From the NCBI GenBank assembly GCA_001768195.1, contig MENI01000042.1, positions 1-37,833 on the forward strand: a stretch of DNA of 37,833 nt, written 5' to 3'. Source of the DNA: Bacteroidetes bacterium GWA2_40_15. GTDB taxonomy: Bacteria > Bacteroidota > Bacteroidia > Bacteroidales > VadinHA17. Shown here in pieces: positions 1 to 37,833 of the stretch; position 1 is the stretch's first letter; every line of letters begins with the position of its first letter. The notes under the pieces were generated by a model. That model saw only the letters and a program-made list of their open reading frames with translations. It did no database searches and was not told the origin of the DNA. Both the position numbers and the translations under genes were made by a program.

Positions 1-39
1 TATTGTATTGGGATAAACTAATCTGTATTCCGAAGTAAG

Positions 40-112
40 AACAATTGAACAAACGAACTAAGAAATCAGAACTTCTTAATTCTGATTTCGATTGTTCTTC
101 ATTCGTTTGTTC
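40..112. terminator. Compound hairpin downstream of the enolase-superfamily gene
   Basis: The arms GAAATCAGAA (62-71) and TTCTGATTTC (80-89) pair perfectly around an 8-nt loop. An outer pair, GAACAAACGAA (47-57) and TTCGTTTGTTC (102-112), encloses them. The structure lies just past the stop of the minus-strand gene ending at 127, where a transcription terminator would be expected. Its size and nested arms would also fit a small palindromic repeat element. Confidence 0.5.
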
Positions 113-126
113 GCTCTTTAAAGTTC

Positions 127-1521
127 TTAATGAGATTTGAACATCTCTTCGTAGTGAGGCATCGGGTCGAAGATCCCTCCTCCTGAGGCATAGAATTCAT
201 CATTGAGTTCATATACACCCCTGTTCACGTCAACCCATTTTCCATTCATGCGGGGATGGTAACTCTTCATGGTTTGCCAGTTCCTGTAATTCTGATGTCC
301 ATTGCTCTCAACAAGTCCAAGGTCGCCTATTCCCGGGAATGATGCAAGCCTTGCGGCAACATTCTTGTTCCATTCAATCAAAACCGGGTTTACAGTTAGA
401 TCGGCACAGAAGCAGGGGATATTCTTTTCATAAGCAGCCTGGGCAATTTTCATGGTCATACTGAGAGTTTTGGCTATGGCTTTAAGGGCAATAGCCTTAT
501 AACCCAACTGAATTCTGTGAAGTGCATCTTCAACTGTATGTGCGCTCTCATCTGACGCAAGACGTACAGGGATATCGCTTACATCCGTCTCATTCTCTTC
601 AGCAAATGGCTCCTCTATGATAGCTATCTGTTCGAAAGCTCCTATCTTCCGGGCATGATCGAGCAGCTTAAGAAGGGTTTCCTTTGACTCGTACCTGCCA
701 TTTGCATCGAAGTAATATGGCAGCTTTCCATTCTTTGTATAAGTGGTCTTTATATGACCTATTGCTTTATGAATCGCTGAAAGTCTCGCTTTGTCCTTTT
801 CAAGCATCTCCTCCTGGGTACCCGGCTGGCCTATCTTTATCTTCATAAAGAAGTATCCCTGATCGGTTGCAGCCTTTATTTCTTCAATCGGAATGGTGTA
901 GGCCATCAGAGGAATTCCTGCAACCTTGTTGTGCCTGTGCGATAAAGCCGGTTTATATGCTGCAGGTATCAATTCGTCAAATGATTTCATCCCGTTTTCT
1001 TTTGCATAGAGAATCCATGCGGCGTTGTCGGGTCCTACCAGTGCATTGAGAGCGAAGGTCTTGCGAAGAGCCGGATTTGAAGTTATTTCCTTTCCATATT
1101 CATATACCTCGGGATACAATGAGTCGAGCAGTTCAATAGGAGATGTAAAAGATTGTCCCTTTATGATCTGCATAGCTCTCTCGGTCATTGCATACATAAG
1201 TGAGTTGCCACCACTTTCGGAATGGGCGGCAAAAACACTGGCGTCTGACCAGAGTACACTCTGCGAGCACAGACCTATTGAATGATTTCCCGAATCACTC
1301 TCCAGGTAAGCTATCGACTGCCAAATCTCTGTCATGTATCCACCTTTGAAACCGAAGGGACGTATCAGCGGTTCACGCTCAAAATTGGCATTGACTCCTT
1401 TAATTGTAATCTTTTTGGGTATCGGATTAATTCCTGAAGCACCAAAAATATCCAGTGGATCGATCATCACTGCTGCTCCTGCAGCAGATACTCTTGAAAT
1501 GAATTCTCTTCTGTTATGCAT
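127..1521 (-). CDS. Enolase-superfamily (mandelate racemase/muconate lactonizing type) protein with Tat-like signal
   Basis: A 464-residue protein. Enolase-superfamily enzymes abstract a proton next to a carboxylate, as in sugar-acid dehydratases, muconate cycloisomerases and dipeptide epimerases. The barrel shows the family motifs: K227-x-K229 followed by Gly, metal ligands D272 (FDANG), E304 (IIEEP) and D324-E325 (ASDES), and a lysine pair near K347/K351. The N-terminus carries NRREFISR followed by a small-residue hydrophobic stretch, a Tat-type signal, so the protein is probably exported. That is unusual for this superfamily but common in Bacteroidota and Planctomycetota. It is the last gene of a three-gene minus-strand operon, 14 nt after the Gfo/Idh gene. 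The exact substrate cannot be read from the sequence; a sugar acid or keto-sugar is plausible from context. Confidence 0.85.
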   Translation of the reverse strand: MHNRREFISRVSAAGAAVMIDPLDIFGASGINPIPKKITIKGVNANFEREPLIRPFGFKGGYMTEIWQSIAYLESDSGNHSIGLCSQSVLWSDASVFAAHSESGGNSLMYAMTERAMQIIKGQSFTSPIELLDSLYPEVYEYGKEITSNPALRKTFALNALVGPDNAAWILYAKENGMKSFDELIPAAYKPALSHRHNKVAGIPLMAYTIPIEEIKAATDQGYFFMKIKIGQPGTQEEMLEKDKARLSAIHKAIGHIKTTYTKNGKLPYYFDANGRYESKETLLKLLDHARKIGAFEQIAIIEEPFAEENETDVSDIPVRLASDESAHTVEDALHRIQLGYKAIALKAIAKTLSMTMKIAQAAYEKNIPCFCADLTVNPVLIEWNKNVAARLASFPGIGDLGLVESNGHQNYRNWQTMKSYHPRMNGKWVDVNRGVYELNDEFYASGGGIFDPMPHYEEMFKSH

Positions 1522-1535
1522 TTTCGGTTTCCTTT

Positions 1536-2939
1536 CTAAAGTTTCCAGGGGCTGCGGTATTCATACTGAAGCATGCTGTTGGCAACATCACTGTTTGTAA
1601 ACCTCTCTTTATCAGCATCCCATAACAATTTCTGCTGAGTTGCCACGGCAATATTTGCAAGATGGGCAAACGATGTTGAACGGTGACCCTCCTCCAGAGT
1701 ACAGTAAGGTTGTTTGCGCGATTTTACACAATCGAGGAAATTCCTTATCAATCCCGAAGTGCTGTCAGGAGCGCTGCCGTCGTCAAGCAATGTAGTTGGA
1801 TTTTTGAACTCCTCTTCAGCGATCAGCTTATCCCATTTCTGGAATTGCCCTTTTGTAGCAGGAATGATCCTGTATCCTTGTTCATTTGCATATACATTCC
1901 CTTTTGTACCGCGTAGTTCAAGTTCACCGTATGGGAAAAGATCGCCGCTGGTGGCTTCGTAGATGGCAAAGGAAATTATCTTTTTGGAAGCAAATTCGAA
2001 TGTTACCTGCATTGTATCAGGAATATCGGCATCATGGTCGATAATAAATTTACCTCCGTGAGCTGTTATTGCAACCGGAGCCCTTTCACCCATCAGCCAT
2101 CTAATTGCATCCATATAATGAACGCCCCAGTTACCCATCTGGCTTGAATATTCACTCCACCATCTGAACATGTAAGGAGCAATATTATACTGGTATGGAC
2201 GGTAAGCTCTTGGTCCCAGCCACATATCCCAGTCTAAATCCCTGGGAGGCTGTTCAGCCTTTAGTTTTCCGATGCCATCCGGAGCCATATTACTTACCCT
2301 GGCAGCTCGTGCAACTGATACCTTCCCGATTTTTCCCTGAGGGATCTCACTGGCAAGTTTCTGGAATACCACATTGCCTCTTCTGTTGAGTCCTACAGCT
2401 ACAATACGGTCACTTTTCCCCTGAGCTTCAACCATTTTCCTACCCTCAACAAGAGTGTTTGTAAGAGGTTTCTCAACATAAACGTCTTTGCCTGCCTTTA
2501 TGGCATCGATTGTCTGCAAAGCATGCCAGTGATCGGGAGTAGCAATACAAACAGCATCGATATTCTTATCCTGAAGCAGTTTGCGGTAATCTTTGTAAAG
2601 AACAGGCTTAACCGGGAACTTCTCTCCCATTTTTGGTATCTGCCCCGGCATAACAGAAAGATAACGCTGATCAACCTTGCTCCTGTCGCGCTGCAGATAC
2701 GGATCATAAATATCGCATAGTGATGCGACTTCCTGGTCAGGCTGATCCATAAAGAGTTTAAGCAGTTGGGACCCACGGTTCCCTACACCGATAAAACCCA
2801 TTCTGATCTTATCGTTAGCACCTATAATGCGATTATAACTTGCAGCATTTAAGGCAGTTACTCCCAGCGATACTCCTGCTGTGACTATTCCGGCCTTCCC
2901 GATGAATTCACGACGGGTTGTTTTGCTCATGTTTTTCAT
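1536..2939 (-). CDS. Gfo/Idh/MocA-family NAD(P)-dependent oxidoreductase, Tat-exported
   Basis: A 467-residue protein with a twin-arginine signal (TTRREFIGK, then a hydrophobic Ala/Gly/Val segment). The Rossmann motif GFIGVGNRG lies at 48-56, the HWH of the nucleotide domain at 137-139, the family EKP motif at 156-158, and the catalytic-region pattern NWGVHYMD with H274 and D277. Family members oxidise or reduce sugar and inositol hydroxyls, and Tat-exported members from Bacteroidota are linked to 3-keto-glycoside formation with a tightly bound cofactor. It follows a DUF1080 gene, the family that contains 3-keto-disaccharide hydrolases, and precedes an enolase-superfamily gene. The three therefore look like one periplasmic sugar-oxidation module. 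The alternative start four residues in (MSKTTRREF) is equally possible. Confidence 0.9.
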   Translation of the reverse strand: MKNMSKTTRREFIGKAGIVTAGVSLGVTALNAASYNRIIGANDKIRMGFIGVGNRGSQLLKLFMDQPDQEVASLCDIYDPYLQRDRSKVDQRYLSVMPGQIPKMGEKFPVKPVLYKDYRKLLQDKNIDAVCIATPDHWHALQTIDAIKAGKDVYVEKPLTNTLVEGRKMVEAQGKSDRIVAVGLNRRGNVVFQKLASEIPQGKIGKVSVARAARVSNMAPDGIGKLKAEQPPRDLDWDMWLGPRAYRPYQYNIAPYMFRWWSEYSSQMGNWGVHYMDAIRWLMGERAPVAITAHGGKFIIDHDADIPDTMQVTFEFASKKIISFAIYEATSGDLFPYGELELRGTKGNVYANEQGYRIIPATKGQFQKWDKLIAEEEFKNPTTLLDDGSAPDSTSGLIRNFLDCVKSRKQPYCTLEEGHRSTSFAHLANIAVATQQKLLWDADKERFTNSDVANSMLQYEYRSPWKL

Positions 2940-2983
2940 AGTATAAAGATTAATCCTTCCGAGTCATTCTGCATTTAGCATGA

Positions 2984-3109
2984 ACTCACCCCCTTCCTTC
3001 GCTTCGCTCAGGATTCCCCCTCTCTGCTCTGCAAAGAGGGGGAAACGACTATCCGGTATTGTATTTCACCCCCTCTTTACGAAGTAGAGAGGGGGTCGGG
3101 GGGGTGAGT
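2984..3109. repeat. Nested C-rich palindromic intergenic element
   Basis: Three inverted repeats sit in the 176-bp gap between two operon genes. They are ACTCACCCCC (2984-2993) with GGGGGTGAGT (3100-3109), TTCCCCCTCT (3014-3023) with AGAGGGGGAA (3035-3044), and ACCCCCTCT (3068-3076) with AGAGGGGGT (3088-3096). The outer pair encloses both inner hairpins. A related CCCCCTT/AAGGGGG hairpin occurs at 16305-16320. The arrangement looks like a REP-type element, which could stabilise or attenuate the operon mRNA. Confidence 0.6.
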
Positions 3110-3115
3110 ACGTGT

Positions 3116-4165
3116 TTACTTCACAATTGGAGTCAGCACAATATTCCTGTAATTAACAGTTCCATGGTCACCCTGCAGGTAAATTGGTCCTTTGGAGAAG
3201 ACATCGGAAATGATGGCTCCGCCTGTAGGTCCGTAAGCAGGCTGATTGTCAATGATCTTTTTCCCATTAAGAATAACTGTTACATGCCTGTCGCAGAGGG
3301 TGATATCCATTGTCTGCCACTGACCGGCAGGCTTCTCGGCGCTCATTGTTGGTGATACCCTGCTGTAGAGACCTCCCATGTTATGTGAATCGAGACCCTT
3401 TCCGTATGAGTCAACAACCTGTATTTCGTACAATCCCCTCAGGTATACGCCACTGTTGCTTCCGGCAGGAATGTTAACCTCAAGTTTAATGTTGAAATCC
3501 TCAAATTCCTGTTCGGTCCGCAGGTTTCCATAGCTGACATGTGGCTGACCTTCTACCTGAACCGGCTCGTTTGATAGAACTCCATTTTTCACTGAAAAAC
3601 CATTCTTCTGTTTCTCATTGATAAGTCTCCAACCTGTAAGATCCTTCCCGTTGAAAAGAGTTATCGGGTCACCATATTTTACTTTCGAAAGATCCGGAGC
3701 TGCAGGAGGAGCAGGAAGTTTGGTACCTGTAAATGTCGCAGTGTCAACACCCAGCCCATTGTTTTTCGGATTGAGGATGATACCCTCAATCTTGTCGCCC
3801 TTTTTCACAATCTCAAGCCAATTGGTTACCTGGTTGGCTTTTACCGGATTATTGTTTGCATCCCTCTCACGCACAACACTATTTGTGCGCTGCACCATAA
3901 GGACATGATCTTTGGCAAGGAATACAGACCCGACCGGTAAAACACTACCACCTATCCAGAGGAGCTTCCCGTCGAGAAAGTTATTCTGCTGTGTCACTTC
4001 GAGCCAGCTTACTCCGCCGCCTTCAACGTCGATCGTCCACTGGCCCAGGAACTCAGAAATATCTGTTTTCTGAACCGGTACCGGAACAGTAGTTGTTTCA
4101 TTTTTACATGAGGTGACCATGAATGACACCAGAAGTGCTGCAATAAATAAAGATTTGGTTTTCAT
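3116..4165 (-). CDS. DUF1080 (3-keto-disaccharide hydrolase family) lipoprotein
   Basis: A 349-residue protein. A lipoprotein signal ends at C20 (MVTSC). A short N-terminal beta-rich segment (about 35-150, including FLGQWTIDVEGG) precedes the DUF1080 domain (about 166-348), which opens with the hallmark DPITLFNGKDLTGW and contains NSGVYLRGLYEIQVVDS and YRNIVL. DUF1080 has a concanavalin-like fold, and some members hydrolyse 3-keto-glycosides. It is the first gene of the operon leading to the Gfo/Idh and enolase-superfamily genes, which fits oxidation followed by cleavage of glycosides at the outer envelope. It lies 176 nt upstream of the next gene, separated by the palindromic element. The function assignment is by family only. 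Confidence 0.88.
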   Translation of the reverse strand: MKTKSLFIAALLVSFMVTSCKNETTTVPVPVQKTDISEFLGQWTIDVEGGGVSWLEVTQQNNFLDGKLLWIGGSVLPVGSVFLAKDHVLMVQRTNSVVRERDANNNPVKANQVTNWLEIVKKGDKIEGIILNPKNNGLGVDTATFTGTKLPAPPAAPDLSKVKYGDPITLFNGKDLTGWRLINEKQKNGFSVKNGVLSNEPVQVEGQPHVSYGNLRTEQEFEDFNIKLEVNIPAGSNSGVYLRGLYEIQVVDSYGKGLDSHNMGGLYSRVSPTMSAEKPAGQWQTMDITLCDRHVTVILNGKKIIDNQPAYGPTGGAIISDVFSKGPIYLQGDHGTVNYRNIVLTPIVK

Positions 4166-4320
4166 AGGTTTTATAGTTTATGATGAGATAATTGTTTATG
4201 AACAGGTTACTAAGTTAAGAAAAGAATAGATAGTAGATATTTTACTTAACACAAAATCTATTAAAATATTTTAACCACCTTGCCCTTTCTGAAATCATTT
4301 GTAAATTTGAAATACATCTT

Positions 4321-4605
4321 CATTAGTGTCCACTATAAATTAAACATTGTTCATTGAAATCATGATTAAATCGAGGTTATAAAGTTTTTTCAGAGCGTGA
4401 CGATTTGAATTTGAATACCTCTAAGATTCTGATCAGGATAAAATAACAGTTAAGTGAACAGACTACAAAATTCTCCAGATTTTGAATATACCTACTGTAA
4501 TCAAAACGCCTATAATATAGCTACTTACAAACCAAGATAACCAAGATGTCAAAGGACTGAATTTTATACAGTTGAAAATCAATTATATTTAAATGGACAC
4601 TAATG
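4321..4605. mobile_element. MITE-like element with 12-bp terminal inverted repeats and an imperfect 9-bp target duplication
   Basis: The left end CATTAGTGTCCA (4321-4332) is the exact inverse of the right end TGGACACTAATG (4594-4605). The 9 bases abutting the left end, ATACATCTT (4312-4320), are repeated with one mismatch after the right end as ATACATCCT (4606-4614), as expected for a target-site duplication. The 285-bp interior has no credible reading frame, so the element would be non-autonomous. A 9-bp duplication would suit an IS4-type transposase, but I cannot identify the parent. The rest of the 4166-4626 gap (4166-4320) shows only AT-rich sequence. Confidence 0.65.
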
Positions 4606-4626
4606 ATACATCCTGTTAAATGAGTT

Positions 4627-5141
4627 ATGAAACATATACTATTTATACTATCGGTAGCCGGCATTTTGTTTGCTCCTTTTTTGTTTTCTGAAAAGTCTTC
4701 AGTCTCTGAACAACCGGCAATTGTAATGGATATTCCCGGCTATCCTTTTGTATTTGAATTGAATAAAGGCGATTCAATTCTAATTGACCGGACATATAAC
4801 AGTAAAAGAATTTTCAGGACCGTATATCTGAAAGAGATACGTTTGTTTAGTGAGTATAATAGCTGGTTTCCCGATTCGACGGGAAAAGCCAATTATTACA
4901 AAGCAGAGGTGGATATTATAGTTTCGGTAAGACTTTTACTTTAAATCTTCAGCCTTACCAGATGCCTGTGCCGGTAGATGGGTTAAGAATATATGTAGAA
5001 GCCGTTAAGAGGATTGATGAGATTCCGAACCTTGATCACGTCATTCAAGGCAGCCCACATTTGGCACATTTGATTCTGCCCGGCACACAAGTTAACCTTC
5101 TGCAAAACCAAAAGCCAAATTTTGCCAACACACCTTTATAA
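4627..5141 (+). pseudogene. Frameshifted small secreted protein, family unknown
   Basis: The first frame runs from the ATG at 4627 to a stop at 4944. It encodes a signal peptide (MKHILFILSVAGILFAPF) and a beta-rich segment ending VDIIVS. At about 4926 a one-base loss shifts the frame. Reading on from the GGT at 4926 gives GKTFTLNLQPYQMPVPVDG, which continues the protein naturally up to a stop at 5139-5141. The composite is about 172 residues. The last 28 or so residues have low-complexity composition and may be intergenic sequence. I do not recognise the family. The gene begins 21 bp after the MITE-like element and lies in a decayed region. An assembly or sequencing indel is a possible alternative to a real mutation. 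Confidence 0.6.
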
Positions 5142-5161
5142 AATTGGTACTATTAATCTTT

Positions 5162-5377
5162 ATTAAAATAAATGAGTATCAGGAATCATACATATAACTT
5201 CAATGATTTTCTTCGTTTACCCCGACCCCAAGGGGAGCGAAGAACCGACGACGCGAAGCGGAGGAGCTCGACGAAGTCAAAATCAATTTACTCCCCTCGG
5301 GGCTGGGGTAAATAAATTGATTTTCAAGCGTTTTTGGATTTTGTATGTATCATTACCGATAGTCATATTAAAATATA
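5162..5377. mobile_element. Copy A of a small inverted-repeat element (MITE), carrying a palindromic insert
   Basis: The element itself is 5173-5366. It starts TGAGTATCAGGAATCATA and ends with the near-inverse, reading TACCGATAGTCAT. It is bounded by 11-bp direct repeats, ATTAAAATAAA (5162-5172) and ATTAAAATATA (5367-5377), matching at 10 of 11 positions. Copy B at 9244-9323, in opposite orientation, aligns along its whole 80-bp length to the two outer parts of this copy. The middle of copy A (5212-5325) is extra. It is a GC-rich imperfect palindrome, TTTACCCC... (5216-5237) against ...GGGGTAAA (5291-5313), bounded by direct repeats TGATTTTC, so it looks like an insertion inside the element. 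Confidence 0.75.
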
Positions 5378-5396
5378 TTCAATATATCTATTGAAT
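5377..5396. promoter_or_regulatory. Probable ArsR-type operator
   Basis: This is a perfect inverted repeat, ATTCAATA-TATC-TATTGAAT. It overlaps the -33 TTG (5391-5393) of the promoter driving the ArsR-rhodanese gene. ArsR/SmtB repressors typically bind AT-rich palindromes of this form over their own promoters, so autorepression is the natural reading. Its left edge coincides with the end of the copy A target duplication. Confidence 0.6.
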
Positions 5397-5420
5397 ACTT
5401 GAATTGTTGTTTTATATTTG
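5391..5420 (+). promoter_or_regulatory. Bacteroidota-type promoter of the arsR-like gene
   Basis: TTG (5391-5393) and TATATTTG (5413-5420) are separated by exactly 19 nt, matching the Bacteroidota consensus of TTG near -33 and TAnnTTTG near -7. The ATG at 5447 lies 26 nt downstream. Confidence 0.65.
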
Positions 5421-5446
5421 CAAAGTCTAATAATATAACTTAAACA

Positions 5447-6103
5447 ATGAAAGACAGAGAATTTAAAGATGCTATGTACCATGGGCTTACAAAACTGCTT
5501 AAAGCTTTATCCAATCCTTTTCGCTTAGAAATTATTGAAATGCTTTCGCAAGGAGAAAAAAGCGTTGAAGGAATTGTGCAAACTACAAGCCTGACTTTTG
5601 CTAATGCTTCACAGCATTTACAAGTCCTGAAGAACAGCAACATTGTAAAATCAAGAAAAGAAAAACAATACGTTTACTATTCACTAATCAATGACGAATT
5701 TCTATCATTATACCAGCATGTAATAAAATACGCTGTTCAAGAGGTTGCCGAACTGGAAAAGATACTCAATAGACAAAGAAAAGACAACAAGACATTAAAT
5801 GCAGTTAGTCTCGCTGAACTTGGAAGCATGATAGAAAATGGAAGTATTTTGTTAATGGATGTTCGTCCCCCCATCGAATTTGAATTCGGGCACATCACTG
5901 GTGCAATTTCAGTCCCTATGAGTGAACTGATGGCTAAACTAAAAAATATACCCATGGACAAAAAAATAGTGGCATATTGTCGTGGCCCTTTTTGTGTTTT
6001 AGCCGATGAAGCTGTAAAAATATTACATGAGAATGGGTTTAATGTAAGAAGGCTTGATGAAGGGTATCCTGAATGGAAAATGAAAAGTTTAGTAAAGAAA
6101 TAA
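5447..6103 (+). CDS. ArsR-family repressor fused to a rhodanese domain
   Basis: A 218-residue cytoplasmic protein. Residues 10-100 form a winged-helix ArsR domain (LLKALSNPFRLEIIEMLSQG, recognition region ASQHLQVLKNSNIVKSRKE, wing YVYYSL). Residues about 118-215 form a rhodanese domain with LLMDVRPPIEFEFGHI and the active-site loop C178-R-G-P-F-C183. ArsR-rhodanese fusions sense reactive sulfur, carrying a persulfide on the active-site cysteine, and control sulfur-handling genes; here this is inferred from architecture. The operator-like palindrome upstream suggests autorepression. The gene starts an operon with a membrane protein 28 nt downstream and a DsrE-family gene, which supports a role in sulfane-sulfur metabolism. 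Confidence 0.9.
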   Translation: MKDREFKDAMYHGLTKLLKALSNPFRLEIIEMLSQGEKSVEGIVQTTSLTFANASQHLQVLKNSNIVKSRKEKQYVYYSLINDEFLSLYQHVIKYAVQEVAELEKILNRQRKDNKTLNAVSLAELGSMIENGSILLMDVRPPIEFEFGHITGAISVPMSELMAKLKNIPMDKKIVAYCRGPFCVLADEAVKILHENGFNVRRLDEGYPEWKMKSLVKK

Positions 6104-6131
6104 AAATTGTCGAACCATTAAAATAAAGAAA

Positions 6132-6659
6132 ATGGAACAAATTATTCATGGAGTTTTGCTTGCATTGCATAACATAGCTTTAGTAGGTTGTGCAGCCGCC
6201 CCTTTCTATAACCGTAACCTGGTTAATAGCAGAAGTCAATATGGACCGAAGCTTTTTTATAAGCTGGATAAGGTAGTTGAAGATACACTTCAGGGAAATG
6301 CACCTTATTGCCTGTTTTTTATCATTACATTGTTTATCACAGGAATGGGTATTCCTCTTAACCACTATCTGTTTCATGGAGCTTTAAAGGAAATGCATAC
6401 CGTTGCAACAATTGCACTGATTGTTAAACTTGCATTTGTATTTGGAATGGTTACCATTATGGCAATTATTTTTTTAAAGATTAATCCCCAATTAAGTAAA
6501 CTATTTGTTGCGTTTTCAGAAGATAGTAAACCTGATTCAGAAAAAGAAGCTTTCTTTTTTAAACTCAGAGGAAGAAGGAAAAAGCTTTGCGAAATATGTC
6601 TTCTTTTTGCCATAATAGTACTTGTATCCAGTGCATTTTTAGGTTTTGGTGCTCATTGA
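6132..6659 (+). CDS. Four-helix integral membrane protein, unknown family
   Basis: A 175-residue protein with hydrophobic segments near 5-25, 58-78, 88-118 and 150-172. A charged stretch (DSKPDSEKEAFFFKLRGRRKK) precedes the last helix. Histidines occur in or beside the helices (H6, H13, and NHYLFH in the second loop), which could bind haem or a metal, but no motif is decisive. It follows the ArsR-rhodanese gene by 28 nt and precedes a DsrE gene, so it is probably co-regulated and could move or oxidise a sulfur compound. I do not recognise the family and assign no function. Confidence 0.8.
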   Translation: MEQIIHGVLLALHNIALVGCAAAPFYNRNLVNSRSQYGPKLFYKLDKVVEDTLQGNAPYCLFFIITLFITGMGIPLNHYLFHGALKEMHTVATIALIVKLAFVFGMVTIMAIIFLKINPQLSKLFVAFSEDSKPDSEKEAFFFKLRGRRKKLCEICLLFAIIVLVSSAFLGFGAH

Positions 6660-6686
6660 ACGGCAAAACAATTTTTAAAGCAAATT

Positions 6687-6770
6687 ATGGAAAAGCTGGT
6701 TTATCTCTATTATAATGCAACAACCACTGCAACGGAATTACTTTCGAATGATGTATCAAGGCTTTTATGA
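6687..6770 (+). pseudogene. Tiny ORF, possible gene remnant
   Basis: A 27-codon frame (MEKLVYLYYNATTTATELL and seven more residues) sits between the membrane protein and the DsrE gene. It matches nothing I know. It could be a remnant or chance; it is listed because it fills the gap in a compact operon. Confidence 0.2.
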
Positions 6771-6808
6771 AGTTGAAATTAAAACAATAACTATTTATAC
6801 TGCATTAC

Positions 6809-7228
6809 ATGAAAAAGACAATTGTTCTCCTGGCATTAACAGGTAATATGCTAACATTTAACCTGAATGCACAACTAACATTTAAACCGGCGGATCTTAA
6901 AACAAATGTATCCATTGGCATGGTTATTTATTCAAACGATACCGAAACAGGTTGGAATGCTTTACGGCTTGCGAATTATGCCAAAAGTGAAGGTGATACC
7001 GTTTGTATATTCCTTCTCGGCAAAGGAGTTGAATTGGATAACCTGGTAAAAGAGAATAAAGATGTCTAAGAACAATCTGAATTATTCTTAGACAATGGAG
7101 GCTCAATACTTGGTTGCGGTACATGTTTGCTCAGCCGTAAAAATAATGCGCCTCAGGTTTGCAAGATATCTTCGCTGAAAGACCTGTATGAATTGATACG
7201 GAAAAATAAAATCGTTCTGCCTTTTTAA
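6809..7228 (+). pseudogene. Secreted DsrE/DsrF-family protein interrupted by one in-frame stop
   Basis: The frame opens with a signal peptide (MKKTIVLLALTGNMLTFNLNA) and a DsrE core (VSIGMVIYSNDTETGWNALR, then VCIFLLGKGVELDN). A TAA at 7067-7069 follows KENKDV. With no frame change, the sequence continues EQSELFLDNGGSILGCGTC, then PQVCKISSLKDLYEL, and ends at 7226-7228. This gives the normal 140-codon length and retains the family cysteine (GCGTC) after the stop. DsrE proteins carry sulfane sulfur on such cysteines, so the truncated product would lack the key residue. A single-base change, readthrough or a sequencing error could each explain the stop. It belongs with the ArsR-rhodanese operon. 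Confidence 0.8.
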
Positions 7229-7365
7229 AGAAACACACGAAATAATTAAATCATTAAAAACAAGAAAACTATGAAGATATTAATCTTCATCAATCATGAT
7301 TCAAAAATAAAAAATATCAATAACCCTTCAGTATATTTATAACTTCAAATTCTGTACTTTAAAGA

Positions 7366-8157
7366 ATGATGGACTTAATGCAACCCATACTATCAAATAA
7401 AAATTATGAAGAAGAATCAGTTTTTAGTCCTGATAATTTATTGCGGGAAGCAAGACGACAGAAGCAGATAGAAAAATGCAGTGTGCCTAAATTTTGCGTA
7501 CTTGACCCTGATGGAGATATAGTGCAATATTTATTAAAGTCAGGGTATGCAAAAATAAATAAGTGCTGGGCTTGCTATCATACAACATTATTTAGCTTTA
7601 GTTATAATGATATAGAAATCGGGATAATTGGAAATGTTGTAGGTGCTTCATTTGCTGTATTAGTGTCAGAACAACTAATAGCATCAGATTGTGATTTGAT
7701 AATAAGTATAACTTCAGCGGGCATCTTAAAAAAAACACCTGATTATCCTCAATTTATGCTAATAACAGAAACTATCCGAGATGAGGGGACAAGCTATCAT
7801 TACCTGCCATCAAATACTAAAGCAATTCTCAACGAAAATCTTCGGAATAAACTACAACCATTATATTCAAAAGAAGATATCTCAGTTAAGCCTGGCAAAA
7901 GTTGGACAACCGATGCACCATATAGAGAAACACAAAGTGCAATTAAAGTAATGATAGATAATGGAGTAGATGTTGTCGAAATGGAGGCATCGGCACTCTA
8001 TTCATTAGCGATAAAGAAAAATGCGCAAATTATTTGTTTCGCTCATCTAACAAATACAATGGCTCAAACTGAAGGCGATTTTGAAAAAGGATCAGAAAAT
8101 GGCAGTATTGATTCATTGCAATTAATCCAGAAAACTATTGATTTAATTAAATTATGA
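7366..8157 (+). CDS. Nucleoside phosphorylase (PNP/UDP family)
   Basis: A 263-residue cytoplasmic protein with no signal peptide. Family features are a central SITSAG, DEGTSYHY, the substrate segment GKSWTTDAPYRET, and the catalytic-region motif VVEMEASALYSLA. Uridine-phosphorylase-like enzymes cleave nucleosides with phosphate to give a base and ribose-1-phosphate. The length is close to the family norm of about 250-260. A perfect hairpin ATGAAGAT-ATTA-ATCTTCAT (7271-7290) lies 75 nt upstream. The gene sits among sulfur-related fragments without an obvious functional link, and which nucleoside it uses is not clear from sequence. Confidence 0.85.
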   Translation: MMDLMQPILSNKNYEEESVFSPDNLLREARRQKQIEKCSVPKFCVLDPDGDIVQYLLKSGYAKINKCWACYHTTLFSFSYNDIEIGIIGNVVGASFAVLVSEQLIASDCDLIISITSAGILKKTPDYPQFMLITETIRDEGTSYHYLPSNTKAILNENLRNKLQPLYSKEDISVKPGKSWTTDAPYRETQSAIKVMIDNGVDVVEMEASALYSLAIKKNAQIICFAHLTNTMAQTEGDFEKGSENGSIDSLQLIQKTIDLIKL

Positions 8158-8168
8158 ATATTATCAGT

Positions 8169-8249
8169 ATGAATATCGGAATTATTTTAGAAACCAAAGA
8201 ACTAGAAAAAACATTGAATGCTTTTCGAGTTTCTCCTATGCACAAATAA
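8169..8249 (+). pseudogene. N-terminal fragment of a second DsrE-family protein
   Basis: A 26-residue frame reads MNIGIILETKELEKTLNAFR and stops six residues later. This opening is typical of cytoplasmic DsrE proteins (glycine-isoleucine strand, then ExxKAxNAFR). The remaining 80 or so residues of the fold are missing from the following sequence. It lies 11 nt after the nucleoside phosphorylase gene. Confidence 0.5.
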
Positions 8250-8377
8250 CCTCAACTAGTTGCGTTTATTGAGATGTTATGTGATATTTAAGACGAAATC
8301 GGTTGAACATTTTTTTATACGGTAGACAGCCAGTCGAATTTAGACAATGGCAAGTAAAAACTAAAAAACAAACGACA

Positions 8378-9046
8378 ATGAAAACAAAAGTAATTATTTT
8401 GTCAATCATTCTGCCAATGGTAGTTACCATCAGTCAGTATATTGGAACAGAGAATTATTATCACCTTGAATTTGGTAGTAATACAAGCAGCATCGGAGTG
8501 GCTTATGCGTATCCACCTAGCGTGGGAATTTTAACCAAGTCAAAAAACTGTTTAGCGTGTCATCCAAGCAACGGACAGTGGAGTGATGAATCAAAAAACA
8601 TTATTGATATGCTGGAAGCAGACACAAAAAAATCTCTCAAACAATCTGACGGAAGTTTCCTTATTGAAGTCAAACGCAATCAAGCGAAAACCGTTCTCAC
8701 TGTTATTGGAAGGACAAAGGAAGATTTAACAGAGCCGCCCTATCGAAATGCCTGGATTTATATTGACCCAAAAACAATAGAAACAAGTGCACTCTCCAAA
8801 TTTGCTCCAGGATGGGAGTGTAACTTGCAGATGGCTTGCCGTGTGATTGGCGACAAATTAGAAAATTATGAAGGGGCGGAAATAACTTCATTACCTATGA
8901 CTATTCGTCCCACCGATTCCGCACAGGATAGTGAATTGCAATTGCAGGTAATGCTCACTAAAGGAGAATCTGTAAAAGGAAATGCAAAACAAGGAATGAT
9001 GGGCAATTATTTTGAAAAGAAAGTAAAATTGAAAGTGATCGAATAA
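8378..9046 (+). CDS. Secreted protein with one CxxCH haem-binding motif
   Basis: Taken from the ATG at 8378, the protein has 222 residues and begins with a signal peptide (MKTKVIILSIILPMVVTISQ). An upstream in-frame ATG at 8303 would add 25 charged residues before that signal and is unlikely. C58-L-A-C61-H62 (NCLACHPSNGQW) is a single c-type haem site. The rest (about 75-220) is predicted beta-rich and reads like a Y_Y-less sandwich domain with paired strands, but I do not recognise it. The protein probably acts in the periplasm as an electron carrier or haem-linked partner. Its neighbours include DsrE and rhodanese genes, so a role in sulfur-compound oxidation is possible. Confidence 0.75.
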   Translation: MKTKVIILSIILPMVVTISQYIGTENYYHLEFGSNTSSIGVAYAYPPSVGILTKSKNCLACHPSNGQWSDESKNIIDMLEADTKKSLKQSDGSFLIEVKRNQAKTVLTVIGRTKEDLTEPPYRNAWIYIDPKTIETSALSKFAPGWECNLQMACRVIGDKLENYEGAEITSLPMTIRPTDSAQDSELQLQVMLTKGESVKGNAKQGMMGNYFEKKVKLKVIE

Positions 9047-9073
9047 TCATCTAACTAAAACAAGATACCATCA

Positions 9074-9103
9074 TTGTCGAATGACCAATTTTTAATAGAT
9101 TTG
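9074..9103 (+). promoter_or_regulatory. Consensus promoter of the decayed mntA/hepT pair
   Basis: TTG (9074-9076) and TAGATTTG (9096-9103) are 19 nt apart, matching the Bacteroidota -33/-7 pattern. The ATG at 9118 lies 14 nt downstream, so the transcript would have a very short leader. Confidence 0.55.
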
Positions 9104-9117
9104 TAAAAACAATCCAA

Positions 9118-9216
9118 ATGAACCAATCTGAGATTAAAAATATAATCTTGAATCACTTAAAAGGATACGATCTTCTTAAGGTTGGTATTTTTGGATCTTT
9201 TGCAAGCATATTATAG
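9118..9216 (+). pseudogene. MntA-type nucleotidyltransferase antitoxin remnant
   Basis: The 32 codons include LKVGIFGSFAS, the start of the minimal nucleotidyltransferase motif (GSFARG in intact members), and then a stop. The rest of the domain, including the catalytic aspartates, has been deleted. Intact MntA proteins AMPylate and so neutralise the HepT HEPN toxin encoded next to them, which matches the remnant that follows. Confidence 0.6.
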
Positions 9217-9613
9217 AGCATATTCTGATTGCATTAGAAAAATATGACTATCGGCAATCATAAATAAAATAACCCAAATCACTTGAAAATCAATGAATTT
9301 ATGTGTATGATTCCAGATACTCAATTAGAAAAATTAATGAGTTTAGTTGTGGAGTATTGTTAAAGGATTTTAAGACCAACGAGTTAGTTCAAGATGCTAT
9401 CATTAGAAATATTGGGATAATTGGAAAGGTTTCGAAAAAAATCTCTAAAGACACATAACAAACCTATTATAAGGTTCCCTGGAAAGAAATTGCAGGAATG
9501 CGGGACAAACTTATCCATGACTGTTTAGGGGTGGACGTTACTGTTGTTTGGAAAACAATCAAAGAAGACATTTCGACTCTTGAGAGACTATCTTATAAAA
9601 GGGTTTGCCCTTA
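9213..9613 (+). pseudogene. HepT-type HEPN (DUF86) toxin remnant, split by a MITE
   Basis: The pieces in order are IEHILIALEK before the element, KDFKTNELVQDAIIRNIGII after it, then an in-frame TAA, then WKEIAGMRDKLIHDCLGVDV and VVWKTIKEDISTLER. The RDKLIH segment is the HEPN R-x4-H ribonuclease motif, and the order matches intact HepT. Damage consists of the inserted element (9244-9323), a one-base frameshift near 9360 and the TAA near 9460. Removing the element and one target copy restores a continuous frame EHILIALEKLMSLVVEYC. From 9614 to 9828 I see nothing recognisable. Confidence 0.7.
9233..9334. mobile_element. Copy B of the small inverted-repeat element, inserted in hepT
   Basis: The 80-bp element (9244-9323) is bounded by a perfect 11-bp direct repeat, ATTAGAAAAAT, at 9233-9243 and 9324-9334. 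Its ends, TGACTATCGGCAATCATA and (reverse strand) TGAGTATCTGGAATCATA, match at 15 of 18 positions as terminal inverted repeats. It has no coding capacity. In reverse orientation it aligns along its length to the outer parts of copy A at 5173-5366. The two insertion sites differ, and each has its own 11-bp duplication. Confidence 0.8.
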
Positions 9614-9828
9614 ACGAAAGATACTTCAGATAAAGAACTCTACAGGATTACTTATCAGAAAGCTCTAAATCATATCATGAGACATAGAGACATACACGGG
9701 AATTGACTTCTTTCTGGTATGCAAAAAGCTCGTCACATTTTTTGCATCACACCTTTACAATTATATCGTTAAACATAATTTGCCTATTACCTGATGCTCT
9801 GATAAACAAATCTATTTATTTAGGGTTC

Positions 9829-10854
9829 TTACCGAGCTTTCAAAATATCATCCTTGTATCTTCTTCGCTCCAGAATCCTGACATAATCTAATGCCGGCTT
9901 ATTATTGTAATCCTCATACGCTTTCTGAGCCCATCCCAGGGCTGTATCAAGATCACCGTTTATTTCATTTATAATGGCCATGTTATAACAGGCCCTTCCT
10001 GCAATCTTTCCGCTGGAATTATTAGTCTCCTCCTCCCACAGCTGTCCAGCCTCATCCCATTTTCCAACCTGTGCTTTCCGTTTGGCGATCTTGAAATTAT
10101 TTGTCCCTTTTACATAGTAATCACGTGTAACTCTGATCTGATAAGGTAAAAGCCTCATAGCATAACCATGTCCGGATTTGTTACTCACCTGATTTACAGC
10201 CTCTTTTCTTCCAATTAGTGCTGAAGCTGCAACAAGAGGATTAACTCCCCTTCCGGTAAATACAATTGACTCGTCGTAAGAATACTCATCAAGTATCGAC
10301 CTGGTGAATGGATAATAAATACGCCATCCTGTCTTAACAAGTGTTTCCATATTTACCTGGTGTTCAAGTCCTGGGATCTTGCCCAGTGGTGTCTGAATAT
10401 CCACTTTCTGCGAGGAGTAATTGACCCTTGTATCTGTATCATACTTTTCAAGGGCAAAAAGAGCATCAGTGTTTTTTTCACTGCATATCATTTCAACGAT
10501 CTCCCAATTCAGAGGCGAAGGGAAATTCAGGGTCCCGGGTGTTTTGAACTTAATATCGTCGATGACTACCACTGAAGAGAATCTTACGTTACCGGCCAAT
10601 TCATCAGTGAGTCCCTTTACACTCTCCGCAGCTCCATCTTTATCCAGATTTTTGCCTTCGAGTGACAAAGTTTTGTCAATTGCATCGATAACTTTGGTTT
10701 CATCTGTATGGAGATAGCGGTTTATGATCCCTACACTTGTAATTGCAGAGGGCAGCTGCACCGGAGCAGGTTCAACAACATTAAGATATAACTGATTGGT
10801 TTTACAGGATACTAATGCCATCCCTGCTATTAAAATCATCAGGTATTTATTCAT
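9829..10854 (-). CDS. DUF6340-type lipoprotein
   Basis: A 341-residue protein with a lipoprotein signal ending at C17 (MALVSC). It resembles the Bacteroidota family DUF6340: an early SVGIINRY strand, ALFALEKYDTDTRVN near 135, a WRIYYPFTRSILDEY segment near 180, and a helical TPR-like C-terminus (AKRKAQVGKWDEAGQLWEEE, then NMAIINEINGDLDTALGWAQKAYE). The family's function is unknown. The protein is anchored in the envelope. It follows the secreted protein at 10938-11627 by 83 nt on the same strand and may be co-transcribed with it. Confidence 0.8.
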   Translation of the reverse strand: MNKYLMILIAGMALVSCKTNQLYLNVVEPAPVQLPSAITSVGIINRYLHTDETKVIDAIDKTLSLEGKNLDKDGAAESVKGLTDELAGNVRFSSVVVIDDIKFKTPGTLNFPSPLNWEIVEMICSEKNTDALFALEKYDTDTRVNYSSQKVDIQTPLGKIPGLEHQVNMETLVKTGWRIYYPFTRSILDEYSYDESIVFTGRGVNPLVAASALIGRKEAVNQVSNKSGHGYAMRLLPYQIRVTRDYYVKGTNNFKIAKRKAQVGKWDEAGQLWEEETNNSSGKIAGRACYNMAIINEINGDLDTALGWAQKAYEDYNNKPALDYVRILERRRYKDDILKAR

Positions 10855-10937
10855 AGGTTTAATTATATATAATTTGATTTGTCCTCTGACTAATTTAAAT
10901 TATACGGTGATAATGTAAATACCAAAGAGATATTATT

Positions 10938-11627
10938 TTATAGTGCTGCCAGAAAATCCGCAAATCTCAGGATATCCTCCTGCGAATCGAAATTGACTTT
11001 GTTTGATTTCAGGTATTTCTGTATTTCAGCTTCACTATCCGGATAAAGATTCAGTATATTCTTTTTTCTGAACTCCACCAGTTCCCCGGATGAATTCAAA
11101 ATGTAGAATTCAGGACTTCTCTGGAATTCCATATCATCAGCAGGGACCAGTTCATAGATCTTACCATCTAATGGCAAAGAACTATATGAATCTACTGAAG
11201 AGGTTCTGTTTGCAGTGCCCATAGCTCCTTTTTTTACAATATCCTTAAGCACGATCTTATCCCTCAGGCAAACCTTTACTGTTCCGCTGTGGATAAGTTT
11301 AAGATATGTAGTCTTGTAAATAAAGGTATCCTGATCAATAGTTACAATATTTACATCCTTCTTCCTTGCAATTACAAGAGTATCACGATCCTGAACAAAC
11401 TCAATTTCTCCGAGAAGTAAGTTATAGTTTAAGCTGGCGGGACTGACGACTCCGGTTTTCATAAAAACCTGGCCATCAGTAAACCGGGGATAAAGATATC
11501 TTTCATATGGAGGGAATTTTTCAATCACTCTGGTTCCTGCCTCCACAGTAATTCGTTTATAATACTGCGCCTGCATAGAGCTGAATATAAGGAGTACTAC
11601 ACTAATAATACTTATTGCTTTTTTCAT
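10938..11627 (-). CDS. Secreted protein of unknown function
   Basis: A 229-residue protein with a signal peptide (MKKAISIISVVLLIFSSMQA, then QYYKR). The mature part is beta-rich and ends in a helical stretch (SEAEIQKYLKSNKVNFDSQEDI) resembling the C-terminus of many Bacteroidota envelope proteins that describe themselves only as hypothetical. I recognise no catalytic motif. It lies 118 nt downstream of a DUF1080 lipoprotein gene, with an octamer tandem repeat in the gap. An independent transcript is possible. Confidence 0.75.
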   Translation of the reverse strand: MKKAISIISVVLLIFSSMQAQYYKRITVEAGTRVIEKFPPYERYLYPRFTDGQVFMKTGVVSPASLNYNLLLGEIEFVQDRDTLVIARKKDVNIVTIDQDTFIYKTTYLKLIHSGTVKVCLRDKIVLKDIVKKGAMGTANRTSSVDSYSSLPLDGKIYELVPADDMEFQRSPEFYILNSSGELVEFRKKNILNLYPDSEAEIQKYLKSNKVNFDSQEDILRFADFLAAL

Positions 11628-11667
11628 TTCTACAAATTAAAATTCATAAACCTTACCGCCAACTATT

Positions 11668-11739
11668 TGCTGTTATGTCGCTATATCGTTGTGTTGTTGT
11701 GTCGTTGTGTCGTTGTGCCGTTATGCCGTTGCGCCGTTA
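11668..11739. repeat. Nine-unit degenerate 8-bp tandem repeat
   Basis: Nine consecutive octamers follow the consensus TGYCGTTR (for example TGTCGTTG, TGCCGTTA, TGCCGTTG). They lie just past the stop of the DUF1080 gene ending at 11746 on the minus strand. The array is intergenic and not in a gene read here. Period 8 would scramble a reading frame. Confidence 0.8.
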
Positions 11740-11745
11740 TCCTTC

Positions 11746-12414
11746 CTACAAACTCCTAATCCTTATATTCCTCACTCCAGCCTTTGTATTCCACGAAGCA
11801 ATGCCTAAAGGTCGGGAGAGTGTTACTTCCGGACGTATTGAAAGCTTTCTGCCTGTGGTAATAAAATCAATAACTTTTTCCTCATCAATCCATGCTTCAA
11901 TTTTACCATCAGTTACAACCAGTTTTATAACGTACCAGCGGTTCTTCTCAAAGCTCTGCAAAGTGGTTGTCTCATTTTCTGAAGCATGCTTTCCATTGAT
12001 GCAACTCAGACCTACAGTTGTGCCTCCCCATCCTCCTGCAATAAACGTGCAAAAATCATTTTTTACCGGGAAAGTAAGTCCGCAAAAGAAATCGTTCCCC
12101 TCCTTTCTGCGGGCTTCAAGTGAGACTTCATAATTGATTGTTGGAATATTACGGGTATAAGTTATTCCTGTACACCCATCTCCCATACCCAGAATTATTT
12201 CCCCTCCTGATACTGAAACAGGGCCCTGCGGGCCAAAGTTTGTAATCTCCCATCCGTCGAGTGACCTGCCGTTAAAAATAAATGTACTATCCGGCTGCCC
12301 CGATTCAACAGTTTCAACAGTTTCAACAATTTTAAGATCACTATGTTCTGTAGTTCTTCCTCTGCAGCTGAACAATGTCATGAGCCCGATAAGTACTACC
12401 ACTCTGCAGGCCAT
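11746..12414 (-). CDS. DUF1080-like lipoprotein (3-keto-disaccharide hydrolase superfamily)
   Basis: A 222-residue protein. The signal ends in a lipobox (LMTLFSC, C17). A short linker with a repeated VETVETVE precedes a single sandwich domain that begins FIFNGRSLDGWEI, the DUF1080 opening, followed by a Y-E-V-S-L-E-A-R strand, FCGLTFPV and a C-terminal WNTKAGVRNIRIRSL. Compared with the 349-residue homologue at 3116 it lacks the extra N-terminal domain. Its start overlaps the end of the aldo/keto reductase gene by 19 nt, so the two are translationally linked. The natural reading is an envelope protein that binds or hydrolyses oxidised glycosides, with the reductase supplying or removing the keto group. 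Confidence 0.8.
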   Translation of the reverse strand: MACRVVVLIGLMTLFSCRGRTTEHSDLKIVETVETVESGQPDSTFIFNGRSLDGWEITNFGPQGPVSVSGGEIILGMGDGCTGITYTRNIPTINYEVSLEARRKEGNDFFCGLTFPVKNDFCTFIAGGWGGTTVGLSCINGKHASENETTTLQSFEKNRWYVIKLVVTDGKIEAWIDEEKVIDFITTGRKLSIRPEVTLSRPLGIASWNTKAGVRNIRIRSL

Positions 12415-13421
12415 TCCGAACGGAGTTTGAAGAACATTATTTCCTTGTAATACGGCTTTGTTTTTGCTTCTATTTCCAGCATCTGATCAGCTGAAAGAGG
12501 CTTGAAATTTTCTGCAATCTTTATATTCTCCTCAAGCTGGGCAATATCATCCAGTCCGACTATTACTGTGCTTATCGGAAGCGACATTACATACTCCATT
12601 GCCTCTTTCATGGTAATTATTCCTCCATGTGCAAATATCCTGTCGCGGGCCGGGATCTTCATTCCGACAATACCCATATTCTTTGATACTGCTGTCGGAA
12701 GGAATTTCTCAATAAACGGATCATAATGTTTGTCGGCAGCATTAAGTGCCACCAGTACATTGTCAAATGGATACCTGTCGGCCATGGCCTTAAGGACATC
12801 CGGACCTTCATGACCCGTAAAACCTATAAACCTGATAACCTTCTGATCCCTCATTTTTTCCATAGCTTTAACAACTCCGCCTGCTGTAAACCATTTATCC
12901 AGTTCGGTTATTTCTGCTTTCCTTACATTATGCACCTGCCACAGATCGAGGTGATCGGTCTGCAGGTTCTTCAGACTCTTTTCGATTAGTCTCATTGAAC
13001 CATCATATGTGCGGTCATCTGTTTTGGACGCCAGAAAAACCTCCTTACGCCTGGTCTTCATAACCTGGCCTATATTTCTCTCGCTGGTACCTCTTGCTTC
13101 AGCCTTGGCAAGCGTTGCAGTGGCTCTTCCGTAACCTGCAGCAGTATCTATATAATTTATTCCCAGATCTATAGCCTTGTTGATGATCTGAACTGCAAGT
13201 TCTTCCTTTCCGGGTGTCTCAACAGTAGCCTGGCCTCCAAGACTGTAAATACCAACCATATGGCCAGTTTTGCCAAGTGGTCTGAGAGGCATTTTCCCCT
13301 TATTAAAGGTAGCTTCTGCACCATTAGCTGTGTTAATATAAGGATATAATCCAGCAACTGCTGATGCTGCAAGCAGTTTCTGCAGAAATTCGCGACGTGA
13401 ATTCAGGTTTAACTTTTCCAT
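12396..13421 (-). CDS. Tat-exported aldo/keto reductase
   Basis: A 341-residue protein with a twin-arginine signal (NSRREFLQK, then LLAASAVAGLYPY). The (beta/alpha)8 aldo/keto reductase domain shows the catalytic tetrad: D92 and Y97 (NYIDTAAGYG), K133 (FLASKTDD) and H164 (LWQVHN). Family enzymes reduce carbonyls with NADPH. Export of this family is unusual, since the cofactor must be folded in before Tat transport. It overlaps the downstream DUF1080 gene by 19 nt and is divergent from the isomerase gene at 13568. Together with the other Tat-type oxidoreductases here it fits periplasmic keto-sugar chemistry, but the substrate is not known. Confidence 0.9.
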   Translation of the reverse strand: MEKLNLNSRREFLQKLLAASAVAGLYPYINTANGAEATFNKGKMPLRPLGKTGHMVGIYSLGGQATVETPGKEELAVQIINKAIDLGINYIDTAAGYGRATATLAKAEARGTSERNIGQVMKTRRKEVFLASKTDDRTYDGSMRLIEKSLKNLQTDHLDLWQVHNVRKAEITELDKWFTAGGVVKAMEKMRDQKVIRFIGFTGHEGPDVLKAMADRYPFDNVLVALNAADKHYDPFIEKFLPTAVSKNMGIVGMKIPARDRIFAHGGIITMKEAMEYVMSLPISTVIVGLDDIAQLEENIKIAENFKPLSADQMLEIEAKTKPYYKEIMFFKLRSEWPAEW

Positions 13422-13513
13422 ATTTCATTTTTTTTATAAAATTATGAAATATCCGTGAAACAGGAGTTGTATAAGAATGCTCTTTATCATAATTATTTAT
13501 TAATTGAAGGTGG

Positions 13514-13546
13514 TTTGCCAGTATTGAATTTTTATAAGTATTTTAG
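13514..13546 (+). promoter_or_regulatory. Candidate promoter for the plus-strand isomerase-fucosidase operon
   Basis: TTTG (13514-13517) is followed after 21 nt by TATTTTAG (13539-13546), one mismatch from TAnnTTTG. A purine-rich GGGGA (13547-13551) lies close to the ATG at 13568. The match is imperfect. Confidence 0.35.
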
Positions 13547-13567
13547 GGGAACTAAACTAAGCTGATA

Positions 13568-14458
13568 ATGAATAAGTACATCACCCGTCGCAATTTCCTT
13601 CAAAGGAGCATAGCAGCAGGCATAGGGCTGGCTGCCATTAAGAATCTTACAGCCTGTTCTGATCCGGCTAACAAAGGAATGCAGTTCGGACTGGTAACCT
13701 ACCTGTGGGCTCAGTACTGGGATCTGCCTGCAATTATCGCCAACTGTGAAAAATCGGGGTTTGCCGGAGTTGAGTTACGTACCCAGCATGCCCATGGAGT
13801 TGAAACGAGTCTTAATGCGGCACAGAGAGCTGATGTCAAAAAGCGGTTTGCCGATAGTCCTGTAACATGCATAGGATATGGAGCTAATTTTGAATACCAT
13901 AGCCCTGATCCCGCTAAACTTCGTGAGAATATTGACCAGACAAAGGAATACATTAAGCTATGCTCTGATATTGGAGCTACGGGCATAAAAGTCAAACCCA
14001 ATGATCTTCCGGCAGATGTTCCACCTGAAAAAACCATAACACAAATAGCCGCATCACTCAATGAGGTAGGTCAATTTGCAAAAGATTACGGTCAGCTGGT
14101 AAGGGTTGAGGTGCATGGACCAAAGACCCAGGAGATTCCTGTGATGAAGGCTATTTTTGACCAGGTTACCGAACCTCTGGTAAAGATCTGCTGGAACAGC
14201 AACGACCAGGATCTTCTCCCTCCCGGACTGGAAGCAAACTTCAACTCCGTAAAAAAATGGTTTGGCGATACAGTTCATATAAGAGAGCTTAATGACGGTA
14301 ACTATCCTTACCAGCAGCTTTTTGACCTTTTTAAAGCTATTGATTATAAAGGCTGGATACTTCTCGAGGCAAGAACCGAACCTGCAGATACTGTTGCAGC
14401 TATGAAAGAACAGCTGGCAATATTTAATAAAATGATAGACAGGAAGGCTGAAGGCTGA
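13568..14458 (+). CDS. Exported sugar phosphate isomerase/epimerase-like TIM-barrel protein
   Basis: A 296-residue protein. A Tat-type signal (ITRRNFLQR, then SIAAGIGLAA) ends in a possible lipobox at C30 (NLTAC). The rest is an AP-endonuclease-2-like TIM barrel, with GVELRTQHAHG, VRVEVHGPKT, ICWNSNDQD, VHIRELND and ILLEARTEP as the usual beta-strand-end metal-binding segments. Relatives are xylose-isomerase-like epimerases or lyases. Because it is exported, a sugar rather than a sugar phosphate is the likely substrate. A heptamer GAAGGCT, repeated about 2.6 times, runs through its stop codon (14443-14461). It is the first of three plus-strand genes, 39 nt before the fucosidase. Confidence 0.85.
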   Translation: MNKYITRRNFLQRSIAAGIGLAAIKNLTACSDPANKGMQFGLVTYLWAQYWDLPAIIANCEKSGFAGVELRTQHAHGVETSLNAAQRADVKKRFADSPVTCIGYGANFEYHSPDPAKLRENIDQTKEYIKLCSDIGATGIKVKPNDLPADVPPEKTITQIAASLNEVGQFAKDYGQLVRVEVHGPKTQEIPVMKAIFDQVTEPLVKICWNSNDQDLLPPGLEANFNSVKKWFGDTVHIRELNDGNYPYQQLFDLFKAIDYKGWILLEARTEPADTVAAMKEQLAIFNKMIDRKAEG

Positions 14459-14497
14459 AGGAAAACAGAATTTTACATTAATCAGATAAATAAAGTC

Positions 14498-15793
14498 ATG
14501 ATCCGAAAAACAATAATTCCATTATTTCTTGTCCTGGCGATAAATGCCAGTGCTCAAACAACCTATACCCCGACAACTGAAAACCTCAGGTCAAGGGAGT
14601 GGTTCCAGGATGCAAAATTCGGAATGTTCATTCACTGGGGCGTCTACAGCGTTCTTGGTGATGGTGAATGGGTAATGAATACGCAATTCATTGACAAACA
14701 GACATACCAAAAACTTCCATCTTTCTTCAATCCTGTAAACTACGATCCGAAGGAGTGGGTGGCACTTGTTAAAGCTGCCGGGATGAAGTACATAACCATT
14801 ACCAGCAAACATCACGACGGTTTTGCCATGTTCGACTCCAAACTTACCGACTGGGATATAGCTGACCGTACACCTTATAAAAAGGATATTCTTAAAATGC
14901 TTGCTGATGAATGCAGAAAAGAGGGAATTAAGCTTTTCTTTTACCATTCCCATCTCGACTGGTACCAGGAAAACTATTTCCCGCGGGGGAGAACAGGTCA
15001 GACCACCGGTCGCCCTGAAGCCGGCGACTGGTATAAATACCTCGATTATATGGATGGTCAGTTAACAGAACTTCTTACCAATTATGGTGAGATAGGCGGT
15101 ATCTGGTTTGACGGATTCTGGGATAAAAAGGATGCCGACTGGCGGCTTGAAAAAACCTATAAACTGATCCACAGCCTCCAACCGGCAACTCTTATATCAA
15201 ATAATCACCACCAGGCAGTGATCCCCGGTGAAGATTTCCAGGCCTTTGAAAAGGACCTTCCCGGACATAACACTACCGGATTTTCAGAAGAGTCAGAGGT
15301 TGGTGAACTCCCTTTTGAAACATGTGAAACAATGAATAACTCCTGGGGATTTAACCTCCAGGATAAAAGATACAAATCAACGAAGGATCTTATACAGTAC
15401 ATGGTAAAAGCTGCAGGATACAACTCCAACTTTCTTCTGAATGTCGGTCCGATGCCTGACGGCCGAATTCAGCCCGAGTTTGTATCCACACTTAAGGAAA
15501 TGGGTAAGTGGATGGAGAAGAACGGTGAGACAATTTATGGTACCCGCGGAGGACCTGTAGCTCCAAAGAGCTGGGGCGTAACAACAATCAAGAACAATAA
15601 AATTTATGTACACGTTCTTAATGCAGAGGACAGCAACCTGCTGATACCCGATTTTGGCAAAAAGGTGAAGAGTATAACTTCCTTCTCATCCTCTGTAAAG
15701 CTTAAGTTCAAACAGGATGCCTATGGGATCACTATTGTAATTCCGAATGAAATCATAGATAAAACAGATACAATATTTGTAATAGAAATATAA
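14498..15793 (+). CDS. GH29 alpha-L-fucosidase, secreted
   Basis: A 431-residue protein with a signal peptide cleaved near A19-Q20. GH29 motifs are KFGMFIHWGVYS with H46-W47, TSKHHDGFAMFDS with H105-H106, and the nucleophile D205 in GGIWFDGFWD. The C-terminal part forms a beta-sandwich (about 360-431). The acid/base is not certain from sequence; E243 or the ETCETMNNSWGF region are candidates. GH29 enzymes remove alpha-L-fucose with retention of configuration and act in the periplasm. It lies between the TIM-barrel gene and the Dabb gene, with 4 nt to the latter. A second, distinct GH29 at 16350 is convergent with it. Confidence 0.92.
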   Translation: MIRKTIIPLFLVLAINASAQTTYTPTTENLRSREWFQDAKFGMFIHWGVYSVLGDGEWVMNTQFIDKQTYQKLPSFFNPVNYDPKEWVALVKAAGMKYITITSKHHDGFAMFDSKLTDWDIADRTPYKKDILKMLADECRKEGIKLFFYHSHLDWYQENYFPRGRTGQTTGRPEAGDWYKYLDYMDGQLTELLTNYGEIGGIWFDGFWDKKDADWRLEKTYKLIHSLQPATLISNNHHQAVIPGEDFQAFEKDLPGHNTTGFSEESEVGELPFETCETMNNSWGFNLQDKRYKSTKDLIQYMVKAAGYNSNFLLNVGPMPDGRIQPEFVSTLKEMGKWMEKNGETIYGTRGGPVAPKSWGVTTIKNNKIYVHVLNAEDSNLLIPDFGKKVKSITSFSSSVKLKFKQDAYGITIVIPNEIIDKTDTIFVIEI

Positions 15794-15797
15794 CATT

Positions 15798-16217
15798 ATG
15801 GAAAAACATATTGACCGCAGAATTTTTATTGAAAAATCGACAAAAGGGATGGCAGGAGCAGGAATAGTGGCGGCTGTTTCATGCAGCTCTTCTGAAAAAG
15901 CAGAACTGGGAAAACAATTCATTCACCATGTATTTTTCTGGCTTAAGGATCCGTCTAATAAGGAAGCGAGGGACAAATTTGAGAAAGCTGCAAGGGAGCT
16001 TGTTACTGTTGAAACAATTTTAGATTTCCACATAGGTGTACCAGCGCCGACGGACCGTGAAGTAATAGATACAACATACTCATACTCAGTCCTTACGACC
16101 TATAGGAATAAAGAAGACCAGGATATTTACCAGACTCATCCCAAACACCTGAAATTCATAGAGGACTGCCAGGAACTCTGGGAGAAGGTTGTGGTGTATG
16201 ATTCGGTGAGTATTTAA
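15798..16217 (+). CDS. Dabb (stress-responsive A/B barrel) lipoprotein
   Basis: A 139-residue protein. The N-terminus has IDRRIFIEKSTKGMAGAG and a lipobox-like AAVSC (C29). A single ferredoxin-like Dabb domain follows (about 41-138: HHVFFWLKDPSNKEARDKFE, FHIGVPAPTDREVIDTTYSYS, YQTHPKHLKFIEDCQELWEK). Such dimeric alpha-beta barrels occur beside sugar-degradation genes with a poorly known role, sometimes as ligand-handling or cyclase-like enzymes. Only 4 nt separate it from the fucosidase, so it is surely co-transcribed. Confidence 0.85.
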   Translation: MEKHIDRRIFIEKSTKGMAGAGIVAAVSCSSSEKAELGKQFIHHVFFWLKDPSNKEARDKFEKAARELVTVETILDFHIGVPAPTDREVIDTTYSYSVLTTYRNKEDQDIYQTHPKHLKFIEDCQELWEKVVVYDSVSI

Positions 16218-16219
16218 TT

Positions 16220-16233
16220 GGTGCTGGGTGCTG
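16220..16233. repeat. Heptamer GGTGCTG, two copies
   Basis: Two exact copies of GGTGCTG follow the Dabb stop codon by 2 nt. It is part of a set of unrelated heptamer tandems at gene ends in this window. Confidence 0.5.
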
Positions 16234-16264
16234 ACAAGTATTTTACCTGGCACCCATGAACCTG

Positions 16265-16291
16265 GAACTTTGAACTTTGAACTTTGAACTT
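16265..16291. repeat. Heptamer GAACTTT, nearly four copies
   Basis: GAACTTT is repeated three times exactly and then partly (16265-16291) in the gap between the convergent genes ending at 16217 and 16350. Confidence 0.75.
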
Positions 16292-16304
16292 AACATCCCC
16301 CTAA

Positions 16305-16320
16305 CCCCCTTCAAAGGGGG
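16305..16320. terminator. Candidate bidirectional terminator hairpin
   Basis: CCCCCTT-CA-AAGGGGG is a strong perfect hairpin with a very short loop, between two convergent genes. It has no clear U tract on either strand, and its C-rich arms resemble the palindromes at 2984-3109. Confidence 0.45.
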
Positions 16321-16349
16321 AATCGATCCCCAGCTACAGCAACCAGCAA

Positions 16350-17705
16350 CTATTTCAAATACACTTCCAAAACAGCTATCTCCACCGGTGGTTTTTGCAT
16401 AGGAAGTTGAAGAGAAAGGGTCCCTGCGTCTTCGCCGCTTCCTGCACTGAATTTCACTTCTGAAGCATCGTGAAGGAACTGAACATATTTAATCTTATCA
16501 TTCATTCCTTTCAGATTCAACCTTCCCATGGGATATGCAAGTAAGTGAATATAAAGCCGGTTCGTAACAGGGTTATAAGTCAGAACCGTATTTGCAGGAG
16601 CTGTAAACTCAGCCGGAGCTTCAGTACATCCATAAACCGACCTGTTGTTTAACTTCATCCACTCCCCCATCGACTTAAGCCTGTCCTGTGCCCTCAGATC
16701 AAAAGTTCCACGAGCAGTAGGACCAACATTCAGAAGAAGATTTCCCCCTTTGCTTACTGATTCTATAAGAAGCTCGATAAGCTGTGCATTGCTCTTCCAT
16801 GTATGCTCATCGCGGTAGTAACCCCATGACCCTGAAAACGTCTGGCATGTCTCCCATGGTATCTTTTTGCCATTGTACTCAGGCCATTTCGCAACTTTCA
16901 CCTGTTCAGGTGAAATAAAATCCCACCCCCCTTCAACCTCTTTAAGATCAAGACGATCGTCAACTATAATACCCGGCTGAAGCGAGCGCGCCATTTTAAG
17001 CAGGCTCTCTGAGTCCCAGTCTGCATGTCCTTTACCATTCTTACCGGGGAAGGAGAAATCGAACCAGATTATACTGATCTCACCATAATTGGTCAGCAGT
17101 TCACGTACCTGGTTCTTCATATATTCACGGTATTTATTCATATCCCTGCCCTTGTTAAGACGTGCAAATGCTGTATCGGAATCCACTCTCTGTGGATGAT
17201 TCCTGTCAATAGTATAATCAGGGTGATGCCAGTCAATAAGTGAATAGTAGAAGCCAACCTTTAGCCCCTCAGCCCTGAACGCTTCAACATATTCTTTAAT
17301 AAGATCTTTCCCGAAAGGAGTGTTCGTTGCCTTGTAATCGGTGAATTTGGAATCAAACAGACAGAATCCCTCGTGATGTTTGGCTGTCAGTACAACATAT
17401 TTCATACCCGCAGTTTTTGCCTGTCTTGCCCATTCACGCGGATCGTAAAGATCGGGGTTGAACATCTCAAAGTACTTCTGATACTGATCGTTAGTGATCC
17501 GCTCATGCAGTTTCACCCATTCATGACGGGCCGGTAAAGCATACAGACCCCAGTGAATGAACATACCGAACCTTGCATCGGTCCACCATTTCATACGCTG
17601 GATCTTCTGCGCTTCAGTCTCTTTTGGCAGCTGGGCCTGAGAGTATTGTGAAATAATTAACAACAGGAGTGTTAATGTAATGATTGAGAGGTTTTTGAGT
17701 TTCAT
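16350..17705 (-). CDS. GH29 alpha-L-fucosidase, secreted
   Basis: A 451-residue protein with a signal peptide ending near A24 (QYSQAQ). GH29 signatures are DARFGMFIHWGLYALP, TAKHHEGFCLFDS with H110-H111, and the nucleophile D216 in SIIWFDFSFPG. A C-terminal beta-sandwich starts near 365. It differs from the GH29 at 14498 by a shorter C-terminal end and the insert ARLNKGRDMNKYREY. It is the last gene of the long minus-strand operon, 57 nt after the alcohol dehydrogenase gene, which indicates that the operon handles fucosylated material. Galactose-like or methylated fucosides cannot be excluded. Confidence 0.92.
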   Translation of the reverse strand: MKLKNLSIITLTLLLLIISQYSQAQLPKETEAQKIQRMKWWTDARFGMFIHWGLYALPARHEWVKLHERITNDQYQKYFEMFNPDLYDPREWARQAKTAGMKYVVLTAKHHEGFCLFDSKFTDYKATNTPFGKDLIKEYVEAFRAEGLKVGFYYSLIDWHHPDYTIDRNHPQRVDSDTAFARLNKGRDMNKYREYMKNQVRELLTNYGEISIIWFDFSFPGKNGKGHADWDSESLLKMARSLQPGIIVDDRLDLKEVEGGWDFISPEQVKVAKWPEYNGKKIPWETCQTFSGSWGYYRDEHTWKSNAQLIELLIESVSKGGNLLLNVGPTARGTFDLRAQDRLKSMGEWMKLNNRSVYGCTEAPAEFTAPANTVLTYNPVTNRLYIHLLAYPMGRLNLKGMNDKIKYVQFLHDASEVKFSAGSGEDAGTLSLQLPMQKPPVEIAVLEVYLK

Positions 17706-17762
17706 AGGTTATCTGGTTAAAGTTAACTGGTTGATTTACCAATAGTAAATATAATCATTATT

Positions 17763-18935
17763 TCAAAAGTACCTTTTTTGAAGGATCTCCAGAAGTTCTT
17801 CATTTGAAAGCTTTACAGGATTATTTTTGCATTCGGTATTTTTAATAATCAATTCAAAATCACTTTCATCAGCACCTGCAGTTTTCAATCCAGGCAGTCT
17901 TATTTCTTCACTGAGCCGGTAGAGATACTCAATGAATCCGTCGATAAGATAATCATCACTGCCCTCCTTCTTATCGAGGAACAGCTTACCTAAAAACTTA
18001 TACTTTTCAAGCGCTGATATGTCCTGATTTTTACGCAAATTTCTCACATTTAAATCATTAGCAGCAGACATCAAAGTACCACATATCAGACCGTGCGGAA
18101 CATCATACCTCGCTCCGATTGATGAAGCAAATCCATGTACTGTGCCGAGTCCTGCATTAGCCAGGCATATCCCTGAAGTAAGAGCAGCAAATGACATTTC
18201 TGCTCTGGCTTCGATATTACTCCCCTCTTTGCAGACCCTCACAAGTGAACTCTTTATTGCTTTAAGTCCTTCAATGGCAAGCGCATCTGTATAGGGATTT
18301 GATTTAACTGAAAGGTATGACTCAGTAAGCTGTGTAAAGCAGTCCATTCCGCTTGCAGCTGTAATATCTTCAGGGCAGTTAAGCGTAAGTTCCGGATCGA
18401 TTATTGCAATTTCAGGCACAAGGTTATCATGCCTGAGAGAACGCTTGAATCCATCTGCCCCAATTTTTGAAATGACGGCATTTTTGGTTACTTCGCTTCC
18501 GGTTCCGGAAGTGGTAGGAACAGCAATAAAAGGAACTTTAGTTCCGGGATGTTCTTTTGTTCCTGCAAACTCGAGGTATTCTTTTACAGAATCAGGTTTG
18601 TAAAGCATTGCCGATATTGCTTTTCCTGCATCCAGGACACTCCCGCCCCCGATAGCTATTACCAGATCAACCTTTTCGCCACCGATCAGTTGAACAGCAT
18701 TATCAATCATTTCTGGAGAGGGTTCACCGGGGATTGAAATCAGTCGCCAGTCAGCAGATACTTTTTTCAGATCGCTGAAAAGTTTTTCTGCCTGATTTGA
18801 AATAATAAATGAACTTTTACCGGTAACAATTACGAGCTTTTTACCATAAAAACCTGTCAACCCTGGAAGTCCGGCGATGACACCGTTTTTAAACCTGATT
18901 GACGGTATCCGTGCAAACTGAAACGGTTTTACCAT
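17763..18935 (-). CDS. Iron-containing alcohol dehydrogenase
   Basis: A 390-residue cytoplasmic protein. The nucleotide domain carries IAIGGGSVLDAGKAIS (GGGS at 97-100) and PTTSGTGSEVT (140-150). Metal ligands are D198 (GMDCFTQL), H267 (VHGF) and H281 (PHGL). The second histidine of FucO-type enzymes is replaced by Q202, as in several iron dehydrogenases that bind metal with three residues or accept another metal. Candidate roles are lactaldehyde reductase in fucose breakdown, or oxidation/reduction of a small aldehyde from oxidative demethylation. It overlaps the ABM gene by 7 nt. The substrate is not fixed by sequence. Confidence 0.9.
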   Translation of the reverse strand: MVKPFQFARIPSIRFKNGVIAGLPGLTGFYGKKLVIVTGKSSFIISNQAEKLFSDLKKVSADWRLISIPGEPSPEMIDNAVQLIGGEKVDLVIAIGGGSVLDAGKAISAMLYKPDSVKEYLEFAGTKEHPGTKVPFIAVPTTSGTGSEVTKNAVISKIGADGFKRSLRHDNLVPEIAIIDPELTLNCPEDITAASGMDCFTQLTESYLSVKSNPYTDALAIEGLKAIKSSLVRVCKEGSNIEARAEMSFAALTSGICLANAGLGTVHGFASSIGARYDVPHGLICGTLMSAANDLNVRNLRKNQDISALEKYKFLGKLFLDKKEGSDDYLIDGFIEYLYRLSEEIRLPGLKTAGADESDFELIIKNTECKNNPVKLSNEELLEILQKRYF

Positions 18936-19237
18936 TGTGAGCTGTCTTCCGGTTCAATGATCTTATATTTAATCCCCTTCCTGGGTTCAGCCATATAGTC
19001 AGCAACGGTATCACGCCATACAGCATAATGTGGAGTAAGCTTATGTTCTGCTGCTGACTGCTCGGATTCATAAGCCTCATAGAGCATGAACTGACAGGGA
19101 TCATCAGCCAGCTGAAGAAAATCAAACCTCAGGTTTCCCGGTTCTTTTACCGATTCTCTGTGATTATCAATGGTTGCCATGATAAACCGGTCAATAAGAT
19201 CTTTCTTAACGCTAATATGTACGCAGGTTACTATCAT
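18929..19237 (-). CDS. LsrG-like antibiotic-biosynthesis-monooxygenase-fold protein
   Basis: A 102-residue dimeric alpha-beta barrel protein. It closely follows LsrG at NHRESVKEPGNLRFDFLQ, FMLYEAYESEQSAAEHK, TPHYAVW and PRKG. Enteric LsrG isomerises the phosphorylated AI-2 signal. No other lsr genes occur here, so it probably carries out a different small-molecule step, perhaps on a reactive keto or hydroxy compound from the pathway. The 7-nt overlap with the alcohol dehydrogenase implies translational coupling. It lies 24 nt after the MFS gene. Confidence 0.82.
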   Translation of the reverse strand: MIVTCVHISVKKDLIDRFIMATIDNHRESVKEPGNLRFDFLQLADDPCQFMLYEAYESEQSAAEHKLTPHYAVWRDTVADYMAEPRKGIKYKIIEPEDSSQW

Positions 19238-19261
19238 AATTGAAGCTAGTTTTAGGTAAAG

Positions 19262-20515
19262 TTAAGTTATTGGTTTTATTTCAGGTATAAATATTTTTAT
19301 GATCAGCCAGTTCGCCATGTAAACGGTGGAGGCAATTGCAAAAATAAGGAAATAACTTCCGGTAGTATCGAGAATGTAACCCACAAATGAGGCAGAAAGC
19401 GCACCTCCTGCAGCTGCTGCGAACCCTGCAAGACCGGTCATTGAGCCTACTGCTTTTTTTGGGTAGATATCTGAGATCAGAGTGAACATATTTGCCGCCC
19501 ATCCGCAATGCCCGGCGCAACCAATAGCAATCAGGGCAACAGTCAGCCAAAGGCTCTTAACCTGGGGAACGATCATAATCGGCAAAACTACCAGGGCGCT
19601 TATCAGAATTGCTGCCTTCCTTGCATAGTCAACCGACCTTCCCTTATTGATCAGGAAGGATGAGATCCATCCTCCTCCGATACCTCCGAAACTGGCGACA
19701 CCATAAATAACAATCAGTGGCAAGATGGCCTCTTTGATATTAATGCCATGCATTTTGTGCAGAAAATCAGGTGTCCAGAACAGAAAGAACCACCACACCC
19801 AGTCTGAAATAAAACGGGTGGAACAGAGTGCATAGGTTTGCCTGTACCTGAAGAGATCTTTCCATTTCACGTTGTCAGTTTTATCATTCACTATGGTATC
19901 ATGAAGGATATAGTCGTGCTCTTCCGCTGACAGACGGGGATGCTTTGAAGGCGGGAAATAGTAAATAAGCCAGCAGATGATCCATATAAAACCAAGTGCC
20001 CCGGTTATGATGAATGCCCACTGCCATCCCATTGTTACTGTAATTCCGGTTACAATAACAGGAGCCGCTATTGCCCCGATTGTAGATCCTGAATTAAACC
20101 ACCCTGTGGCATGAGCCCGCTCATTTTGCGGAAACCACTCTGCTACCGTTTTTATTGCGGCAGGGAAATTGGCTGATTCTCCCAAACCAAGAAAAAACCT
20201 GGCGGTGGCAAAACCGATTGCAGAACGGGCAGCAGCATGAAGCATCCCTGCAATGCTCCATACTGCAATTGCAATAGCATAACCTAACCGCGTTCCAAAC
20301 CTGTCAAGTATAACTCCTGTGACCAGCAAACCTGCTGCATAAGCCACCTGGAAAGCTGTAACTATTAATCCATAATCAAACTCACTCCAGCCCAGATCAG
20401 TTTCAATATATGGCTTCAGAATGCCAATAACCTGCCTGTCAATATAGTTTATTGTTGTTGCAAAAAACAACAATCCAAGGATCGCGTAACGGATTTTACC
20501 TTTTTTCTTCCTCAT
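19262..20515 (-). CDS. MFS transporter, anion:cation symporter (ExuT-like) type
   Basis: A 417-residue protein with twelve hydrophobic segments. Family marks are TTINYIDRQVIG in helix 1, DRFGTRLG in loop 2-3, RFFLGLGESANFPA in helix 4 and FPPSKHPRLSAEE in the central loop. ACS-family members import hexuronates, galactonate, glucarate or similar sugar acids with protons or sodium. As the only transporter in the operon it probably imports the product released by the secreted glycosidases. The start sits 17 nt after the small ORF. Confidence 0.9.
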   Translation of the reverse strand: MRKKKGKIRYAILGLLFFATTINYIDRQVIGILKPYIETDLGWSEFDYGLIVTAFQVAYAAGLLVTGVILDRFGTRLGYAIAIAVWSIAGMLHAAARSAIGFATARFFLGLGESANFPAAIKTVAEWFPQNERAHATGWFNSGSTIGAIAAPVIVTGITVTMGWQWAFIITGALGFIWIICWLIYYFPPSKHPRLSAEEHDYILHDTIVNDKTDNVKWKDLFRYRQTYALCSTRFISDWVWWFFLFWTPDFLHKMHGINIKEAILPLIVIYGVASFGGIGGGWISSFLINKGRSVDYARKAAILISALVVLPIMIVPQVKSLWLTVALIAIGCAGHCGWAANMFTLISDIYPKKAVGSMTGLAGFAAAAGGALSASFVGYILDTTGSYFLIFAIASTVYMANWLIIKIFIPEIKPIT

Positions 20516-20532
20516 ATTTCCGTTTTGTCATA

Positions 20533-20766
20533 TCAGAATAAAACTACTGCATAATCAGGAGGATGAAACATAGTGTCGAGATTATCCATTGACATTAAAG
20601 CTTTTACACCACTTTCAACACACGTCTTAATGCAATCAAGCTGAGTTTTTTCGTGAAGATCTGATAGTTTGAACCACTGCCAGTAATTTGGGGAATAAAC
20701 TATGCCGGAAGGATTCTGGTTATGCAGGATCAGCTCAACATTGGACAGGTACAGACTTTCAGACAT
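20533..20766 (-). CDS. 77-residue orphan protein, unknown
   Basis: This short frame (MSESLYLSNVELILHNQN..., WQWFKLSDLHEKTQLDCIK, ...DNLDTMFHPPDYAVVLF) lies between the fusion oxygenase and the MFS gene. Spacings of 41 and 17 nt fit the operon. It has no signal peptide or membrane segment, two cysteines and a Trp-rich core. I do not recognise it, and it could be a small regulatory or accessory protein or a C-terminally cut gene. A clear Shine-Dalgarno is not visible, as usual in this phylum. Confidence 0.55.
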   Translation of the reverse strand: MSESLYLSNVELILHNQNPSGIVYSPNYWQWFKLSDLHEKTQLDCIKTCVESGVKALMSMDNLDTMFHPPDYAVVLF

Positions 20767-20807
20767 AATGGTATTATTGAATCCTACTTAAATATATTTT
20801 TACTAAT

Positions 20808-23075
20808 TCAGAACTCATCAAAGGATATAAAGTCATCACCAACACCCAGGTTTTTAAGCATATCCATTCCTGCTCTGATCATTGCCGGAGGGCCACACAA
20901 GTAATATTCAATTTCCTGAGGGTTTTCATGTTTTGACAGATATTCGGCCAGTAATACCTCATGAATGAATCCAACATGACCATTCCAGGTGACCTGCTCA
21001 CGGATTTCAGATAAAGCCGGATGGAAAGAAAAATTTCTATGTTCCTGTTCAAGCTTAACGAAATAATCATCATAAAAAATGTCTTCAACCGAACGCGCTC
21101 CATACCAGAAACTAACCTTTCGACCTGTCCTTTCTGTTTCGAACAAATATGACAAATGTGAGCGTAATGGAGCCATTCCTGCCCCACCACCCAAATAAAC
21201 CATTTCGCGGTCCGACTTTTTGATCAGAAAATCTCCAAAGGGTCCGGTTAACTGTACTTCATCCCCTGGCCTCAGATTAAATACATACGAAGAACCAACT
21301 CCTGCACTAACTTTACTTTCTGCTGGTGGCAAAGCGATTCTTAAATTGAATTTCAGGGTTGAATCTATTGCCGGATTTGTTGCCATTGAATAATTTCGTT
21401 TTGAATAAATAGTTGTTTCAGCCCAAATATCCAATAAACCCATTTCGTTCCATACTTTATAATATGGTTCCTCAATCTGAAATTCGCTGAAGAAGGTTTT
21501 ATGAGGCGGGATTGATATTTTAATATACTGTCCGGGTTGAAACGGAAAAGGTACTGCATTTAAAGGTTCAAGTGTCAATTCTTTTATGAACGTAGCTACA
21601 TTTTTGTTACTGACGACCTTAAAAGTAGTTTGGTGTTCCTGTGCATTAAGTTTATCACTGTGAACTCCTGATAAGTCCAATACAATTTTATCATCCACAT
21701 TTTCAACAGGATATGTTTTTACACCTAATGATACTGGCATTCTTGCAGGTGATCCGTCCTTAATATTGAAACGACCATTGTGTTTGGCACATTCAATTAC
21801 TTTTCCAATTACAACTCCTTCAGCCAAATGAGCATTGCCATGTGTACAAAACCCATCGGTTGCATATAAATCATTATCTTCTGTACGGTAAACCGCATAG
21901 GTTTGTTGCTGAAAATCGAATCTTACAACTTCACCCCCGGGTATATCGCTGCTCTGACATACTTCTATTTTCCCCCCGTGTAATGAATCCGGTTTTCCAA
22001 AAAAGATATTCCTGTCTGTGTTTAAATATTTTCCCTCTTGTTCAGGAATTCTCCGTTCCACAAAATATGAAGGGTCTTTGGCCTGTTTCAGAATTGCCGG
22101 GATTATTTCCCTGAAAGCATCGGTAATACTTTTATATGGTTCCGGGCAATCGTCTTTGATCAGTTTATGCAACTTAGGTAAAGCATGGTAAGGCACTAAC
22201 GGATACATGTGGTGTTCAACATGATAGTTCATGTTCCAGTATAAGTACCGGTGAATGCGATTCATATAAACTGTACGGCAATTCAGGCGATGATCCAGTA
22301 CATTCTCCTGAAGAGCTGCATGTTGAGTCAATCCGTAAATTGGTAATAACCATCCGCCAAATAACGTAGGAAAACCTACAAACATGAGTGGCAGAATACT
22401 TCTGTAGAGAACTGCCATGGCAATAACCAACAGATATATTCCAATGTAAATCCGGGCTTTAAAAATAACTTTGGAATATTCATATACCGGCAGATAAGTG
22501 GCAACTTCAGGATCAATTCTACCGGTAGCATGTAAAAAAATACGTCTTATTTCCGGAATAGCTCCGCGGATTCCGACAAATGCAAGTAATATCATTCTGA
22601 TCTTAGGCGGCCGTGGTACGGCTATTTCAGGATCACGGCCACGGATTAAAGTGTCGCTGTGATGCCTGGCATGGCTCCAACGCCAGACTGTTGATTGTCT
22701 GAATACCATAAACGATGCAATTTCATAAAGGACATTGTTCATCCAATCGGTTTTAAAAGCAGTACCGTGGCTCGACTCGTGCCAACGGGAATCGGATGTT
22801 GAAGCATATAAAACACTGTAAATAAAATATGGGAATATAACAAACCATGAGCCCCACCATTGGAAAACCAGATAACCTGAACTGATAATCAGACTAAACC
22901 AGATTATGGTATCCCGGATAGCAGGACCATCTTTTCTGACAAGTAATTCGCGCATCTCTTCCCGTGATACCGGCGAGTGATACCATTTGGCGTCAGCAAG
23001 CCCCATTTTAATAGCTATCGGAGTTTCTGTGCCTATTAAACTATAATCCCTGACTGATGTTTTTTCGTTTACCAT
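20808..23075 (-). CDS. Self-contained membrane di-iron oxygenase: desaturase-fold domain + Rieske ferredoxin + NqrF-like reductase
   Basis: A 755-residue fusion. Residues about 50-330 are a fatty-acid-desaturase-fold domain with paired membrane segments (about 55-90, 206-245) and the histidine boxes H99-x3-H103, H135-x2-H138-H139 and H285-x2-H288-H289. Residues about 370-465 are a Rieske domain with C410-T-H412 and C429-A-K-H432. Residues about 480-755 match the FAD and NADH domains of NqrF: PGQYIKIS, R560-N-Y562-S563, GGGAGMAPLRS (629-639) and CGPPAM (727-732). The order matches the separate MocD oxygenase, MocE Rieske ferredoxin and MocF reductase of rhizopine O-demethylation. I infer an NADH-driven, O2-dependent membrane O-demethylase or hydroxylase. 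A lipid desaturase is the alternative. It lies 29 nt after the isomerase gene. Confidence 0.88.
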   Translation of the reverse strand: MVNEKTSVRDYSLIGTETPIAIKMGLADAKWYHSPVSREEMRELLVRKDGPAIRDTIIWFSLIISSGYLVFQWWGSWFVIFPYFIYSVLYASTSDSRWHESSHGTAFKTDWMNNVLYEIASFMVFRQSTVWRWSHARHHSDTLIRGRDPEIAVPRPPKIRMILLAFVGIRGAIPEIRRIFLHATGRIDPEVATYLPVYEYSKVIFKARIYIGIYLLVIAMAVLYRSILPLMFVGFPTLFGGWLLPIYGLTQHAALQENVLDHRLNCRTVYMNRIHRYLYWNMNYHVEHHMYPLVPYHALPKLHKLIKDDCPEPYKSITDAFREIIPAILKQAKDPSYFVERRIPEQEGKYLNTDRNIFFGKPDSLHGGKIEVCQSSDIPGGEVVRFDFQQQTYAVYRTEDNDLYATDGFCTHGNAHLAEGVVIGKVIECAKHNGRFNIKDGSPARMPVSLGVKTYPVENVDDKIVLDLSGVHSDKLNAQEHQTTFKVVSNKNVATFIKELTLEPLNAVPFPFQPGQYIKISIPPHKTFFSEFQIEEPYYKVWNEMGLLDIWAETTIYSKRNYSMATNPAIDSTLKFNLRIALPPAESKVSAGVGSSYVFNLRPGDEVQLTGPFGDFLIKKSDREMVYLGGGAGMAPLRSHLSYLFETERTGRKVSFWYGARSVEDIFYDDYFVKLEQEHRNFSFHPALSEIREQVTWNGHVGFIHEVLLAEYLSKHENPQEIEYYLCGPPAMIRAGMDMLKNLGVGDDFISFDEF

Positions 23076-23104
23076 AATTTATATCGAACTGTACTTAAAA
23101 AAAG

Positions 23105-23923
23105 TTATTCAGAATTAAGTATCGATTTTAGCATTTTCATCATGTAAACGTTAATTTCCCATTGATTGGCAATAGGCTTCTGTGTAAATGGCATATTTAT
23201 CATGTATGGGAAAGGCCCAAATTCGGAAGTAATTGTGAAAACCGGCAGACCTTCTTTTCTGCGTACTTCAACAATTCGCTTCCACCATCCGGTGTGGATA
23301 TCCACAGCTTCCTTCCAATCAGGATCACGCGGATCCGTAATCTGAGGTCCTTCAGGAAAACCGACCCTGGCATGGATATGATCGGCACGGCTGATTGCCT
23401 GATCAATGGCTGCCTGCTGATCAGGTAAATATGATTCAGCTACATTGCACCAGTGCGAAATATCGAACCCGATACGCAAATCAGGTAAGCGGGTCAGATA
23501 GTCAGAAGTAATATGGGCCGCAAAACTAAACTTCCCCCTATGAGTCTCATGAATAATCTTTACACCATACTTATGTGAAACTTCTGAGGCAATCTGTATC
23601 AACTCCACATTTTGTTCAAAAGAAAAGAAATCTTTCCCTGTTTGTGAGTTTATGAATAATGGGGCAACTGTCGCAAGGTTAACCAGTCTGGAACGATATT
23701 CTTTTTTGTGCTCCTCAAAATCGGAGGTAGCTGTTTCCCAATGTTGAGCAATGAATAATAAACCGTGTCTCCTGATTGAATCAAATATTGATTCCTTCTC
23801 ACTTTGATTCAGGGGCAGACTCATCTCAATCCCATCATAACCAGCGGCTGTAACACTGGTCACAAACTCATTAAAATCATTATGACCCGATCCCCAGTTG
23901 GGACAAAAGAATTTAATTTCCAT
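23105..23923 (-). CDS. Sugar phosphate isomerase/epimerase-like TIM-barrel protein, cytoplasmic
   Basis: A 272-residue protein without a signal peptide. AP-endonuclease-2-like barrel with metal-site candidates E33 (GIEMSLP), E126 with H125 (IIHETHRG), D154 and H157 (FDISHW), H182/H184 (DHIHARVG) and E234 (TSEFGP). The family includes xylose-isomerase-like, hydroxypyruvate, and 2-keto-myo-inositol dehydratase enzymes. It is 36 nt after the alpha-galactosidase gene and 29 nt before the fusion oxygenase gene, so it probably converts the product of one or the other. Its cytoplasmic location contrasts with the exported relative at 13568. Confidence 0.88.
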   Translation of the reverse strand: MEIKFFCPNWGSGHNDFNEFVTSVTAAGYDGIEMSLPLNQSEKESIFDSIRRHGLLFIAQHWETATSDFEEHKKEYRSRLVNLATVAPLFINSQTGKDFFSFEQNVELIQIASEVSHKYGVKIIHETHRGKFSFAAHITSDYLTRLPDLRIGFDISHWCNVAESYLPDQQAAIDQAISRADHIHARVGFPEGPQITDPRDPDWKEAVDIHTGWWKRIVEVRRKEGLPVFTITSEFGPFPYMINMPFTQKPIANQWEINVYMMKMLKSILNSE

Positions 23924-23959
23924 AACCGGATAGTTATTCCTGTTTCATCAATCTGATTT

Positions 23960-26086
23960 CTATTTTCTGATTATTTCGAATACTGCACCATCATATTCTT
24001 TATCAAGTGTCACTCTGAATCCTTTCTGTAATAGTTCCTTGCCGGTTGAATTCATAATCAGATCTCCTGATGGGGCTTTCCTTACCTCATAAACAAAAGA
24101 AGGGTTCAGGAACTTTACTGTCACTGTCCGCTGACTCTCAGGAGAACCCTGCCTGAAAATACCAACAATGCCACCCGATTTTGTATCGGAATTAATACGC
24201 TGATAGCCATCCCAGTTTCCTTCTGCCGGTTCCCCATACCCCTTCAGGTCCTGCCTGAATAACATATAATCGTGTTTCTCCTGTGCTTTTCTCATCCAGT
24301 CGGCCCAGCTCTTCATCCTGATCCTCTCATCTTTACTCAGTTTACGGGGATCGCCGAGGACAATCGGCAGGGAACCGTTAAGTGACATTAATGATAATTC
24401 AAATTCCGGATCTTCAAAATGCTGGTTTCCTATAACCATAGCTGTTGCAGGGATGACCGGAGATCTCCACCACGACATATTCCTTACCCTGAGTGATCCG
24501 TCAGGAACTTTTTCAGAAAAGTTTGACAGCCAATTGCCTTCGGCATGCTTGCACATGTCGAGGTCGATAAGCTGCAACGCGCCCATGGTTTCGAAGGTGC
24601 AGTCAATAAAGAGGTTTGGCGCCTCCCGGTGAAGGTCGTCAAATAGTCTCCATGTACGCTGATACATCTCCAGCATCGACTCATTCCTGTCCTTATGCAT
24701 TGGATGATCCTTTGCATGACAACCTGATCTGGTCTTATCGGTTGTATAAGCTCCTGTTGCTACAGCAAAATCACCTTTTATGTACTCAAGCCCATGCTCT
24801 TTCACCAGGCTGAGAATCACTCCTTTAATATGATCGTACCAGCCTGTTGTCATGCACATCGAATAGCTTTCCCATCCATACATCTTATCAAAGTCGGCAT
24901 GAAGGCTTATAGGAGTGCCGTCGGCTTTTCGTACAAGCCACTCAGGATGCTCCATATATACTTTGCTCTTCGACTCGGCTGCGCCAAGACTGATCCACAA
25001 TCCCGGTTTCATTCCCTTGCTTTTAATATAGTCGAATACAGGTTTGAGTCCGTTTGGAAATTTTTCCTTATTAATTCCCCAATCACCATAGTTGTCCTGC
25101 CATCCGTCATCTATTATAAACTCTTCTATACCACATTCGGCTGCTGCATCGGCCAGTTCATAAATCAGCTTTTCATTTATATTATGAAGGAACGGTTCCC
25201 ATGTATTATAAATAAATACAGGTTTTTTGGGGATCAGGCTCAGGCGGATTCCCATATGAAGACGGACATAATCGCTGACAGTTGTATTTAATACTTCAAA
25301 CGGATCGCTGCTGTTTTCATAAATTGCAGTAAAAACCCAGGTACTCTCCCATTGTTCTGCCGGTGCTATCCATTTACGGAATCCATAATTCTGGTCGGGA
25401 TGTGTTAAACCTGTCGTAAATTGCTGAGGTTTGAGGAAAGCGGTGGATCGTTTCATAACTCCGGGCGCTTCATTGCCGAATGCAATTCCCCTTCTGTTAC
25501 GGAATTGGTGCGCCACTACCACAGGATCATAACACTCTCCCACATAAGGTCCAAGGGCTTTCTGCCTTGCATATTCATGCATTATCCAGGTATGTGTACC
25601 ATCATCACCGCTGAACTTTATGCTTTCAATATCGAGGGCTTCAATCCTGATTTCATTTTTTCCTGTGTTCTGAATGGCAATTTTTTTCCTTACAAGCGGA
25701 AGACCGGGATAAAGCAGATATGTTAAACTTATCCTCAGACTTTTTTCCGGATGATCAAGAATCACTGTTGCGCCGGCGCCTCCCAGCTCACCTTTGATTA
25801 TTCTGACATCTACTACTTTCCATTTGTCGGTGCCGGTATATGCCTTCCCATCAACCTCGAATGAGAATTCCAGAGAACCATCTGCGAGGTATTCTGACTT
25901 ACCTCCCTTCAGCATCATACTCTGTGAGACTATACCTCCCTTATCAGCATTGAGGTTGATTACACGTTTTATTACATCGTTATCAAGTATAAGCTTTTCT
26001 TCGGCCTGATTGGCAAACTTTTGCCCGGCAAGGGGTACAAACAGAGAGAAGCATAATACGGCTGAGAAAATAAACCGGGTTCTCAT
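23960..26086 (-). CDS. GH36-type alpha-galactosidase, secreted
   Basis: A 708-residue protein with a signal peptide (MRTRFIFSAVLCFSLFVPLAG). An N-terminal beta-supersandwich (about 30-290) is followed by a TIM barrel (about 290-610) with FIYNTWEPF, EEFIIDDGWQDNYGDW, GLWISLGAAES and the nucleophile region YIKGDF (D439), then a C-terminal sandwich. GH36 enzymes hydrolyse alpha-galactosides with retention. The acid/base is not assigned from sequence. Length matches the family. It is the first gene of the eight-gene minus-strand operon. The weak TATATTTA (reverse of 26111-26119) is a possible -7 element. Confidence 0.85.
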   Translation of the reverse strand: MRTRFIFSAVLCFSLFVPLAGQKFANQAEEKLILDNDVIKRVINLNADKGGIVSQSMMLKGGKSEYLADGSLEFSFEVDGKAYTGTDKWKVVDVRIIKGELGGAGATVILDHPEKSLRISLTYLLYPGLPLVRKKIAIQNTGKNEIRIEALDIESIKFSGDDGTHTWIMHEYARQKALGPYVGECYDPVVVAHQFRNRRGIAFGNEAPGVMKRSTAFLKPQQFTTGLTHPDQNYGFRKWIAPAEQWESTWVFTAIYENSSDPFEVLNTTVSDYVRLHMGIRLSLIPKKPVFIYNTWEPFLHNINEKLIYELADAAAECGIEEFIIDDGWQDNYGDWGINKEKFPNGLKPVFDYIKSKGMKPGLWISLGAAESKSKVYMEHPEWLVRKADGTPISLHADFDKMYGWESYSMCMTTGWYDHIKGVILSLVKEHGLEYIKGDFAVATGAYTTDKTRSGCHAKDHPMHKDRNESMLEMYQRTWRLFDDLHREAPNLFIDCTFETMGALQLIDLDMCKHAEGNWLSNFSEKVPDGSLRVRNMSWWRSPVIPATAMVIGNQHFEDPEFELSLMSLNGSLPIVLGDPRKLSKDERIRMKSWADWMRKAQEKHDYMLFRQDLKGYGEPAEGNWDGYQRINSDTKSGGIVGIFRQGSPESQRTVTVKFLNPSFVYEVRKAPSGDLIMNSTGKELLQKGFRVTLDKEYDGAVFEIIRK

Positions 26087-26155
26087 AAATAAAACATTTT
26101 AGTCTTTAATGTAAATATAGCCTATTTTGATAAATGGAATCATGACCAGCCCTTT

Positions 26156-26174
26156 CCAAAATTTGGTATATTTG
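26156..26174 (+). promoter_or_regulatory. Candidate promoter and short palindrome ahead of the MORN gene
   Basis: TATATTTG (26167-26174) matches the Bacteroidota -7 consensus exactly, but no TTG lies at the right -33 distance. The palindrome CCAAAATTTGG (26156-26166) abuts it and could be an operator. Confidence 0.35.
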
Positions 26175-26212
26175 TTGCAGTATATTTAAAATATCTGGAA
26201 AAGGATTAAGTG

Positions 26213-26881
26213 ATGATAAATAGAATTATGTTACTCCTTGTTATGCTTTCGGGCAATCTTCTTTATGCACAGGAGACCGACTGTAAAGTGTTAGCACCAA
26301 GGATATCAGGCATTTACCGTGGAGAATGTAAGAATAGTCTGGCGCATGGCAAAGGTATTGCCCAGGGGATTGACATGTATGAAGGAGAATTCAAAAAAGG
26401 CTTGCCGGAAGGAATGGGTGTTTACAATTGGGCTGACGGATCATATTATGAAGGATACTGGAGACAGGGGCTGCGGGATGGATCAGGCATTATGACATTC
26501 AGTCCTGATTCGATAGTAAGAGGATTCTGGAAAGCTGATAAATATGCTGGTAAAGAAAAAATCAAGCAATACGAAGTAACCCAAAGCAGGTATGTTGCCC
26601 GGTCCTCATTCAGCAGAACAGGAAATACTCCGCTTCAGGTAAAAGTTAAGCTCACCCTGGGCGGAGTACCTAACAATACAATTCAGGATTTTTCGATGAC
26701 TTACAGCAGTGGCGAAGAGTTCCGGCTTGGAACTGCATACGGCATTCAGAATGTCACATATCCTTTAACAGTTCGCATGCAGTACCGGACATGGAATGTA
26801 ATGCGTACCGTAATGACCGATGTTACATTTGAATTCAGGATCAATGAACCAGGTTCATGGGATGTAAATATCCAGAATTAG
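26213..26881 (+). CDS. Secreted MORN-repeat protein
   Basis: A 222-residue protein from the ATG at 26213. An in-frame GTG at 26210 is less likely, and AAAAGGA at 26199-26205 is well placed as an RBS. A signal peptide (MINRIMLLLVMLSGNLLYAQ) precedes three MORN repeats (about 35-110: GIYRGECKNSLAHGKG, MYEGEFKKGLPEGMG, YYEGYWRQGLRDGSG) and a beta domain (about 145-220) of unknown type. MORN repeats serve in binding or bacterial envelope functions. The gene is divergent from the galactosidase operon and convergent with the MFS gene at 26978. Confidence 0.85.
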   Translation: MINRIMLLLVMLSGNLLYAQETDCKVLAPRISGIYRGECKNSLAHGKGIAQGIDMYEGEFKKGLPEGMGVYNWADGSYYEGYWRQGLRDGSGIMTFSPDSIVRGFWKADKYAGKEKIKQYEVTQSRYVARSSFSRTGNTPLQVKVKLTLGGVPNNTIQDFSMTYSSGEEFRLGTAYGIQNVTYPLTVRMQYRTWNVMRTVMTDVTFEFRINEPGSWDVNIQN

Positions 26882-26889
26882 TAATAAAT

Positions 26890-26976
26890 AGTTGGCAGTT
26901 GGCAATTAGCAGTTGGCAATTGAAGAAAGTTGGCAGTTGGCAACTAGCTCCTAGTCCTGCGCCCTGCGCCCTGAGC
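26890..26976. repeat. Two heptamer tandem clusters between convergent genes
   Basis: Units AGTTGGC and variants (AATTAGC, AACTAGC) recur eight times at 26890-26917 and 26928-26948. Then CCTGCGC is repeated three times (last copy CCTGAGC) at 26956-26976. The array begins 9 nt after the MORN stop and ends next to the stop at 26978. Confidence 0.75.
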
Positions 26977-26977
26977 C

Positions 26978-28174
26978 TTACTTCACCACTCCGATCTCCT
27001 TTTTCTCCCTGAAGAAGAATATAAAGCATATCAGCACTGCTACAGCAATGTATGCAGGTATAAACCATATGTTGCGCCATTGGTAGACCTGTCCTGTGGA
27101 ATAATATGTTGTTACAAAACCGGAGAACCATGTGCCTATAAACATGCCGAGACCGTACGTAACAAAAGTGAAAAGTCCCTGTGCTGCACTTTTAATTCTT
27201 TCATTCGATTTCTTTTCCGTATACATATATCCTGTAACAAAAAAGAAGTCGTAACAAACTCCATGCAGTATTATCCCGGCATAAAGCATCCAGAGGTTAG
27301 TTCCCATATTGCCGTATGCAAAGGCCAGATACCTGAGTATCCATGCAGTCATCCCGATAAGCAGCATTTTTTTGACACCGATCCTGTTAAACAGGAATGG
27401 GATAGCCAGTATGAACAGAGCCTCTGATATCTGCCCCATAACCATCTTACCGGCTGTGTTCTCCATTCCCGACTGGTTAAGGTAGAGGTTGGCAAATCCG
27501 AAATAGAATGAGAGCGGGATGCATACAAAAATGGCAGCAATAAAAAAGATCAGATACGGTTTGTCTTTGAATAGAACCAGTGCATCGATCCCCATTACTG
27601 ATTTTGCCGATGATGCAGCTTTTTCCTGAGCAGGTGTGTCGGGTAGCATAAAACTAAATATGCCCAGTCCGAACGACACAATAGCAGCCATATAAAAAGT
27701 AAGAGGAGTTTGTTCAATACCGAGTATGGAGATCATAAAGCCTGAGATCACCCATCCGACAGTCCCGAACACCCTGATAGGCGGGAATTGTTTCCCGATA
27801 TCGGTCATCTGGCGGAATGCCACGCTATTTGACAGGGCGATGGTGGGCATGTATGCAAGCGAATAAAGCAGAATGATCCAGTAGAATGCCCCGTTGGTCG
27901 TGATCCTTGAAGCAAGGAAAAGCAGTATCCCGCCAATAATATGAAGCAAGCCCATTACTTTCTGGGCCGCAAAAAACCTGTCTGCAACCATCCCGACAAA
28001 GAATGGGGATATCATTGTAGCTATCGCAAGCGCACTGTATGCAGCGCCGATCTGAATGCCGGTCGAGCCAAGATATTTCGACATAAATGTTCCCATTGTG
28101 ACATACCATGAACCCCATATATAGTACTGAAGGAACATCATGGAGCTAAGGATGATGCTGGTCTTTGGTTTCAT
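26978..28174 (-). CDS. MFS symporter of the nucleoside:H+ (NupG/XapB) type
   Basis: A 398-residue membrane protein with about twelve helices. Family features are MMFLQYYIWGSWYVTMGTFM at the N-terminus, ATMISPFFVGMVADRFF, PPIRVFGTVGWVISG, and LHGVCYDFFFVTGYMYTEKK near 310. Many Bacteroidota members sit beside sugar-processing genes and are thought to carry sugars or nucleosides. It follows the NapH-like gene by 59 nt and is the third gene of the FAD-oxidoreductase operon. Substrate unknown. Confidence 0.88.
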   Translation of the reverse strand: MKPKTSIILSSMMFLQYYIWGSWYVTMGTFMSKYLGSTGIQIGAAYSALAIATMISPFFVGMVADRFFAAQKVMGLLHIIGGILLFLASRITTNGAFYWIILLYSLAYMPTIALSNSVAFRQMTDIGKQFPPIRVFGTVGWVISGFMISILGIEQTPLTFYMAAIVSFGLGIFSFMLPDTPAQEKAASSAKSVMGIDALVLFKDKPYLIFFIAAIFVCIPLSFYFGFANLYLNQSGMENTAGKMVMGQISEALFILAIPFLFNRIGVKKMLLIGMTAWILRYLAFAYGNMGTNLWMLYAGIILHGVCYDFFFVTGYMYTEKKSNERIKSAAQGLFTFVTYGLGMFIGTWFSGFVTTYYSTGQVYQWRNIWFIPAYIAVAVLICFIFFFREKKEIGVVK

Positions 28175-28233
28175 AATGCTGGTGTTAAGAAGTAAAAATT
28201 GCGTTCGGGTAATATATCATTCAGGTCTCATAG

Positions 28234-29421
28234 TTAGCTTAATATTTTCAAATCTGCAACAGGGGGTGTGATTAAAATACAATCCTGTGGGCAAACTACC
28301 GCGCATGCCCCGCAGCCAACACATCTCTTAAAGTTTATAACCGGCACTGTATTTAAAATATTCCCGGAAGCAACAAAATCAATTGCTTCGAATTTGCATG
28401 ATTCCTTACATTTTATGCACTCTTTATTGTTTAAGAGCAGACAGTTTTTAAGTTCAATCTCTGCTTTTCCGATAAACAATTCAGCTTTTGCCTCAACGCT
28501 GAAGAGAGATATAGCACCGGTAGGGCACACAGTGCTGCAGAGATTACATGATTCAAGACAGTAGCCGTCAACGAATATCAGTTGCGGTGTCATCCAGGCG
28601 AGTGGATAAGCAGTATCAGTAACAGGTTTAATAATGTTTGTAGGACATGTCCTGGAACAACTGCCGCACCTGCAGCAAAGGAGGTTAAACAAATCCGGAC
28701 CGGCCGAAGCAGGCGGCCTTATAATGGTCTCTCCTTCGGATCTGAGAATTCGTGGTACCATAAAACCAGCCAGCAATCCTGCTCCGGCCATCACAAAATA
28801 GCGCCTGCCGGAGTCAGGTACAGACCTGCCCGGTTCATCCCTGACTGTTAACTTCCGCACCCCGCTTCTTACATCATCAACTGCCAGCTGAAGTCCCCCG
28901 AGCGGACATATCTTTTTACACCAGATCCCCGGCAGAAAGAGATGCATCAACAGAAGACCCGGAAAGAAATCATAAAACAGGATCTTAACGGGAGTAAATC
29001 CGCCTGAAAATATGGTAAAAAAGCCATTGAATATTGCAAGGGGATCAAAAATCACAAAGAGTGGTATTCCGACAAGAGAAGCAACCAATGATGTAATTGC
29101 CAGCCACTTACCAAAATCTGGCACTTGTCTGTATGAGTATGTCTTTCTGCTGAGACCGGAGACTTTATCACAACTCCAGCCAACAGGGCACAGATTATTA
29201 CAAAACCATCGTTTCCTGAATAAAACAAATAACAGAATAATGAGGCCAAGGCTGTTAAGAAAAACCAATGATTTAAGCGCGAATACCGAATTTAGCATAA
29301 TAAAAGGGCTGAGCCAGAGATATATTCCAGTCCACCCTTTCAATGAAAGGGGAAGAGCCAGAATCACCGCAACCATAAAAGATAGTGTCCGCAGATTTAA
29401 GATTCTGACAATATTTTTCAT
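28234..29421 (-). CDS. NapH-like membrane iron-sulfur protein with ferredoxin domains
   Basis: A 395-residue protein. An N-terminal part has four or so membrane helices and two cytoplasm-facing CxxxCP pairs (C74-C78, C168-C172), as in NapH/NosR-type quinol proteins. A second hydrophobic stretch (GRRYFVMAGAGLLAGFMVP, about 205-223) resembles an internal signal. The C-terminal part carries at least four cysteine clusters: C252-C255-C259, C292-C295-C299, C335-C338-C342 and C367-C370-C373-C377. It probably passes electrons between the quinone pool and the FAD oxidoreductase whose gene overlaps it by 4 nt. The reading of directions is inference. Confidence 0.85.
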   Translation of the reverse strand: MKNIVRILNLRTLSFMVAVILALPLSLKGWTGIYLWLSPFIMLNSVFALKSLVFLNSLGLIILLFVLFRKRWFCNNLCPVGWSCDKVSGLSRKTYSYRQVPDFGKWLAITSLVASLVGIPLFVIFDPLAIFNGFFTIFSGGFTPVKILFYDFFPGLLLMHLFLPGIWCKKICPLGGLQLAVDDVRSGVRKLTVRDEPGRSVPDSGRRYFVMAGAGLLAGFMVPRILRSEGETIIRPPASAGPDLFNLLCCRCGSCSRTCPTNIIKPVTDTAYPLAWMTPQLIFVDGYCLESCNLCSTVCPTGAISLFSVEAKAELFIGKAEIELKNCLLLNNKECIKCKESCKFEAIDFVASGNILNTVPVINFKRCVGCGACAVVCPQDCILITPPVADLKILS

Positions 29422-30764
29422 CCAAGAAATGCTCCCTGCTGAATAAGTACCTTCTTAAGTTCTTTTATATCAATATCTTTCACACTGCTGTTATTCTTAA
29501 CAGCCAGTCCCGCAGCAGTTCCGGCTCCATGTCCGGTAACAAGACAGGTACCGATAATTCTCCCGTCTTCAACAAGCTCCCTTTCAAAACAGAAACAACG
29601 TCCGGCTACAAGAAGGTTTTCTGTAAGCTTAGGAAGAAGTGACCGGTAAGGGATCTGCCAGAAAGGGCGCTTTGATGATGGTATCTTTTTCCCTTTGTAA
29701 AGTACCGGTGTCCAGGAGCCGCTTAATCCTATCACATCATCGAATGATCTGTAGGTCATCGAATCTTCAAGGGTAAGCCTGTATTCCCCGTCTAAAATGC
29801 GTGACATCCTGACTCCTATCTGGGAAGCAGTATCGAGAAGGAACACCTCTTCATGTCCCGGGGTCTGCCTGATCTTTTGAACATTATTCCAGATCTCCAT
29901 CCGGTAATCGGATTGAAGCTGCGACAGGTTTTCTATATCAAGTGCATCCTGGTTCTCCCTGCCCCACATGTTAACCCAGTTCACTCCCGGTATGGGTGTC
30001 GGGCCGCCTGTATTCATTTTAACATATCCGGGTTTATCAGTTTTAATACGATCGATGTTTCCAAGCCTATGAACAAGGCCGATAGCATACTGCATAACAT
30101 CGTAATTCTCTCCGGCCATGTGAAAGATATCTCCATCACCTGTACAATCAATAACTACTTTTGTAAGAATGGCCATTCTGCCGGATTTGCTTTCGATATA
30201 AACTCCTTTGATCACATTGCCATCCATTATAACATTCGCACCCCAGGTGTGGTAAAGCATTTTAACGCCTGACTCGCGTATCATCTCCTCCAGCACGTAT
30301 TTGGCCGCCTCCGGATCCACAACCGGGCTTTCCTCATGAATAGACATGCCAAGATCAACAAGTCGTTTCGACATCTCACCTCCGATACCAAAAATAACCT
30401 GTTTTCGCCGCTTCTGCTTATCTGCCCCATGTGTTGAAAGAAGAGGAAGTACCAATCCTCCGGTCCAGAGTCCGCCAAGGTGATTATATCTCTCCACAAG
30501 GTAAGTTTCAGCTCCTGTGCGGCTTGCTGCTATTGCCGCTGCTGCTCCGGCAGGGCCTCCCCCTATAATCAGAACATCCGTTTCTGCCAGTATGGGGATC
30601 AATCGCTCAGGTTCTCTTATGGTTCTTCCGTGTGATTCAATCACCGGAATAATGGTTCCTGATTTTTCTGCAGAAGATGGTTCAATCCTCCGCTTGCATC
30701 CCATACCAAGGGTCAAACCACCTCCGGTTATAAGGACTTTTGTAAAGAAATCTCTGCGTTTCAT
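29418..30764 (-). CDS. Exported FAD-dependent oxidoreductase
   Basis: A 448-residue protein. A Tat-like signal (MKRRDFFTKVLITGGGLTLG) ends with a possible lipobox C23. The FAD-binding motif GGGPAG lies at 68-73 with E91 as the ribose-binding acid, and the C-terminal NLLVAGRCFCFERELVEDGRI closes the flavin site. It belongs to the FAD_oxidored (PF12831-like) family, whose members act on sugars or cyclitols in several Bacteroidota. Its last 4 nt overlap the start of the NapH-like gene, so the two are probably one electron-transfer unit: oxidation of a periplasmic substrate linked to quinone reduction. Substrate unknown. The 195 bp upstream (30765-30959) shows nothing recognisable. Confidence 0.85.
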   Translation of the reverse strand: MKRRDFFTKVLITGGGLTLGMGCKRRIEPSSAEKSGTIIPVIESHGRTIREPERLIPILAETDVLIIGGGPAGAAAAIAASRTGAETYLVERYNHLGGLWTGGLVLPLLSTHGADKQKRRKQVIFGIGGEMSKRLVDLGMSIHEESPVVDPEAAKYVLEEMIRESGVKMLYHTWGANVIMDGNVIKGVYIESKSGRMAILTKVVIDCTGDGDIFHMAGENYDVMQYAIGLVHRLGNIDRIKTDKPGYVKMNTGGPTPIPGVNWVNMWGRENQDALDIENLSQLQSDYRMEIWNNVQKIRQTPGHEEVFLLDTASQIGVRMSRILDGEYRLTLEDSMTYRSFDDVIGLSGSWTPVLYKGKKIPSSKRPFWQIPYRSLLPKLTENLLVAGRCFCFERELVEDGRIIGTCLVTGHGAGTAAGLAVKNNSSVKDIDIKELKKVLIQQGAFLG

Positions 30765-30959
30765 GTTTGTGAATTCTGGCTTTTAGATATAGGACATTTA
30801 TAAGACCAAGTTAATATTTATCCTGATTAGTTGAATTGCGGCAATGACTATTTCTCATTCAGTGATCATCAGATTTTTGTATGTATCTTCATTTTTTTAG
30901 CCAGGTTTGATAAGGAAAAATAACAGTTGTCAGAGAGGCTAAATCACAAATCCATATGG

Positions 30960-31469
30960 TTATTTTGCGTTTTCCTTCAACTCAAGGAATCTTTTTTTCA
31001 TTGATTCAACATTCCGGACGGAGCTTCTGTCATTTATTGCATTTGAAACTTCAAAAGGGTCCTTTACCAGGTCAAAAAACTCTTCAAAATCATAATGAGG
31101 CCATAGTATGTATTTTTCTGAATGAGTGACCAGAGCCTCCGAAGAAGGGATTCTCTCTTCATTTGTAACATAAGGATGTTCATAAAAGAAATCCTTACGC
31201 CAGTCCACTGGTTTTTCTTCCAGATACAGATCTGAGAAATCCACCCCCTGCATTCTCTGTGGTACAGTAAGACCGGTTGAAGCAAGGATAGAAGGGGCAA
31301 TATCAATATTAAGAATAAACTCATCATTTATGATATTCCTCCTGTTCTCAGAAAGACGCGGATCATGCACAATAAGAGGGACCTTAATTGATTTCTGGTA
31401 AGGGTACCATTTATCAGCCAGTCCATGCTCTCCATGAAAATAGCCATTATCGCTCATGAAAATTATCAA
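30960..31469 (-). pseudogene. C-terminal fragment of a type I sulfatase
   Basis: The 169 residues start at a TTG codon and begin IIFMSDNGYFHGEHGLADKW, the late metal-site region of S1 sulfatases, and continue through PLIVHDPRL and a C-terminal region ending LKDPFEVSNAI. The N-terminal half with the CxPSR formylglycine cysteine is absent, so it cannot be active alone. Immediately upstream on the minus strand it abuts the end of the propeller fragments (YYSYF, then a TAA), so a deletion junction lies near 31475-31490. Confidence 0.75.
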
Positions 31470-31483
31470 TATTTTATAATTTT

Positions 31484-33281
31484 TTAGTAGTCATTTGGGA
31501 TACCCTCAAAATTTTGCAACGGCTTCACAAAATAATCAGTTGTCCTTATCGTGCTTAATCCTCCTTTATGTCCGATCCATATATTATAATGATCATCAGA
31601 GATTAAGGAGTAACAATAATCTGATAACAAACCCTGCTTTGTTGTAAGGTAAAGTATTGAATCGAAGTCAATAATAAAAACACCATTGCCTCTTGATGCT
31701 ACCCAGATCCGTGAAGCGTCATCCTCACACACAGAACCCAGTGTCAGAATTCCGGATCCTGTACTAAGCGGGATCCTGGTGATCTTCCCATCCTGCATAT
31801 ATGATATAATACTGCTGTTTGTACTTATCCATAACCTCTCCTCCTTATCCAGAAACAGGCTATTTACGGAGTTATGAGGCAATCCGCCCTGGTTAATGGA
31901 ATACCAGTTAAGGGTATTTGTCACAGTATTAATATTACATAATCCTTTTTTTGTACCTGCCCACACCCGATCATCTTCCTGTTATCGTAGTTACAGAGTT
32001 TTCAAGAGTTCCGCTACCTATGGCGTATCTTGATAATTTCTCTTTACCCGGATTAAGTACATACAGTCCGTTTTTATAAGTTCCAACCCAAACCGATTCT
32101 TCTCCTGATTTATAAATTGCCGTAACTGTATCTTTGAGCAATCCTGAGTCACTGGTGAAAAAACTGACTACCTTACCTGTCAGACGGTCTGTTTTTAAAA
32201 GACTGTTCCCCGTACCTATCCACAAATACTGATTGTCTGAACATATAGCAAAAACAGTGTTCCCATACCTGTTCCTGTCAAAAGTCTGATTAGAAAACAG
32301 TCTTGGATTAATCTGAGTCAGACCCTCTCCATAGTTTCCGCTCCAGATATTCCCCTCAAGGTCTTCATATACAGTTTTAACATTGTCTGTAACAAAACCT
32401 GATGATTTATTGAAAAGAACTATTGTTTTTTCACCGTCAGGGCCGGGGATAAGTTTTATCAGACCATTTTTGAATGATCCTATCCACAGATTTGCCTGAT
32501 TGTCCTCACAGAAGCTCTGTACATCAGTAAATTTAAAAACATCATCTGTCTCTATCTTCTTAACAGTGAACAGAATGCCGTCCTTTTTGAGTGTATATAT
32601 TCCTTCTTTTTCAGTGACAATATAGAATCCCGATCCGTTCCTCACTTTCTTAATTACCGGGACTTTAGATACCGGAATATTATCAATTATCTGAAGCACA
32701 TCTGTTCCCGGTGTTTTACCGGGCTTTCCAGACAAAAGACCCGATCCGCTTCCAATAAGTAATTCATTATCATTTATAAAAGCGAAGGAATGTATCGATT
32801 GATGATCGGGGAATATATTACTTTCAAAACGGATCTCTCCCCTTTCAAGTCTGAATAGTCCATCAGCAAGTGTACTTACCTATATCCGGCCATCAGGACT
32901 TTTAGCAAAATGAGTTATGGAACTTAGTTGTCTCCCGTTGTAGTTTACCGGTTTGAATTTTTTCCCGTCAAACCAGGTTATTCGTCCATTCCTGTGACCA
33001 AACCACAGACAGCTACCATCATCAATAGCTGACGTAATGAAATTATCTGCCACCGAGTCAGGGATTGTAAATGTTTTAAAAGTGAAAACATTGTACTTTG
33101 ATAATCCGTCAGCTGTACCAATCCACAAATAACCCTGTGACTCTTGTATTGTAGAATATACATAAGGAGCTGCCAATCCCTCCGATGAACTGAATGAACG
33201 AAAATTATAATCCTGCGGATCCGCATTAATTACAGGGAGTGATATGGTTAACAATAAAAGTATTATTCCCTTAAAATTTCT
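31484..33281 (-). pseudogene. Two-component-system-type propeller sensor, broken by stop, frameshift and truncation
   Basis: Residues after a second signal-like stretch (FKGIILLLLTISLPVINA) carry propeller blades: GYLWIGTADGLSKYN, CLWFGHRNG, LWIGTGNSLLKTD, VWVGTYKNGLYVLNP and IWVASRGNGVFIID. The expected GRIWVSTLADG is broken by TAG at 32880-32882 (Trp to stop). A one-base shift occurs near 31975, at TITG-EDDRVWAGTKKG. The frame ends at 31484 with no Y_Y_Y, kinase or AraC part. Such sensors usually control glycan loci. The start is fused to another gene's frame at about 33281. Confidence 0.7.
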
Positions 33282-34133
33282 GATCGTTTCGTTCTGATTT
33301 TTAATAAACTGTATCTCAATAGATGAATTCTTTTCTTCCTCCACAATAGGGAGAGTCTTACTTATCCAGTTGTCCTCACCGGAAACCTCGCAGTTAATCC
33401 CGTTTTTCGCAACTGAGAATACACGTATAATTCCGTCATTATCCCAGTCAAAGTTAGATATTTGTACTGAGATGGTCTTGTCATCTGCAAATGGATAGAT
33501 ATGGCATACCTCCTTCTGATTATCAGGAAGTCTGAAATGATATTTACAGGTAAACAGGTTCCCTCCCTCCACTGGTATGTTTTCACCAGGATTTGTACTT
33601 AAAAAATATTTATAGATATTATCATCATCACCTGATATTCCCTGAGCAATTATCTTAAAAACATGGCCTCCGAGCTTCTCGGCTTTCTCTCCCTCAAAAG
33701 GGCTCAAAGGACCAAAAGTGTGCCATTTTTTATCAAATTTCGGGTCAGCTCCAAAATTTCTTTCTGTCATTAAATATCCACTTTTGAAATTGCCACCGGG
33801 GTGGATACTTTGTGCTGCAGTATCAGACCAGCAACCGGTTCCTCCATATATCGAAAAGTTAACTACTGTATTAAATCCCCCTTTGACTTCATCAAGATCT
33901 CCGCCGGTATCCGGATCAAAAACCCGGAGGTAAACAGGACTGGTCTGTGAATATGGAACTACAAAGAAGAAAATCTGGCAAAAATCATCATCACCCCATG
34001 ATGTGACGGCATTTCCACCAAAAGTGATAAGACTGTGGATATTTTCATCGACAGCAGGGGCAGGTTGTGATTTAAGCTCTCTACCGGAAATAATGATTAT
34101 CAATAATATATAAAGATATCTTATCAATTCCAC
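32880..34133 (-). CDS. Chimeric exported protein: T9SS-operon protein joined to the start of a propeller sensor
   Basis: A 417-residue frame. Residues 1-22 are a signal peptide. Residues 28-285 are a beta-rich exported domain of unknown family (GGNAVTSWGDDDFCQIFFFV; FDPDTGGDLDEVKGGFN). At about residue 286 a second hydrophobic stretch (NFKGIILLLLTISLPVINA) and propeller blades begin, as if the start of a second gene was joined in frame. The frame ends at the TAG that also breaks the sensor. It begins 6 nt after the PD40-PKD gene and so belongs to the T9SS operon. A chimeric assembly is possible. Confidence 0.65.
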   Translation of the reverse strand: MELIRYLYILLIIIISGRELKSQPAPAVDENIHSLITFGGNAVTSWGDDDFCQIFFFVVPYSQTSPVYLRVFDPDTGGDLDEVKGGFNTVVNFSIYGGTGCWSDTAAQSIHPGGNFKSGYLMTERNFGADPKFDKKWHTFGPLSPFEGEKAEKLGGHVFKIIAQGISGDDDNIYKYFLSTNPGENIPVEGGNLFTCKYHFRLPDNQKEVCHIYPFADDKTISVQISNFDWDNDGIIRVFSVAKNGINCEVSGEDNWISKTLPIVEEEKNSSIEIQFIKNQNETIRNFKGIILLLLTISLPVINADPQDYNFRSFSSSEGLAAPYVYSTIQESQGYLWIGTADGLSKYNVFTFKTFTIPDSVADNFITSAIDDGSCLWFGHRNGRITWFDGKKFKPVNYNGRQLSSITHFAKSPDGRI

Positions 34134-34139
34134 TTTCAG

Positions 34140-36047
34140 TTAGTTTTTCATAAAAGCAAATTCTATTACACCATCTTTTGTCTTATCTTCTTTTTCAACA
34201 GGTCTGAACGGTGACCGGGCTAAACCATAACCACTGCTGTTTAATACTTCCATGCTGATCTCATTATTTCTGAACCAGTAGGTTACTTCCTGTGCCCACA
34301 TCTCAGATATCTCCATCTTACCTCCTGAAAATTCAGCTCTGTTTGCATAAACACTCATTTCAAGCCTGATATCGGGATCTTCCTTTAAGACTTCATATAT
34401 AATCTGAAGAATGCTGTTGGAAGAAGTTAATAACCCATTCCTGAAAAAGTTCAGTTCATGACTGATATTACCCGATAACTTCGCTCTGATATTTGTTTTC
34501 TGGCGTTCAGACAAATCATCCATAAAATATGTAAGTACCCCGAGAGTCTTTAGCTGACCTCCCGCAGTATCAATTTTCTCATGAGGTATGCTTCCCGCTA
34601 TTTCACTCCTCGTCTCCATCTCCCGGAATGAATCAAATATTCTTATCTTTTTCATAATGCACTTCTTAAAACCCTGACCCAGACTATCTGCCTCACCTGT
34701 TAATCCCAGCCGGACAAAATACTCCCCCTTTTTCTTAAACGAATGTCTGGCTAACGGACCGCCTGGTTCAAAACCTGTACCAAAATCCCAGTAATAATCA
34801 GTTACCTGTATGCCCTTAAGACCTGTCAATACACCTTCAAAGGATAATGAGTTATCAACGAATCCAATATTTTGAGACTTAACCTGTGCCTGTTCGATTT
34901 CCTCAAGTACAACATCATAGTTAACCTGATCCGCAATGGCATCTCCCGTCAGTTCGTCATATATACTTAACTTAACTGAATATTTACCGGGGCCCGGAAA
35001 ACAATGCTTAACCTGCACACCCTTCACTATTATACTATCCCCAAAATCCCACCTGTAAGTAACAGGTACAGTATCAATGAGTTTATGCTGCTCATCATAA
35101 AAGGTAAAACAATATTTATTTTCCTGTATACTATCGCAGGAGGAAAACTCGACCGGAGCTGTAGTGAAACTGAAAATATCATCCGTTTTAAGTCTGTTGG
35201 TTGAAAAATAACCCTTTTCCAATGTTGAATCGGTTACAAGTCCGAAATCATCGGCAGGTGAGTTTATTGCTGAATCGAGATGAACAGGATAGATCCATTT
35301 TCCACTTATTTCGCGGGTATAATACAAATCCTTTCCTCCAAAGCCCTCATGTCCGTCAGAAGTAAAATAGAGAATCCCGTATCTTGCAGCAAATGGAAAG
35401 GTTTCATTCTTTGCAGTATTAATCTCCGGGCCCAGGTTTACGGGAGGTTTCCATCCATCAGTAATAGTATCGCAATAATAAAGATCCATCCCTCCAAATC
35501 CTCCGGGCATGTCTGAAGAAAAATAAATTCTGCTCCCGTCAGGTGAAAGTGAAGGAGTATAAAAATTATAAAGCGGATCGTTAAATGAGCATGGTTCGAT
35601 CGCGGACCATAGACCGTCAATCATCTCCGCTCTGAAAATCCCAAGTTTATTGGTTGTGTCAGAAATGTTCCTGAGACTTTTTCCTGTATAATTATTCCTG
35701 CTAAAATAAATGATCGTTCCCTCTGTATCAAATGTTGCAGGTCCGTCGTTAAATCCGGTTGTAAGTTCCTTTGCCAGCAGAACCGGTGGTTTCCAGCCTG
35801 ATTTGCTTTTCTTGTTAACATAAACGATTTTAAACAACCTGTCCCCACCATCCTTATAGCCAACAAGTGAATTGTCCCTCAGATTAGAACAAAATACTAA
35901 GCCATTATTAAAAAACACAGGCGAGAACTCATCATCTAATCCTGAACTGAAAGTGGCCCTTTTCACAACAAAACGATGCTCCTGAGAGTAGGCTTCAATA
36001 CTCAGAAGTTGCGAAACAAGCAATAGTGTGGAGAAGATCCTTCTCAT
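34140..36047 (-). CDS. PD40-PKD-OmpA-like T9SS-associated protein
   Basis: A 635-residue exported protein with a signal peptide (MRRIFSTLLLVSQLLSIEAYS). WD40-like (PD40) repeats occupy about 40-300 (SLSPDGSRIYFSSDMPGGFGG; ILYFTSDGHEGFGGKDLYY). Two PKD domains follow (about 330-390 and 425-470; YRWDFGDS and YYWDFGTGF), and then an OmpA-like C-terminus (about 540-635). Genes of this architecture stand next to PorP/SprF in T9SS clusters and probably tether the system to peptidoglycan. The C-terminal domain is divergent. It is 11 nt after the PorP/SprF gene. Confidence 0.88.
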   Translation of the reverse strand: MRRIFSTLLLVSQLLSIEAYSQEHRFVVKRATFSSGLDDEFSPVFFNNGLVFCSNLRDNSLVGYKDGGDRLFKIVYVNKKSKSGWKPPVLLAKELTTGFNDGPATFDTEGTIIYFSRNNYTGKSLRNISDTTNKLGIFRAEMIDGLWSAIEPCSFNDPLYNFYTPSLSPDGSRIYFSSDMPGGFGGMDLYYCDTITDGWKPPVNLGPEINTAKNETFPFAARYGILYFTSDGHEGFGGKDLYYTREISGKWIYPVHLDSAINSPADDFGLVTDSTLEKGYFSTNRLKTDDIFSFTTAPVEFSSCDSIQENKYCFTFYDEQHKLIDTVPVTYRWDFGDSIIVKGVQVKHCFPGPGKYSVKLSIYDELTGDAIADQVNYDVVLEEIEQAQVKSQNIGFVDNSLSFEGVLTGLKGIQVTDYYWDFGTGFEPGGPLARHSFKKKGEYFVRLGLTGEADSLGQGFKKCIMKKIRIFDSFREMETRSEIAGSIPHEKIDTAGGQLKTLGVLTYFMDDLSERQKTNIRAKLSGNISHELNFFRNGLLTSSNSILQIIYEVLKEDPDIRLEMSVYANRAEFSGGKMEISEMWAQEVTYWFRNNEISMEVLNSSGYGLARSPFRPVEKEDKTKDGVIEFAFMKN

Positions 36048-36058
36048 TCTTTTTTCTT

Positions 36059-36976
36059 CTAAAATTGCCTCGGGCTTATCACTTTTCGCGAATAGTTGAA
36101 AATATAGTTCATTACAACCTCATGCGATCCTCTGTTATATTTTCCTGTCCTTCCTGTATCAAAACTATACGAATATGCAGTCATTAACTGGCGGTTCAGC
36201 TGACATTGAAGCATTCCGAGGAGTGTATTCTCACTCCTGTAACCTGCTCCCAGCCAAAGCCTTTCCTTAAGGATTACCTGTGCATTAATGTCCAACTGGG
36301 GATCATGACCAGGATGATATTTTGCCAAAAGCGATGGAAGAAGCTCTATATCAGGGGCTAAACCAATGTAGTACCCTCCTTCAATAAAGTAATTATATTC
36401 TGAAAAATCGTTCTTAATTCGATATTTACCACTGTTCTGTTCCAGCTCATGGCTCAACATCATCGGAATGGAGAAACCAAAAAAGTATTTATTGTTATGA
36501 TAATACATACCAAGACTGAAATCAGGCAATACGGAGCTCTCAGGATAATTTATCAGTAAAATATCTCCTTCATCAGCCGCATTCAGTTCATCCCATGCAA
36601 CATTCTTTCTGGTAGCTCCGAATCCAATGCCCATAGAAAGGACCCCTTTTTTCAGTTCAATCCTGTATGCGTAATTTCCATTTATACCGGTTTCGCTATA
36701 AATACCATAGCTTTCTTTTTCAAGAAGCAAACCAAGACCTATCCGGCCATTACTCAGGGGAGTATGTACCGACAGAATATTGCTTGATGGCGCATCCTCA
36801 AAACCGACCCATTGGTTCCTGTATAAAACCGAAACACTCAGAGCATCATGGCTACCGGCAAAGGCCGGATTAAATGCAAGTGTATTGTTCAGATACTGAT
36901 CAGATAATGTAAACATCTGACAGAACATATTCACGGGGAACATGAAGGTCAATATGATCAGAAAAAACCGATTCAT
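36059..36976 (-). CDS. PorP/SprF-family T9SS outer-membrane protein
   Basis: A 305-residue protein with a signal peptide (MNRFFLIILTFMFPVNMFC). Diagnostic features are YLNNTLAFNPAFAGSHDALS, VLYRNQWVGFEDAP, IGLGLLLEKESYGIYSETG and a C-terminal beta-barrel ending in F. PorP/SprF partners hold type-B adhesins at the cell surface. It begins directly after the stop of the adhesin gene (stop at 36977-36979, ATG at 36974-36976). Confidence 0.93.
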   Translation of the reverse strand: MNRFFLIILTFMFPVNMFCQMFTLSDQYLNNTLAFNPAFAGSHDALSVSVLYRNQWVGFEDAPSSNILSVHTPLSNGRIGLGLLLEKESYGIYSETGINGNYAYRIELKKGVLSMGIGFGATRKNVAWDELNAADEGDILLINYPESSVLPDFSLGMYYHNNKYFFGFSIPMMLSHELEQNSGKYRIKNDFSEYNYFIEGGYYIGLAPDIELLPSLLAKYHPGHDPQLDINAQVILKERLWLGAGYRSENTLLGMLQCQLNRQLMTAYSYSFDTGRTGKYNRGSHEVVMNYIFNYSRKVISPRQF

Positions 36977-37833
36977 TTATCTTGTAATTAAGACAGTTCC
37001 TTTCTTTATCAGCCCGTTTTCAAATTTTAATATATAATAATATGTGTCATTTGTCATATCATTGCCATTGTCATTCCTTCCGTCCCAGTCATTCTGATAA
37101 TTACTGTTTGTGTATTCCACATTCCCCCACCTGTTGAAAATTATCAGCTCGGTACGGACATTTAAAGCATTGATCTTAAAATAGTCATTTTTACCATCAC
37201 CGTTGGGTGTGATTACTGATGGTACAAACAGATCAGAAACGGTAATTTTAACTTCTGTACTTGCATCGCAGTTGCCATTCCGCACTGTCCATAAGAATAT
37301 GTTCTCACCGATTGATAAATCAGTTACCATGGTTATTGGAGAATGAATATCGCTGATCTGTCCTGATCCGGAAACTAAAGACCATTCACCTGTTTCGGAT
37401 AGAGACAATTCAGCCGTCAACTGTGTTTCAAAGATAAATGTCAGTTCCTGGTCCGGCCCTGCAACTGCTACAGGATTCTCATTAACAATTATACCCTGAG
37501 TGGTTTTATTGGTACAGACATTAGTATAGCTATATTCTATATTGATAGTACCTGTTCCAGTTGCCGATAGAACATTGCCTGAAACAGTACCAGGTCCGTC
37601 AATAATATCAAAAGTCCCGCCGGCCGGAGTACCAGATAAAGTCCTCAAATCATTTATACACATTGTATTGCTGCTGCTGGTTATACTTACCAGAGGTAAT
37701 GCATTGACTGTTACTACTGTTGCTGCCGACTGTACACTCTGACATCCGTTTGCATTGGTTACCCGGACAGTATAGCTTCCTGATGTGGAAATGTTTATAC
37801 TTGCAGTGGTTGCACTTGTTGACCATAGGTAAC
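36977..37833 (-). CDS. T9SS type-B-sorted adhesin, 5' end beyond the window
   Basis: The open frame continues past the ATG at 37661-37663 to the edge of the window (last whole codon at 37829-37831). It includes an Ig-like segment with SGSYTVRVTNANGCQS and AVAGPDQELTF. The C-terminal domain (last 85 or so residues) is the gliding-motility CHU_C/T9SS type-B sorting signal: VPSVITPNGDGKNDYFKI, LIIFNRWGNVEYTNSNYQND, WDGRND and YYILKFENGLIKKGTVLI. The protein is carried through T9SS and cleaved or held at the surface. The real start is outside the window. Confidence 0.93.
   Translation of the reverse strand, partial: YLWSTSATTASINISTSGSYTVRVTNANGCQSVQSAATVVTVNALPLVSITSSSNTMCINDLRTLSGTPAGGTFDIIDGPGTVSGNVLSATGTGTINIEYSYTNVCTNKTTQGIIVNENPVAVAGPDQELTFIFETQLTAELSLSETGEWSLVSGSGQISDIHSPITMVTDLSIGENIFLWTVRNGNCDASTEVKITVSDLFVPSVITPNGDGKNDYFKINALNVRTELIIFNRWGNVEYTNSNYQNDWDGRNDNGNDMTNDTYYYILKFENGLIKKGTVLITR

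Follow-up and report, generated by a model that had tools for sequence, protein, structure and literature searches.

The window (the whole 37,833-nucleotide stretch of DNA that was analysed) contained a run of minus-strand genes, in which a fused oxygenase gene was surrounded by glycosidases and sugar genes; the sugar-catabolic setting proposed by the first-pass annotation held. The features were as follows.

23960..26086, minus strand: glycosidase resembling melibiase (GH36/GH27 type), with which the run begins
23105..23923, minus strand: sugar-isomerase-like protein of the TIM-barrel type, separated by 29 bp from the fusion gene downstream (Pfam AP_endonuc_2, below cut-off)
20808..23075, minus strand: fused oxygenase gene, 755 aa (single ORF; Pfam and NCBIfam; 80 full-length relatives)
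22026..23075, minus strand: MocD-like membrane di-iron oxygenase domain with the N-terminal region, aa 1–350 (Pfam FA_desaturase, invariant ligands, MocD tree)
21675..21968, minus strand: MocE-like Rieske [2Fe-2S] domain, aa 370–467 (Pfam, NCBIfam, invariant ligands)
20811..21650, minus strand: NqrF-type FAD/NADH reductase domain, aa 476–755 (TIGR01941; PDB match to NqrF FAD domains; Foldseek)
19262..20515, minus strand: MFS transporter (closest to the D-galactonate transporter subfamily, with 278.5 bits against a cut-off of 395)
18929..19237, minus strand: ABM-domain protein, LsrG-like
17763..18935, minus strand: iron-containing alcohol dehydrogenase (lactaldehyde reductase among the best NCBIfam matches, below cut-off)
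16350..17705, minus strand: alpha-L-fucosidase (GH29)

The first-pass annotation had placed the fused gene correctly at 20808–23075 and had given no strand. The plus-strand frame of this interval had many stops, and the minus strand had one unbroken frame of 755 codons. Pfam and NCBIfam analyses recovered the three modules that had been described in it, a desaturase-fold di-iron module, a Rieske module and an NqrF-type FAD/NADH module, in this one polypeptide. FA_desaturase covered aa 76–317 (111.8 bits, cut-off 29.7), Rieske covered aa 370–456 (64.1 bits, cut-off 20.3), NAD_binding_1 covered aa 628–735 (61.2 bits, cut-off 22), and NqrF (TIGR01941) covered aa 476–755 (312.5 bits, cut-off 295). 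MocE (TIGR02377) covered aa 370–467; the scores of three fusion proteins with this model (102.6 bits for the window protein, 114.1 and 109.8 for two others) were all under the cut-off of 136.15, and a separate MocE scored 178.1 bits.

The same fused protein was present in many environmental bacteria. The best 80 relatives matched over the whole length with 51–68% identity, came from eight named phyla, and were open in a single frame in 77 cases. These 80 full-length relatives, six of them records of named strains, excluded chance or an assembly chimera. None of 848 matching plasmid records covered 80% or more of the full query.

The 80 best loci, the window and loci L004, L119 and L120 gave 84 candidates for alignment, of which 77 were aligned and seven were omitted because they were missed or cut by the simple gene caller. 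On direct inspection, L072, L079 and L108 were whole and open, and L112 was whole with an additional partial reductase copy; L097 and L109 had one in-frame stop apiece, and L095 was frameshifted. The histidine boxes of the fusion were H99-ESS-H103, H135-AR-H138-H139 and H285-VE-H288-H289, the Rieske ligand motifs were C410-T-H412 and C429-AK-H432, and H252 and H262 were additional invariant histidines. All these ligands were invariant in the 77 aligned proteins (77/77), and the histidine boxes of the desaturase fold, as in a MocD-like family, were thereby present in each of them. The fusion is predicted to bind metal.

A tree of 65 rows showed that the fusion oxygenases, the separate MocD proteins and one GntB-like protein formed one group (97/97) apart from 17 other desaturase-like proteins, which were 16 unannotated Bacteroidota proteins and, as the sole lipid-desaturase row, one annotated acyl-CoA desaturase; long-branch warnings were given for several of these outgroup rows. 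The kinship with MocD that had been claimed was thus recovered against a mostly unannotated outgroup, and grouping with acyl-lipid desaturases was not seen in this comparison. The fusion proteins themselves formed one group (89/99; 92% of bootstrap trees), and the fusion had one apparent origin. The separate MocD of locus L116 was about 50% identical to the fusion oxygenase over about 340 aa. It lay in a cluster of the rhizopine type that also contained a PLP-dependent (MocR-like) regulator, MocE, a reductase and a PanB-like protein, together with PurU, IolE, Gfo/Idh/MocA oxidoreductases and a sugar-binding protein; PanB-like and PurU were read as handlers of one-carbon units. Ten separate MocD genes had Rieske neighbours with 42–51% identity to the Rieske domain of the fusion. 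Such a gene adjoined MocD in 10/10 of these loci, and in the window protein it was fused.

The NqrF-type nature of the reductase, also proposed at first pass, was supported by the TIGR01941 score. In Foldseek, this domain had the same FAD/NADH fold as 2r6h_B (TMt 0.92 over 281 columns, ident 43%). The fusion differed from NqrF in that it had no N-terminal plant-type 2Fe-2S domain, whose cluster motif was found in 29/29 NqrF examined, and carried the Rieske domain instead; in the tree, the fusion reductases fell outside the group of these 29 NqrF. The identity as NqrF was rejected on this domain content and tree position. Two separate reductases scanned in the MocF position were of the HcaD/AndAa type, whereas the C-terminus of the fusion was of the NqrF/FNR type, which indicates that the reductase class had been exchanged. 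Of the fused MocD-MocE-MocF that had been suggested, the D and E parts therefore corresponded, and the reductase was not MocF.

The AlphaFold model of the whole fusion had a pTM of 0.60, so nothing was inferred about the relative placing of the domains. In the AlphaFold model, the oxygenase domain was helical, including aa 49–72, 77–98 and 197–223; modelled alone with no alignment, it gave a poor model (pLDDT 49.8). A PDB sequence search with this domain found no relatives, only a chance antibody match (E 1.8). Because each of the 50 rows listed by Foldseek for the joint model was a reductase or contained a reductase domain, the oxygenase fold was left without confirmation from the fold search.

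In the window, the TIM-barrel protein matched AP_endonuc_2 with 25.7 bits, under the cut-off of 31.1, and its residues E126, D154, H184 and E234 were invariant in 21 sequences. This partner was adjacent to the fusion in 34/77 loci, was absent among 308 genes at distances above 6 kb (0/308), and was also located beside two separate mocDEF sets. The MFS transporter had a 66% identical gene at locus L033. No clear formaldehyde or one-carbon enzyme was found in the window operon, and HxlA of the RuMP pathway had only a 20-bit match in the genome (cut-off 200).

Many neighbours of the fusion loci were sugar-catabolic. Neighbour clusters were built by single linkage and named from one representative each, and Pfam tallies covered 148/256 near and 148/257 far ORFs, some of which were spurious because a simple ORF picker was used. 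The 148 near neighbours scanned included AraC regulators (11), Gfo/Idh (5), aldo-keto reductase (4), aldose epimerase (4), RhaT (3) and rhamnose mutarotase (3), while Sugar_tr (3 near, 3 far), MFS (3 and 4) and rhamnosidase (3 and 2) barely differed. Some loci had other neighbours: the scanned genes after the fusion at L163 encoded a histidine kinase, adenylosuccinate synthetase and SecD, none of them linked to sugars, and an ABC ATPase followed the fusion at L036. At L034 (Labilibacter), a P450, a 2Fe-2S ferredoxin and a ferredoxin reductase were the three genes upstream of the fusion, with about 0.7 kb between the reductase and the fusion. The best PDB match of this P450 was 6g5o (E 1e-190; next chain 2e-45), which we take to be the Zobellia 6-O-methyl-galactose demethylase. 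The corrinoid methyl-transfer genes MtaB, MtgC and RACo were close to the fusion at the same locus, and L041 likewise had P450, MtgC and URO-D genes. Overall, the MtgC cluster was near 4/78 loci and P450 near 3/78, one of these being a distant P450.

On the basis of kinship and neighbourhood, the fusion is rather probably a self-sufficient oxygenase that depends on NADH and O2, and its most likely role is to demethylate methyl ethers of sugars or cyclitols. It would be a membrane-embedded di-iron monooxygenase in one polypeptide, in which NADH would reduce the FAD of the C-terminal NqrF-type domain, and the electrons would move on through the Rieske [2Fe-2S] cluster to the di-iron site. This site, ligated by His in the N-terminal MocD-like domain, would be where O2 is activated. 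In the most likely reaction, the methyl carbon of an O-methyl ether of a sugar or cyclitol would be hydroxylated, and the product would collapse to formaldehyde and a free hydroxyl (R-O-CH3 + O2 + NADH + H+ -> R-OH + HCHO + NAD+ + H2O). The substrate in the window is probably a monosaccharide freed by the glycosidases of the operon and imported by the MFS transporter; an O-methyl 6-deoxyhexose of the fucose or rhamnose type is a plausible guess. The TIM barrel and the dehydrogenase would act on the demethylated sugar.

A self-sufficient MocD-like oxygenase could also hydroxylate or desaturate a sugar, a sugar acid, a cyclitol, an amino acid or, in general, a small polar metabolite with no methyl removal, which we regard as unlikely but worth weighing. 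The GntB-like member of the MocD clade (L152) lay beside a guanidino-acid decarboxylase, and GntB is an arginine hydroxylase by its NCBIfam name (a weak match, 29 bits), so that MocD kinship alone does not imply demethylation; the many general sugar-catabolic neighbours would suit any sugar oxidation. However, the closest separate relatives include the one in the rhizopine-type moc cluster, and the fusion is near P450 and corrinoid methyl-transfer genes at L034 and L041. Oxidative demethylation of an N-methyl or methoxy-aromatic compound instead of a sugar ether appears improbable: MtgC and MtaB, near some loci, belong to families named for glycine betaine and methanol, but the glycosidases, RhaT, rhamnose mutarotase and aldose epimerase indicate sugars. 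A lipid or carotenoid desaturase or hydroxylase with fused electron carriers would fit the FA_desaturase fold and the fusion being the only PF00487 protein found in its genome. This identity was not favoured by the tree and the patchy distribution and is very improbable, since the oxygenase grouped with MocD, the window neighbours were glycosidases and sugar genes, and a full-length fusion occurred in only 2/147 genomes of its own kin (its own included), a distribution untypical of a housekeeping lipid enzyme; the 25 near-neighbour families listed, out of 167, included none for lipids or carotenoids. The automatic name NqrF would make the fusion a member of the Na+-pumping NADH:quinone reductase, an identity that can practically be dismissed: all three fusion proteins scanned exceeded the NqrF cut-off, but domain content and tree position speak against it, and the genome has a separate NqrF with a plant-type 2Fe-2S domain at C32.

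One of the closest known systems is the rhizopine oxygenase MocD-MocE-MocF, with which the fusion shares the oxygenase, the Rieske partner, a sugar or cyclitol setting and, for two separate sets, the TIM-barrel partner. It differs in being one polypeptide with an NqrF-type reductase where the Moc proteins are separate, and in being mostly found in other phyla with sugar rather than rhizopine neighbours. The rhizopine route is reportedly a genetic model from a 1998 paper. It is cited in a passage of PMC10107442. In ferr_ferrR_AlkB, an AlkB fused to ferredoxin and ferredoxin reductase, a membrane di-iron oxygenase and its electron chain likewise share one polypeptide, and this protein was also misnamed automatically, but, as a passage of PMC8918992 describes it, it is an alkane hydroxylase with a ferredoxin and N-terminal partners, whereas those of the fusion are a Rieske domain and an NqrF-type reductase on the C-terminal side. 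P450 demethylation of 6-O-methyl-D-galactose in marine Flavobacteriia is described, with the structure cited, in part of PMC10033563; the same overall reaction is proposed for the fusion, but that enzyme is, by the same source, a heme protein of another fold with separate redox partners. No title or abstract describing the fusion or its function was found in open-licence PubMed Central papers, and the fusion is a variant of the MocDEF kind that is new as far as this literature goes.

Many glycans of plants, algae and microbes are protected by methyl ethers. Recognition of the fusion would correct the automatic NqrF naming of such proteins. The chances are about even that they form a family, widespread but overlooked, of membrane di-iron enzymes that are driven by NADH, consist of one polypeptide and cleave sugar methyl ethers in Verrucomicrobiota, Acidobacteriota, Bacteroidota and others, arose by a single joining of MocD, MocE and an NqrF-like reductase, work with a dedicated TIM-barrel isomerase, in some species beside P450 and corrinoid systems, and give general access to the methylated glycans of plants and algae. 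The P450 route described in PMC10033563 covers 6-O-methyl-galactose in marine Flavobacteriia. If the proposed function is true, the fusion would be a single-gene oxygenase needing no added redox partners and a source of formaldehyde in such bacteria, and it would offer other glycan degraders a second route, self-contained and O2-dependent, explaining their use of methylated sugars.

Translation of 20808-23075, the coordinates of the first-pass annotation, gave one open frame of 755 codons on the minus strand; read on the plus strand, these coordinates were full of stops. The desaturase-fold, Rieske and NqrF-type domains claimed for this fusion were all located by Pfam and NCBIfam. The Pfam domains were as follows.

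Residues 76-317, FA_desaturase fold
Residues 370-456, Rieske domain
Residues 628-735, NAD-binding domain

By NCBIfam, residues 476-755 were assigned to NqrF (312.5 bits, cut-off 295), and the family nearest to residues 370-467 was MocE, at 102.6 bits, below the cut-off of 136.15. Two further fusion proteins also passed the NqrF cut-off; with three scanned fusions above it, automatic pipelines may name fusions NqrF. In a sequence search of PDB, the closest solved structures were FAD domains of NqrF and Rieske ferredoxins of dioxygenases, and the oxygenase part had no sequence relative. The AlphaFold model (alignment of 61 sequences, mean pLDDT 82.0, pTM 0.60) was read within domains only, with the relative domain placing left aside. 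The oxygenase part was helical, with long helices including 49-72, 77-98 and 197-223, and the Rieske part was beta. The C-terminal part matched NqrF in Foldseek with a TM-score of 0.92 of the target; all 50 Foldseek matches listed concerned the reductase part.

The oxygenase-domain tree contained 65 proteins (37 fusions, 10 separate MocD, one GntB-like protein, and 17 other desaturase-like proteins, namely 16 unannotated Bacteroidota proteins and one annotated acyl-CoA desaturase). The suspected kinship to MocD was borne out: the fusions, the separate MocD and the GntB-like protein formed one group (97/97) apart from the 17 others, with long branches flagged among the outgroup proteins. The fusions alone also formed one group (89/99), present in 92% of the bootstrap trees. 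The GntB-like protein, a distant MocD-like oxygenase of the wider clade, lay at L152 (6968-8273) with a Rieske gene beside 5-guanidino-2-oxopentanoate decarboxylase.

The oxygenase domain alone matched 288 plasmid records, mainly of Rhizobium and Sinorhizobium, 281 of which held at least 80% of the query, all below 60% identity. At each of four annotated MocD loci inspected, MocD was followed by a Rieske gene and a FAD-dependent oxidoreductase. The R. indicum cluster (L116) comprised a PLP-dependent (MocR-like) regulator, MocD, MocE, a reductase, a PanB-like protein and PurU, and was surrounded by IolE, Gfo/Idh/MocA oxidoreductases and sugar ABC genes. From this gene content and the rhizopine genes listed in PMC10107442 (mocDEF, mocR, mocBA, mocC), it looks like a rhizopine cluster. 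Cyanobacteria are also reported to carry MocD-type genes (PMC2593844).

No NqrF-type reductase match was found at the 10 separate MocD loci, and the two separate reductases scanned (one from L116, one from L113 of Acidiphilium) were HcaD/AndAa-type. The fusion is thus MocD and MocE joined to a reductase of a different type. The proposed MocD-MocE-MocF-like fusion therefore held for its MocD and MocE parts and its NqrF-like reductase, which is not a fused MocF. A reductase tree was built from 24 fusion proteins, 29 NqrF and a single reductase of neither kind. In it NqrF formed one group (100/100) without the fusion reductases; the single other reductase, on a long branch, was placed on the fusion side. 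The fusion is MocD-like by the oxygenase tree but differs from MocDEF in its reductase, and so is not a MocDEF system. The closest fused parallel found in print was AlkB, which is likewise joined to its redox partners, there a ferredoxin and a ferredoxin reductase; the review describing it (PMC8918992), citing a 2001 paper, states that ferredoxin-fused desaturases had not been found. Literature searches of open-licence papers gave no title or abstract describing the present fusion.

With one genome scanned for each species, there were at least 588 stretches encoding some relative of the fusion, a count that can include plain NqrF. The best 80 all matched the whole query (51-68% identity), so the fusions number at least 80. 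By record titles, these 80 were Verrucomicrobiota (42), Bacteroidota (12), Acidobacteriota (12), Chloroflexota (4), Planctomycetota (2), Kiritimatiellota (2), Lentisphaerota (1), Pseudomonadota (1, a MAG) and unplaced (4). Six were from named and presumably cultured strains (Labilibacter sediminis, Wenyingzhuangia gilva, Sunxiuqinia indica, two Winogradskyella and Mucilaginibacter sp. L294).

For conservation, 77 of 84 candidate proteins were aligned. The eight box histidines, H252, H262, and both cysteines and both histidines of the Rieske site were invariant. On direct inspection of the omitted genes, L072, L079 and L108 were intact and open, L097 and L109 each had a single in-frame stop, and L095 was frameshifted; 77 of 80 loci therefore held a single open frame and three were interrupted. 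The remaining omitted gene, in L112, was intact and followed by a partial extra reductase-domain copy (12661-13281).

A full-length match occurred in 2 of 147 own-kin genomes, the genome itself included, the other being G019 of the same genus; the same two were the only matches at E <= 1e-40 among 244 genomes of the class of G537. The remaining own-kin matches listed covered the reductase part only, and the 29 of these examined all had the NqrF ferredoxin motif. The oxygenase domain was matched in 34 of 395 Bacteroidota genomes, strongly in only three, with fusion-length frames of 756, 779 and 779 residues; after these three, the best match had E 3.5e-15. Of the 848 plasmid records that matched the fusion query, none covered 80% of it. 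The patchy distribution fits an accessory catabolic gene.

The fusion lies, as first annotated, within a glycosidase operon, a minus-strand run with gaps of 36, 29, 292, 24, -7 and 57 bases.

23960-26086, minus strand, melibiase-like glycosidase, first gene of the run
23105-23923, minus strand, sugar-isomerase-like TIM barrel, between the melibiase-like gene and the fusion
Minus strand, MFS transporter, next after the fusion
Minus strand, ABM/LsrG-like protein, after the MFS transporter
Minus strand, iron alcohol dehydrogenase, after the ABM/LsrG-like gene
16350-17705, minus strand, alpha-L-fucosidase, last gene of the run

Beyond the run, the opposite strand carried a further fucosidase gene and one more for a TIM-barrel protein. 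The minus strand also held, elsewhere in the window, the following groups.

127-4165, minus strand, second sugar set of enolase-like protein, Gfo/Idh/MocA oxidoreductase and 3-keto-disaccharide hydrolase
26978-30764, minus strand, upstream of the operon, nucleoside-type symporter, NapH/NapF-like 4Fe-4S protein and FAD oxidoreductase in a row
30960-34133, minus strand, series of short ORFs, including the C-terminal part of a sulfatase and several Reg_prop fragments, which look like broken genes
34140-37663, minus strand, PKD/PD40 protein, PorP/SprF and CHU_C type IX secretion signal protein as consecutive genes

The TIM barrel was the commonest neighbour cluster (37 of 78 loci). In 34 of 77 loci it was adjacent to the fusion, at most 300 bases away and in the same orientation. 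Non-adjacent copies made up 3 of the 320 genes lying up to 3 kb away, 1 of the 274 between 3 and 6 kb, and none of the 308 at greater distance. A profile search found it in 2 of 10 separate MocD loci, after mocDEF in Acidiphilium and near it in Caballeronia (L150). The profile weakly matched AsbF, IolE and 3-keto-glucoside epimerase. Invariant residues in 21 sequences included E126, D154, H184 and E234, which we take from the fold to be the metal site of sugar isomerases. In Pseudomonas syringae, a xylose isomerase gene is described beside mocDEF (PMC5132102).

The other clusters in the 78 loci, each named from one representative, were AraC (16), URO-D (15), aldose epimerase (10), aldo-keto reductase (9), MFS sugar transporter (8), RhaT (6), alpha-L-rhamnosidase (6), MtgC corrinoid (4) and rhamnose mutarotase (4). 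In a Pfam tally of 148 near versus 148 far genes, AP_endonuc_2 and AraC led the near genes (11 each) and were absent among the 25 far families listed (lowest count 2). URO-D counted 6 versus 2; sugar transporters (3 versus 3), MFS (3 versus 4) and rhamnosidase (3 versus 2) hardly differed. Loci of close relatives carried GH92, GH16, GH38, URO-D and aldo-keto reductase (L033), GH2, RhaT and aldehyde dehydrogenase (L035), and GH38 and PfkB kinase (L162). Against a sugar setting, the fusion in L163 was followed by three scanned genes that encoded histidine kinase, adenylosuccinate synthetase and SecD, and an ABC ATPase followed it in L036.

From the domain families, NADH would reduce the FAD of the reductase domain, FAD the Rieske cluster, and the cluster the di-iron site, where O2 would be activated and the substrate hydroxylated. 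The best-supported reaction, and a probable one, is O-demethylation, with a sugar or cyclitol as substrate. The main alternative, in which a polar metabolite is hydroxylated but not demethylated, appears rather unlikely; in its favor, the GntB-like protein inside the wider MocD clade suggests that the family may also perform other hydroxylations.

Candidate demethylation genes of other types lay near some fusions. The fusion of Labilibacter sediminis (L034) was preceded by three genes, for a P450, a ferredoxin of putidaredoxin type and a ferredoxin reductase, the last about 0.7 kb from the fusion. The P450 matched PDB 6g5o, the 6-O-methyl-galactose demethylase of Zobellia, at 636.9 bits (next chain 158.5). 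Demethylation of 6-O-methyl-galactose is described, with its P450 structure cited, in PMC10033563. Farther upstream lay URO-D, CobW, a B12-activation domain and RACo; downstream, the other strand held MtaB and MtgC. L041 had a 48% identical P450 with MtgC and URO-D, and L060 a distant one (28%). MtgC near the fusion, together with URO-D family genes, was seen in L034, L041, L042 and L049. The genome under study had two MtgC-like genes away from the fusion (L160, 7637-10639; L161, 3265-6986), the first accompanied by MTHFR and a methyl-THF:corrinoid methyltransferase-like protein, the second by a B12-activation protein. At 1016-15556 of L034, P450/ferredoxin/reductase, fusion, MtaB, MtgC and RACo stood side by side. 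We refer to this locus as a putative demethylation hub, and the strain would allow demethylation with and without oxygen to be studied in a single organism.
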